This document shows positions 1 to 64,000 of a stretch of 64,000 nt of DNA, in pieces. A model generated the notes under the pieces. The model was not told the origin of the DNA and did no database searches. It was given only the letters and a program-made list of their open reading frames with translations. The DNA lies in assembly GCA_030280995.1 (NCBI GenBank), contig JASXTE010000008.1:10746212-10810211 (forward strand). Reading direction: 5' to 3'. Position 1 is the stretch's first letter; each line of letters opens with the position of its first letter. This stretch comes from Hemileia vastatrix (taxonomy: Eukaryota > Basidiomycota > Pucciniomycetes > Pucciniales > Zaghouaniaceae). Made by a program: the position numbers and the translations under genes.

Positions 1-2190
1 TTTCTAGAGGTATTGCATCATTTAGGAAAATAATATCTTGTTCTAATAAATATATCTCATTTTCATCATTACTTTAAGAAATGTTACTTTTACAATCCTC
101 ACAAGATTCCTCCTTTTCATCTTCATGATTACCTGATTCATAATCTTGTGAGTTTTCAATAAAAATTATTCTTTTCTTACAAGTATGACCTTTAGCTCAA
201 GGCTCATTACATTTGTAGCAAGTGTTACTTTCTTGTCTCTTAGGGACAAGGGGAGCTGAAGGATTTTTATTCTCCACTGAAAACCTATTTGTAGTAGGTT
301 TTACTACCTCAACATTTTGCTTGTAATTATTATACCTGGCTTCATATTTGTGGTTCAATAATATTTTATTTCATATATTAATAAACCCAGAAGTTTCTCT
401 GATGGTTTAAGTTCTAGATACAATAATGTCTCTGACCGAAATAGGCAATTTGTATATTATTATTTCTTTCCACTCATCACAATCCATTTTTGTATCCATG
501 GCTTTCATGATTTTTATTAAATTCATTTAAAATACCATAGGTTTATCCCCAGAATTTGGATTATATCTGGCTTTCTCATACAAAATTTTTTGAGTGATTC
601 TAGATTTTGGGCCACCAAATTACCTATCAATTAGTGCATTCCATTCCTCCCAGGAGTAGTTAATTCCCTCACTTAATACAGATCCAAACCATAATAAGTT
701 CACATCTGTAAATTAAGATATCAATTTTTATGTAATATCTTCATAAGGTAAATTGTATGAAAGTTTTAAGTTATCAATTCTCTGAATGAATTGTTGCCAA
801 TCAGACTTTGAATCCCTGTCAAAAGAAGGGTACTGATCTAACTTAGGCCAGTTCATTTGGTTAGTTTTTGATTCCATAACCTGAGGAATATTAAGTAATT
901 CACTTACTTTGGAAAGATGATCATTTATTTCATCTTTTACTGAGTTTATATTCTCAGAGCCCGTGACACTATGTTCATGTTGAATCATTAGTTTATCATC
1001 TGAATGTTTCATATATACTGGTATTCTTTCCACATAGGATGTGTTGTCCTTTACTTTATCAGTATTTTTCAAAATTTTAGCTACTCCAATTTAAATTCTT
1101 TGGAACCGATTCTTTATTACAGGCATATGCTTTAATGCATCATTCACATTTAAAAAAGATACTATTACATGTCCCTTTATGGTAGCCATAACATTCTTAG
1201 AATTTTCTAATTTATCTTGTAAATTATTAACCTCAGAGGTTAATCTTTTATTTTCAATTATTAATTCATTATTTGACATTTTAATGTTTTTTAATCTATT
1301 TCCTGTGGTACTCAATGATTGTGTAAGGTTTAATAATAAAATTTCTATATTATTGTTTGACTCTTTAGATAATTCTTCCAATTTTTCAATCCTTAATAAA
1401 AATTTGCTATTGATTTTTGATTCCATTGGATTTTCTTTCAAAAAATATTCAATTTTTTTCGTGTCAAACTCAGAAGACTCCTCATCAGGCTCAAGATTTA
1501 CTTCATTTGGTTCCATTGTAATATGACTAGTATTATCCTGGTGATTGATGAAACTATGTGCATTGTCATCATGTAAAGAAAAATTTAAAAGCTGTTTTCA
1601 AATGAATAATCTTTTAAATCTTTATCAATTATATCCAATAAATTTCTATCAATCTTATTACCTATGAGTAATTTATTGTCAGTGTCATATAATTGGTCAG
1701 GAGAAGATGGATGAATTACCAAGGTCTTATTCCGTTTCCCCTGCCTCTTCTTGATTTTCCCCTGTAAGGGTGACTGCATGCTCCCTGCTGTGGAGAGTTG
1801 TTGTAATTTTAGGAATAATAGTCCCACTTCCATTTGCTGACTTTTATCTTTTGATCCTCTTTTTGGGATGGAGGTGTTTCTGTTGCCACTGTGGAATTAT
1901 TTCATACAACAGTTGTTGGTTGAGCCTTTATTCCCACTAGAGCTTGGTTGACTTTTATAGAACCCTGTGCAGCTCTTTTCTACAGATTTTTTATCTGGTG
2001 TACTATTTTTTTGACTCTTATAGTTAGGGCTTTTAAAAGCATGGATAAGGAAGTGAATTTGTTCTTGCAAAGTGTTTTTTGTTTTCTTTAGTGATACTTG
2101 TTTAAAAAGTCTTTCCCTTTCCTCCAGAGACATCTGTGGAGTGTTGTTGTTGGTGGGAGAATCCTGGCCCTCCATTGGGACTTCCTGTAA
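1..2190 (-). pseudogene. gag: Decayed chromovirus gag, truncated by window edge
   Basis: This is the nucleocapsid/capsid polyprotein region of a Ty3/Gypsy element, read on the minus strand, with pol expected left of position 1. Near 179-220 a zinc knuckle reads C-Y-K-C-N-E-P-stop-A-K-G-H-T-C, the C-x2-C-x7-H-x-C form also present in element E at about 55200. The stop is TGA at 197-199 where E has Trp, so one G-to-A change explains it. Upstream pieces include a coiled-coil-like acidic segment (1091-1516) and an N-terminal segment starting at about 2175 (MEGQDSPTNN). The frame is broken several times. Context and the shared zinc-knuckle form suggest it is a diverged relative of E and C. No LTR could be placed with confidence to its right. 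Confidence 0.6.
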
Positions 2191-4369
2191 CAGGTCTTTC
2201 AGCTATAGGTATTAAGTTATAAGTTTTTGCTTTACTACTCACAATGTTGTTGTTTTTGTCACACATTTTTACATGGAGTTTAAATCAAAAATTGAAATAT
2301 GAGATATTTAAATTACAAAAAAGAGTTTTATCAGTGTTAATTAATATTACTGAGGACAATTTTTATTTCTTACTTGTAGGTATTAAGTGAATTTATAAGT
2401 TCCAAAAGTCAAATATGCTTTTATGTGGTCACCTGATATAACTGGTCTACAATATGTAGCTGTATTTTTATACATAAAAAAGAAAATTCACCAGTAATAT
2501 TCTTTTTAAATATATAAAGATTTTTAAAAACCAATAAAAAGGGATTAAAACTCCTGTTTAAAAAAAATTAATCAGTTTTTATTATCTGGTTTATTATCTT
2601 TAAAAATCATAAAATTAATTGGTCTATTGACAGGCTCCCACTAAGAACAATTTTTATGTTAATTTAGTAGTAAAGTTGATGATTCAATATCACAACTTTA
2701 TTATATAACAAGTGTTGTTTTTCTGAAATCACTATATAAGTGACCTCAAACTGTTTTAATTATACAAATTTTTCTATAGGGACTTTATTTACTTGTAGCC
2801 ACTTTTTGAATTTTTACTTACTGGAAGATAACCAACAGAATTCTTGAGGAAAGGTCTCCAACTTTCAGGCTGATATCAAGTAAAAAGACATGAGATAGCT
2901 TCAATAGTCAATTTTCTAGAAGATTTTCATGGTCCTATATGAAAATTTTAGTACAAATTCAATAAGTATTAAAATATTACTCAATATAAATGTCTCAGTA
3001 ATTTTAATCTCACAAATTATAAATGGGTTAAAATATTATAGTTGGTAGAAAAATAGATGTAAAAATTCAGATATTATTCAATGACCTTAAAAGTACTATT
3101 GATATTTATTGTAATTGTATTGGTTATATATTTGATTCTAATGATAAAGAATGTAGAAAACAAGAACAAAAACCCCCTCCTTTTATACTCAATAATTCCT
3201 CCAATGAACCCCCTTAATTTACCAGCCCTATACATGGTTAATGATTCCTCATTCTAGCTAATAATCCTGTAAAACAACATAAAGAGTGATAAATAGCATA
3301 ATTAGAATGATATCACCTGTCAAAATTATGTATCAATAGGGATAATCCATCAAAAATAAAGAATAAGCAAAAAAAAGAGTGTATGCATGTAATACCTTTA
3401 AATAAAAGACTAAAAAGAGAAATAATAACACTAACTATTAAACAATTTTAAGGGGGATCAACTGTATAAATGATGGGGCCAATTATAACAATATACCACG
3501 TGAAATCCCCATCCAAAAATAACCAATATTGACCGAGAAACCAGTGAAAAATACAAAAAAGGGTGTGACTACATGAAGTCCTTTTCATGTGCTTGCACAG
3601 GTAAATCCTTGCCTAATTTAGGAGAATTTAAGCCTGGTAGTGAATTAAAGGCACCAGGCTTGAGGTTATTAATGAAATTAGTGCATATAACAAGGTCAAT
3701 GTGCCTATAATTAAATTAGGACACTAAATAAGCACCTGTCCCCTATTTTTGTGTGTTTCCCCACATTGGGTGCAGAATGTGGGGCAAATATAGTGTGAAA
3801 AAGCTAAATTTTCTAAAAATGAAGCTATTTTTACATAAAAAATTCAGGCAGTATGTGGCCAGTACACAGAAGCCATTTCTGGCATAAAAAACACCAAATT
3901 TGAAAAGTGTTATTTTTATCCTTTTTATTAGCCAAATATATATTCCTAATTAAGAAAAATTGATCTTTCAAAGCTCATTTTTAATATTATTAAGTTTATA
4001 GCACATATATTTAACTTTTAAGTGATTTAAAGTGCATTTCTTGTTTTTCACATAAAGCAATGAAAACAACAGCTTTAAGTCTACTTAAAAATTATGTAGC
4101 CTTATTTTTAAGATTCTTAATATTACCCTAGCATATTCAAACTTAATATTAAGTAAATAAGACTTATAAAAGTTTGATATATGCATGTATATAATGTGTT
4201 ATAATGGCATATATTGTATTTTATCATATTTTTTACTAATGTATACAACTTGTGTCCTTTTATTTATTGTTCCCATGTATAATCCATTTGTTTAACATAA
4301 TTAATATGTACTTTTCACTCAGTCCTGGGGATATACAGGCTGACAAATATAGCCACTACTTTTTATATA
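2191..4369. other. AT-rich stretch without a recognisable gene
   Basis: No open frame of interest and no clear repeat boundaries. It should contain the 5' leader, and perhaps the LTR, of the gag to its left. At 3757-3775 the plus strand reads CCCCACATTGGGTGCA, which resembles the tRNA-Lys primer-binding site of element A (CCCCACGTTGGGCGCCA) after CpG decay. That stretch also forms a 9-bp inverted repeat, CCCCACATT with AATGTGGGG. Confidence 0.4.
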
Positions 4370-6494
4370 TCTATTCCATCTTTTATCCAACACAATACAT
4401 CCTATTTCCCCTTTAAACCATTTTTAAAACTTGCAGAAAAATTTGATAAGGATAGGAGACATATAGAGAAGCTTAAAATTTAGTGAATTTCCATTAAAAT
4501 ATAAACAAATTTAGTTTTGAGAATCCACTTGAATTATCTCCAAGTGAGCTGACCTACTGAAATCCAGGATCTCTTCTTGGGAGAGATTGCAACATTAGAG
4601 CAATCATCCATTACTATCCCAAAATTTGGGGGACTACAAACTTATTATTTTTAACTAATTCACCAAGAGGCTGACCTTTTTATTTACCTCTTCTTGGTGC
4701 ACACAAAACACTGGCACATTGTGGTAAGATGAGTCTTGGTTTCCCAACAATCATCTCCTGGGGGTGAAAACCTCATATCATCACCAGTAATCTCCAAAAT
4801 AATTACCATAACTTACTGATATCCTATGCTAGCTTTAAAATCAATTAAAAATGGCCCATAAAGAGCCATTTTAAATGGACCTCTGACTACATAAAAGTTC
4901 ATAATATCTACTGATCCACCAACACATAACTTGTAATTCTCTTCCCTTCACATAAGTTCAGTAGAATGTCTACTAATTCCTCTTAAGTTACCACCAGTAC
5001 CAGTTTTAATTGGAAATCCCATTAAAGTTGATTACTCCAACAAAAATAAATTAATTTGAGACCCAGAACCCACCAGGGCCTTCAACTTTTTACCATTTAA
5101 AGTTATCATCAAATCTTAAAGGAGCAGAAAAATGGGCTTCCACCTCCTCTTCAAACTTCTACACATTTTTACAGATATATTTCATTTCTTCTACTAATAC
5201 CCATCTCCTTCTCAGATGCTTCATTCTCTTTTCTGAAAGGGAAGGACTAATCATAAATAATTCCCTCAAAGATAGAGGAATCTGGAGTCGACTCACCCCA
5301 CCTAAAACCAAATAAATAGAATACTCTTGAACAGCTGCTACTGGCCTTTCTTATTGAAATTTTTTTTAAAACCTTGACCCTGGGAACCTCTTAAGGATCC
5401 ACATTGCCATCTTCACCCCCCATAATAACATATTCATCTCCAATAACCCTAGATCCATCACCAGCTTCTTTCACTATTCCACAAAAATAAATGGTCTTCC
5501 TTACCCCTTCCATAGGAGCAGGACCACTAAAACTTGGACTGGGGAGTGATTCTAAAGGTTCATCAATCTCAGAATCTGATTCATCTTCTTCAGGCATAGG
5601 CTCATCATTTAAATCAAACTTTCCAAAACTGTGAGGCCCCATATCTTTCATCCCCTTCAGAATCTTATATATTTTGTCCTTGGAGTAAGGTTTCTTTTCC
5701 ATCTTCTTTCTTTCTTCCTTGTCTGGGTTTTCCCTTAATTGGATTTGAATTCTACTTTATGCTTTAGTAGCAGCATCCACATCATATTCCGCAATCATAC
5801 AATTTCCATCTACCCTAGAAACTTTTCCCAGCTCTAGTCCACCATAAGAGGTAGTAAAAGTGGCCTTAATTAACTACTTTCCTTTTTTTATCAAATTTTC
5901 CTGCTTCATTACCACCATTCTTTTTACCACCTTAACCACCATCATATTCATCACCATTTAAGTCTTCAAATCTAGCCCTTTTTTCAGCCATAATATTCCT
6001 TTTAACCAAATCCAAAAGAGCTTTTCCATCACTGGGTTTGATGAAAGATACATCTGGAAATTTATAAAGCTTGCCATCAAATTTGACTCTACAAGCTTTC
6101 AAGTCATTATCCAAAAAAAAAATCTCCAGCCCTGTTCCCCCTCCTATTAAAATAGGAGCACACACTAGGATTAACAAAACCTCATCTAAAGCTAAATCCA
6201 CCATTACCATTCTCATTACTACCACCATTTATATTTCAATTCCCAGAGAATTGGTTTCCATTTCCATTAAAACCATGATTCCTCCTCTCACAACCCCTAG
6301 ATTGATAAGAATAAGAAGTAGATGATGAGGCCACAGGCATTATATTGGCCTTCTGAGTTTCTTGAACAAATATTTTGAGCTTATTAGTTAAGTCAGCCAA
6401 GTAATCAGACATCTTGATGTCCACCTTCCCCTCAACCTTAGCAGAAGGCTGACCAATCTGAGCCTTCTTTGCCTCTTGAGCTTTGAACATAATA
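4370..6494 (-). pseudogene. Decayed gag-protease-pol fragment related to element A
   Basis: This runs collinear with element A at about 37860-40025. Shared landmarks are the 'GAATCCACTTGAATTATCTC' stretch at about 4522, the acidic 'PMPEEDESDSEIDEPLESLPSPSFSGPAPMEGVR' region (5391-5702, seen in shortened form in A) and the 'KAQEAKKAQ' segment (6236-6544). The zinc knuckle near 6130-6165 is damaged, with the second Cys replaced by Phe. There are many stops and frameshifts. Several differences from A are CpG to TpG or CpA. The fragment ends abruptly at 6494, where the terminal repeat of Harbinger-like element M begins, so M inserted into this older Gypsy copy. None of the A-type hairpin modules is evident in it. 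Confidence 0.75.
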
Positions 6495-6512
6495 GGGGGT
6501 GTCAGTTCTTGA

Positions 6513-6541
6513 AAATCTGCACTTAACTTAAGTGCAGATTT
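6513..6541. repeat. Terminal hairpin of element M
   Basis: A perfect inverted repeat: AAATCTGCACTTAA, one base (C), then TTAAGTGCAGATTT. It lies 18 bases inside the terminal repeat. Decayed versions sit at both ends of K (19830-19872 and 23825-23850). Confidence 0.85.
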
Positions 6542-6832
6542 CAACCCAAATAAGCACTTACAAACCAGAACTTACATTTTGAAAATAAGTCACTTATTTC
6601 ACAAATGGGTGTCAGTTCTGACCTCAAATCAGCACTTTTTTTGTGATTTTTTTTCACAACCACATTTTGGCCACATCATCCCTGTCACATGTGAAACACT
6701 TATCTCCATCCCCTCCTCCATCCTCACTGATATTTGAAACATTTTATTGCAACATTTTAACTAGGCATGTTTTTTCCCTTTTTTTTTTAACCTCTTTGTT
6801 AATCTCTTTTCTTGTAACATACCAGTTTCATA

Positions 6833-8190
6833 ATGCCTCCCCAAAAATACAACACTCAAAAGGCATCTCAAAAAAATTGTTCATCAAAAATGTCTCCTCG
6901 TAATGCTAGCCCCTCACCTGAGAAACCAAAGTCTGGACAGCTAAAAAAGGAAGATTATCTTTTCATAATAAACTTCCTCAAAGTAAAATCAAATTATGGT
7001 GCATGTTTTGGATGTGAGAAGTCCACCAGCATTTGACATTCACCTTCATAAAAGGAAAATGGCTTCTTGTTAATGGTAAATGAAGTAAAGAAACAAACAA
7101 AAGGGAGAATAAACACCACTTCTAAGCAAATGAAGGGAGAGGTTCAAAATGTATCTATCAAAATATAAAATGGCTCATTTTTCTTCCACTTCCACTGGAT
7201 TTGGTGTCAATGATGAGGATTTAGAGATTAAAATTACTAAATTTTCCAAAAAACTCAAGGTCATTTGTCCTTACTATGAGGAAATAGATATTCTTTTTGG
7301 TTCCCAAGTTGATGTCAACCCTTTGTTTCTACATGATACTACTATGGATTTACCCTCTGGATCCAAAACTTCCTATAATCCTCCTGAAACACCTTTACTT
7401 TAAGGAGATCAATCCCCTGAAGCCTCCCACCATAGTTAAGCCAAAGATGATCCTGAATATCAAGCAGAAAAATTATTTCAGAGCAGATCTGATTCCTCAG
7501 AGCCACAATTATTTGATGTATTTTTCCTTTTTCTTTTTGTTAAATTATTCTCTAAATTTCTCATTCTTTCTTTTCTAGTCTCCTCCTACTCCTACTCAAA
7601 CTCAAATTCTAAAAAAGATTATCAATCCCACAAATGAGAATCACGCTTTGGAAGCTGCTTTAGATGAAATTTCTGAGCCCTCTAGCTCAAATTCAAAACT
7701 AAAGCATTGAGCCTCAACATCAATGAAGTTTAACCATCTTTTAAAATGTAGTAATACTTCATCCAGCTCTTTGGCTTCCCTTGATGATTATTTTGAGAAA
7801 ACAGATATAAGTAAGAATAAGTCAATATATATCTTATTCAATAAATTATTTTTTTCATTTCTCTTTTTTTAGAAAAATCCTGTATTGCAAAAAATTCCCT
7901 TAACTTTTAGAAGATGAAGTTTAATAATATGCTAATTAAAGATCAAAGGGCCTTAAATTTGGAGGAATTTTTTTTTTCTTCAATCTAATTTTGAAAAGGC
8001 CACATTTGAGGCAGAGGAGATTGAAAGAGTTTATCTTTGCTAAGAGAAATCAATAGACTGTGAATTTCAAAGAGAAATGGCAAGTTTTCAATTGTAAAAG
8101 CAAGAAAGATTAAAAAAAGAATTTATTATGGAATGTATAAAAAATAGACAAACTTATCAGGAAATTCAAAAAATACTTGGCTTTTTTAAT
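6833..8190 (+). pseudogene. SANT/Myb-like companion protein of Harbinger element, broken
   Basis: The probable start is ATG at 6833 (MPPQKYNTQKAS). An early conserved block reads KKEDYLFIINFLKVKSNYGACFG, followed after a frame break by a MVNEVKKQTKGRI stretch (about 7068). A second block at 7149-7403 contains STSTGFGVNDEDLEIKI and YYEEIDILFGSQVDVNPL. The copies at 27040-28980 (plus) and 23230-23860 (minus) carry the same blocks. Candidate introns with GT...TTCTAG or GT...TTTTTTAG ends lie near 7517-7579 and 7809-7871. The C-terminal part (about 7910-8190) is a charged coiled-coil-like region. In PIF/Harbinger elements a Myb/SANT-like protein works with the transposase. That function is assigned by family and context, not shown here. 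Confidence 0.55.
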
Positions 8191-8282
8191 TTATTAATTT
8201 TTATTTCAGGTAATGTGACATTTTTTCACATTTATAGTCTTTTACAAATTTTTTTTGTACATTTTTTGATTATTTTTATGCC

Positions 8283-9050
8283 TGAATTGTGATTGAGTCA
8301 CATGCTGAAAAGACACAGCTTCTTTTCCATCATGTGACTTTATTTCAATTTCTGTAATTCAGATTGTCAGATAGACCTCATTAATTTCTTTCAAATTTAA
8401 TGGTGCAATGAAAAACTTTCAAGTGAGCAGAAAAGATGCTGCATCTTTTCAGCACGTGACCTGTCTTTTCTCAATACTAAATTATTTTCTTCTTCTTTTT
8501 GATTGACCATAAAAGATGCTGTCTCAAGGTGTATCTGTCTATTCTGCCTCATTAATCTCTTTCAAATTTACTGGTGCAATGCAAAACTTTCAAGTGAGCA
8601 GAAAAGACACTCCATCTTTTCAGCACATGACTTGTCCTTTATCAACACTACATTCTTTTTTTCTTCTTTTTGATTGACAATACTAGATGCTAGCTCAAGT
8701 TTCATTTGTCTATTATACCTCATTAATCTCTTTGAAATTTACTGGTGCAATGCAAAACTTTTAAGTGAGCAGAAAAGATGTGGTGTCTTTTCAGCACATG
8801 ACCTGTCTTTTCTCAACACAACTTTCTATTTTCTTCTTTTTTATTGACCATACAAGATGCCAACTCAAGGTTTATTCATCTATTATACCTCATTAATTTC
8901 TTTCAAATTTACTGGTGCTATGAAAAACTTTCAAGTGAGCAGAAAAGACACTGCCTCTTTTCAGCACATGACCTGTCTTTTCTGAATACTACATTCTTTT
9001 TTTCTTCTTTTTGATTGACCATAAAAAATGCTAACTCAGCAAGAATATAC
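8283..9050. repeat. Tandem array, about 171-bp period, 4-5 units
   Basis: The phrase TGGTGCAATG or its variants recurs at 8401, 8572, 8743 and 8913, giving periods of 171, 171 and 170 bases. Each unit contains an internal dyad (for example GCAGAAAAGATG with CATCTTTTCAGC) and a TTTTGATTGACC stretch. The array lies between the two convergent genes of element M. Confidence 0.85.
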
Positions 9051-9249
9051 TGATCTTTATCTTATAAAATTAAGGCTCTTTTGAGATTTGCATTCTTTGA
9101 AAGATGTATGAATCATGACATGATCCAGGATTGCCAGCAAAGAAAGATACAATTTTTTTTGTTGACATCACAAATAAGCTGAAAAGAAATTGAATATCTA
9201 TAGAGAAGATATAGTTGCTTCTGTTGGTATGAAAAAGAATTTAAAGAAT

Positions 9250-9908
9250 TAAAAATAAGCTACCTCTTTTTACAGTCAAAGTATTTTTTTCCACCATGAG
9301 CAGGTTTCTGACTCAAAGGAATAGTAGTACCATCAACAAAATCAATACATCCTGGGAAGCCCTCTGCTTGCATAACCTGAGATGATTCAAGTTGATCTTC
9401 TTTTGTTGGCCAGGAGAGAAGTTGAGATTCCAATGAGTTGATAGCAGTGATGCAATGTTTTGTATAAGTGTTAACAGAACCATAGCCTAAATCAAATACA
9501 TTTTCTAAATGTTTTAAGGTAGCTCCATTACCATTGGAGCCCAAATGACATATTGTGATGGCCGATTGAATTGATGGATCATGTTGTGGCTTTTTAGAAT
9601 TATTGTGAAACACAGGGTTATCCTCAAGAAGATGAAGCAATTTAAGGAAAAATTCCTGAGAAGTCCTGAAAATCTGTCTAAAACTGGGTATGGAGAGGTT
9701 TAGAAGTATTTGGATAGTGTACTAGGGGGTATGAAGTACTTGAGGCTTTATAGGAAGAAGGTAACATTTTGTGGTCATTTTAGATAAAAAAAGAAAATTT
9801 TCTTCAAGTTCAGAATCAGATTTTCAATCAGAGTCCAAGAGCACATCAAGGAGCTATCACAGTCATTTCTTGATGTAGCTTATCACAATTTGAGATTGAG
9901 GAAGGCAT
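9250..9908 (-). pseudogene. PIF/Harbinger-like DDE transposase, broken
   Basis: The likely start is ATG at 9906-9908, by alignment with the copy at 20099. The N-terminal block reads ENFLFLSKMTTKCYLLP with KPQVLHT. The central block includes DNPVFHNNSKKPQ and GYGSVNTYTKHCITAINS. The catalytic-region motif is GFPGCIDFVDGTTIPLSQKP, with the first acidic residue in FVDG. The open part is 9260-9640. The N-terminal third carries in-frame stops, and the later catalytic Asp and Glu segments are missing, so the gene is truncated and inactive. It converges on the companion gene at 6833. A full transposase of this class would be roughly 350-450 residues. Confidence 0.75.
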
Positions 9909-10003
9909 GACTCTTGTCAGTTTATGCTAGTACATAAGTATGATTTAATAGTAAATATTAATGGTCCAACTAATTATTTATAAATTATTTAGTGATTAAA
10001 CCT

Positions 10004-10044
10004 CAGGGGAAGACTAATAAAATAGTTTTATTAGTCTTCCCCTG
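10004..10044. repeat. Perfect inverted repeat, 19-bp arms, 3-nt loop
   Basis: The left arm is CAGGGGAAGACTAATAAAA (10004-10022), the loop TAG, and the right arm TTTTATTAGTCTTCCCCTG (10026-10044), with no mismatch. It lies near the expected but unseen right end of element M. Its perfection in a decayed neighbourhood suggests a recent origin or constraint. Confidence 0.9.
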
Positions 10045-11448
10045 ACCACAATGGGAAAATAGGTAAGTATGAAAATAAGTGAAGCCCCATTCTATGTAAA
10101 GTAGCTCTAAAATGTGGCTAACATTTATTGATAAGATTGATTGTGCACACAGGTCAAATATTCAGATTACTTTCTATGTACCAATTTTTGAGAAATTATG
10201 AATCAATAATTTTTATAATAACTAGAAAATCCAAGAGCAGATTAAGAAATAATTTTTAAATAAGACTTCAGTGATACTATAAATATATCTTATAAAATAA
10301 TAATTATCTAAAGAAATGAGACAGCTTAAAACATAAAACAACTAATATATTCCAATTTCCCTAGATTTAAATCAATGAAAAATCCTTTAGCCAAAATGTG
10401 ATGTGTTATTCTAAACTAAATTATGGCACTTAAAAGGTATAAATACTATTGAAGTTACTCATTTGGTGCTATTTAGTTGTTAATTTGGGTTTAAAAGAAT
10501 TTTATTACAAAGAAATTTGGTTAGTTAAAGGTGAAAATTGGTTTGTCTGAAAACACAAAAAAAAGTGATATTATTAATGTCAGGAATATTTTTATGGGTT
10601 TAAAAGTTTATGGAAATTAAATTTATTAGCTCAAAGAGCCATCTGAAATTTTTCTGAATTTTTCCTAATTTTTATAATATTTTTTATTATTACTTTTATT
10701 AATTTCATGACTTTTTGATTTTTGAACAATATTTAACATTGGAATTTTTTAGCTTAATAATTAGGGGTGGACAGGTTACAAAAAATGGTGGAAATTATTA
10801 TTCAGGTGTGTGGCTATAATAATTAATCTTTTTAGACTATGAGTCGTTTTGTGTTTTCAATTGAGTCTGGACATCCAGAAGAACTTGGTAGACATCTTGA
10901 TAAGCTTCAGAACTCATTTGGAAGATGAAATCGGGACACATGACTAGATTATGCATATCTTAGAATGAGTGGTCAAAAATTTAGAGTACAATAGAAAATG
11001 AGCCCTTAATAAGAGCCACCAATAACACATATTATCAACCATATTAATATATTATTAAATAATTAAGAGTAACACTATATATATTAACATTTTATAAAAA
11101 ATAACCAATATTTTACAAAACACATTAAAAATATATATTTTCAGGGTACTATTGGAGATTTCTTGTCCTTGGTAACTCAAAAATAAATTTTTTCATAAAA
11201 TATTAAATTCTTAATAAAATATAAATTCAATCATTTATAATAATTTTTCTCTGGTGAAACTGTTTGCTATATATCAGTTTTGATTTCTAAGAACACATAT
11301 TCTAAAGAATATTTCAAGAAAATATTCTACTGGTTAAAAATTAATTTGTATATCAATTAGATTATTCAGCCTAGTTAATTGAACACACACTTTCATTTTA
11401 AAGGGAGAGGTTTTTCTCTTGTTTATCCAACTTCCTTAGATTATTCTT
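10045..11448. other. AT-rich stretch; one small unrecognised coding-like remnant
   Basis: Mostly decayed AT-rich DNA. At 10839 a short frame begins MSRFVFSIESGHPEELGRHL and continues past two stops to about 10992, with more balanced composition than its surroundings. I do not recognise it. Confidence 0.3.
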
Positions 11449-11766
11449 TGTTAGGATTTTGTTGAGAGGTGAGGAGGAGGAGCACTATGGGTGCTATGCA
11501 TTGTGAGAGGAATAAGAGGGGATATTGAATAAGGGGGTTATATTGGGCAAGTGCTGTGGAGCACTTATCCTTAGAAAACTTATATAGTAATACAGTTACT
11601 TCTTAGTCTCACTGCTATATCAGCATAGTCAGTCCTATCTCACTGCTGGTAATCCCAACATAGTCATTCTAGTTAGTCTCACTTTTTTGTAGCATATTCA
11701 GTCCTGTCTCAGGCTAGTGTCAGCACTAATATTAGCCAAACTTTATAGGTATTAAAATTTTTTCCA
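11449..11766 (+). repeat. 5' LTR of element F
   Basis: It begins TGTTAGGATTTTGTTGAGAG and ends near TTTTTTCCA. The following TTAATTGGTGCACTACTG would be the primer-binding region, but I could not assign a tRNA. Confidence 0.75.
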
Positions 11767-11793
11767 ATCTTAATTGGTGCACTACTGAAGAAC

Positions 11794-12680
11794 AATGAAT
11801 ACCTTAGGTCAGCCTGATGCAGTAGCCCTTTCTGCAATACAAAAAAAATGGCACACTTTCAAGAAAAAAACTCCAGACTCATGGAATGTCTAGCTGAGGA
11901 ACGGCCCTCACACTGATTCCTAAAGGAAGCAGAATTGAATGCTGCCAAAGCCAAGGCAGAGACATGCCCTACAACACCAGAACTGCTTGTTAAAGGACAA
12001 AAAATTGTAGCCCAGAAATCTTTGATGGAAAGAGATGCCCCCAGGTGGATCAGTATAGATTTCTGGTAAACCTTATGTCCTGCTCAACAGTCATCAGTTC
12101 CCAGATGAGAAATCAAAAATTGGCTCATAGTCTCTTACCTCACTGGTCAGTTGGTAGACTGGGAAAGGCCATATACAAAGGAGCTCCTTGGAAATGGCAA
12201 TTCAGAAACAAATTTCCATCAGTTCATAATGGTTTTTTAACTGGCCTTTTGTGACCCCAATGTGGCCACAACCTTGGAGCATGCTGTTTCACTTTAGAAA
12301 TGGGCTCTCTCAAAAAAGCAGGAACACCATAATCAGTCACCCTCATCCAAACTCCCTCAAAGAGCTCATATAACAAGCCATCCAAATTTAAAACAAGTTC
12401 ACACATCAGTGAATGGATGGTTGAAGTGGTGCTTGTCACTGGTGCAACTATGCCCTGTCAGGCAGGGCCAATGCCAGGGACCCAACTGCCATGGACATTG
12501 ATGCAGTCAACGTATGTAGCGCTAGTGGGAAGAAAATTCTATCTGATGAGGAATACCATAGGAATATGAGCAAAGGGCTGTGCCACTGATGTGGGAGAAG
12601 TAGTCATCTAGCAGGAGAGTGTAGTGGGGAAATTAGAGTTAGTGAGGTGGAGGGTAGCTCAGGAAAGGCGCAGGTAAAAG
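11794..12680 (+). pseudogene. gag: Element F gag remnant with zinc knuckle
   Basis: It starts MNTLGQPDAVALSAIQ at about 11794 and is interrupted by several stops and frame changes. The best landmark is a CCHC zinc knuckle at about 12574-12615, reading C-H-stop-C-G-R-S-S-H-L-A-G-E-C. This is a classic C-x2-C-x4-H-x4-C with one TGA inside it. Protease is not recognisable between this and the RT, probably because of decay and the nearby MITE. Confidence 0.65.
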
Positions 12681-12794
12681 ACAGCACTCAGGAGTGAAGT
12701 TTTATTGATTAAAATTTACAAAATGGTTTTAGTAGGGAATCAAAATCTCCTTGGGCTGTCTCTTTCATTCTTTCAGGAAAAAAAGATGGTTCAC

Positions 12795-13009
12795 TCACCG
12801 CAAAAAATCAAGTGGCACTTGCTAGCAGGTGCCTTTCCCTATATTCAGTTTTGATTTGAGAGTAAATTTTATTTGATGTTGCGCAAGCTAGTGTTCTCAT
12901 TGTTCAGTTCACAGTCTTTCCAGAAGAATTACAGCTGAGCTGAAATTGATTCAAGTCAAAGATAGGGATTGGCACCTGATATCAGGTGCCCATGTTTTTT
13001 TTCTGGTGA
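12795..13009. mobile_element. MITE family G, 215 bp, with terminal palindromes
   Basis: The ends are TCACCG(CAAAAAA) and (TTTTTTTT)CTGGTGA, an imperfect terminal inverted repeat. Just inside each end sits a 20-bp palindrome: GGCACTTGCTAGCAGGTGCC (12814-12833, one G-T-type mismatch pair) and GGCACCTGATATCAGGTGCC (12971-12990, perfect). The copy at 47582-47798 is the same element in reverse orientation, so this is a dispersed family. It carries no coding capacity. Target duplication could not be defined. Confidence 0.8.
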
Positions 13010-13029
13010 CTAAGACCTTGGAAGTATTT

Positions 13030-14190
13030 AAGAAGATGAAATGTACTGATGGTAAATAATAGATATCCCCTTCCCTTGACTACTGAGCTAATTGACAGTC
13101 TTCAAGGTGCAGAGACCTTAAAATCTCTAGATCTTAGGGTAGGTTACCACAACATATGTGTAAAGGAAGGCAATGAAAACAAACTGGCATTCTGCACAAA
13201 ACTTGGTCATTTTGAATGGTTTGTTATGCCATTTGGCCCATGTGATGTACCTTCCATTTTCCAACACCTCACCTAAAACATATTCAGAGACAGAACAGGG
13301 ATAGATTTAGTGGTATACCTGGATGACATCTTGATTTACTCCAGATCATTGGAAGAGCATAAGAAACCTATAAAGGACTGTTTGCAGTGCTTGATGGAGG
13401 TTCAGGTATGTTTAAAGCCAGAGAAATGTGTCTTCTCAGTGAAGTAAATCCCATACTTGGGTATGATAATTTTTAAAAATAAGGTGCAAATGGATCAGGA
13501 GAAAGTAAAGGCAGTTATATAATTTCCCACAGCATCATCAGTAAAGGATATCCATTCATTCCTAGGCTTTGCAATTTTTAACACCATTTTATTAAAAATT
13601 ACTCCCACATTTTCCAACCATTGCACAACCTCACAAAGAATGAAGCTGAATTTATCTTGACAAGTAGGCAACAAGATGTGTTTGACTACCTGAAAAGCCA
13701 ATTTTTGACAGCCCCTATTCTCACAATACCTGACTTGTTGAAGCCATTTTTTCTAGAACGTGACTGCTTATATTCTGCACTAGGTGCAGTATTATTTCAA
13801 TAAAATTCTGAAAGTATCTTGCACCCAATAGCTTATTTATCACATAAACTTCTAGGAGCCAAAATAAACTATGAAATATATGATAAGGAGTTGTTGGCAC
13901 AAGTAAAATATGCACCTGGAGCCATAATTTGGAAGGAGGGCCCAACAGGTTATAATTTATTATTTACACAGATCATCAAATCCTGGAAACCTTTCTGACC
14001 ACAAAAATGCTGACTTTCGAGAAGGTGTGCTGAGAAGAACTTCTAAGTAATATTAACTTTGTTGTTACATTCTGACCAGGGAAGAGAAGTGGAAAACCTG
14101 ATGCACTATCAGAATGTCCTGATTTGCACCCAGAACCAGACCAACTACACACTGTTGGGGCAATGTTTTTGAAGGGGGGGAACTTGATGA
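13030..14190 (+). pseudogene. pol: Element F reverse transcriptase-RNase H, broken
   Basis: The RT core begins VNNRYPLPLTTELIDSLQGA and LKSLDLRVGYHNI (first catalytic Asp region), continues to FEWFVMPFGPCDVPSIFQ, and has the active-site box YLDD at 13316-13327 (VVYLDDILIYS). Next come CLKPEKCVFSVK and the connection domain. An RNase H-like part follows from about 13621 (FLTAPILTIPDLLKPFFLERD) with AYLSHKLLGA and GKRSGKPDALSEC near 14090. Stops and frameshifts are frequent, so no functional product is expected. Confidence 0.8.
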
Positions 14191-14349
14191 GGGGTTAATC
14201 CTACCAAAGATGAATTGGAAGATGAGGACTTGATGAGATGGATAAGAAAGGAGTTGGAAGAGGATGAGGGAGTGAAGGATTTGATGAAGGCACTGTTATC
14301 AAAGGAGGTATTGGTAAGGAAATGATTGGAAGAGTATTACCTGAAAGGG

Positions 14350-15660
14350 GAGCACAGTATTGGAATGGAAGGATAGTGGTTTCAAATGATGAGGAGCTAA
14401 ATAGGCAGGTGGTAAAATTAAGACATGATTCCCCAATAAATAGCAGGACACTCAGGTCCACTGAAGACTGTGAAGCTTGTGGATTGTAGTTTTTACTGGA
14501 AGTCCATGAAAGCATATGTCCAGTGCTATTTAGTGGCATGCAGCTCTTTCCAGAGTAACAAGGCTAGTCAAAAAACAACACCACTGACTGCACTAAAAAT
14601 TATCAAACAGCTATGGAGGGGGCTTTCCCACAAACTTATAGTGGAATTACCAAAATCTAAAGGAAAGAATGCTATCCTCAAAGTAGTTGACCGCTGCACC
14701 AAGATGGCGCACTTCATCTCCACCACTATTATGGTTACATCAGAGGGTATTGCAGACTTAATGGTGGCACATGTCTGGAAATTACATAGATTAGCTGAAA
14801 GTATAGTATCAAATAGGGAAAGCACTTTTAACTCTAAGCTGCTGAAAACAATGTATGATCAACTGAACATTAAGCCCATCTTTTTAACAGCATGGTATCC
14901 ATAGACTGACAAGAAACCTGAGATAGTGAATAAGGCAATTAAAAAATATTTTTTCCATTTAATTAACTATCAGTAAGATGATAGGGTTCAGATGTTACCA
15001 CAGGCTGAATTCTCATACAATAACTGGACACATGCTTCAAAAGGTATGACACCCTTTTACGCCAACTATGGATATCACTCAACATTCTCAATTGGTACCC
15101 CATCCACATTAAAAGTCCAGGAAGCAGAAGAGCAGATCAAAAGAATATTGAGAATACATCAAGAGCTAGAAGAAGCTTTCAAGGTATCTCAAAATTCAAT
15201 GAAGCATCATCACAATCAAGGAAGGACCCAGCATTTTGAACTACAGGTAGGTGACAAGGTTTGGTTAAGCTCATGTTTCCTTTCTACATTGCAGCATAGT
15301 GCTAAATTAAATCATTAGAAAGTTGGGGCATTCAAAGTCAAATGCAGGCTATCTGACTTAGCTTATGAACTGGAACTACCAATCTCAATGAGGCAAGTAC
15401 ATCCAGTTTTCAACATTTAATTGCTCACAAAGTATTTTGAAGATACAATCCCAGGACATCCAGAGGAGCCACCAGCACCAATACAAGTGAAAATGCAGAA
15501 GAGTTTGAGGTGAAAAGGGTTAATTCTAAAAGGGTGTATAGGGGAAGGGCTCAGTATTTAGTGCATTGGAAAGATATGAAGTTGAAAATAGGTCTTGGGA
15601 ACCAGTTGAAAATTTGGCAAATTCTAAGGAAAAGTTGAATTATTTTGAGAAGGAGCGCAG
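14350..15660 (+). pseudogene. pol: Element F integrase and chromodomain, broken
   Basis: An open stretch at 14470-14904 covers the integrase core: VVDRCTKMAHFI (first Asp), SNRESTFNSKLLK (second Asp changed to Asn in SNRE) and the start of AWYP, after which the Glu helix is interrupted by a stop. At 14992-15318 the sequence continues QAEFSYNNWTHASKGMTPF. The C-terminal segment (about 15500-15655) reads EVKRVNSKRVYRGRAQYLVHWK, then NRSWEPVENLAN in a shifted frame. That is a chromodomain, which in chromoviruses targets insertion to marked chromatin. The element is therefore a chromovirus. Confidence 0.75.
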
Positions 15661-15688
15661 GGGGAAGGAGGGGTAAAAGAGGGGGTAA
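15661..15688 (+). promoter_or_regulatory. Polypurine tract of element F
   Basis: The stretch GGGGAAGGAGGGGTAAAAGA followed by GGGGGTAA lies directly before the 3' LTR start TGTTAGG. This is where plus-strand DNA synthesis would be primed. Confidence 0.75.
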
Positions 15689-16005
15689 TGTTAGGATTTG
15701 GTTGAAAGGTGAGGAGGAGGAGCGCCATAGGCACTATGAATTGTGAGAGGCAGAAGAGGGGATATTTCATAAGAGGGTTATATGGGGAAAATGCTGTGGA
15801 GTGCTCCTCATTGTATAAATTATATAGTAATCCAGTTACTTCTTAGTCTCACTGCTGTATCAGCATAGTAATTCCTGTCTCACTGTTGGGAATCCCAACA
15901 TAATCAGTCTAGTTAGACTCACTGCTTATTAGCATAGCCAGTCCTGTCCCAGTCTAGTGTCAGAACTACTAGTAGCCCACCTTCTTAGTTCTTAAAATTC
16001 TCACA
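15689..16005 (+). repeat. 3' LTR of element F
   Basis: It starts TGTTAGGATTTGGTTGAAAG and ends TTCTCACA, and is the same length as the 5' copy. It includes TATATAGTAATCCAGTTACT, where a TATA-like box may lie. Confidence 0.8.
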
Positions 16006-18202
16006 GAAAGGCAAATTTAAGAGTCTTTCTGCAAAGGATCAAATATACAAACAGAATCTTGGGAATTTATACATGTATAGGCTAGAGAGACTTTGTGAAA
16101 CAAATTAATTTTTCCAGAATTACTTTTTATACAACACAAGGTCATTGGCCCATTTCTTTAGTTTGAGAAATTGAAATATCAGATCTATTAATTAAAAATT
16201 TATGAAAGAATAATAAGTATTTGGAGACTCTAATAATCCCTATACTTTTTTAATTTACATAAGGTATTAATAAAATTATTAACTTAAGGATACTCAGTTG
16301 ACACACTTATGTTTGTGGCTGACCCTTTATATGTAAATTGCAGCAACTATCTTGTGGTGTCAATTTATGAGGAAAGGTTAAGGAGAAGATTTAATAAGTG
16401 AGTCTTCTGCTTCATTCACACAGATGTCTTGGTAAACAACTTACAACTACTCTTTGGGGGTCTCACATAATTAACAGCTTGTTGGAATATTTTTCATTTT
16501 TTAGCAGGCATTGGAGATTTTTTGAGTTAAGTTTGATCCAAGTTCTTTAGCCCACATGATTCAAATATATTTTTTCATAACTCTAAACACTTATCTCAAA
16601 TAACTTTTGTAACTTGATGAATCCAGCTAGCTACATTTTCTGGCTGGCCTATCCTTCACAAAAGAGCAGAAAGGAGAGGTGGATGGATGCCTAGCCAGCC
16701 AGCTAGAAAATCTAGATGGATGGTCATTTGATAAAGAGGGAGAAGGGGGTAGTAGGTGCAATCCTATCCTAGAGTTTTTTTGAACCCTCTTGAAAGGGTT
16801 TTCTTTAATTTATTCTGACCTGTACTCAATATTTGTTGAGAAAAACAATTTTCAAGAAGAATTTATTTGGTTTCTTCTTGGTGGAAATGGCAGGGGTAAA
16901 AGACATTGATTTGGGTTTAAAAATTTTGATGATGAATTTTCCACATCTGATTCTGAGATCTTGAAAGGAAATTATTAAGGTAAAGAATTGTGAGTCTTAA
17001 GTGTTTCCTCACTTATTCCACATCTTTGTCTTTTTTTTGGGAAGTTTATTTGTTCTGTATTAAGTTTCTGAAGGTTTTGCTTTTGAAGACATGGGACAAG
17101 TCAATAAAACCATTGATGCTCCTCCTTATGGGTAATTGGGGGAAGCTAATACAACTTAATTAGGGGAAGGGAGTCAAAAAATTTTTTCCAAAAATTTAAA
17201 GGCACTACCATGACATCTTCTGTTGATTTTTCATTTGCTTGAATTGAAATTAGAAGAAATTTTGGCTTGAGGATAAATTTCACATTGAAATTGAGACAAA
17301 TCCTGGGATAAAACTCATAAGTCGTGGAGAGAATAAATAAAGAATTTTCTTTAATTTTCTTTAGTGAAGTGTTTTTGTTGTTGTTTTTAGTGCACTTTTA
17401 AGATTATGTGACTTTGGAGTCATTCTGGAAGTAGGACTAATAATTGGTTATGTAAAATCCTAGCTTGGAAATAATTCAAGATATGGGCGCTTTTAGAGAG
17501 TGTCTCATGATGATGGACTTCCAAATTTAAGACTTTTTTATTGCAATTTGGGGCCTTGTGTGGCTAAAATTCAGATTTTTTGGAGTCAAATAACAGAGCT
17601 ATGATGAGAAATATCTCATATGGATTGGGGGGTTAATTTTGTGATGAATTTTAATAACAAAAAGTCTTATTTTTATACTTTATAAAATTATTTGCATATT
17701 CTGAAAGTGAATAGTTAAAAATGGGTGTTTGATTCTACTTTGATGTTATATGAGTCATTTAATAATTGTGCTGCATACAATGAGTTCAGCTTACCATATC
17801 CAATGAAAGAAAATATCAATATTTTAGAAAACATTTAGAGGGGCTACTTTCTATAAAAAATAACATTTAAAGTGATTATTGTCAACCCAGGCACATAAAA
17901 TTCATTGAAAAAGTTTCTTACCAGAATTTCATTTTAGAGGAGTCCACATGTTCCTTAAAAAACTCATAAAAAATTCAATATTTCAAAGAAATATTTTCAG
18001 GTTGAGCAGAGCTTCCTGATCTGCAGCAATCCCAAATAGTGGAAAAATTCAACCCCAAGGGATTATTCAGCACTGTCAATTAAAAAGTTTTCAAGAGGTT
18101 TTTATGAAAAATTGAGGTAAAAATTTCAGATAAGAGGTGTAGTTTTACACATTAAATATCCAATTATCAAGTTATTTTCAAAAAAAATTGCAGAAGTTAA
18201 TC
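16006..18202. other. AT-rich stretch without a recognisable gene
   Basis: No homologous protein segment was recognised on either strand. An imperfect inverted repeat lies at about 16625-16712 (CTAGCTACATTTTCTGGCTG against GCCAGCCAGCTAGAAAATCT). Confidence 0.4.
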
Positions 18203-18263
18203 GGGGTATAAGGATTTATATCTGCAATTAATTTAATTGCAGATCTTATAATGTTTACACCCC
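18203..18263. mobile_element. Tiny foldback MITE, 61 bp
   Basis: The unit runs from GGGGTATAAGG to ATGTTTACACCCC and is self-complementary almost throughout. Its centre is a perfect dyad: ATCTGCAATTAA, one T, TTAATTGCAGAT (18220-18244). Related hairpins form the termini of N/L at 26739-26812 and about 44336-44488. Confidence 0.7.
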
Positions 18264-18264
18264 C

Positions 18265-18308
18265 TAATAATAATAATAATACTATTATTATTATTATTAT
18301 TATTATTA
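18265..18308. repeat. Self-complementary (TAA)n/(TTA)n microsatellite
   Basis: Several TAA units are followed by a run of TTA/TAT units, so the tract can fold back on itself. Confidence 0.85.
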
Positions 18309-18324
18309 CAACTATTACCAATAC

Positions 18325-19443
18325 TGTCAGCCAGGCTATTCCAGGAGTCCAGTAAATAATATGTAACTTATAAGACCTGAAAGACGGGGTAAGAATTGTA
18401 TTCAATGTATATAAATTAATATTTTATTGCATATTAAAATTATAAAAGTATTTTATTACATACAAGTGTTATATTAATTTTATTGGTTATATAAATTTTT
18501 TATATACATTTAAATTTAACATAATATAATATATTCTACAAATAATGGCGCATTTTTTATGTATTTAATAATTATAAATTTATATTTAATTAATTAAAAA
18601 CATATATTATAATTATAAGTGTAAAATTTACTTATAATATAATTAAATTAATTAATTAAATTTATATATTAAATATCATTTCTTATAATATTAAAAAATG
18701 AATAATGACGCTTCTTTTGACCTATAATTGTGTCAGGAAAAACTAATTAATACTGAATTGAAATAAATTACATATTTGTTGTGTCAGAATATTTTTTGTT
18801 TCACTTAAAAATCCTTAAATCAGACTGTACCATCTGTTTTGAATGATTTTTCTCATAGTTCCTATGTTCCAGGCTTGTTTAGTTATTCACTATTTTTACC
18901 TACTGATTTGGGAATTAATGGCGGGAAAATTGGATTCTTAATTGGGGTTTTTAATTATTTGTTTCATATTTTTCTCTACATTGTTATGTTTCACTTATTC
19001 TTTTTAAATTCTTGTTTTATTCTATTATGTTTCTTATATTTACAAATATAGTAGCGCTTCAGAGGGCCCATTGCCTATAAAAAGGCCTTGGTTAATCCCC
19101 TGTAGCCCCATCACTTATTATACACTCAACAAATTAAATACACTTTTTATATTACGTTTATATTCTTTTTATTAGTAATAAAATTCTAATTAAGATTCTA
19201 TATGACAAATTAAAGGTTGCTTTAAGTCTGATAGTGATCATAGTGTCTGCTGCGCATAGTCCTTACATCATAATAATATTATTAATTAATAATAACCTTA
19301 TTTTTGTCACCTCTCAAGAAAACCGTCGTTGATTCCTCTCAATAAATTAAATAATCTTTTTATATTTTATTTCTTTTATTTTCCTTCTTGTCCTCCTCCA
19401 TTTCTCCACCTTTTCTTACCTACTTCTAGATGACTGACCAACA
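18325..19443 (+). repeat. Solo LTR D1 (chromovirus family C/D)
   Basis: It runs from TGTCAGCCAGGCTATTCCAG to GACTGACCAACA and is flanked by a 5-bp target duplication AATAC (18320-18324 and 19444-19448). It is homologous to D2, D3 and the 3' LTR of element C. A TATA-like CCTATAAAAAGG lies near 19075. With no internal region and an intact duplication, this is the product of LTR-LTR recombination. Confidence 0.9.
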
Positions 19444-19450
19444 AATACGC

Positions 19451-19563
19451 TCCAGAAAAAATATGTTGGCACCTGCTAGGAAGTGACTCCTTACAATTGA
19501 ACTACCATACTTCAGTCAGGAAAGGATGCCAAACAGCAGGTACCAAAATTTTTTTTCTAGTGA
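19451..19563. mobile_element. MITE family G, short copy
   Basis: The ends are TCCAGAAAAAATATG and TTTTTTTTCTAGTGA. Near-terminal palindrome remnants are GGCACCTGCTAGGAAGTG and CAGCAGGTACC. At 113 bp it is about half the length of the 215-bp copies. Confidence 0.55.
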
Positions 19564-20098
19564 ATATGAAAACTATTTTATATTTTTACTTTTATCCAAA
19601 TTATTATATTATTATATTATTATATTTTTCCTTTTTTTCTTTTTTATTAGTTTTTTGTATTATTACTCTCATGCTTTCTATTGCCTTTATTTTTTACTCA
19701 TATTTATTAACAATAACCATAGTAATATCATTATTTAAGATAATAATATTTCCAATTATTAGTATTACTAATAATAATTTTATGAATATTATTTATCACT
19801 CTTCTTATTAGGGGGTGTCAGTTCTGTAAAATCTTCACTTAAATTTGACCAAATACACACTTATTTAAGTGCAGATTTACAAAACACACTATCACCAACA
19901 CTGGTGGATTTCAAAATGAAATAAGTCACTTATTTCACTCAAATCCTCACTTTCTTAACCAAAAGTGCTTATTTCACTATAACGTCCCATTTCACTGATT
20001 TGTCAGCATCATCCCATTCATACAAAGCACTCCAGAGCATAAAACTTCATAACTCAAATAATTGTACATCATTTACATTTTTATACTGTATAAAATTC

Positions 20099-20360
20099 AT
20101 GCCTTCCTCACTCTCAAATCGTGATAAGCTACATCAAGAAATGAATTTCATAGCTCTTGATCTCCTCTTGGACTCTAATTGCAATTCTGATTATGATATT
20201 GAAGAAGATTTTCTTTTTTTATCAAAAATGGGCAGGAAACGTTACCTTCTTCCAAGAAAGCCTCAAGTACTTCATACCTCAAGCACACCATAAAAACACT
20301 TCTTAACCTATCTGTACACAGTTTTAGACAGTTTTTCAGGACTTCTCAGGAATTTTTTTC
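20099..20360 (+). pseudogene. Harbinger-like transposase N-terminus only
   Basis: It starts MPSSLSNRDKLHQEMNFIAL and continues IEEDFLFLSKMGRKRYLLPRK and QVLHTSSTP, then a stop and a decayed continuation LDSFSGLLRNFFQ. It matches the N-terminus of the transposase at 9908-9640, including untranslated positions. No DDE catalytic segment follows. The sequence passes into noncoding repeats. Confidence 0.65.
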
Positions 20361-21029
20361 AGAATGGTTATTCTTATTTGCATATTGACTTTGATTTTTA
20401 ATTTTCTGTTATAGTCTCTTTTTTTCAAGTCTCTTTGTTTTCCTTCATCATCTCAACATGAAATCACATACTTTTTGCAATTGCATAATTTTTCAGTCAT
20501 TCATGTTTTCTTTCATCACTTATATCCATTTCCTCCTTTCCTCTTTTATCCCTCTAAAAATTTGAATTCAATTATTTTCTCAACTCATCTCTTCAGGCAA
20601 GTCATTTTTTCATTTTTACTTATATATTTGCTAATTATTTTTTTTCTTGCTTTTTTTTGTTTTTTGAATCTAAATTTTTTTAGTAAGTGTTTTTTTTATT
20701 TTAAAAATAAAATTAACCTTTTTCCTTCTCCACCTCTTTTCGTTTATTTTTTAGCTCCATTATCCTACTCTTCATCCCTGTGCTTGCTCATTATTCCCCA
20801 TTTATCCTATTTCAACTTTTTTTTTTGGTTCTATGTCATTTAAACACATACATTTCACATTATTTTAGCATTAAATTTGCTCCATTATCAATTTTCCCCA
20901 AATTCAAACTTCACTCTTTCTAACTCTATTTTTCGCACCTTTCAATTAAGCTAAGTTTCATCTCCTTTGTCTCATGTCTATATAATATCTCATTCTTTCT
21001 ATAAAAATTTCATACTTAAATTTATGAAG

Positions 21030-22110
21030 GACTCATATCTGGATAACTGTGAACTTATATAACTCTTCATCTTGTCATTTTTTATTATCAGTTTACAAGT
21101 TTTTGTAAAATTTTGAGAATCACACTCCAAATTAGGGTTAGGATTCTTTGAATCAAATGTCAATTTAAAGAAGACTCTACTGAAGGCTATCTTTTATTTC
21201 CCAACAACAGATTTGAATTTGGTTCAGTGGTTGCTGATATATTGACCTTTAAAGTTGAGCCTTTTTTCCCAATTTGACTTTTTTTCATTCATTTCTTATA
21301 TAAAAAAATAGTGTTAGGTATATTTTAATAACATTTCCTTTAACTGATGATTCTCCTGAATCCTACATTCTATTTCTCACAAACAGGTTTGAATCAGGTT
21401 CAGTGGTTTCTGAGATTTCGTTCTTTGAAGTTGAGCCTTTTTTTCTGTGTCTCACTTATCTTATTTCACATTTTTATATTGCATGATTAGAGGAGAATAA
21501 GGATTTTGAAACTATTATCTGATGATTATCTAGGCTTTTATCCCCCTCTATTTGGAATTTTCATCATAACTTTTCAAGTTTTTGTGAAATTTTGAAAAGT
21601 AGAGTCAGAATTAGGGTTAGCTTTATTTGAATCAACTTTCCTTTTAGCTGAAGATACTTCTGAAGTCTCTCTCTCATTTCCAGCATACCAATTTGAATTT
21701 GGTTCAGGTGTTTCTGAGAACTTGACCTTTAGAGTTGAGCCTTATTTTCAAAATTTCACATTTATTTATTTCATAATGCATATCATAACTTTTGCATCAT
21801 GCATTTATCCTTCCAGATTCTTATGATTATCTAGGCTTTAATCTCCCTCTTGTTGGAATTTTCATCATCAGCTCTCAAGTTTCTGTGAAATTTTGAAAAT
21901 TAAATTAGAGTCAGTATTAGGGTTATGTTTATTTGAATCTACTGTCCTTTTGGCCAAAGATACTTCTGAAGCCTATCTTTCATTTTCAGAAAACCAATTA
22001 GAATTTGGTTCAGTGGTTTTTGAGATATAAACCTTTTAAGTTGAGCCTTTTTTTCCCAATTTCACATAAATTTATCTCATAATGCACAAAATAACATTTA
22101 CATCATTCAT
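21030..22110 (+). repeat. Diverged tandem repeat, about 300-bp unit
   Basis: The landmark TTGAGCCTTTTTT recurs at about 21256, 21433, 21737 and 22040, and GGTTCAGTGG (or a variant) precedes it each time. The spacings are about 177, 304 and 303 bases. The same repeat appears in reverse orientation at 42330-42970 and, decayed, at about 50445-50560, in the equivalent part of related elements. Confidence 0.75.
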
Positions 22111-22726
22111 TCATCCTTCCAGACTCCTCAAACTACCTTTTTCTTTACTTATTACTATGCCCTTACATCAAGATGTGTTTTTTTCCTTTTCTTACCATTT
22201 TCATATGTCTAAACCTTCACTCATTTTTTCTTCTCTTAGAAGATCAGTCAAAAGTTAGTCCAACAAATCAACAAGGTAAGAAAAGAAGGTAAAATTAATT
22301 AATTTACCACACTTTATGTAGATAAATTTTTTTTGGCGATTTTTAAAACCATCAAATATATTTTATTCTTTCATAAAATTTTAATAAATAAATCTGATAT
22401 TTCAATTTACTAAAATAAAGTAATGATCTCACAACCTTGTGTTGTATAAAAGGTTATCATGATAAAATTCAATTGTTTTATGGGGTTCATCTTGCCTATA
22501 CCTGTGGAAAGTCCCAAACTTGGTTTGTAGAATTGGTCCCCATTTTGGCTTGAGGAATTTCCATTTCTTTAAAACTAGTGAATTTGACTTATCTTACTTA
22601 TTTATTTATTAATTTATGGAATTATTCTTCATTTTGGTAATTTTAACCCCTTACTTCTATAAAATGCAGAAAGGATATTTCCAAATTTTGTAATCTGACA
22701 TAGAAAATTGATGACATAGAAAAATT

Positions 22727-22780
22727 TTGCAATACCCACCCCTTGCTTCAATAAAATGCAGGGGAGGGTATTACCAAATT
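22727..22780. repeat. Foldback hairpin around AATACCC...GGGTATT
   Basis: CAATACCCACCCCTTGC pairs imperfectly with GCAGGGGAGGGTATTACC across TTCAATAAAAT. A decayed sister lies at about 22650-22690. The same pair occurs inverted at 28985-29145. Confidence 0.7.
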
Positions 22781-22887
22781 TTTCAAACATATATATAATA
22801 TTGTTGACTTAGCTTTATTTAGAAATGAAAATTGGTGGTGAGGTGATAAAATTATGTTGTTGATGAGGTTTTTTGCACATATTTCAG

Positions 22888-23139
22888 TCACCACAAAATA
22901 TGGGGGGCAGACTTGCTAGCGAGTCCGCAACCTTGGACCCAAACTCACCACAGATTGAACACACATTGAGCTATTGATAAAGGAACCATACAATCAGGAA
23001 TGAACACCACTCAGCAGAACAGTTTTAGGTGGGTGTTCAAGTAGAGTTCAGTTTGGGTTCAGTATGAGTTCAGTCTGAGTTCCATCTCAGTTCAGGTTAA
23101 GGACTTGCTTGCAAGTCCACCCCCTATATTGCATAGTGA
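22888..23139. mobile_element. MITE family H1, 252 bp, with terminal palindromes
   Basis: It begins TCACCACAAAATATGGGGGG and ends CCCCCTATATTGCATAGTGA. Subterminal palindromes are AGACTTGCTAGCGAGTCC (22909-22926) and GGACTTGCTTGCAAGTCC (23101-23118). The interior has a short repeated AGTTCAGT(C/T)TGAGTTC-like tract. Copy H2 at 44676-44938 is the reverse complement. It has no coding capacity. Confidence 0.85.
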
Positions 23140-23229
23140 GTATTATTTTACCATCTGAAATTTCAAAAGTGCAATATTTTAGAGTCCAGTAAGGAAAAAT
23201 GGTGTCATCAGAATCTCATTATATAGCTA

Positions 23230-23860
23230 TTTTTGATAAGTTTAAAAGTAACTGTTAAATTGGGAACCAAAAAGAATATCCATTTCCTCACAGAGAAGAT
23301 ACATGACATTTAGCTTTTTTGAAAGAGTAGCAATTTCATTCTCCAAATCATAATCATTAATACCAAAGCCAGTGGAAGTGGAGGCAAAATAAGCCTTTTT
23401 TTATTTTTATTGATAGCATTTTAATCTCTCCTTCATTTACTTAGGATTGATGTTGATTCACCCTTTTTTTCTTTTTTACTTCATTTTCCATTAACAAAAA
23501 GCAATTGACCTTAGAAGAAGGTGGAATTCTGATTTAAGGAGGCTTAAAACATAAAAAAAGAAGGAACAAACATGCCTGGTTAAAATTTCACAATAAAATG
23601 TTTCAAATCTCAGTGAGGAGTGTGTGCAAAGGATTGATGAGAGGATTGAGGTCTGAGTGTCACATGTGACATGGATGGTGTGGGCAAAGAAGCAATGATG
23701 TGGCCAACATGTGGTTGTGAAAAAAAATTGGGAAAAAAGTGCTGATTTGAGGTCATAACTTACACCCATTTTTGAAATAAGTGACTTTTTTTCAAAATTT
23801 AAGTGCTGATTTGGTTTAAAATTGGCATTTAAGTTAAGTGCGTATTTTCCAGAACTGAAA
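23230..23860 (-). pseudogene. SANT/Myb-like companion gene remnant of element K
   Basis: Read on the minus strand, 23240-23400 encodes FASTSTGFGINDYDLENEI and EEMDILFGSQ, the same block as at 7149-7403. Further 5', the leader-like segment SLRFETFYCEILTRHV (about 23600) matches one at 6700-6780. Stops and deletions remove the DNA-binding part. The orientation is convergent with the transposase at 20099, as in M and N/L. Confidence 0.55.
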
Positions 23861-23865
23861 CCCCC

Positions 23866-26738
23866 TTTTATAGTTTTAACCATTATTATTTTAATAATAA
23901 AATATATTCCATTATGGGTTATCAAAAACTAGAATACATGCCTGGAAGACTTAAAACTAAAAAACCTTTTCCAAGACACTATAATAAGTGTGTAATTTAC
24001 GTTATGGGTCTCAAAAATGAGGTCAAATACTCCTTAGTTTTGTACCATGATACAGGGGTATGTTTTGGAATGCTGCTTAAGGATAGGCCTTATCAACATG
24101 AAAAGCAATTTTGCACCTTCAAGTAGATGACACCCCCCCAATTGAACTAAAAAATTCAATCACAAATAGGAGCCTGCTAACAGGTTTCATATTCTATTTT
24201 CTGGTGTATTACTTTAATTTTTAATAGATTATGCTACTTTCTGGCTTTTGAAATATTTTGGTGCTTATAGGGAATTTTCAGATACTTTAATAAAAAAAGA
24301 ATGGAAAAAAGCAATTGAGATGAGAAAAAATATATGAAATTTTGAAACAAGATATTTTAGTATAAAATATTTTATTTCAAGGATGCATATGAGATGAGAA
24401 AAATGTTAGTGAATGATAAAATAAGCTATTTTAGCACAATATAATGATTATAAAAAGGCAATTGAATTGAATGAAAATTTATTGAACCATGAATTGTGAT
24501 ATATAACTATCAAATTTTGATGGAGAAGTAGAAAATTTTAAAAGAAAAAAAGTTATCAAATGATGAATTAAGATATTTGCATATAATTATTTAATATAAA
24601 AATAGCAAGTGAAATGATTAAAATACTAGCAAATGAGAAAAAGAGATTGGAAAGTTTCAAACATGGAAGATGTGGAAAAACATTAAATTCATTTCTAGTC
24701 ACATAAAAAAAGGAATTCAATATATATTAGGTCATCAAAAGAAGGATATTTAACAGTAAAATCATTATAATTTAAAGTTTATAATATATATTTTTAATTG
24801 AAAAAAATGATATTTTCCAATGGCTTATTTGCAATGTTTGATAGCCCCTATTATTTAGTATTAAGTTATAATAGAAATAAGACAATTGATAACAGTAAGT
24901 AGTTATAAAATAATGAAATTTGACATTAGAAAGTAAAATTGTGATGAAAACTTTCCAAATTAGACTCATAGATAATGTTAAAAATATTCAATGTGATGAA
25001 TTTCAAAAATTTAGTATGAAAAAATTAAGTGAAAACAAGTAAAAAGAGACTTTACTGGGAAGTAGAGAGATTTAACCAAGTTATTGCTGTTAAATCACTG
25101 AAAAAATTCTGAAAATATGCAGGGTGAATTAAGTGCAAAGAAAAAACATTTTAATTTTTCCAGAAAATGTTTTCTATGCTTTCATGAGGTGATATTTTGT
25201 AATTTACTACTTATGTTCTTGCATATTGTGGATAAGCAAGTCACATAGGGATGAATTGCTTTTGGGGAGCTGGTAAAGTTATATGAGGCAAGTGGATGCT
25301 CTTTGATCTCAACTTCTACCACACATTGTTATGATTCAACTTTTTTTGATTAGTTTGATACATTTGGATATATCTCCTGAATGTGAGGTTTGAAAATGTT
25401 TTTCAAATTTATGCGTTTGGTAGTCTTCTCTGTAGGAATTTAATTGATACACAAGATTCCTACAGATTATTTGAGGCTCCTTTTTTTTATTTTTTACAAA
25501 TCATTGTAAATACTAAGGATTTATGAACTGTCTCATCTATCTGGAAGCTTTCTGTCCATAGATTTTAAAGGATTTTGATATGGAATCATTTTTTAGTCAT
25601 AGAGGGAACTAGCTGGAACTATGTTATAAATAATTTTTGACATAAAGAGAATTGACATTTAGAATTCTCAAATTTTGTAGTTATCCTTATTAAGGAAGGG
25701 AATTCTCAAGTGTTTTATGTTATAGAAGGTCATTATAATGTAAAAGTAATATATTGTTAATGTATGGATTTGTATATAGAAAATACCCAGTCTCATAGTC
25801 TATCAGAATATAAAGTTTAGGAGGAATTATGGACTCCAAGTAAGCAATGTAAATAACATGAGATCAAAGAGTTTGTGAGTGATAACCTGTATATAAGTAA
25901 ATCAAAATTAGTGTTATTTTTATAGTAAATAAAAATACAAAAAATAAGTGGGTTAATATATGTAAGGAGAAAATATACCTTTAGGAGGAATTAAAGACTC
26001 CATGAAAGAAATGTAAATTTCACAAGATCAAAGAATTTTCAAGTAGTAACCTAAAGATATTGTTGAGAAAGAGAGATGTAAATGAGAAGGGTAAATATTA
26101 GGAGCACAAAATGATTAAATACCTGGAGAAGGGGAAATAAAACTGAGGATAAGTGAGTTGAGAAAGATCTTTTTTTCATGTGAATAACTTAGATTTTTCC
26201 ACAGCGTGTGTGTGAATGCAGTTTCTGTTAATAATACCTAGGATGATTTAAGATAAGGTAAAGCTTAGTATAATAATTAGTAATAGCATTGCATAATAGG
26301 ACTAAAATTAATAAATAATTTGATTAAAAATATTAAGAGGAATTAATATGATTATATAATACTGATAGTTTGTAGATACAGGTTGAGAACTCAATAAGCT
26401 ATTCATAACCATACTCTGATAACTTAAAGACATTAAAATACCTAATTTTGTCAAGACATAATTTTTTTTTTTGAAAATAAAATAAGATTGAAGAAGAATT
26501 TACTACCCCTACCTTCTTGAGACTTTTCAATGTCCAATTGGAGTCTTTAATGTATTATACTGGAATTTAAGAAGACTGATTCAATGGAGTAAGAGTTGAT
26601 TCAATAAAAATAATAATAATATTTATAAAAGTATTTTTCCACAACTGTGAATAAAAGTGATAGAAAGAAATAAAGAGAAAATAAAGATAATAACAGGTTC
26701 AGCTTTCCAAAGGGCAGAATAAGAATAAGATAACAGTA
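23866..26738. other. AT-rich stretch; MITE scrap, small duplication, no recognised gene
   Basis: A 70-codon open frame at 23914-24126 (MGYQKLEYMPGRLKTKKPFP...) has no family I recognise. At 24131-24228 is a family G MITE scrap with GGAGCCTGCTAACAGGTTTC and an end TTTTCTGGTGTATT. A duplication lies at 25815-25890 and 25977-26062 (AGGAGGAATTA(T/A)GGACTCC-like, about 163 bp apart). The rest is decayed. Confidence 0.4.
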
Positions 26739-26812
26739 GGGATATAAGGGAGTATCAATGTTCACTGATCCGCAATTAAATTAATTGTGGATAAAAATTA
26801 TTATACCCCAAT
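26739..26812. repeat. Left terminal hairpin of N/L
   Basis: GATCCGCAATTAA is followed at once by ATTAATTGTGGAT, a 13-bp dyad with one mismatch and a G-T pair. It lies between the terminus GGGATATAA and the inner TTATTATACCCC. Confidence 0.65.
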
Positions 26813-27039
26813 TATCTTCCACAATTATTTTTACTAATAATTAGGTTATTAGACCTTTTACATGTCAATGTTCACCTCTATCCAAAATTTTTATCCTCAA
26901 TTTTTTATAACCACATCTTGGACAACTTTCTAAATGTGCCAGCCTACCTACCTTGCTGCACACTCCCATCCTGTCTATTCATTTACATTCAAAAACCCTC
27001 CCCATCTCATCTGTTTTTTTCTTCTCCTTTTAATCCTCA

Positions 27040-28980
27040 AATATCTCATAACTCCCCATCATCATAGATCTTCTCAAAGGCAGCCTTCCCCCATTTGTTT
27101 TTCAAATCCCATTACTCCCTCTTTCCTTTGCTCAGCTGAGAAATCAAAGACTTTTCAACTAAAATAAGATGATCATCTCATACTTATCAACTGGCTGAAA
27201 ATAAAAGCTAATTATGATTCTTGTTTTGGTACTGAGAATGCCACTATAGTAGGACAGACCCTGAATCAAAATTCAATAGCTATCTTCTAATTTTTGATAG
27301 ATTAGCAAATAAGACAAAGGGAAGTATTGATCTTTTACCTAAACAGATTTCTGAACATTTCAAGTATTACCAACCAAAAAGCAAGAAGGAAAAGACTCTT
27401 TCATTATCTACTGGTTTTGGTATTACTGAAATTGATATCAGTAAGGTCATAAAATCCTTAGATGATAAACTTAAATCTCTATTTCCATACTTTAAATACA
27501 TGGATGATATTTTTGGAGAGCAAGCTGATGTTAATCCTGAAAACATGTTGGATGGTGAAGATTCTATTTCCAAACATGATGTCAAAAGAAATCTTTTCCC
27601 ATCCTCTTCCTCCACTCAAGCATCCCCTGTTCTAAATTCAACAAATATAGATAGCTTTCCAATAGATCCTTATGATGATATAAACCATCATGATCCCATT
27701 CCAGTAATTTTTTATTTCCTGTCTAGTTGTATTATTTTTTTAATTTCTAAAAAGTCTAAAGAAAAAACCCAGGATCCTCAAGCAAGTGAGTCTGAAGCTA
27801 GCATCAATGATGAAGAGGAAAATGTTACCTCCAAAAAAAGCAAAGACAATCAACTACTTTGAATTTCAACAGTTGTAGAAAGTGAAACAGAGATATTTTT
27901 TCCCAACCCCCTTTTTCTTCCATTGATGATTTTCTGGAGAAACATGAATCTGATAAGTGATAGCATACCTCTTAATAAATAAGTGAGCTTTTCTTTTCTT
28001 TTGTTAATATTTATTTTCACCCTAGGTAAAGTTGAAGTTTCAAGATATACTCTCAACTTTCAAAAGACATAAAATAAGCTCTCTTTATGAAGTGATGATA
28101 GGGTAAAAGACTTGGAGGGGAAGAAAGTCAAGCTTTTTTCACAGAGGGATGGTAGGGTACAAGACTTTGAGGAGAAGAAATTCAAGCTTTCTTTAAAGAG
28201 GTATGAGAGGGCACATGACTTGGAGGTGAAGAAATTTGAGATAAAGAAAGGGGAGAAGGCTCTAGAGTACCATTTCCTATGGGATCAAATGAAACTTAAG
28301 TATCAAATTGAAGATGGTTCAAAAGAAAGATTTCTTGAGAGAATGTGTTAAAGCTAATAAATCTATTTAGGAAATTGAACGCTTAATGAAAATGTTTGAT
28401 AACTTGTTTTTTTTATTAATTTTAGAAAGTTTTCTTGATAGAATGCATTAAAGCTAATAATCAATCCTTGGCACACACTCCTCACTGAGATGTGAAATAT
28501 TTCATTGAAAAATTTTAGATTTTTTGTTTGTTTGGTTAAATAAATTTTGTTTTATTTCTTTTTAATAATAATTTCATATGTGCTGACTTTTTAAAGGTCT
28601 TGATTCTAGATGATTTTTTTCGTAAAAATTTGAAAAACTCGTACATTTTTTATTTTTGTTATGATTCAAGAATTTTTCTTAATTTATATATCTTACTCTT
28701 AAAATTTAAGCTTGTTGCAGAAAAAGAACAAGCACATATTGAAATCATGAAGTTGGAGTCTCATAAAAAAACTGCAGAATGTCAACTACTTTTTGAGGAA
28801 AAGAAGTGGTTTCATTCACAATCAAAGGAAGAATAATTTTTAGAAATAGAGAAAGATTGTTTAGATTTGGAGAGGGAGAAGGTTAGGATTCAAAGAGAGA
28901 ATGATAAAAAATTTAAAAATAATCAATTTCAATTGGAAAATGCCAAAATTCAGTTACAAGCCAATGAATTTAAAATGATT
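27040..28980 (+). pseudogene. SANT/Myb-like companion gene of N/L, broken
   Basis: The order of blocks follows the copy at 6833: an N-terminal Ser/Pro-rich part, then DDHLILINWLKIKANYDSCFG (about 27166-27230) after an in-frame TAA, then LSLSTGFGITEIDISKVIKS and YFKYMDDIFGEQADVNPEN (27400-27545). An acidic region and a charged coiled coil come last (28112-28351, RYERAHDLEVKKFEIKK). A further coiled-coil piece at 28600-28980 (KEQAHIEIMKLESHKK) follows an apparent intron or insertion. The block order supports a DNA-binding accessory protein of the Harbinger element. Stops make this copy non-functional. Confidence 0.55.
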
Positions 28981-28984
28981 TATA

Positions 28985-29145
28985 TTAAAAAAATTTCTTA
29001 ACAATACCCTCCCCTGCTCTTTACCATAACAGGGGGTGGGGATCACCATTTTTTTTTCTAAGGCAGAAAAAAAGTTATCACAAAAAAATGGCAATATCTT
29101 CCCCTGTGTTTTATTGAAGTAGGTGCCTGGGTTGCCAAAATTTAT
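28985..29145. repeat. Paired foldback hairpins, inverted copy of 22650-22780
   Basis: The first hairpin pairs ACCCTCCCCTGC with ACAGGGGGTGGGG. The second has CTTCCCCTGTGTTTTATTGA against AGGTGCCTGGGTTGCC and is the reverse complement of 22727-22780. Two related hairpins at similar spacing occur in both Harbinger-like elements. Confidence 0.6.
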
Positions 29146-29557
29146 GTTCTTTGCATAAATTAGCATGTAAACAAATCTCATAAGATAATTTAAAAACCTA
29201 AATTAATGACAATTCAAGTAAAAATGTGAGTGAAAATTGTTTGTGACCATAGTCAATGAAATCAAACACAAATGTATACATGAACCTCATGAGAAAAAAA
29301 ATATCCTCATGATTACTGTTATACAACACATGCCCAATGGCTCATTAAATTAGGTAAGTAGAGTATCATATATTACTTGTAAATTGTTAATTTGTGAAAT
29401 AAAAATAAAATTTGACAACCTATATTACACCCCATACTTTTTCTTTCTATTTAATGTTTTTTGTTTTACCTCAACTTTTTCCCATACCTTATAGATCCTA
29501 TTGACCAGCTCCCTATTGATTTGAAAAGAACAGCCAAAGTGAGTAAATTATTCACAG

Positions 29558-30703
29558 TATGGTAAGGTAAACTCTTACAGTCGCCTTGCTGTAAGCAGAA
29601 TCCGGAGGAGATATGTGGATTTAGCTGAAAACCCCATCCTTCCAATAAAAATAACAAAGTAGGTGTTCTAAATCACTAAGCTAACCAATCTACTTAGATC
29701 TGATTGATAAAATAATGAAACTCTAAAATAATTAACGCTTATTGAGATTTAAAGAAAGTGGCTGTTGATAAAAGAAATACTGATGACAACAATTAAGGTG
29801 TACCAGTGAAAGATCTGAAAAGATTGACTTTTATGTTTTTATAATATTTTTAATTTTTATGAGACAGCAATAATCAAGTCCCAGTGATGAAGACCTTTCT
29901 AAAGATACCCTGTATGATGTGTGATTTAAATTGTTGAGTAGTATTTCTAAAATGTTATATATAAAATATAAAGTTATAAGGGTATTACAAATTTATTTAA
30001 TTTGTTGAGTAATAAAAAATGAGACCGTGGTAGTTAATGATTAAGCTGTATGATGTGTCCCCCTCCCAATTTCGAGTTTGAGAGTCGCTTAAGTATTCCT
30101 AGTCACGTGCCTAAGTTTTCCCCTCCAGAGCTCTTCCAGAGTCAATCCGGAGCCCGTACGGAGTCCGTATGGAGCCGGAACGGAGTCAAAGCGGAGTCCG
30201 TACGGAGTCGAAACGGAGTCCGTCCGGACTTCCGGACTCAATTTAGAACCTTAAAACCTTAATAAAAAATCTAGAAAAATTACACATAATAGAGCTACTT
30301 CCCCTTTACATACCAAACTAATTTTCGTAGTCTGCGCAGCTCTAATTACCCCGTGAAAATTCATCAAAGTTAAGTAGTTTTTAAAAACGTAAATATTTCT
30401 ATAAAACTTTAAAATTCATTTAAAAATATAAAATAAATAGTAAAAATTCTGGGAAAATTTCCCAAGGTTCTTGAGTAACTCGACTTGATAATTATAAATT
30501 TTCAGACCGTAAAAATAAGTTTTCTCCGTAAAATAAATTGTTTTTGTGTAGGCATTCGCTCGTGACCAATTTCTTCATATTTAAAACTCAAATAATTAAA
30601 TAAAACCCTTTTTTAAAAAAAAAAAAATAATAACGCCAATCTTGCACGCCGTAATAACTCCATTTACATATTTAGGTGCCGTACTAAACTTTAGGCTACC
30701 ACA
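29558..30703 (-). repeat. 3' LTR of element A
   Basis: 1146 bp. It matches the 5' LTR at about 99%, apart from one extra 11-bp unit in the CGGAGTC array, a longer poly-A and a 1-bp indel. Confidence 0.95.
30148..30235. repeat. 11-bp tandem array, eight units, in 3' LTR
   Basis: Units are CGGAGCCCGTA, CGGAGTCCGTA, TGGAGCCGGAA, CGGAGTCAAAG, CGGAGTCCGTA, CGGAGTCGAAA, CGGAGTCCGTC and CGGACTTCCGG, in strict 11-base register. It is a CpG-rich island in AT-rich DNA. On the minus strand it precedes a TATATA stretch by roughly 190 bases, so it may be an upstream activating array. Confidence 0.9.
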
Positions 30704-30713
30704 TCCTCCCTCC
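30704..30713 (-). promoter_or_regulatory. Polypurine tract of element A
   Basis: On the minus strand GGAGGGAGGA directly precedes the 3' LTR start TGTGGTAGCC. Confidence 0.85.
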
Positions 30714-31364
30714 AATCGAGAATGTCCCCATTCTTAAAACTTTGCATAAGTGGTTGAGCAATTCCAAAAGAATTATCTTTTCTAATAAAATAATTTGATA
30801 AATTTGTTTTAGCTGGTCTTCTTTTAAATCTTTATAATAAAAATGTTCTTTCTTCTTCTCTGGCTTGATATAACATAAAATAAAATAATATAAATCTTGT
30901 GATGATTCCACTACGAGAGCAAGGTTTGAATCCCTTCAGACTCCCATATACCGGTCTTCCTTCTTGTCACAGCATTGAGAGAGTGGATCTTCCTATGAGA
31001 CGAATACTCCTGATTCCAACCTCATAGGGCCCCCCACTGAGCCGAATTCTATGATTCCAATCTCGCCATAAGGTCCTCCAAGCTTCACACCAAAAAAAAA
31101 TGGCCTAACTATGAGGCACTAAAAAAAATCATTCCCTAAAATCCAACTACCATCCTAACTTCTGATTCCTTCATCACAATTTTCGAACTTTGCTATACAG
31201 CAAACCCATAAAATACTTTTGCCAGGCTTCCAATAATAATTTTAACTTTAGACCATGTTAAAGCGCCACAAATTTCACCTAATTAACCATTATGCTTACT
31301 TTAGCATCATCACCACCTAAAGTTTTAACCTCCTAAAGCTTTCAGCACCCAATTCCAGAAATAA

Positions 31365-32530
31365 TTGAATAACCAGTTTAGAGTCTTAGTGGACAGTGAT
31401 AAATTAAAAGATTGAATTGAGTTATCCAAACAAGATTGACATTCCAGTTTAAAGTCTTGGTGGACCAAACATATAATCGATTGCCAGTTTATGGTCTTGG
31501 TGGACCAAAGATCGTTTAAGTGCATAAATATCTTGATATATTCCTAAGTAAGGCCTAGGCTTGACCAAAGATTGAATAAATTTGATAATCCAGTTTAATG
31601 TCATAGTGGACCAAACATTTGATCGACAAGTAATCCAGTATAAGGCCATAGTGGTCCAATGAATGTTGAATTATCCTGCAGATATTAATTTTCCAGTTTA
31701 AAGTCATAGTGGACTAAACAATGAATGAACTACCAGTTTAAAGTCATGGTGGACCAAACATTTAATCGATAAGAAATCCAGTTTTAGGTCATGGTGGACC
31801 CAACAGCTTGATAACAGTCCAGTTTAAGGTCTTGGTGGACCCAAAATTTGATTTATATAAAAAAAAAAATCCGTCTCCAAAAATATCCATAAATCTTGAA
31901 CATCCTTGAAATTCAGTTTAAAGTCTTGAAGGACTAACAGCTCCAATATAAAATCTTTAATGAAAGTCTTGAAAATTAGCCAGTTTAAAGTCTTGGAGGA
32001 CTAACAGCTCCAAAATTCGTATAAAAAAGACCTTAAAGAATGTTTTGAACAGTAGCCAGTTTAAAGTCTTGGAGGACTAACAGATCCAAAATACGTGTAA
32101 AAAACCTTAAAGAATGTCTTGAACAGTAGCCAGTTTAAAGTCTTGGAGGACTAAGAGCTCCAAAATACGAGTAAAAAAAAATCTTAAAGAACGTCTTGAA
32201 CAGTAGCCAGTTTAAAGTCTTGGAGGACTAACAGATCCAAAATACGTGTAAAAAAAACCTTAAAGAACGTCTTGAACAGTAGCCAGTTTGAAGTCTTGGA
32301 GGACTAACAGATCCAAAATTTGTATAAAACCCTTAAGGAAAGTCTTGAACAGTAGCCAGTTTAAAGTCTTGGAGGACTAAAAGATCCAAAATACGTAAAA
32401 AAAAACCTTAAAGAACGTCTTGAACAGTAGCCAGTTTAAAGTCTTGGAGGACTAACAGCTCCAAAATTCGTATAAAACCTTAAGGAAAGTCTTGAACAGT
32501 AGCCAGTTTAAAGTCTTGGAGGACTAACAG
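31365..32530. repeat. Hairpin-module array, AGTC/GACT and GGTC/GACC types
   Basis: At least 18 copies of a module lie in the 3' noncoding region of element A. On the plus strand each reads CAGTTTA, two bases, a stem, a 6-nt loop, then the complementary stem. Examples are AAGTCTTGGAGGACT, GGTCTTGGTGGACC and GTCATAGTGGAC. From 31978 to 32530 eight copies lie in a regular tandem repeat of about 75 bp (starts near 31978, 32053, 32128, 32204, 32281, 32353, 32429 and 32501). Left of that they are irregularly spaced, 40-110 bases apart, with unrelated sequence between. A single further copy is at 33258. No open reading frame covers the array. Confidence 0.9.
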
Positions 32531-32639
32531 CTGTCTTGAAGTAAAATCCCATTGGTATTGAGTTCCCCTAGACCCTGTTTCCTGTCTAAACTATATGAAT
32601 AAACTAAAAAGAATGATGACTGAAAAAAAAATAAAACTA

Positions 32640-32800
32640 AGAAATATAATAATTTTGATTTAATTAATTTTTTTTTTATTTTATTATTTTATTTTTATTT
32701 TTATTTTTATTTTTATTATTATTATTATTATTATTATTTTTTTTTTAATTTTAATTTTAATTTTTTAATTTTTTAATTTTTTTTTTTTTTTTTTTTTTAA
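32640..32800. repeat. Low-complexity T/A tract
   Basis: Runs of TTTTA, TTA and poly-T, then A-rich DNA to about 32930, inside the 3' noncoding region of element A. Confidence 0.9.
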
Positions 32801-33604
32801 ATTTAAAATAAAAGATTTTAGAAAAGATAGTTTTTAAATAAAAGTTAAAATTTAATTTTAAAGAAAGATAAATGAATGTGAAAAGAAAGATAAAAAAAGT
32901 ACTAAAAAAAATTTAAAATAAAATTTTAAAAGATGCCCCCCGGCCATTTGATGAGCCGTACCCTCGACATCATACCCACATCCAAGTGCAACTTGATGTG
33001 GTTACACAATTTTAAGAAATTGAAAAGAAAAGAAAATAAATGAAAGTTTTTAAAAGATAATTTTATAATGATGATCACTGGGTGGGCTCCCTCCAATTTA
33101 TAAAAATGATTAGAGACCACCAGTGAGCATCACCTTTACAATAATTCATAATATATATTAAAGAAAAGAAATCACAATCTAACATAAAAAATCAAAACAA
33201 AATAAAATAAAAAGAATCTTGAATCCGGCGTTGAGAGCGGTGTCTCTTGATTCGTTCCAGTTTATAGTCTTAGTGGACTTCCTATAATTAAAAGACAAAG
33301 CCAGGATTCAACTAGAAACAAGGAAAATTTTGGAAACGAACATTATGGGGTAATTGTGTATAGAGCAGCCAGCCCATCAATTACCCCCACACTTGCCAAT
33401 ATTAAATTAAGAAGGTTCCCCTGTGAACACTTCTTCCAATAAATTTTTAAAATTTTCCAACACTATCTTCACCCATATTTTTAGAAATTTTAAGTTTTTT
33501 TGAAAATTTCAAAGAAGGTTTTCACGCATTTCGTTATGTTTCATCACAGTTTCGTTGACCATATACAGTGTAACGATAGTAAAGTATTTTGATAAAAAAA
33601 AAGA

Positions 33605-33882
33605 AGATAGTTTATCCTCATTGCGGAGGTTGATAAGATTATTTTTTTTTTATTTTTTAAAAAATGTCATAGTTTATCCTCATTGCGGAGGTATCCATAA
33701 AATTTCGTAGATATCATAGTTTATCCTCATTGCGGAGGTATAAATTTAATAAAAGTCATTCAAATTGTAGTTTATCCTCATTTCGGAGTTGATAAAATTT
33801 AAGAAATTTCATAGTTTATCCTCATTGCGGAGGAATCCATAAAGTTTCATTGATATCATAGTTTATCCTCATTGCGGAGGAA
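33605..33882. repeat. Hairpin-module array, CCTC/GAGG type
   Basis: Six copies of AGTTTATCCTCATTGCGGAG or close variants, starting near 33608, 33669, 33717, 33767, 33811 and 33858, at spacings of 44-61 bases. The stem is CCTC with GAGG and the loop is ATTGCG. The last copy overlaps the integrase C-terminus, where it encodes LRNEDKL and the stop. Confidence 0.9.
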
Positions 33883-35547
33883 GACTTCGGCACTCCTGGT
33901 GCCTCTAGGATAGAACCGTTTCACTTGATCGGCCGCTACCCTCTTCTTCAATACTACTCCATCCAACTCTTCTAGCACATATGAACCGCCTGAAACTTGC
34001 TCCTTGATTTTATATGGTCCATTCCACCTATCTGCAAACATTTTTCCCCACTGACTTTCCAAACTCCTATTATACACCAGGACCATATCTCCTGGGCTCA
34101 AAGGTTTCCTTAATCGATGTGCCAACCGCTCATCCCAATATCTAACTGATTGATTTCGGATCTTCATCATCCGCGAATATGCCTTTTCTAAATATTCTTC
34201 TTTCTTTTCTAGCTGCATCATTCTTGCACACAATAATTCTTCAGTAGTTTTGACCGTGTCCCAGTCAACTCCAAGATATGATTCAGCTTCTAAATCAACC
34301 GGTAAAACTGCTTTCTGTCCAAAAACAAGTTCATATGGTGAAAATCCGGTCGTCCTTTTGGCAGTGATTCGATCAGCAAATAAAACTAAAGGTAAATAGT
34401 GCCTCCATTTTTCGGCACTTGTCCCACACATTTTAACTAAAGCATCCTTGATAACTTGATGCCCTCTTTCAACCATGCCTTCAGCTTCAGGATAATATGG
34501 GGTTGCTACCCTAACCTTTGATCCAACTTTCAATACGGCCTCTTTAAACTCTGTCCCAAATTCAGGACCTCCATCTACCGTTACCAACTTCATCACCCCA
34601 TACCTATATACCCAATTATTCAAAAAAAATTCTGCCACATTTTTGGCAGTTAAATTAATAAGAGGCGCTGCCTCTACCCAACCAGATAAATCATCTCTGG
34701 CCACAATTAAATATTTATACCGTCCCTCTTTTATATGAACAGCATCTAAACTAACTCTTCCAAAGAGCGTATATTCACCGGTCGCGCGTCCAGGTTCTTT
34801 TGGCCTTAAATAACTTCGTCTTTGACATTCTTCGCATGACTGAACCCACTGTTTAACAGCCATCTTCATGCCAGGCCACCAAAATCGATCAGAAATTCTT
34901 CTAAATGTTTCTCCAACGCCTCTATGCCCGAGATCTTCATGCAGTGATTTCAAAACTAATTCTTGCCCCTTCTGTTGAGTTATAACTACTTGAGGATTTG
35001 GATACCTCCTCCTCATTAAACGTTGACCAGATAGGTAAAACGTAGATGACTTCCTCTTGATAGCCACCCATTCATCGTCTTCACAATCTTCTGGCCTCTC
35101 TAAAGTCAACAAATATTTGACTAACAAAAAATAAAAACCAGTCTGACCCCAGACTTCATCTTGAAAATCGATTAATATAACATCAATAGGGACTTCTCTA
35201 TCACCAATATCACCTGCACATGAATGAGCCAATAATCGTTGACCCCTAAATAAATTTTTAATCGAGCTATGTCGACGTTTTTCTTCTGAACCTTTGGATC
35301 CTTCGAAAACCGTATTCAAAAATACCTCTTTCTCTTTATCCACCTTTTTATTTAAATTCTCTAATTCTCCAACATATACACCATTCCTTAATTTACTACT
35401 ATCCCACACTACCAATCCATTTTCCTCTACATACACCACATCTTCTTCTACCTCCTCTCTGCCGAATTTATCTACACCTTTTCCAACACCTTTATTAACA
35501 TAAAAACTATTTTCCAGTTTATCCTCTTGGTGGAGGTCATCAACACC
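33856..35547 (-). CDS. pol: Element A integrase (pol C-terminal block)
   Basis: The enzyme that inserts element DNA into the chromosome. The frame is open from the stop at 35548 to 33856, and the first ATG is at 35439 (527 residues from there). Counting from that Met: HHCC zinc domain H167, H172, C202, C205 (HEDLGH...CEEC); catalytic D232 (SLDAVH), D289 (TVDGGPEF) and E324 (GMVERG), a D,D-35-E arrangement; GPY/F-type module RWNGPYKI at about 474. There is no chromodomain. The protein ends RSAEVFLRNEDKL, encoded by a hairpin module. The upstream extension encodes another module product, LHQEDKL. It is in the same frame as the RT block, so it is probably part of one polyprotein needing suppression of the TAA at 35548-35550. 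Confidence 0.9.
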   Translation of the reverse strand, partial: GVDDLHQEDKLENSFYVNKGVGKGVDKFGREEVEEDVVYVEENGLVVWDSSKLRNGVYVGELENLNKKVDKEKEVFLNTVFEGSKGSEEKRRHSSIKNLFRGQRLLAHSCAGDIGDREVPIDVILIDFQDEVWGQTGFYFLLVKYLLTLERPEDCEDDEWVAIKRKSSTFYLSGQRLMRRRYPNPQVVITQQKGQELVLKSLHEDLGHRGVGETFRRISDRFWWPGMKMAVKQWVQSCEECQRRSYLRPKEPGRATGEYTLFGRVSLDAVHIKEGRYKYLIVARDDLSGWVEAAPLINLTAKNVAEFFLNNWVYRYGVMKLVTVDGGPEFGTEFKEAVLKVGSKVRVATPYYPEAEGMVERGHQVIKDALVKMCGTSAEKWRHYLPLVLFADRITAKRTTGFSPYELVFGQKAVLPVDLEAESYLGVDWDTVKTTEELLCARMMQLEKKEEYLEKAYSRMMKIRNQSVRYWDERLAHRLRKPLSPGDMVLVYNRSLESQWGKMFADRWNGPYKIKEQVSGGSYVLEELDGVVLKKRVAADQVKRFYPRGTRSAEVFLRNEDKL

Positions 35548-35592
35548 TTAATCTAAACACATTAGTCCTGCCAGTTTAACCTCATGGGGGAG
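35515..35592. repeat. Two hairpin modules within pol
   Basis: At about 35515 the plus strand reads CCAGTTTATCCTCTTGGTGG (then AGG). At about 35570 it reads CAGTTTAACCTCATGGGGGA (then GG). They flank the stop between the RNase H and integrase blocks. Confidence 0.85.
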
Positions 35593-37305
35593 GTATGGAA
35601 AGTCTTCAGCTCCTTTAGTGCTGGCTTTGATAATAGGTATATCTTCATCAAACTCTTCTGAGTCTGAATCTTCTTCAGTGGGTGGTCTCCTTGATAAACC
35701 ATCTGGCATAGTAAAAGTTTTGCCAGGCTTATGAACTAATTCAAACGAAAAATGTTGAATAAAAGCTACCCATCTCGTCATGGGTGCGTTCGGTAAACTT
35801 GGGGAATTAATCATCTGGATTAACGATTTCGCATCGACTTGCAACTCGAAATGTTGCCCCCACAAAATATGCTGAAGTTTCTTCAGTATTTTCGCCACAC
35901 CACATAATTCCAATTTTGGTTGAGAATATCTTGATTCGACCTCAGTAAATACTACAGATTCATACCTAACTGGCCTGATGTAACCAGCTTTATCCATCTG
36001 AGACAAAACCGCCCCAGCTGCAATCTGACTTGAATCAACTGCTAAATAAATTCTGCCAGCATCTTTTCCATAATCCAACTTGTGCAGGACTAAATCCTTC
36101 CCCACAACCTCCTTCAACTTCACAAACACCTTCTCACACTCTTCATCCCACTCCCAGTCTGCATCCTTTCTCATTAACCGTCTCAATGGAGCTGCCAATG
36201 AAGAAAAGTCCTTGATAAACATTCTAACATATACGCAAACGCCTAAAAACCCTCTGACTTCAGTCGTGTTCTTGGGTCTTGGCCAGGACTGAATTTTGTT
36301 AACTTTCTTCTTGGACATAATCCTACCCTCTCTACATACCACATGGCCTAATATTTCTAAGGCTGGCACACAACAGGAAAATTTTGAACCTGAAATATTT
36401 AAACCAGCCTCTTCAATTCGAAACAAGATTCTTTCTAAAGTAATTGCAAACTCCCAAATGAATTTGCGTATTCCGGGATTCTCTTCCAACACCTGGTTAT
36501 CATAGTCGGTTGTTGGTCCCTTAATTCCTCCATCATCTATAAAGATTCCAGCATATTGTGGAATTTCATCTTGAAGGATCCAAGCCATCTGAGCTTGATA
36601 AACTGCAACCGAATTTGTTGCTCCTTGAGGTAATCTTGTTAACTGTAAACGTCCAAGTGGCGTATCGAATGTAGTGAGAGGCCTTGAGTCCGGATGTAAC
36701 TCTCTCTCATCATATCCACCCATAATATCTCCTAAACCATAACACACTCTCCCTGCAAACGCTTCAACAAACTCCTCAGCACTAGGAGGTATCCCAGCAT
36801 CCTTTATTGTAACCCTATTTAATTCCCTAAGATCATGAACAACTCTAAGCTTGCCATTCGGTTTCTTGATACAAAATACCGGACTAGAATAACTTGATGT
36901 TGATTGCTCATACAGTCCAGTGCGTATCCGTTCTCTGACAACTTCGATATAAGCTTCTTTCAATGCAGCTGGAATAGGAATCGGTTTCTGCTGCCACGGT
37001 TCATGACATACCACAGGAATCTTGTAAGGCTCCCCATAGGAATTCTTCAACACACTCCTCTCCTCTTCTACAAAAGCAATGGCCTTCTCTCGCTTGACCA
37101 TCACATCCAACAACAACTTCTTCTCTTCTCCAGCCAACCAACCATCAGGTCCAAAATTAACAACACCCAGTCTCTCAAAAGTGATTCTTGACGTCTCAGA
37201 AAATTCAGGCGGATTCTTTACCAAGGGACTTTCATAAGGATCTCTTGATAACCTTGGTCTTCTCAAGGGTGGATTTAATTCAGCAGGTAGCGGTTCGTTA
37301 ATAGG
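35548..37305 (-). CDS. pol: Element A reverse transcriptase-RNase H block
   Basis: Copies element RNA into DNA. The frame is open from the TGA at 37306-37308, and the first ATG is at 37266 (572 residues). Counting from there: RT landmarks QSTSSYSSPVFCIKKPNGKL and VVHDLRELNRVTIK, catalytic Asp in CYGLGD (about 180), LPQGATNS (about 213-220) and the active-site box FIDD (242-245) in place of the usual YxDD; LEILGHVV (about 303). RNase H residues are D in LAVDSS (411), E in KLELCG (453), D in QVDAK (478) and D in MPDGLS (522). The end, YLPHEVKLAGL, is encoded by a hairpin module. All key residues are present, so the block looks recently functional. Confidence 0.92.
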   Translation of the reverse strand, partial: PINEPLPAELNPPLRRPRLSRDPYESPLVKNPPEFSETSRITFERLGVVNFGPDGWLAGEEKKLLLDVMVKREKAIAFVEEERSVLKNSYGEPYKIPVVCHEPWQQKPIPIPAALKEAYIEVVRERIRTGLYEQSTSSYSSPVFCIKKPNGKLRVVHDLRELNRVTIKDAGIPPSAEEFVEAFAGRVCYGLGDIMGGYDERELHPDSRPLTTFDTPLGRLQLTRLPQGATNSVAVYQAQMAWILQDEIPQYAGIFIDDGGIKGPTTDYDNQVLEENPGIRKFIWEFAITLERILFRIEEAGLNISGSKFSCCVPALEILGHVVCREGRIMSKKKVNKIQSWPRPKNTTEVRGFLGVCVYVRMFIKDFSSLAAPLRRLMRKDADWEWDEECEKVFVKLKEVVGKDLVLHKLDYGKDAGRIYLAVDSSQIAAGAVLSQMDKAGYIRPVRYESVVFTEVESRYSQPKLELCGVAKILKKLQHILWGQHFELQVDAKSLIQMINSPSLPNAPMTRWVAFIQHFSFELVHKPGKTFTMPDGLSRRPPTEEDSDSEEFDEDIPIIKASTKGAEDFPYLPHEVKLAGLMCLD

Positions 37306-38115
37306 TCAAACTTTATTTGCTACTTTCTTATATTTGGCTGCGTCTACATCTAAATAAACTTGAGGTAAAACATCGCCATTAAAACTTTCATCAAATGAAT
37401 CTTCTTCATCGTCAGAATCAGAATAAGAAAAATTAGAAAAATATTTTATTTCATTTTTAAATTTTACCCTTTTCTCCTTTCCCTCGTCTAATTTATAAAC
37501 AGATTTTCCAACACCTTTTCTTCCCTTATCCAACAGTAAATCACCCGTAAAGAAAGTTGGCAGTTTAACCTCTTGCTGGAGAACCGGAATTGAATTTTCA
37601 CAAAAATTATTTTTTTGGGTTTTAATTATACTGAGATTTTTTATCGGATTTTGATGTGATTTTTGCAGTTTACCCTCTTGCTGGAGGCCCATAATAGAAG
37701 GAGATAATTGCAGTTTAACCTCTTGCTGGAGGCCCGGAAACGAATTTTCACAAAAATTATTTTTTTGTGTTTTAATTATACTAAGATTTTTAATCGGGTT
37801 TTGATAAGATATTTGCAGTTTACCCTCTTGCTGGAGGTCCATAAACATACCCTTCCAATTTTTATCCAACCTAATTTGGCCCATTTTGCCCTTTTCACCG
37901 TTTTTAAATTTAATAGAAAAACCGGGTAAATCCAATAAACATATAGAAAAGTCCAAAACGTATTTGCACTCCAAAGTAATATTAACAGAAAATAATTGAG
38001 AATCCACTTGAATTATCTCCAAGTGAGCTGACCTATTGCAATCCGGGATCTCATCCTGAGGAGAGATTACAACATTAGAGCGATCAGCCCCTCCTACCCC
38101 AAAAAATGAGGGCAT
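37306..38115 (-). CDS. pol: Element A protease-RT linker with duplicated hairpin modules
   Basis: This block follows gag-protease in the -1 frame, overlapping it by 22 bases, and is in frame with the RT block except for TGA at 37306-37308. It has no enzymatic motif I recognise. Its middle contains a direct duplication of about 45 residues (NPIKNLSIIKTQKNNFCENS occurs twice), bounded by module-encoded peptides LQQEGKL and LQQEVKL (four copies). An acidic tail follows (FSYSDSDDEEDSFDES). The ATG at 38115 lies upstream of the slip site and may be fortuitous. Entry by frameshifting from gag is more likely. Confidence 0.75.
   Translation of the reverse strand: MPSFFGVGGADRSNVVISPQDEIPDCNRSAHLEIIQVDSQLFSVNITLECKYVLDFSICLLDLPGFSIKFKNGEKGKMGQIRLDKNWKGMFMDLQQEGKLQISYQNPIKNLSIIKTQKNNFCENSFPGLQQEVKLQLSPSIMGLQQEGKLQKSHQNPIKNLSIIKTQKNNFCENSIPVLQQEVKLPTFFTGDLLLDKGRKGVGKSVYKLDEGKEKRVKFKNEIKYFSNFSYSDSDDEEDSFDESFNGDVLPQVYLDVDAAKYKKVANKV
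37559..37840. repeat. Four hairpin modules in the pol linker
   Basis: Copies of CAGTTTA(A/C)CCTCTTGCTGGA near 37560, 37666, 37709 and 37815, with loop TTGCTG and stem CCTC/GAGG. The first lacks a full right arm (GAGAACC). The intervening roughly 100-bp segments are duplicates of each other. Confidence 0.9.
38094..38110 (-). other. Candidate -1 ribosomal frameshift site, gag-pol of element A
   Basis: On the minus strand the gag frame reads CAT TTT TTG GGG TAG. T TTT TTG (38106-38100) fits the X XXY YYZ slippery heptamer and is followed two codons later by the gag stop. After a -1 slip the reading becomes TTT TTT GGG GTA GGA, the linker frame. A downstream stimulatory structure is not obvious by eye. 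Confidence 0.6.
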
Positions 38116-40703
38116 TCATCCCTTTCCAACAAACATAATTCACCAGAAGCCGTCCGTTTTATATGCCGCTTCTTGGTGCAAACACAACACTGGCACAGAG
38201 TAGTAATCCCTGGCCGTGTTTCCCAACCTTCATCTCCAGGAGGCGCTAACCGCATATGTAACCTCCGCATATCTTCACCAGTGATCTCCAAACTAATCCC
38301 CATGCCAGCTTGATACCCTATCCTGGCCTCAAAATCCATCAAAAAAGGACCACCAAGAACAGTTTTGACTGCTCCTCTGGCCACATAAAAGTGAACCTTA
38401 CCAACAGATCCACCAATGCCTAACCTGACATGCTCAGCAGTACCCATCAGCTCTGTTGCATGCCCTCCAATACCTCTGAGGTTTCCCCCAGTTCCACTTT
38501 TAATTGGCAAGCCTATACTCGTCGCTTGCTCCAATGAAATTAAATTAATTTGAGACCCTGAATCGACCAAGGCCTTTACTTCTTTACCGTTAAGAGTTAC
38601 CACCAGGTAACCCAGGGGAGCGGAAAAATGCGTATCTACATCTTCCCCAAACTTTTCAGCATTTTCACAAATATATTCCACCTCTCCAGTGGAAACCCGA
38701 CGCCTCGTCAAATGCTTCTTTTGTTTTTCAGCAAGCGCCGGACTAATCGTAAATAAATCCCCCAAAGATAAGGGAATCTGCAGTTGATTCACCCTATTCA
38801 AAACTGCGTCCATCGCATTAGCTTGACCAGAGACTACTGGCCGCTCATACTGGACCTTTGATTTAACAACCTTGGCCCTGGGTACCTCTTGAGGTCCAAC
38901 TGAGCCATCTTCACCCCCCATTATAACATCTTCACTTTCTATAACCCTAACTCCGTCACCAGCTTCTTGCACTAATCCTGATCCATCGCTAGTCCTTCTT
39001 ACACCCTCCATTGGGATGGGACCGCTAAAACTTGGTCTGGGTAGAGACGCCAACGGTACGTCCTCCTCAGAATCCGAATCATCCTCTGGCATAGGCTCAC
39101 CATTTAAATCAAACTTGCCATAACTAGGGGGCCCCATATCAGCAATCCCCTTCTGCATTTTATATAATTCGTCCTTAGAGTAAGGGTTCAATTTGTTGAC
39201 GGCAGTTTGAGCACTAGAATTCTTGTCCTTAGAGTAAGGGTTCACTTTGTTATTGGCCTTGCCAGGATTAGCCCTCAATTGGCTCTGAATGCTACTTTTC
39301 GCCTTAGTAGCGGCTGCTCTTCTAGCAGCATTAACATCGTATTCGCCAGCCATACAGCTACCCTCCACCTGGGCAACCGTCGCCAGCTCTAAACCACCAA
39401 AAGAAGTAGAAAATGTGGCTTTACTGACCTCTTTCTCCTTGCCCTTGTCAGCTTTACCACCATTACCATTACCATTTTTTCCACTCTTGGCATTAACATC
39501 TTCATCCGTCACCTCTTCAAATCTGGCTCTCCTTTCAGCCGTTAAACTTCTTCTGAGCAAATCAGAAGGAGACTGTCCATCACTGGGCTTGATGAACAAA
39601 CCATCAGGAAATTTATAAACTTTACCATCAAATAAAACTCGCCCAGCATCCATATCCTTATCAAGAGCAAAACAAACTGTTGCTCTGTGCCCTCTCCTAT
39701 TACAATAGGAGCACACCTTTGGCTCATCATAGCCACCTCTATAATTACTACCACCATTCCCACCATTTCTCCCATTGCCTGGGAAGCGGTTACCGTTGTT
39801 ATTGCCATTATAATTTCGACGTTCATAACCTCTAGACTGATAAGAAGTCGACGTCGACGAAGAAGCGATTGGGGCCTTATTGGCCTTCTGGGTTTCTTGA
39901 ACAAATATTTTTAATTGTTTAGTTATATCGGCCAGGTGATCGACCATCTTATTATCCACATTACCCTCAACTTTAGCAGCAGGTAATCCCATTTGAGCCT
40001 TCTTGGCCTCCTGGGCTTTGACCATAATATCGTTATTTTCGGCCAAAACTTCGCTAACCTTGCTGACATATTGAGTGCATGACTCTTGATATTTGTCCAA
40101 CGCCAATAACTTTAGATGGGCTTGAATGTTGTCCTTGATAACCTCCAGAGCCGGCAGTTTCTGCTCACCATTAGGCAGTTCCTTCATCAAATCTTTTCTT
40201 GAAAGATCCTTCAAGACGTCCATACGAATATCCCTGCTGCATGCTGACCAAAACAAATCTTTTGCTTGGTTCTCATGCACTAACTCGTCCACCAGTATGA
40301 GATATTCCACCACTTCATCAAACTGAACACAGAGCTTTTTGAAGTCAGCCATAGAAGAAACACCACCTTTTGCTTGCCAGTCTCCAACAATTTTATTGAG
40401 GTCCATCATAGTAAACCTAACACCCCATCTATCAACCATAGCTTTAGAAAGCTTAACCCAATCCTTGTCCTTGAATGCCTGCATAGCAATAACCTCTTTT
40501 TCCACCTCCCTATCGGCAATAAAAAATCTAACTTGCTTCACCATATCCACATGAGAAGCACCATCAACAGCAGCAGCAGCTTCATACCTGCTAATGAACC
40601 ATTTAACCTCCTCCCCATCAAACTTTGGGCCATCCCAAGAAACAATTCTAACTGAGGGAGTAAGAGGGTTAGAAGATCCAGAAGCAACAGCAGAAGAAGA
40701 CAT
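38094..40703 (-). CDS. gag: Element A Gag-protease polyprotein, 869 aa
   Basis: Structural capsid/nucleocapsid protein fused to an aspartic protease. The start ATG at 40703 (MSSSAVASGSSNPLTP) is the first after the primer site and follows a leader of about 150 bases. Residues 20-270 form the capsid-like helical region. A Gly/Asn-rich linker leads to a CCHC knuckle CSYCNRRGHRATVC (331-344). A charged, acidic spacer contains a duplicated NPYSKD and PMPEDDSDSEED. The protease has the active site ALVDSGSQINLIS (DSG at about 714-716) and a VLGGPF flap-distal motif (about 782). The frame is uninterrupted, supporting recent activity. The same arrangement, decayed, is at 4370-6494. Confidence 0.92.
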   Translation of the reverse strand: MSSSAVASGSSNPLTPSVRIVSWDGPKFDGEEVKWFISRYEAAAAVDGASHVDMVKQVRFFIADREVEKEVIAMQAFKDKDWVKLSKAMVDRWGVRFTMMDLNKIVGDWQAKGGVSSMADFKKLCVQFDEVVEYLILVDELVHENQAKDLFWSACSRDIRMDVLKDLSRKDLMKELPNGEQKLPALEVIKDNIQAHLKLLALDKYQESCTQYVSKVSEVLAENNDIMVKAQEAKKAQMGLPAAKVEGNVDNKMVDHLADITKQLKIFVQETQKANKAPIASSSTSTSYQSRGYERRNYNGNNNGNRFPGNGRNGGNGGSNYRGGYDEPKVCSYCNRRGHRATVCFALDKDMDAGRVLFDGKVYKFPDGLFIKPSDGQSPSDLLRRSLTAERRARFEEVTDEDVNAKSGKNGNGNGGKADKGKEKEVSKATFSTSFGGLELATVAQVEGSCMAGEYDVNAARRAAATKAKSSIQSQLRANPGKANNKVNPYSKDKNSSAQTAVNKLNPYSKDELYKMQKGIADMGPPSYGKFDLNGEPMPEDDSDSEEDVPLASLPRPSFSGPIPMEGVRRTSDGSGLVQEAGDGVRVIESEDVIMGGEDGSVGPQEVPRAKVVKSKVQYERPVVSGQANAMDAVLNRVNQLQIPLSLGDLFTISPALAEKQKKHLTRRRVSTGEVEYICENAEKFGEDVDTHFSAPLGYLVVTLNGKEVKALVDSGSQINLISLEQATSIGLPIKSGTGGNLRGIGGHATELMGTAEHVRLGIGGSVGKVHFYVARGAVKTVLGGPFLMDFEARIGYQAGMGISLEITGEDMRRLHMRLAPPGDEGWETRPGITTLCQCCVCTKKRHIKRTASGELCLLERDECPHFLG

Positions 40704-40744
40704 CCCAATAAGTAATGAAAAGCGTTAACAATCGATAAAATAAC

Positions 40745-40811
40745 AAGCCTCTTGCAGGCCAATAACAAAAATCCAATTAGAGTTCCAGAAAATATGCCTC
40801 TTGCAGGCTAA
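40745..40811. repeat. Two small hairpin repeats in the element A leader
   Basis: GCCTCTTGCAGGC with following (C/T)AATAAC occurs at about 40747 and 40795, 48 bases apart. The stem is GCCT/AGGC and the loop CTTGC. The loop resembles the TTGC part of the pol modules. Confidence 0.7.
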
Positions 40812-40855
40812 TAACGTTCTTGATCCAAGTAAGTCTTTAAAGAAAGCTAGAGAAA

Positions 40856-40877
40856 TCGAACCCCACGTTGGGCGCCA
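40856..40877 (-). promoter_or_regulatory. Primer-binding site for tRNA-Lys(CUU), element A
   Basis: The plus strand reads TCGAACCCCACGTTGGGCGC then CA, which is the 3' end of a eukaryotic tRNA-Lys(CUU) (T arm, acceptor strand, CCA). It lies two bases inside the 5' LTR (LTR starts 40880). The tRNA identity is from memory of the conserved tRNA sequence. Confidence 0.85.
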
Positions 40878-40879
40878 AC

Positions 40880-42009
40880 TATGGTAAGGTAAACTCTTAC
40901 AGTCGCCTTGCTGTAAGCAGAATCCGGAGGAGATATGTGGATTTAGCTGAAAACCCTGTCCTTCCAATAAAAATAACAAAGTAGGTGTTCTAAATCACTA
41001 AGCTAACCAATCTACTTAGATCTGATTGATAAAATAATGAAACTCTAAAATAATTAACGCTTATTGAGATTTAAAGAAAGTGGCTGTTGATAAAAGAAAT
41101 ACTGATGACAACAATTAAGGTGTACCAGTGAAAGATCTGAAAAGATTGACTTTTATGTTTTTATAATATTTTTAATTTTTATGAGACAGCAATAATCAAG
41201 TCCCAGTGATGAAGACCTTTCTAAAGATACCCTGTATGATGTGTGATTTAAATTGTTGAGTAGTATTTCTAAAATGTTATATATAAAATATAAAGTTATA
41301 AGGGTATTACAAATTTATTTAATTTGTTGAGTAATAAAAAATGAGACCGTGGTAGTTAATGATTAAGCTGTATGATGTGTCCCCCTCCCAATTTCGAGTT
41401 TGAGAGTCGCTTAAGTATTCCTAGTCACGTGCCTAAGTTTTCCCCTCCAGAGCTCTTCCAGAGTCAATCCGGAGCCCGTACGGAGTCCGTACGGAGCCGG
41501 AACGGAGTCAAAGCGGAGTCGAAACGGAGTCCGTCCGGACTTCCGGACTCAATTTAGAACCTTAAAACCTTAATAAAAAATCTAGAAAAATTACACATAA
41601 TAGAGCTACTTCCCCTTTACATACCAAACTAATTTTCGTAGTCTGCGCAGCTCTAATTACCCCGTGAAAATTCATCAAATTAAGTAGTTTTTGAAAACGT
41701 AAATATTTCTATAAAACTTTAAAATTCATTTAAAAATATAAAATAAATAGTAAAAATTCTGGGAAAATTTCCCAAGGTTCTTGAGTAACTCGACTTGATA
41801 CTTATAAATTTTCAGACCGTAAAAATAAGTTTTCTCCGTAAAATAAATTGTTTTTGTGTAGGCATTCGCTCGTGACCAATTTCTTCATATTTAAAACTCA
41901 AATAATTAAATAAAACCCTTTTTAAAAAAAAAATAATAACGCCAATCTTGCACGCCGTAATAACTCCATTTACATATTTAGGTGCCGTACTAAACTTTAG
42001 GCTACCACA
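40880..42009 (-). repeat. 5' LTR of element A
   Basis: 1130 bp, from TGTGGTAGCC at 42009 to ...TTACCATA at 40880 on the minus strand. It contains the promoter for the element. The 11-bp array has seven units here. Confidence 0.95.
41470..41546. repeat. 11-bp tandem array, seven units, in 5' LTR
   Basis: Same register as 30148-30235 with one CGGAGTCCGTA unit fewer. The third unit is CGGAGCCGGAA here and TGGAGCCGGAA in the other LTR. Confidence 0.9.
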
Positions 42010-42329
42010 ACAGGATTTTTAAAGTTTTTTTATATTTGTTAAATTTACCTTCTTTTTATACCTTTTTTATTCTATGGATTAATTTTTGACTGATTTGAAA
42101 TAAACATCCAAAATGTGTGAACTCTTGATAAGATTCCAAGCCAGGTGGAGCTTTGGTTGTTTTGTGATGAACTTGAGAGACCTTTTTTAAGTAAAGAATA
42201 TATTCCTATGGAGATAAAAATAAGTTACATCATTTTAAGAATGAAACATATATTATCAGACACACCAAGAGAGTAGCCTTTAACAAATCCTGGTCTAAAC
42301 ATGTAATAAGTTAAATGAAATTTAGAAAA

Positions 42330-42970
42330 AAGGCTCCACTTTAAAGGTCCATATCTTACCAACCACTGAGGGGAATTCAAATCCATTTATGTCAAATGAA
42401 ATATAGGCTTCAGAAGAATCTTCAACTAAAAGAACATAAGATTCAAATAAACCTAACCCTAATTTTGACTCTGATTTTTAAAATTGCACAAAAATTTGAA
42501 ATTGATAATGAAAATTCCAAAGAGATGGAGATATAAGCCTAGATAATCATCAGATTAGAGTTTCAGAAGCCTTGTTATCTAATCATGTAATATTAAAAGA
42601 TAAAATAAATTAAGTAACATTTGGAAAAAAGGCTCCACTTTTAAGTTCAAAGTCTCAGCAATCACTGAACCAAATTCAAACCTGTTTTTAGGAGATGAAA
42701 GATAGGCTTCAGGAGAGTTTTCAGTTAAAGGACATGTGATTTAAATAAACCTAACTCTAATTTATTACATGAAAATATGAAATAAAAAAATTAAATTAGG
42801 AAAGAAAGGCTCAAATTTAAAGGTCAATATCTCAGCGACCCCAGAACCAAATTTAAATCTGTTAGTAGGAAATAAAAGGTAGTCTTCAGGAGAATCTTCA
42901 GTAAAAAGATCATTAGATTTGAATAAACCTAACTCTAATTCTGAGTCTGATTTTCAAAATTATACAAAAA
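42330..42970 (-). repeat. About 300-bp repeats of element N/L
   Basis: Reverse-orientation counterparts of 21030-22110. AAGGCTC(C/A)A(C/A)(T)TTA-type phrases occur near 42328, 42629 and 42806. Confidence 0.65.
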
Positions 42971-43859
42971 CTTAAAAAGTGGTAATGTAGATAAGAGCAA
43001 GAAGAGTTTATTAATTCCACTGTTTTCCAGACAAGAGTCATGCATATATTTAAGTATGAAAGCTTCATAGAAGGAAAGAGATATCATTTAGCTATAAAAA
43101 AAGGAGATAAAAATTACCTTGATTCAAAAGTAGGAAAAATAGAGAGAGAAAGAATGATGTTGGAATTTGGAGTAAATTGAATATGTAGTAAGTTAAATGC
43201 ATAAAGATTGTGCAATGTATGTGTTTTAATGACATGGAACCAAAAAAAAGTGAAATAGTGGAAAGGTGGGATGATGACCATTCCAAGAAGGAATGATGAG
43301 TAGGTTGATGGAGCTAAAAAAGAAAGAAAAGAGAGAGAGAAAAAAAGGTTAATTTTACAATAATAATCAAAAATAACCACTTACAAAAAAAATTAGATAC
43401 AAAAAAGAAAGAAAAAACAGAAAAAAAAACAAAAAAAATATAATTAGCAATCAAAAAATCATAAAAATTAATAAAAAGACTTGCCTGGAGAGATGAGATG
43501 AGAAAAATTAATGAAACCAAATCATTTGAGGGATTCTGGAAGAGAAGAGGAAATGGATATGAGGGATGAATGAAAAAAGGAACAGTGAAAAATTATGCAA
43601 TTGCAGAAAATATGCAATTTCATGTTGAGCTGGTGAATGTAAACAAATGAGACATCCAAAAAGAGACTTTCAGCATAAATTCAAAATAAAAATGAATATG
43701 AAAAATAAAAACACCAAACCAAGTGAATAAAGCACAAAAGTTGAACATTTGGAGAGTATTAAAAAAAAATAAAAGTGTTTTGTTTCAAAATGTTGGAGGG
43801 TGTTTGGCATAATTACAGAGTGTATGCTGGTGGAAAGAATGTTTTGTGATTCAAGGGAG

Positions 43860-43988
43860 GGGAGAGCTAGTTCAAGTCTGGGATCCTCTTCTTCATAAAG
43901 ATCATTTAAAAGACATATAAGCTAAAGTGTCTTCCAACCCAGAGTTGGAGTCAGAGTCAGCAGCTAAAACTATAGTGATGGAATTCAT
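43860..43988 (-). pseudogene. Harbinger-like transposase N-terminal scrap of N/L
   Basis: The minus strand reads MNSITIVLAADSDSNSGLEDTLAYMSFK from 43988, aligning with MNFIALDLLLDSNCNSDYDIEEDFLFLSKM at 20142. The neighbouring noncoding DNA (43090-43600) also matches 20475-20940. There is no catalytic part. Confidence 0.5.
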
Positions 43989-44335
43989 AGCTTTGTGAAG
44001 TTGCCTCCTAGTAGAGAGGTGCTTCAATATTGTTGGTAAAAAAGGTTTTAAGTAGAAGGTTTAGGTGATGAGTGGGAAGTGGGAATTTTCCACAAAATGA
44101 GCAGATGGGGTGTGTAGATAGAAAAAAATGTTATGTATTTTCCACAAAAATTAAGTATCATAGAGTGAAGAGACACATAAAGATGAGAAAAATGTTATGT
44201 TTTTGCTATCGAAATTCAGTATCATAGAGTGATGAGATACATAAGGATGGCATCTGCAATTATATGTCATGTGACCTGCTTACAAATCAATCATTGATGT
44301 GATGAGTTTGGGATCAGGAATTAGAAACAGAAATT

Positions 44336-44488
44336 GGGGTATAAGAGGGGGGATAATACATTATTGTGGATTCCATATCCACTAGCCCTGGGACTTGTGG
44401 ATAAGAATCTTCAACAATTAATAATTTATAATCCCAGGAAAAAAAACTCCTGATCCCTAATTGTGGATCCCAGAACATTTATATCCCC
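44336..44488. repeat. Right terminal hairpin region of N/L
   Basis: It runs from GGGGTATAAGAGGGGGGATA to CATTTATATCCCC. It contains repeated GTGGATTCC / AATTGTGGATCC phrases in dyad arrangement with CATATCCAC and CTGATCCC. Confidence 0.55.
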
Positions 44489-44675
44489 TATTTAACTTTA
44501 GCATAAAGAGTACATTAAAATTTAAATTTAAACAGCTGGTTGAAAGGATTCAGAGTTAAGTCACTAACAATAATAGGAATAATGATAATAGTATGCTTCC
44601 ACAAAAAAAAATTTAAATACCTGATTAAAAGGAGTAAGAAATGAGTTAAAAAAATATTAAGGATAATTATAATAC

Positions 44676-44938
44676 TCACTACGCAATATAGGGGGTGGAC
44701 TTGCTAGCAAGTCCTCAACCTGAACTCAGATGGAACTCAGATGGAACTCAGACTGAACTCATACTGAACCCATACTGAACTCTACTTGAACACCCACCTA
44801 AAACTGTTCTTCTGAGTGGTGTTCATTCCTGATTGTATGGCTCCTTTATCAATAGCTCAATGTGTGTTCAATCTATGGTGAGTTTGGGTCCAAGGTTGCG
44901 GACTTGCTAGCAAGTCCGCCCCCCATATTGTGTGGTGA
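44676..44938. mobile_element. MITE family H2, 263 bp, with perfect terminal palindromes
   Basis: It runs from TCACTACGCAATATAGGGGG to CCCCCCATATTGTGTGGTGA. Both ends carry the same perfect 18-bp palindrome GGACTTGCTAGCAAGTCC (44697-44714 and 44900-44917). It is the reverse complement of H1 at 22888. The interior has six near-repeats of (T)GAACTCA(G/T)A(C/T). It lies 187 bp outside the N/L right end. Confidence 0.9.
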
Positions 44939-45900
44939 CTATTCTGTCACAACTATAAAAAAATTGATAAAAATAAAAAAGAGAAAGGAAAGTTAATGAG
45001 GTAATTGAGATTTCCAAATGAAACAATAAAGAGTAGATAAAAAGAGATATATTGCATTGAAGTATAAAGAGCACACTAACAGATAAATGTGAATATCTGG
45101 TTGAAAGAAGTAATATTCAAGTCAATAATTAGTTTAAAAATTTACCATTTACACCATCCAAGCACTCCCCAACAATGGTACCAAGTAAGGCATCATAGTT
45201 TAAATCACACCTGTGAATATCAGATGTACTTCATAGTTTCTTTTTCCCTTAAAACACCATCTTTTGACTAAATCAAATCCTTTCAAGCACTTCATTACCT
45301 TAACTGGATTAGAAAGAATTAAGTGCACACAATACTATATCTTAAAATTTTCCTTTACCTAATACTTTGGAGAAAATATTTACAAAGCCATTATCTTGTG
45401 CATGAAGTCTTGAAGCCTCCCTAATATCATACTCCAAACTGTACTTCTTTCCATCCTTATTGTTTTCCTAAAAAAACTAATATGAGTCCTTAACCTTTTC
45501 AACAGCTTCAAACAACCATTAATATTGCAGAACTTAATCTTATTGTTGAGTCTAATACAGATTATGATGAAAAATTAGACTTAGCTTATATGAGCCACCT
45601 GTTAGAGAGCGACTACCTTACTTTCCAAACTCCTTTCATTCAAAATGAACCACAATATTCACTTAAAAAACTTTCTTAAATTCCTGAACCTAGATTTCAA
45701 AAATGTTCTTAAATACTTATCATGGTTTTAATTGACTACATAATTTGATCCATTAAAAATCAATTTTCCACAAAAACTCTCATTTCCTACAGTGGAATCC
45801 TGAAATATTAATATCTGTTTCACTTTTTGAATTTGTCTTAAATGAAAAAAATGATGCCATAAATCATCTTGAGGGCCTCATCAGCCCATGTCATGGAAAA

Positions 45901-47038
45901 TGTCAGCCAGGATATTCCAGGAGTCCAGTAAATGATATATAAATTATAAAACATTAAAGAGTGGGTAAGACTTGTATTTAATGAATATAACTTAATATTT
46001 TATTGCATAATGAAATTATATAAGAATTTTATTATATACAAATGTTACATTAAATTTATTGGTTATATATATTTTTATATACAATTAAATTGAGCATAAT
46101 ATAATATATTCTACAAATAATGGCGCATTTTTATGTATTTAATAATTATAAATTTATATTTAATTAATTGAAAAACATATATTATAATTACAAGTGAAAA
46201 ATTGATTTATAATATATTTAAATTAATTACTTAAATTTATATATTAAATAATACCTCTCATATGATACTAAACAATAATTAATGACGCTTCTTTTGGCCC
46301 TTAATTGTGTTAGAAAAAACAAATAAATTAATTTGGACTAAATTGAGATTAATTGCTTGTTTTGTTGCGTCAAATTATTTTTTGTTTCACTTAAAATGTC
46401 CTTTAATCAGAATGTACCATCTGTTTGGAATTATATTTCTCATAGTTCCTATGTTTCCAATCTTGTTTAGTTATTCACTATTGTCACTTACTGATTTGGG
46501 AATTAATGGCGGGGAAATTGGATTCTTAATTGGGGTTTTAATTATTTGTTTCATGTTTTTCTCTATATTGTTATGTTTCATTTACTCTTTTGATATATTT
46601 GTTTTATTCCATTCTAATCATTGTATTTACAAAGATAGTAGCGCTTCAGAGGACCCATTGCCTATAAAAGGGCCTTGGATAATCCCCTGTAGCCTCATCA
46701 CTTATTATACACTCAACAAATTAAATACTATTTTACTACGTTTATATTTTTTTTATTAGTAATACAATTCTAATTAAAAGTCTATATAACAAATTAAAGG
46801 TTGCTTTAAGTCTGATAGTAATTAAAAGTGTTTGCCGCGCAGAACCCTTACATTGAATAATATTATTATTAATAAATTATAAGTTTTTGTCACCTCTCAA
46901 AGTTGCTCACCGTTGTTTCCCTCTCAAATAAATTATATATATATTATTGTGATTTATTTCTTTATTTTCCCTTGTCCTCCTCCTTCTCTCCTCCTTTTCT
47001 CCTATTTTCCTTACCTTCTTCTAGACGACTGACCGACA
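45901..47038 (+). repeat. Solo LTR D2
   Basis: It runs from TGTCAGCCAGGATATTCCAG to GACTGACCGACA, with target duplication GAAAA (45896-45900 and 47039-47043). A TATA-like GCCTATAAAAGGGCC lies near 46660. It interrupts the transposase pseudogene. Confidence 0.92.
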
Positions 47039-47581
47039 GAAAAGTAGATCTATACAACTAGCAAACAATAATAGCTATTAATTCACTTTAATCACAATTT
47101 TCCGATTTGGCCACTAATGAGGTTACACTAGAAGTCTCTCAGGTCATGAAAAATGAAGGCTTCCCTGGTTGTACTGGCTTTGTTGATGGCACAACTATTC
47201 CTTTGAGTTGAAAACCTTCAAATGTAATATAAATAATTACTTTGATGATAAAAAGAGTTTAGTTCTTAACTAGTCTTACATGTTTTTACATCTATTACTA
47301 ATCCTCCATTAATTTTTCTATTTTTTAGGTATTCTATTGCTCCCAAATTAATTTGTGAAATAAATATGATTCTTATTTCTTTTCATGTTAGCTTTTCAGG
47401 TTCTTTCCATGAATCTTCAATTTTTAATAAAATAATGATTTCTCAACAACTGAAGAATTAATTATATCTTTGGTGAGAATCAATATCTTCTTTATAACTC
47501 TGCTTACACAAGTGTTATATATATGATCCCAGGATCTTGTGAGGCTGGTGGTGAAAATAGAGAAAAATTCAAAATAAAACA

Positions 47582-47798
47582 CTCCCCCCCAATGAAAAAT
47601 GTGGGCACCTGATCGCAGATGCCAATCCCTATCTTTGATTTGATTCATTTCTATCTCAGCTGTAACTTTCTAGAAGTACTGTGCACTGAACACTGAGAAT
47701 GCTAGCTTTTTTGGCATCAAATCTGATTTATTCCTGTTTCACAAATGTATTGTGGGATTGGCTCCTGCTAGCAGGCTCCAAGTGTTTTTTTGTGGTAA
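47582..47798. mobile_element. MITE family G, 217 bp, reverse copy
   Basis: Reverse complement of 12795-13009 with an identical layout. Palindromes are GGCACCTGATCGCAGATGCC (47604-47623) and GGCTCCTGCTAGCAGGCTCC (47760-47779). The outer ends are CCCCCAATGAAAAATG and TTTTTTTGTGGTAA. It is inserted in the transposase between its second Asp and Glu regions. Confidence 0.8.
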
Positions 47799-48043
47799 CC
47801 CATCTTTCAAAGTCTTGAGTAAGGGTTAAGCATGTAATTGGAACTTTCACAGGCTAAATTTTTCATTAAATTAGATAAGGAGTCCTTTATGTAACCAGAA
47901 TTAAATGAAAGTTACTAGGTGTGGTTAAGTAGTTTTTTTAAATCTGTACATCTTTTTATTTTGAAGTTCTTTTAAAACTCTAAAAAAATTTATTTTTACA
48001 TGTATATGCATTTAAAAAAAACTTCAACCAATTCAACTGTAAG

Positions 48044-48848
48044 TGTCAGCCAGGCTACTAGACTTACCCAGTGAAATAATTAATTATTTACTGGATGAAG
48101 CCGCACCTTATCATTTTAATTATTATTTAATTATAAATTAGTTACATTAAAATTACTTATAATAAATTAACTGATTACAGAATGATAAAATTAAATGAAC
48201 AATTAAAATTAAAACATAAAATTTTCCCTTATATTTTTTCTCTAACACCGTGCTCATTTGACAGGTTGGAAAAATAAAAATTTATATTAAAAAATAGATT
48301 TTAAGTTACAATAAGATTTTAACATTCAAATAATATTAAATATATACAAAAAATTCAAATTTCTTATTTAGAATTGACTTCTACAGTAAATATTAAATAA
48401 ATTGATGTATTTCTGACATACTCTGTAAATACATCTTTTTGACGCCTTCTTTTTAGAACAACTTTATTATTTGAAAATACTCCTTCTGGAATATTCTTTT
48501 CTCTCTCTCATACTACTGTTTTTAGAATTTGATTGCCGTGCTTTGTCTCTCCTTGGCCTATATAAGGCCTCTCTTTTGGTTGTTTTTTAATCATTCCTTT
48601 ACTACATCATTTTATTACAACAACAACCAATCAAAACTTATTCTTATATTCTATATCATTAGTATTTACAATAGCGTAACTCTAATCTATAAATTATATC
48701 AATATTTTAGTCCTACCTCTTTTAATTGAGTAAAATAATCATCCTTGAATTAAGAAATACATACCAATTTGTTGAGAATCCAGTTTAATCCTTAAAATCC
48801 TCGTAGAGCTTCATACCAAATCTTCTAGACCAAAAGCATACCTTGACA
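48044..48848 (+). repeat. Solo LTR related to element E
   Basis: It runs from TGTCAGCCAGGCTACTAGAC to CATACCTTGACA, with target duplication GTAAG (48039-48043 and 48849-48853). A TATA-like GCCTATATAAGGCC at about 48556 matches the one in E's LTRs. It ends in the canonical CA, unlike E. Confidence 0.9.
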
Positions 48849-49008
48849 GTAAGTTTTTGAAATAAATTGAAATACCCTCCGCTGATATTTACTATGCTAG
48901 GGAGAGTAAAGGTTACAAAATTATCATTTTTATTTTAAAAATTAAAAATTAAACCGGTAAAAAAAGATAATCAAAAAAAGAAATAAACTCAGAACTCTAT
49001 CTTCCAAT

Positions 49009-49300
49009 GAATTCTGATGTGAAAAAAGTTAAAGAATATCTGACACAGAATTTTATTGTGAAATCATTCAAATGATTGATTTTTTGGATGTTTAACTTTC
49101 TACATCAGCATGGCCCAATGTCTCATAGCTTAAAGTAGAGAGTTATATTTAATGACTGATTAACTATAAATACCAGAAATTAAAATTAAAATTTTTAAAA
49201 TCCTTAAATTACCATACTTAGATTCCTTTCCTATAGTTTTAGTTTAAATTGAACCTTTGTGGCTCACTTTACATACCCAATTAAAAATACTCACCAAAAA
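49009..49300 (+). pseudogene. Reverse transcriptase scrap, heavily decayed
   Basis: NSDVKKVKEYLTQNFIVKSF, stop, then LK-stop-RVIFND and later FKLNLCGSLYIPN resemble in order the RT N-terminus (xxELKALREYLDENLxKGFI), the LRxCVDYR block and FSKLDLRxxY. No flanking gag or integrase is visible. The assignment rests on motif order only. Confidence 0.35.
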
Positions 49301-49309
49301 AATCTAGAA

Positions 49310-49930
49310 ACAGTCATGAATTATCCTGTGACTTTCCCTGAAGCAATTTTACAAAAAAAAATAATGTTAGTAAATGAATTGGAAATGTACTGGGAACATT
49401 TACAAATCAAAATAACAAAAAAAAACTCAAAATAAATGTTCAGAAAAAGCCACAAATTCTTTTTGACTGTTTAAAAGGGAAATTGGAAAAAAACCAAAAA
49501 CAAATTAACTAAATAGCTCATAAATGACCTGGGAACATTTTTGAGTCAATTTCAATGCAAAATAACAAAAAAAAGTAACGCACTAAAAATTCTAGAAAAC
49601 AGTCAGGAAACCTTCTGTGAGTGTTTATGAACAAATTTCTAAAGAAAAGAGAGAAAAAGGTAGTAAATAAATTGGAAATGTGCAGAGAAGATTTCCAAAG
49701 CAAAATAACAAAAAAAACATCAAAAATTCTTTGAAACAGTTGGAAAATTTCCTGCAACAACTAATGATGTCATTTGGAAAAAAAGAGGAAAAAATAAAAA
49801 ATGACTTGGAAATGTGTTGGGACCATTTGTGTGCTGTTTCAGAAATAAAATAACACAAAAAATCTAAATAAAAATGCTCTGAAACAGTCAGGGAACATTG
49901 TGGCACATTTTCTGAAGCAATTTGAAGGCA
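49310..49930. repeat. Degenerate tandem repeat, about 145-bp period
   Basis: GGAAATGT(G/A)C(T)GGGAAC-like and AAACAGTCAGG(G/A)AAC-like phrases recur near 49310, 49381, 49527, 49672, 49740, 49809 and 49881. It is followed at 49920-50115 by a strongly A-rich tract of AAAAAACC and AAAAAC units. The long frames through it on either strand are compositional artefacts. Confidence 0.6.
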
Positions 49931-50149
49931 GAAAATGAAAAAATAGAAGAAGAGAAAAAAATGGAAAAAATGAAAAAAATGAAAAAAACAAAAAAAACAA
50001 AAAAAAACAAAAAAAAAAAAACCAAAAAAACCAAAAAACCAAAAAAAAACCAAAAAAAACCAAAAAAAAAACAAACAAACAAAAAAAACAAAAAAAAACA
50101 AAAAAAACAAAGGAAAAAAAATCAATTAAAAGAAAAAGAAACATAAGGA

Positions 50150-50580
50150 AGTGCTAGCCTGGGATAAGGCTTAGAGGGACCTAAAATAAAAGAAGGAAAA
50201 AGCTGGAAAAAGCAAAAAAAAGAGAAAAGGAAGAAAAGACAAATAATAGTATAAAGATTGAGTGTCAAAAAAATAAAAGATGAGAAGAATGAAAAAAGTG
50301 TGAAAATGGTAAGAAAATAAAAAAACATACCTTGATGAAATGGCAGAATAATATGTAAATAGAAACAAAATTTAGGGAATCTGGAAGGAGAAACTCATGA
50401 TGAAAGAATTATAAATTTTTTTTTGCAATGATTAAAGTGAAATTGAGAAAAAAAGGCTCAATTTCAAAGTTGGATATCTCAACAACAACTGATCTAAATT
50501 TAAAAATACCTGAGTGAAATAAAAGGCAGGCTTCTGGAGAATTTTAAGCTAAAAGAAAATGAAATTTTTAAAAACCTTAC
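50150..50580 (-). mobile_element. Harbinger-type repeat left of element E
   Basis: AAAAAAGGCTCAATTTCAAA with ACAACTGATCTAAATTT and AAAGGCAGGCTTCTGGAGAA matches the about 300-bp repeats at 42330-42970. It continues on the far side of E at 59178. Confidence 0.6.
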
Positions 50581-51367
50581 TTTCAAGGGGTCTTTTGTGT
50601 CTAGAAGGTTTTTAACAGAGGTTCAACAGTTGTGATAGGGTGATTTTGGGATTTCAAAGTTAAATATGTATGTTTATCTTTTATTTTCTTTACTCAATTT
50701 AAAGAAGTAAAAAATTTAATAAATATTATATTTACTGATTTAGAATTATTGTAAATAAATACTAAAAACAATAAAAAGTAATAAATACATTGATTGTAAT
50801 AAGTTGGTTTAATAAAATAATAAGTAAGTAAGTGATGCAAAAACAACTAGAAAGGAAGGCCTTATATAGGCAAAGGAGGGAAAAAGCACGTTGTTGAAAT
50901 CCTAAATACAGTAGTCTGAGAGAAGAAAGGAATATTCCAGAAAAATATTTCCAATTAATAAGGTTGTTCCAAAGAGAAGGTGTCAGAAAGGTGTATTTAC
51001 TGTATATGTCAGAAATAAATTAATGTATTTAAAATTTACTGTAAATGTCAATTTTAAATAAGTTATTTGAATTTTTTTTAGGTATTTAATTTTATTTGAA
51101 TATTAAATTTTTATTCTTATTAATTTTAATATTAATTTCTATTTCTTTTAACCTGTAATTGAGCACGGTGTTAGAAAATAGAAATATCTGGGAAATTTTA
51201 ATATTAATTTTAATTATTCACTAACTTTACCATTTTGTAATTGTTAATTTGTTATAGGTAAATATAATGTAAATAAATTATAATTAATAAAATTCAAATA
51301 ATAAGGCGTGGCTTCATCCAGTAAATAATTAATTATTTTACTGGTAAGTTTCACAGCCTGGCTGACA
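50581..51367 (-). repeat. 3' LTR of element E
   Basis: 787 bp. It contains GCCTATATAAGGCC (TATA-like) on the minus strand near 50865. Confidence 0.9.
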
Positions 51368-51379
51368 CTCCCTTACTCT
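51368..51379 (-). promoter_or_regulatory. Polypurine tract of element E
   Basis: The minus strand AGAGTAAGGGAG directly precedes the 3' LTR start TGTCAGCC. Element C has AGAGTGAGGGAG at the same place. Confidence 0.75.
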
Positions 51380-51397
51380 AAAAAAAAAAAAAAAATG

Positions 51398-54300
51398 CTA
51401 TGATTTTTTCTTTTTATATTTTTTAAACAGAGTAGGAAGATTAGATATCTCCTTCCCAGGTATCCAAGAGTCATATTCAGAAGATTTATTCTTAAATCTC
51501 AATAAGTATTCTGTACAGTTTTCAGCAGTAACTATTCTGTCATTTAGAATCTTTTCAAATTCTGCTGTCTCAGTGATTTCATAAGGTGTCTTCTTTGGTC
51601 TTCCCCTCCTTTTGGGAAATAAATTAATATTGGATGTGTAAGGTTTCAAAAGAAATATTGGAAAAACAGGATGTTTTCTGTCATATGGAGAATACAAAAT
51701 AACTTCAACTTCTTTATCACCAACCATTCTTCTGACAACAAATGGACCAAAAAATGGGTCGTTCAATTTTTTATTACCTTGTAGATTGAAGTAGACATTA
51801 GAAATCAACACTTCATCACCCTTTTTAAAAGTTTATTCTTTATGGGATTTGTCGCATCTCTTCTTCTCATATTCAAAGAATTGTTCAATAAATGTTTGAG
51901 CATGATTTCTGCAAAGTTGTTGCATTCGAAGAAAAGGTTTTACACCAGGATGTAAATTCAATTTAGGTATTTTATTATTGAGAATATGGGCAGGATCATT
52001 TGGAACATATCCAAGCCAGAGCTCAAAAGGCTTTCTCTGAGTAACAGAATGAAGAGTGCTATTATAAGCAAATTCCAACCCAGGCACTAAGGTAACCCAA
52101 TCATGAGTGAATCTGTAATTGTCTTTATACTCAAGGCCAAAGGCACAATACCTTCTTATCATGTCCTCTAAAGTCTGAATCATTCTTTCAGCTAATCCAT
52201 CAGTCTGAGGATGATGGGCAGTAGATAGTTTCAGATCACAAGCACAAACATCCATCAGAGACATCAAAAATTCAGAAGTAAATTTAGGGTCCCTGTCAGA
52301 GATTATGGCTTTAGGGAAACCAGCATTAGTATACATATGAGACCACCACAAGACTAATTCTTTGGTGGAAACATCCTTGTGAGTAGGGATAAATTTACAC
52401 ATTTTTGTGAATCTGTTCACAATAACCCAACAAGAGTTATAACTGTCTTTTCCAGAAATGGGTAATCCTGTTACAAAATCCATGTTTATTATCTGCCATG
52501 GTGCATCAGGAGGTTCAATATTTTACATTAATCCAGCTCTCTTACAAGTCAATATTTTTGATTTTTGGAAATAATCACAAGATTCAAAATATAATTTGGT
52601 GTCTTCAGACATATTAACCCACCAAGCAGTGTCTTTAATTCTGATCATTGTTTTTTCAAGATCAAAATGTCCAGCTAATATGTCATCATGATAAATTTTC
52701 AGGATGATTTCTTTCATAGAAGGAGGAATAACAATGACATTACTCAAATTTCTTCTATAATATAGATATCTTTCATTAATCAAAAATTTACCTTTTTTTA
52801 AAGCCTTTTGGTACTTTAGTGGAAGGGTTTTAATTAATGCTTGAATTGAGGAATTTTTTGGATCATTTAATATGGTGCATAACTTTTTTAAGTCAGTGTC
52901 CTTATCATATGAATCCAGAATAAGCTGTAATATCTCTTCCTCCATATCAACCACATATATCCCATGAATATGTATAATTTCATCCTCAGGATCATAAGCA
53001 AGATTAGAGTCATCATCTGGTAAAGGTAACCTTGATAACATATCCACATTTTAGTGAACAATACCAGCCCTATGAATAATTTTCATTCTCCCTCTGTATT
53101 CCTGAAAAGCTGACTGCCATCTGAACATATTTATTTTAGGTGTTTTCAAGTTTAAAATGGATTTAACTGCACTGCAGTCAGTGAAAAGTTCAAATTTCTG
53201 GTCATCTAGGTAACAATGTAGCTTTTCTAGAGCCCACACTACGGCTAAACATTCAAGCTTAGTGGCACCATATTTCAATTCACTATTTCTCAAGGTTCTT
53301 GAAATATAACAAATAACTACTTCTGATACTTTATAATTCATCACTTGTTTTTGATGGAGGGCAGCACCAAGACCAATAAAACTGGAATCAGTGTACAAAA
53401 AAAATGGTTGATTAATTTCAGGTAAAGCAAGAATTGGTGCTGACATCAAACAATGTTTCATAGTGTCAAAAGCTCTCTGTCTTTCACTATTCCAGACAAA
53501 AGCAACATCCTTTCTAGTCTATTGGGTAAGGGTTACAGCTATGACTTGGTAATTTCTAATATAGTGTCTAAATTATCCACACATTCCCAAAAACCTCTGG
53601 AGCTCTCTAACTGTGGTAGGAGCCTTCACCTGTTGTATGGCTGCCACTTTGTTCTGGTCAACACATATCTGTAACCCTGAAACAACATGACCTAGTACTT
53701 ATAAAGATTGAAAACCAAATTTACATTTCTTCAAAGCAAGTGTCATATTTATTTTATCCATTTTGTGGAACACTTTACACAGGTGGTTAAGATGGTCCTC
53801 AAATTTTTATGAGAATATGATGATATCATCAATATAAACCATCAGCCATCCTTCAACTATCTCTTGATGGAATGTGTTATCCATAACTTTTTTAAAAACT
53901 GAAGGGGAATTTTTAGGGCCAAATGGCATCCTAACATACTTATAAATACCCATATGAGTAGCAATCATCAGAGAATTCTGGAAATTTTTCTCAACAGGTA
54001 CCTGGTGATATCCCTTGTTACCATCAAGATAGCTGATATATTTAGCACCTTGTAAGGTAGAATGTATAGAGATAATTCTAGGTAAAGGATAGATATCATC
54101 AACAGTATAAGTATTTAATGCTCTATAATCACCACATAACCTAGATTTATCTTTCTCTTAAGAAACTAGGACAGGTGAGATAACACAATATTTAGGTGTT
54201 TCATCAAAATTTTCAATAATATTCATTTTTAAAAGGGTAGAGACATTGTCATCAATATCTTTTCTCTTTGTGGGATAAGCAGGATAAGGCTTCTTCTTCA

Positions 54301-54607
54301 AAATAGGTGGTATTTCAGTTAATGGACAAGATAATTAACCTTTCATTTCTTCTTTAACTAATCCTACCTCATGTGACCCATGAGCAATGGCCATAGGAAA
54401 AGATTTTATCAATTTAATGAGGGAATCTTTATCCTCACCAGAAAGTTGTTCTTCAAAAGAAGAATTTTCAATTTCAGACATAAGGGTATGCATTTCTTTT
54501 GTAGATCTTCCTTTATATTGAGCCACAGAATTACATGTGTTGAATTCTGGTTTTAATAATTTTTTGTGGGAGGAAATCTTAAATTTTCTCTTCCCATTCA
54601 TCCCCAT
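51398..54607 (-). pseudogene. pol: Element E pol: RT, RNase H, integrase, chromodomain
   Basis: One reading frame runs for 3.2 kb with about nine internal stops (nearly all TAA) and no net frameshift. In order: LSCPLTEIPPILKKKPYPAY; RT blocks SRLCGDYRALN, FQNSLMIATHMGIYKY, active site YIDD at about 53836-53825 and VLGHVVSG; RNase H FLYTDSSFIGLG and FELFTDCSAV; integrase zinc region AGHFDLEKT with C-x2-C damaged to CDYF; catalytic core VNRFTKMCKFIP (usual DRF with Asp changed to Asn), SDRDPKFTSEF and HHPQTDGLAERMIQ; chromodomain FEKILNDRIVTAENCTEYLL with WIPGKEISNLP at the end. The gene is decayed but complete in layout. Confidence 0.88.
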
Positions 54608-57400
54608 TGTGAAACATTAGTTTGAAGGATCCAATTTTATTCCATACTTGGTTAAAGTATCATTTCCTATAATAAAGTAACTGCTTAAGTTATCATTTTT
54701 TATGACAACAAAATTACAAATAGCTCATACAAAACCATGGTTATATTTAAAAAAACTGTGGCTTTGTATTTACCAATAGGGGATAAAACAGAGCCATAAC
54801 CTCTCCAATTTTTAGAAATGATAGGCATAAGTTTTGATTAATAGTCTTGATCCACTGAAGCAAGTGCTTTTTCAGATACTACACTTCCTCCAGCTCAAGA
54901 ATCCAGAACAACTTCAATGCTGGTTCCATTGATCAAGACTGGTGCGTTGAAAGGGAAAATAACAATTGAGCTATCCTCAATATTGTTTATGATCTTAGCA
55001 TCCTCAACTGTAGATAAATCATTATTAACAATATCAATAGTATTTAAATAATGAATATCTTCTTCCACCATCAAGATTTCTTGTTGAGATTCATATGAAA
55101 AATTACTGGCACAATCATTTGAAGTATCATCCAGTGCTATTGTGTCATCAACATGCTCCTCAGTTTGTTCAACAATATTTATCTTCTTGTCACAAACATG
55201 GCCTTTCTTCCAAGGCTTGTTGCACTTGAAGCAAGTGTTTGTTGCATAATTTTTAGGTGCAACAGGGGCAGAAGGTTTACCAACCTTTTCCAGAGGTTTC
55301 TGTTGGTAAGTGGAGGGTTTCTCCAAAGGGGCCCTAGGAAAGAATCTTCTGGAATCATACTTTTTTTTTAGAAGGATCTCATTACAAGTATTGATGAAAG
55401 AAGAAGGTACTCTGGAGAACTTAGTCCTATCCACTATCAAGTCTCTCAAAGTCATTGGTAATTTATAAAGGATCCTGTCCTTCCATAACTCAAACTCCAT
55501 ATTTAGGTCCATTGCCCTCAATATTTTAACAAGTTTCATTAAGAACTCAATAGGTTAATCAGAAGAAGAGCTATATCTAGTTTCCTCATACTGCCTTTGT
55601 TGAGCCATCCTAAACTTGGAGCCACTAAATTGTGCTTTAATCAATTTCTTCCAATCTTCCCATGAGTAGTCATTCCTATCCAAGAGAACAGATTCATAAC
55701 ACATTAGGGCTACATTGGTAAACAAAGAAATTAATTAGACACAATTTCCTCACCTGGGAGATTGTAAGAATTTTTTAGATTATCAATTCTGCAAATGAAT
55801 TGCTGCCAATCAGAAGAAGAATCACCAACAAATGTTGGATACTGGTCAAGTTTTGGCCAATTCTTTTGATTTGAAGTAGTCTACTTATTACAAGCTTGTT
55901 TCTGAGTGAGAAGGAGTTTCAACTTCTCCAATTGGGCAGCCACTTCATTTTTTAATCCTTCTGTGGATGATCCAGGTACATAATCAATTTTTGGTGGAAA
56001 CTCAGTGATTTCAACAGGTATTTCTGGAACTAATTTTTCCTTGAATGAACTAGGAACAGGTAAAATTGGGGTATCCTGCTCAACAGGTTCTTTCAAAGAA
56101 ATGTCAGAAAACTTTTGATTATATAACAATGAATTCAATTTCTCCTCAATGGTTGTTAACCTAGTTTTTACTCTTGGAATACTAGATAAATTCTTATTTA
56201 TGGTTGCAAAAGATAATTGATTCTTATTTTGTAAAGATGAATAATGGTTACTTAATCTTTCTAAGTTCATCTTGTGTCACTCTAGCTCCTGGAAACAGAT
56301 GGACACAGAGTCTTTTAATTTAGACAAATCATTCTTGATATTTTGCCTTAAAGCAACTTTCTTTTCATGAGTTACTTTGTAATGAAACAAATCATCAGAA
56401 ACTCTCTTTAACTCACTGCTTAATACTTGATAAACCTGTTCAGTTAACAGACTGTTATATTTCTGAGTCAATTGCATGTTTCTCATTATATGATTTTGTT
56501 TAGCAATAATATCTCTCATATATACATCATTAATGCTGGCTACATCTGGAGTATTTCACATTAGTGAAACAGAATAACATTCCAGATTCTCATAAAACTC
56601 AGGATCAAGTGTCTCATCAATAATAGCCATATCCAGATTTATCATTTAGGTAGAAATTAAAGCCAAAGGATTAGATACATTAGAATATTGAGAAATTCGC
56701 CTATTGTTCTCAGCCTCTACTGGTCTCACAGTCTCATCTCCTCTTCCAGAGTAACCTGAAAAAACTGAATCAGTTACAAGAAATGGTACTTGAGATTCAA
56801 TAGAGGGGCTTACCATGGCTTGGGTAAGACTTTTATGTGGTTGTTTTTGGTTTAAACTGATTTGTTCTTGAAGGACCTGCCTGAGGTACTTGTTGCTGTT
56901 GCTGTTTCTGTTAGGACAGATAATCCCACTGGGTGTTCAGCAAATCCCACTGCCACTTTGAGACTTCCCCCTTTTCTTGTTGCTAGAGGGTCAGTTGTGG
57001 AAGGGCTTTTGGAGGAGGAGGTTTCTTCTTCTCTTGAAGAAAAGACTCTATGTTTCTTACCTTGTCTTTTAGAAAATCTATTCTCGACCTCAGCTTGAGG
57101 TTTTCTGTCCTCAAATCCTTGATTTGAGTGGAGAGATTTTTTACCTTCTGGTTTAAGGGCATCTTTTTTATTTTAACGTCTTTGGGAAACTTTTCTGGGG
57201 GGTTGATAGAAGGCTTTTGTTCCTGAGCACTTGTCTCCACTAATATTTCCCTCTCCTGCATTTCTACATCCTGATTGGTCCAGTAATTGATAAATTTGAG
57301 CCAGTTTTGTAGTAAAAGGAGAATTTACAGAAGAAGATTCATCATGATCAATCAAATCTAGTTCCTCATCATGTCCAGAAGAAGCATCTTGATCAGTCAT
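54608..57400 (-). pseudogene. gag: Element E gag and protease, broken
   Basis: It starts MTDQDASSGHDEELDLIDHD at 57400. Frameshifts separate blocks at 56983-57261, 56277-56519 (coiled-coil rich), 55881-56270 and 54895-55539. The last contains the knuckle CFKCNKPWKKGHVC (C-x2-C-x7-H-x-C) and runs into the protease active site VLDS-stop-AGGSV (54895), where TGA replaces the Gly codon of DSG. The gag at 1-2190 is a diverged relative. Confidence 0.75.
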
Positions 57401-57489
57401 AGTTGCAATTAACCTAAACTGAGAGAAAAGAAATATTTAATTAGTTATTTTTTTTACTTTAATTAAAGAAAAATTAGGAAAAAAATATA

Positions 57490-58080
57490 ATATATAAGTA
57501 ATTATCAGGACCTTGTAATCAACTGGAATAATTAAAATATAATGTTTATCAGGACAAAAAATCAATTTAAATAATAATCACAATTTTATTAATTTTTAAG
57601 GTAATTTTACAACCAGGATTTTAGAATAAATCAACTGAAATAATAAAATAATTTAATAATTAATAATATTTTGATAATTTTCACGACTAGAATTCAACTG
57701 AAGAATTTAATCACCAGGACTTATTGTCAACTGAAATATTTTTTAATTACCAGGACTTATTGTCAACTGAAATAATTTTAATTATTAGGACTTGTTTTCA
57801 AATGAAATAATTGTAATTACCAGGACTTAATGTCAACTAAAATAATTTGATATGATTAAATTAATTAATTTATAATATGATTAATTTACTTCCAGGACAA
57901 TTTTTCAACTAAAACAATAGTATAAAATTCTAATTATCAGGACAAAAGTCAACTGAAATAATTAAAAAATAATAATATAATTAATTTAATTTTTATATCA
58001 CTTCTAGGACTAAGAGCAATATAGTTCTATCTTTGTCAACTACGAAAAAAAATTTATTTTTCCAGACACCTCCCCCTGTA
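57490..58080. repeat. Leader repeats of element E, about 36-45 bp unit
   Basis: The unit (C/T)AGGACTTATTGTCAACTG followed by AAATAATT recurs, more or less decayed, near 57506, 57548, 57613, 57685, 57714, 57750, 57786, 57822, 57892, 57937 and 58006. The array lies between the 5' LTR and gag, on the side opposite to the hairpin array of element A. Confidence 0.75.
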
Positions 58081-58199
58081 AAAAGAGAAAGTTAATTCCA
58101 CTTTACAGATTTCTGAGTAATAAAAAGATGTACGTGTACAATGAAATGTGTAAAATGACCCACAAATAGTAATAAAATAATTATCACAAATATATGACT

Positions 58200-58389
58200 A
58201 TTGTCAATATATGAACCTAATTTTTGGAGCGCGGTTCAACTTGCGGTCCCAGCAAAAAAGTAAGTCATGTGGCTGATGACGTTGGTTGTCTTTGTTGTAT
58301 TCATCCTATTGACACCTCGTTGTCAATGGTCCTCAGTTTCTGGCTTCAAGATATCTATGCTCCATTGACTATTTGGAAAGGGCCTCAAT
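58200..58389 (-). other. Element E leader next to the 5' LTR; no clear tRNA site
   Basis: Directly inside the 5' LTR the minus strand reads ATTGAGGCCCTTTCCAAATA, which does not begin TGG and matches no tRNA end I know. The segment has more G+C and CpG than its surroundings (GGAGCGCGGTTCAACTTGCG at about 58227). Confidence 0.5.
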
Positions 58390-59177
58390 TTTCAAGGGGT
58401 CTTTTGTGTCTAGAAGGTTTTTAAGGGAGGTACAACGGTTGTGATAGGGTGATTTTGGGATTTCAAAATTAAATAAGTATGTTTATCTTTTATTTGCTTT
58501 ACTCAAGTTAAAGAGCTAAATAATTTAATAAATATTATAATTACTGATTTAGAATTATTGTAAATAAATACTAAAAACAATAAATAGTAATAAATATGTT
58601 GATTGTAATAAGCTGGTTTAGTAAAATAATAAGTAAGTAAGTGATGCAAAAACAACCAGAAAGGAAGGCCTTATATAAGCAAAGGAGGGAAAAAGCAAGG
58701 TTTTAAAATCCTAAATACAGTAGTCTGAGAGAAGAAAGGAATATTCCAGAAAAATATTTCCAATTAATAAGGTTGTTCCAAAGAGAAGGTGTCAGAAAGG
58801 TGTATTTACTGTATATGTCAGAAATAAATTAATGTATTTAAAATTTACTGTAAATGTCAATTTTAAATAAGTAATTTGAATTTTTTGTAGGTATTTAATT
58901 TTATTTGAATATTAAATTTTTATTTTTATTTATTTTAATATTAATTTCTATTTCTTTTAACCTGTAATTATGCATGATGTTAGAAAATAGAAATATCTGG
59001 GACATTTTAATATTAATTTTAATTATTCACTAACTTTACCATTTTGTAATTGTTAATTTGTTATAGGTAAATTTAATGTAAATAAATTATAATTAATAAA
59101 ATTAAAATAATAAGGCATGGATTCATACAGTAAATAATTAATTATTTTACTGGGTAAGTTTAGCAGCCTGGCTGACA
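58390..59177 (-). repeat. 5' LTR of element E
   Basis: 788 bp, beginning TGTCAGCCAGGCTGCTAAAC on the minus strand. TATA-like GCTTATATAAGGCC near 58668. Confidence 0.9.
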
Positions 59178-59640
59178 CTTACCCTAATTCTGACTTTTTT
59201 TCCCAATTGTGAGTGAAAATCTGAAAAATGATGGTAAAAAGAACAAAAAGAAGGATTAAATAAGTCCACCATAATCCAGATGAGAGTCCCACATATATTT
59301 AAGTGTGAAATCTTTTAAATCAAGAGATATCAGATAGGCATGAAAAATAGGAGATGATACTTACCTTGATGGAATTCAAGACAATATACAGTGGGAAAGA
59401 GAAAAGTTGGGATTTGGGGAAATTTTAATATGGGGCAAGTAAAATGTTTGAAGAATTGTCCATGAATGTGTATCAATGACATGGAAAGAAAAAAAATTGA
59501 AGTAGTGAAAAAAAGAAGGTTCACTTTTTAAGGTCATTATCTTAGCAAACACAAGATGCAAGAATGAATGGAAAATTACGTATTTAAAAGCAATGATTTA
59601 ATATATGAAAGAGAATGAATTTACTGTGATGGGAAGATAA
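59178..59640 (-). mobile_element. Harbinger-type repeat right of element E
   Basis: The minus-strand peptide FFSFHVIDTHSWTILQTFYL (59376-59561) parallels FFWFYVI-THTFHIILALNLL at about 20810. It is the other half of the repeat that E interrupted. Confidence 0.5.
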
Positions 59641-59654
59641 AATTTTTTGTCAGT

Positions 59655-59875
59655 GTATATAGACTCCTACAGTTCACTTGCTGTAGGCAGAATCCAAGGG
59701 AGTTGGAGAAACAAGAGAAACCCCTGTTCCTTAAAGTAAAAAAAATAGGTTTTTAATTAAATAAGTATAAAATTCTACTTGACAAGAAAAAGATTTTTGA
59801 TCAATTTTTTTTTGAATTTGAGATTATCCAGGACCAGTGCTAAATGAAAATAAACTAAATTCACACAATGTTTTA
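59655..59875 (-). repeat. Decayed LTR fragment of an A-like element
   Basis: CTCCTACAGTTCACTTGCTG with TAGGCAGAATCCAAGGGAG matches the element A LTR end at 29570-29620 (CTCTTACAGTCGCCTTGCTG). Two CpG sites of A are lost here. Confidence 0.6.
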
Positions 59876-59965
59876 AGGGGGATTTGCTAGCAAATCATCA
59901 TCTTGAACTTAGATTTAACTCATATGAAATTTAGCCTCAACTTATTCTGAGCATATACTGGATTG
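59876..59965. mobile_element. Decayed MITE family H end
   Basis: GGGGGATTTGCTAGCAAATC followed by ATCATCTTGAACTTAG resembles the H2 left end. The palindrome is GATTTGCTAGCAAATC, with its arms changed in a paired way relative to GACTTGCTAGCAAGTC. Confidence 0.5.
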
Positions 59966-61142
59966 AAATTGAATGTCAGCTTTAACTCCTTTAAAAATGT
60001 AATTGAATCTTCTCTAATAATTTCTGGGATTGAAATGAATTTTTTTTTTAATTTAAGTGAAAGTAATTCAGAAATTATTTTTAAAAAAAGAAAATTATTT
60101 TAATATAAGTTAAATCAAGTCTTTAAAGTTATATTTCAAGATGGAGCTTTAAACCTTATTAAAATGTTTGATTTTACAAGTATTTATTTTATACTAATCA
60201 TAAAATTATGTATAAATCATTAAAAAAATTTATACATGATGATTAACTATCTGATATTGAAGAAAATATTTTACCAGTATTTCTCACTTCATGATTTTTT
60301 GAAAAAGTATATACATTGATGATTTTTTAGATCCATTTTATGATATTTCATGAATATGCAACACTATTTTAAATATAAGAAATGTGGAATTTGATATATT
60401 TCTAAAAACTTGTACTCAATATGTAAATCCAAATCAATAATTCATATTAATGATGACTTTTATAATGAATATTATTACTTTAAATAAATAAGTATAAGAA
60501 TAATGATATTTAATATGATTATGTGTATAAACATTGAATATGCATATGAAACGTTAAATTGAATATCAATCATTTAAATCATATTCAATTTGCATATTCA
60601 AATTGATATTAAATAAAATATTTATATTCTAATTTGGTATTATTTTTTTACATATTCTATGATTTGATTTGATTCAATATAATTTACTTTACTCAATTTC
60701 TGTATGTTATATTTTATTTTATTTTACTGATTTGTATTTTATTATTTTTGTTTCATTAATTTTTTAATTTTTATTGTTCTTAATTTAAATAACATCATAA
60801 TAAATTACACTCTGTTATATTAATTTATATATAATATTATAATATAATTTTTGATTTAAATTTTATTTAACTTGATTTGATTTATTGATTTAATCCAAAT
60901 ATATTTCTTATTTACTCTTATAATAAAGTATCATTCTTCATTATTTTTTTATTTCATATACATTTATTTTATACTATCAGTTTTTAGAAATTTTTAATGC
61001 TTGTTTAATTATTTATATTTTATAAAAATCTTTAATATTTATTTTACATTTATCACATATTATTTTATTGAATTTGATAAATGCTTTTTTACAGCCATAA
61101 AACAGCATTAATGTGGTGAAAAAGGCATAAGATCAGATGTAT
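59966..61142. other. Very AT-rich stretch, nothing recognised
   Basis: Almost entirely A and T, with no frame or repeat boundary I can support. Confidence 0.5.
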
Positions 61143-62432
61143 TGTCGGTTTGTCCTCTAGAAGAAGGAAAAAAAAGGTGAAAGAAGAAGAAGAGAAAAGG
61201 GGAATAGGAAAGAAAAGGTTTATAAAAAGTAAAGGTGGTGAAATAATAAAATGATTTAATTTATTTAAAGAGAGACAATGGCGATTTACTTGAGGGCTGA
61301 CAATAATAAGGATTATTAAATGACAATATTTATTTTAAGTAAGGATTATTATTTCTGCGCGGAAAACACTATAATTACTATCAGACTTAAAGCAACCTGT
61401 AAATAGTTATATAGAATTTAAATTAGAATTTTAATACTAATAAAAATAATAATAAAACGTATTATATTAACAATTTGTTCAAATTTTGTTTGGATAGTAA
61501 GTGATGCTTTAAAGGGGATTATCTAAGGCCCTTTTATAGACCAAGGGACCCCTGAAGCGCCACCAATCAATAAATACAAATTAGAAATAGCTAAAACAAG
61601 AGATAACAGAATAGAAAATGAAACATGACTATCAAGAGAAAAATATGACACAATTTACTAAAACCCGTGAGTAATTAATCCTTTTCCCACCATAACATCC
61701 CAAAACACTTAATTAAAATAATCATTAACCAAGTAAGTCTGAAACATGAGAACAATGAGTAAAAATAATCAAAAACAGATATTATAGTGACATGTAAAGG
61801 TTTTAAGTAAAACAAATAAAATTATTTTCACACCAAAATTCATGGAATAGATTCAATTCAGTTTAAAGCAATTTTAAGTAATTGTTTTAACTATGTAATT
61901 AATTCAATAATTAGTTTAAATGAAACATATAATTAATTTAGTGTTATTTGTAATTTAAAATGGGGATTTTAATACTATGTTATTAAATAAGTATTATAAT
62001 TTATTTAATAATTTTTCCTGACACAAATAAGGGTCAAAAGAAGAGCCCAATATTATTTCTTAATAATATATGAAGTTTTATTTAATATATATGAAATTAA
62101 TTAATTAACTTAATTACATTATAAGTCAATTTTACATATATAATTACAATATATATTTTTGTAATTAATTAATTATTAACTTATAATTATTAAATACATA
62201 AAAATGTGCCATTTTTTGTAGAATATAAAATATATTTAAGCTTGATTTAAATGTATAAAAATTTATATAACAATAAAATTAATATAACACTTATTATTAA
62301 TAAGATACTTATATAATTTTATTATGCAATAAAATATTAATTTATATACATAAAATACAATTCTTACACCCTATTTCAGGTCCAATAAATTAAAATATAA
62401 TTTTCTGGGCTCCTGGTATAGCTTGGCTGACA
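61143..62432 (-). repeat. Solo LTR D3
   Basis: Family D LTR on the minus strand, from TGTCAGCCAAGC at 62432 to ...AAACCGACA at 61143. Target duplication TGTAT (61138-61142 and 62433-62437). At 1290 bp it is longer than D1 and D2. Confidence 0.88.
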
Positions 62433-62481
62433 TGTATGGACATAAATTGGATTTCCTATTCAAAAAATTGGTGAGGAGCTC

Positions 62482-63620
62482 TGTCGGTCAGTTGTCTAGA
62501 AGAAGGCAAGGAAAAGAGGAGAAAAGGAGGAGAGAAGGAGGAGGACAAGGGAAAAATAAAAGAAATAAATTATAATAAAATATTTAATTTATTTAAAAGG
62601 AAAACAACAGTGAGCAACTTTGAGAGATGACAAAAGCTTAGGATTTATTAACAATAATACTATTTAATGTAAGGGTTCTGCGCGGAAAACACTTTTAATT
62701 ACTATCAGACTTAAAGGAACCTTTAAATTGTTATATAGAATTTTAATTAGAATTGTATTACTAATAAAAAAAATATAAACGTAGTAAAATAGTATTTAAT
62801 TTGTGGAGTGTATAATAAGTGATGATGCTACAGGGGATTATCCAAGGCCCTTTTATAGGCAATGGGTCCTCTGAAGCGCCACTATGTTTGTAAATACAAT
62901 AGTTAGAATAGAATAAAACAAATATATCAAAGAGTAAATGAAACATAAGAATGTAGAGAAAAACATGAAACAAATAATTAAAACCCCAATTAAGAATCCA
63001 ATTTTCCCGCCACTAATTCCCAAATCAGTAAGTAAAAAATAGTGAGTAACTAAACAAGATTGGAACATAGGAACTATGAGAAAAATAATTCCAAACAGAT
63101 GGTACAGTCTGATTTAAGGATATTTTAAGTGAAACAAAAAATACTTTGACGCAACAAAACATGTAATTAATCTCAATTTAGTATAAATTACTTAATTGGT
63201 TTTTCCTGACATAACTAAGGGTCAAAAGAAGCTTCATTAATTATTTTTTAGTATTATATGAAAGGTGTTATTCAATATATAAATTTAAATAATTAATTTA
63301 CATATATTATAAGTCAATTTTACGCTTATAATTATAATATATGTTTTTTCAATTAATTAAATATAAATTTATAATTATTAAGTAACATAAAAATGTGCCA
63401 TTATTTGTAGAATATATTATATTATGTTCAATTTAAATGTATATAAAAATTTATATAACCAATAAAATTAATATAACACTTGTATATAATAAAATACTTA
63501 TATAATTTTATTATGCAATAAAATAATAATTTATATTCATTAAATACAATTCTTACCCACTCTTTCAGGTTTTATAAGTTACATATCATTTACTGGACTC
63601 CTGGAATAGCCTGGCTGACA
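62482..63620 (-). repeat. 3' LTR of chromovirus C
   Basis: 1139 bp, of the D family, starting TGTCAGCCAGGCTATTCCAG at 63620 on the minus strand. It is adjacent to the pol terminus, so here the LTR family is linked to its internal region. Confidence 0.88.
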
Positions 63621-63632
63621 CTCCCTCACTCT
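63621..63632 (-). promoter_or_regulatory. Polypurine tract of chromovirus C
   Basis: The minus strand AGAGTGAGGGAG abuts the LTR start. Confidence 0.7.
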
Positions 63633-63653
63633 AAAAAAACAATAAAAAAAATG

Positions 63654-64000
63654 CTAAGATTTTTTCTTTTTGTATTTTTTCAACAGAGTAGGCAGATTTG
63701 AAATTTCCTTGCCAGGTATCCATGCATCATGTTCAGATGATTTGTTCTTATATCTCAATAAATATTCAGTACCTCTCTCAGAAGTGATAATTCTATCATT
63801 GAGAATTTTATCAATTTCTACTGTTTCTGTGACTTCCTGAAGGTTCTTCTTAGGTCTTCCTCTTCTTTTTGGAAATAAGTCACTGTTGGAAAAAAAAGGC
63901 TTAAGCAAAGAAATGGGAAAGACAGGATGTTTCCTATCATATGGAGAATACAATACAACTTCTACTGCATTATCACCAACCATTCTTACAACAACAAATG
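63654..64000 (-). CDS. pol: Chromovirus C pol C-terminus with chromodomain (partial)
   Basis: The frame is open for the whole 115 codons and runs off the right edge. The sequence FVVVRMVGDNAVEVVLYSPY, HPVFPISLLKPF and LFPKRRGRPKKN leads to the chromodomain IDKILNDRIITSERGTEYLL with EHDAWIPGKEISNLPTLLKK. It aligns throughout with element E at 51398-51740, though the LTR bodies differ. The absence of stops suggests a younger copy than E. Confidence 0.8.
   Translation of the reverse strand, partial: FVVVRMVGDNAVEVVLYSPYDRKHPVFPISLLKPFFSNSDLFPKRRGRPKKNLQEVTETVEIDKILNDRIITSERGTEYLLRYKNKSSEHDAWIPGKEISNLPTLLKKYKKKKS

What the first reader, a model, noticed from the sequence alone, without database searches (positions are those of the whole stretch)
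31365..37840. A hairpin module repeated about 31 times across element A, with paired stem changes
The plus-strand form is CAGTTTA, two bases, stem, 6-nt loop, stem. Stems seen are AGTC/GACT, GGTC/GACC and CCTC/GAGG, so base pairs 1 and 2 of the stem change on both sides together while CAGTTTA and a loop of the type TTGGTG, ATAGTG, ATTGCG or TTGCTG stay. Such covariation is the usual sign that a fold is maintained or copied as a unit. Copies lie in noncoding DNA (31365-32530, 33258, 33605-33882) and inside pol (35515-35592, 37559-37840), and are absent from the A-like fragment at 4370-6494. They could act in RNA packaging or dimerisation, as strand-transfer points, or as small parasites of the element. 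I know of no description of this.
Basis: partly seen in the sequence, partly recalled or inferred. Interest (0 to 1): 0.85.

Follow-up and report, generated by a model that had tools for sequence, protein, structure and literature searches.

The report
Coremin-like RNA hairpins in fungal retrotransposon
A jumping gene in a fungus carries about thirty copies of a tiny RNA hairpin resembling one that plant viruses use to stop RNA-destroying enzymes, and the same hairpin turns up near the start of bacterial virus messages, which hints at a shared trick for keeping RNA alive.

Summary
In detail: 31 copies of a 22-nt hairpin module, all in one orientation, inside a young LTR retrotransposon (29558-42009; LTRs 99.6% identical). 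In transcript sense the module reads NNUC-[6-nt loop]-GANN-N-UAAACU(A/G), like hairpin 1 plus spacer of the coremin Xrn1-resistant RNA of plant viruses. Five copies (33608-33880) fit the published hexaloop consensus exactly, with the experimentally resistant loop CGCAAU (0 hits in 150 shuffles). The same motif occurs in phage and bacterial contigs, often in 5' leaders: 80 of 137 have a ribosome site and ORF downstream in sense, 7 of 137 in antisense. A covariance model trained on 55 contig copies finds 30 of 31 modules and nothing else above noise. Loop position 4 and spacer position 7 change together in contigs (R/A versus Y/G; Fisher 1e-14); 31 of 31 modules obey. Against full membership: 25 of 31 loops break the published YGNNAD rule, and hairpin 2, required in print, was not found above chance. 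Best reading: an array of coremin-like roadblocks to 5'-3' RNA decay. The fold is well supported; the function is inferred.

The parts
29558..42009 (-). LTR retrotransposon carrying the modules (sense = minus strand), 4-bp target duplication CTGT
   Evidence: LTRs 40880-42009 and 29558-30703, 5 mismatches in 1130 aligned bases plus 16 gap columns, ends TGTGGTA/TACCATA, CTGT on both sides
40880..42009 (-). 5' LTR, followed by a likely primer-binding site TTGGCGCCCAACGTGGGG
   Evidence: the site is read by eye
38094..40724 (-). gag-protease ORF; no module inside
   Evidence: ORF; aspartyl protease Pfam hits; no module
37306..38115 (-). linker ORF between protease and reverse transcriptase, holds four modules in one frame (peptide LQQE[VG]KL)
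   Evidence: no relative at E 0.01 in the protein database
35548..37305 (-). reverse transcriptase / RNase H ORF; module 35572 near its end
   Evidence: RVT_1, RT_RNaseH, RT_RNaseH_2
33856..35547 (-). integrase ORF; module 35515 near its start, module 33859 at its end
   Evidence: Integrase_H2C2 above and rve just below the Pfam cut-off
37561..37837 (-). modules 37561, 37666, 37711, 37816: stem [CT]CTC/GAGG, loop CAGCAA, spacer N-TAAACTG
35515..35593 (-). modules 35515 (loop CACCAA) and 35572 (loop CCCCAT), stem CCTC/GAGG, spacer N-TAAACTG
33608..33880 (-). modules 33608, 33670, 33717, 33768, 33812, 33859: stem CCTC/GAGG (ACTC at 33768), loop CGCAAT (CGAAAT at 33768), spacer A-TAAACTA; fit published coremin hexaloop YGNNAD
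   Evidence: 5 full fits, a sixth (33768) with one pair open, 0 in 150 shuffles
33258..33279 (-). single module, stem AGTC/GACT, loop CACTAA, spacer A-TAAACTG
31914..32525 (-). nine modules (31914, 31981, 32057, 32131, 32208, 32284, 32357, 32432, 32504), tandem array of about 76 nt, stem AGTC/GACT, loop CTCCAA (CTTCAA at 31914), spacer TAAACTG (one base changed at 32284)
31374..31841 (-). nine modules (31374, 31445, 31485, 31591, 31636, 31694, 31734, 31779, 31820), 5' stem arm mostly GGTC, loops CACCA[AT] or CACTA[AT], spacer TAAACTG (one base changed at 31636 and 31779)
   Evidence: 31636 is the one module missed by the contig-trained model
29558..30703 (-). 3' LTR, preceded by purine stretch GGAGGGAGGA

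Best explanation
The modules are coremin-like RNA elements: a 4-bp hairpin with a 6-nt loop whose loop and 3' spacer (UAAACU+A/G) form a compact tertiary fold. They lie in sense in the retrotransposon RNA, all of them after the gag-protease ORF. The proposed work is mechanical: when the element RNA is decapped or cut, a 5'-3' exoribonuclease (Xrn1 in the fungus) entering from the 5' side is stopped at a module, so that downstream RNA (pol parts and 3' region) survives as protected fragments, and Xrn1 may be tied up. Thirty-one copies give redundancy. Shown here: copies, orientation, covariation, shared fold rules with a phage and bacterial family. Inferred: tertiary contact, Xrn1 stalling, protected fragments, benefit to the element.
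For: Published coremin hexaloop consensus fits 5 copies exactly and no shuffle; loops CGCAAU and CGAAAU (33768) resisted Xrn1 in vitro in a plant-virus context (PMC10520033). Constant in all 31: closing C-G, loop C1, loop A5, loop end A or T, and the spacer C and U whose change abolished resistance in print. 31 of 31 are in transcript sense. A model trained on 55 contig copies ranks 30 of 31 modules first, E 2.8e-5 to 0.023; next hit E 6.3. Loop 4 x spacer 7: 77 of 84 A7 have R4, 20 of 21 G7 have Y4 in 105 flank-distinct contig copies with pair 1 formed; modules 31 of 31. Pair 1 in 116 contig copies: CG 26, UG 24, UA 23, AU 20; C-A, which would be G-U on the other strand, 2 against 7.2 expected, while U-G is 24 against 26.0 expected: an RNA fold on the sense strand. 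In a scan that forbade G at pair 2 and left its partner free, all 9 hits (at least four unrelated flanks) have C-G there, as in the fungal CCTC copies. Contig copies lie in 5' leaders: 80 of 137 sense against 7 of 137 antisense; in 4 of 22 loci scanned for tRNAs (L028, L058, L079, L104) they start at the base after a tRNA, in L109 one base later. Two named phages carry it: Lactobacillus phage LR2 and Synechococcus phage S-B43, 61 and 35 bases before an annotated CDS. A flaviviral xrRNA stops bacterial RNase J1 as well as Xrn1 (PMC5760640). Yeast Ty3 needs Xrn1 and processing bodies to transpose (PMC4589538).
Against: 25 of 31 loops lack the G at loop position 2 that YGNNAD asks for; loops CAGAAA, CAAGAA and CAAAGA failed in vitro, though with spacer A, not the G of these copies. 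Published work calls hairpin 2 absolutely required; after the modules 8 of 31 have a hairpin of -1 kcal/mol or better, against 37% at random element positions and 28% in shuffled flanks; in the contig set 29% against 34% shuffled, and 18% against 14% at -3. Seven modules lie in coding sequence, where a strong block could hinder translation. The 120 RT homologues listed show no run of module peptides. Pair 1 in contigs also shows A-G 6 and 12 other unpaired besides C-A and A-C. Contig patterns were derived from the fungal modules, so the fixed columns are not independent. No RNA data.
Confidence: 0.6

Rival explanations
1. The module is a binding site for a protein (Gag nucleocapsid or a host protein), used for packaging, dimerisation or localisation; the repeat array raises avidity.
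For: Many copies in the genomic RNA, most in the 3' noncoding part; 31 of 31 in sense.
Against: The same hairpin-spacer with the same covariation occurs in Lactobacillus, Streptococcus and cyanophage-type leaders, which share no Gag; the constant positions are those needed against Xrn1 in print.
Confidence: 0.13
2. The modules are leftovers of tandem duplication without function; the core resembles coremin by descent or chance.
For: Arrays with units of about 76, 47 and 150 nt; three unpaired and one broken pair; no hairpin 2 above chance.
Against: Between 17 flank-distinct copies the core holds 1.36 bits per column, flanks about 0.3; the stem changes on both sides; 31 of 31 obey a loop-spacer rule seen in contigs. 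LTRs are 99.6% identical, so the arrays came with a recently active element.
Confidence: 0.12
3. The modules act on translation: they slow or stop ribosomes, setting the ratio or folding of pol domains at the protease/RT, RT/integrase and integrase/end junctions.
For: Published coremin RNA stalls scanning ribosomes in vitro; the seven coding modules lie outside the matched Pfam stretches and share one frame.
Against: 24 of 31 modules are noncoding and lie after the last pol ORF; the assay in print was of scanning, not elongating, ribosomes.
Confidence: 0.1
4. A mobile DNA hairpin that inserts copies of itself, like the hairpin elements of some mitochondrial DNAs (recalled, no call).
For: Similar 22-nt cores in unrelated flanks.
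Against: All 31 in one orientation; U-G but hardly C-A at pair 1 in the contig set, which marks RNA, not DNA; conserved unpaired spacer.
Confidence: 0.03

Closest known systems
Coremin xrRNA (xrRNA_C) of benyviruses, cucumoviruses and other RNA viruses (PMC10520033, most of the text read; PMC5869530, passages)
   Same: 4-bp hairpin 1, C-G closing pair, 6-nt loop with C1, A5 and non-C end, spacer UAAACU; six copies with loops that were Xrn1-resistant in print; repeats, 3' UTR and coding positions also reported in viruses
   Different: Host is an LTR retrotransposon; 31 copies; 25 have loop CNNYA[AU] with spacer G; no hairpin 2 above chance
Phage / bacterial 5'-leader hairpin found here (no paper seen in the listings)
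   Same: Same core, pair 1 and pair 2 swaps, loop 4 - spacer 7 rule, no hairpin 2 above chance
   Different: Mostly single copies, in 5' leaders or after tRNAs; presumed enzyme RNase J, not Xrn1
Flaviviral xrRNAs (PMC5760640, passages)
   Same: Proposed mechanical block of 5'-3' exoribonucleases of different kinds
   Different: Larger ring-forming pseudoknot; no likeness in sequence that I know of (not compared here)
Tandem repeats in 3' untranslated regions of plant LTR retrotransposons (recalled, no call)
   Same: Tandem arrays between pol and 3' LTR
   Different: No conserved RNA hairpin is known to me for those arrays

Membership tests
Coremin xrRNA (xrRNA_C) | 4-bp hairpin 1 closed by C-G next to the loop | tested here: met
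   Closing pair C-G 31 of 31; pair 2 31 of 31; pair 3 30 of 31; pair 1 28 of 31 with G-U allowed
Coremin xrRNA (xrRNA_C) | Hexaloop YGNNAD, group 33608-33880 | tested here: met
   6 of 6: CGCAAT five times, CGAAAT once
Coremin xrRNA (xrRNA_C) | Hexaloop YGNNAD, all other copies | tested here: not met
   25 of 25 have A, T or C at loop position 2; they keep C1, A5 and A/T6
Coremin xrRNA (xrRNA_C) | Spacer with UAAACUA and essential C, U | tested here: inconclusive
   C and U constant in 31 of 31; last base A in 6, G in 25; UAAACU intact in 28
Coremin xrRNA (xrRNA_C) | Hairpin 2 directly after the spacer | tested here: not met
   8 of 31 at -1 kcal/mol or better against 37% of random element positions; a weak 2-bp hairpin, or one starting more than 4 bases on, would escape this test
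Coremin xrRNA (xrRNA_C) | Lies in sense in an RNA | tested here: met
   31 of 31 in the sense of gag-pol
Coremin xrRNA (xrRNA_C) | Stops Xrn1 | not testable with these tools
   Needs an enzyme assay
Phage-leader hairpin family found here | Loop 4 R with spacer A, loop 4 Y with spacer G | tested here: met
   31 of 31; contig set 97 of 105 flank-distinct
Phage-leader hairpin family found here | Scores with a model trained on the family alone | tested here: met
   30 of 31 above all other window hits; 31636 missed
Any Rfam family | Match above gathering score in 29000-43000 | tested here: not met
   Two hits at E up to 1, both below gathering score

The most novel reading that the evidence does not exclude
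A very small exonuclease roadblock (hairpin plus spacer, no second hairpin) is shared by plant and fungal RNA viruses, bacteriophages and an LTR retrotransposon. It comes in two interchangeable tertiary solutions (spacer A with loop G2/R4, spacer G with loop Y4), and the retrotransposon has multiplied it about 31-fold so that Xrn1 decay of its RNA yields a ladder of protected 3' RNAs, while phages use it against RNase J after tRNA processing and at the heads of strongly needed messages.
Probability: 0.4. Interest if true: 0.9.

Novelty: new variant of a known kind. Interest (0 to 1): 0.8.

Why it matters
In the papers seen here coremin-type exonuclease blocks are described from RNA viruses only. 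An LTR retrotransposon with 31 of them would be a genomic element using the viral trick, and it touches an open question: why Ty3-type elements depend on Xrn1 and processing bodies (PMC4589538, passages). The phage counterpart suggests that natural blocks to bacterial RNase J exist; the 2018 flavivirus paper took RNase J1 as an enzyme that xrRNAs never naturally meet. The loop-spacer covariation would be a new rule for the fold and predicts a second functional loop class outside YGNNAD.

Tried and rejected
Peptide repeat / polyprotein cleavage site: coding modules share the peptide LxxE[DVG]KL, but 24 of 31 copies are noncoding, with spacings that are often not multiples of three. A loose form of the peptide is found 48 times in 42 of the 120 RT homologues listed (of 317), against 22.9 in shuffles; most printed rows repeat a few conserved stretches shared by many homologues, and I saw no run of them in a linker. 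The linker ORF has no relatives at E 0.01.

DNA operator or promoter: disfavoured by U-G against C-A at pair 1.

Hairpin 2: searched, not found above chance. By eye I noted an upstream GTT/AAC extension of the stem in some copies; upstream bases are not shared among the 17 flank-distinct copies.

Loop 2 x spacer 7 as the covarying pair: weaker (Fisher 1.4e-5) than loop 4 x spacer 7 (1.1e-14). I looked at five loop positions before choosing loop 4, so that p-value was picked.

Other copies in rust genomes: the genome search did not complete; no relative of the element in viral contigs.

What the contig set is. It pools the viral-contig loci with the 27 genome contigs: 18 of 216 unique contexts are from genome contigs. 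Rows dropped: the loop 4 table uses copies with pair 1 formed (175 of 216 unique contexts, then 105 flank-distinct). Without that filter A7 has R4 in 159 of 168 and G7 has Y4 in 34 of 48. The model uses 55 of the 86 distinct rule-consistent cores listed (five of the earlier 60 and the 26 after L226 left out by hand), so it was trained on copies that obey the rule. The pair 1 figures use 116 rule-consistent of 135 flank-distinct copies; the leader count uses 137 of 164 rule-consistent copies, those with enough flank. Notebook slips: entry 1 says about 37 modules and 25 in the first array; the right numbers are 31 and 18. Entry 5 names phage S-SKS1; the hairpin was not found in the stretch fetched from it, but in S-B43.


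Full report
What is there. The window holds a 12.45-kb LTR retrotransposon on the minus strand, 29558-42009. Its LTRs (1130 and 1146 bp) differ at 5 of 1130 aligned bases, begin TGTGGTA, end TACCATA and are flanked by a 4-bp duplication CTGT; a likely primer-binding site TTGGCGCCCAACGTGGGG follows the 5' LTR and a purine stretch precedes the 3' LTR. The gag-protease ORF (38094-40724) is followed by a linker ORF (37306-38115), an RT/RNase H ORF (35548-37305) and an integrase ORF (33856-35547); the last three lie in one frame, parted by single stop codons. The best-scoring RT homologue is unnamed (73% identity); the best-scoring named ones are from rust fungi, Austropuccinia psidii 64% and Puccinia striiformis 62% (120 of 317 hits listed). 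That the element is of the Ty3 type follows from the order protease, RT, RNase H, integrase (recalled rule).

The modules. 31 copies of a 22-nt unit exist: 18 at 31374-32525, one at 33258, six at 33608-33880, two at 35515-35593, four at 37561-37837. Seven are coding, 24 are not. All 31 point the same way, and that way is the transcript. In sense the unit is NNUC - six-base loop - GANN - N - UAAACU(A or G).

Chance. The word CAGTTTA occurs 29 times in the window, both strands, expected 15.0 with sd 4.2, none of 100 shuffles reaching 29. With the full unit, 28 copies are found on the minus strand and none on the plus strand; 150 shuffles average 0.067. Tandem duplication explains neighbours (units of about 76, 47 and 150 nt). 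Seventeen copies have unrelated flanks; among these the core holds 1.36 bits per column, the flanks 0.35 and 0.29. Stem pair 1 is CG, AU, GC, GU or UG (3 of 17 unpaired), pair 2 is GC or CG, both sides changing together. In the counts the covariation score and the double changes exceed all 500 shuffles; the numbers of pairs with a double change and of pair types do not.

Recognition. Two scans of viral contigs with patterns taken from the modules gave many hits that shared bases the pattern had left free: TAGTTTA-NN-GTC-ATTGCG-GAC, in sense NGTC-CGCAAT-GACN-N-TAAACTA, the same free bases as modules 33608-33880. This is the hairpin 1 and spacer of the coremin Xrn1-resistant RNA. In print (PMC10520033; I read parts 1 to 4 of 6 of the text, the reference list, one discussion section and passages) the fold needs a 4-bp hairpin 1, a loop YGAD or YGNNAD, a spacer and a small hairpin 2; the hexaloops CGCAAU and CGAAAU resisted Xrn1, while CAGAAA, CAAGAA and CAAAGA did not; the RNA also stalls scanning ribosomes. 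Scanned with that published consensus, five modules fit in full and a sixth with one pair open, none in 150 shuffles. This test does not rest on the fungal pattern.

Rules shared with phages and bacteria. From the viral contigs, pooled with the 27 genome contigs, I took copies of the form NGTCCNNNANGACNNTAAACT[AG]. In 105 flank-distinct copies with pair 1 formed, spacer base 7 = A goes with a purine at loop 4 in 77 of 84, spacer G with a pyrimidine in 20 of 21 (Fisher 1.1e-14; loop 4 was chosen after looking at five positions). Without the pairing filter the figures are 159 of 168 and 34 of 48 unique contexts. The modules follow the rule in 31 of 31: A/A 6, C/G 20, U/G 5; within the element this is few independent events. 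The six natural virus hexaloops named also have a purine at loop 4, though CGAUAA and CGACAA worked in vitro, so the rule is not absolute. Where spacer 7 is G, loop 2 need not be G (13 of 21 are not, against 11 of 84 with spacer A). My reading, inferred: two alternative contacts hold the spacer, and most fungal copies use the second, which I did not see tested in print. Pair 1 in 116 rule-consistent contig copies is CG 26, UG 24, UA 23, AU 20; CA 2 (7.2 expected if the sides were independent), AC 1, AG 6 (15.0 expected), others fewer; UG is at its expectation (26.0). So U-G is allowed and C-A is hardly seen: an RNA fold on the sense strand. A scan that forbade G at pair 2 but left its partner free gave nine hits with at least four unrelated flanks, all with C-G there, the swap of the fungal CCTC/GAGG copies. 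A covariance model from 55 contig copies (one of them a genome contig) ranks 30 of 31 modules above everything else in the window, E 2.8e-5 to 0.023; the next hit has E 6.3; 31636 is missed. Caveat: the contig scans began from fungal patterns, so AGTTTA, the stem bases, loop C1 and A5 were imposed (pair 2 was freed), the model was trained on copies that obey the rule, and its E-values are rough.

Where the contig copies lie. Of 137 rule-consistent copies with enough flank, 80 have a ribosome-binding site and an ORF within 150 nt downstream in sense, 7 in antisense. 18 of 164 have a tRNA T-arm-like word just upstream. Of 22 loci that looked tRNA-linked and were scanned, four (L028, L058, L079, L104, with the same unusual tRNA call, so probably related) have the hairpin at the base after the tRNA and L109 one base later; in the others no tRNA was called or it lay further off. 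Downstream genes include a phage scaffold protein, a gp32-like protein and HSP70/DnaK; four of nine had no Pfam hit. Two named phages carry the hairpin, Lactobacillus phage LR2 (after a tRNA-like end) and Synechococcus phage S-B43, 61 and 35 bases before an annotated CDS; the stretches fetched from LR1 and S-SKS1 do not. By their titles 21 of the 27 genome contigs are Firmicutes, 4 candidate phyla, 2 Proteobacteria (phyla from recall). Most of these hosts are expected to carry RNase J (recalled). The picture fits an element that guards an RNA against attack from its 5' end; that is inference.

Against. 25 of 31 loops break YGNNAD. Hairpin 2, required in print, is not found above chance after the modules (8 of 31 at -1 kcal/mol against 37% of random element positions and 28% of shuffled flanks) nor in the contig set (29% against 34% shuffled). 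I therefore do not file the modules as full members of the coremin family: they share hairpin 1 and spacer and, I think, the way of working. Nothing here shows Xrn1 stalling, RNA fragments or a gain for the element.

Mechanism. Most likely, decapped or cut element RNA is eaten by Xrn1 up to a module and stops there, leaving protected 3' RNAs. Yeast Ty3 assembles in processing bodies and needs Xrn1 (PMC4589538, abstract and passages), and a rust fungus makes small RNAs over transposons (PMC8444563, abstract), so such attack is plausible. No module lies in the LTRs, the leader or the gag-protease ORF, as expected if they would hinder scanning ribosomes, but with about six clusters this is weak.

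Literature. Searches of the held library for Xrn1-resistant with retrotransposon (2 of 3 listed), xrRNA with transposable element (6 of 6) and a wider set (8 of 44) listed no paper on such elements in transposons; coremin itself gave only plant-virus and RNA-virus papers among unrelated words (40 of 140; 1 of 1); searches aimed at bacterial or phage counterparts listed none (11 of 11; 15 of 40; 1 of 2). I saw listings only; subscription journals are mostly missing and preprint servers not held, so print elsewhere cannot be excluded.

Limits. The host genome could not be searched, no related element DNA was found in viral contigs, and the RT homologues listed lack module peptide runs, so I cannot say how widespread the array is.

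Noticed in passing
contig loci, e.g. L019, L057, L068, L098, L119, L163, L200; named phages L309:325-346 (LR2), L310:620-641 (S-B43): A coremin-like hairpin plus spacer recurs in 5' leaders of phage and bacterial genes, 80 of 137 with a ribosome site and ORF downstream in sense against 7 of 137 antisense; possible RNase J roadblock.
   Followed up: partly
L028:12516-12537, L058:6603-6624, L079:1948-1969, L104:11170-11191, L109:4697-4718: The hairpin starts directly (one base later in L109) after the 3' end of a tRNA gene, where tRNA processing would expose a new 5' end.
   Followed up: partly
L138, L151, L157, L142: Streptococcus contigs (and L142, a candidate phylum) with the hairpin upstream of dnaK (protein starts; HSP70 Pfam hit tested for L157 only).
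   Followed up: partly
37306-37308 and 35548-35550: Two single stop codons part the linker, RT and integrase ORFs, which are in one frame, although the LTRs are 99.6% identical. Whether they are damage or are read through is not known.
   Followed up: no
30139-30228 and 41461-41539: Both LTRs hold an 11/22-nt tandem repeat around CGGAGTCCG with different copy number.
   Followed up: no
8375-9038 and 21518-22123: Tandem duplications of 171 and 306 nt outside the element.
   Followed up: no
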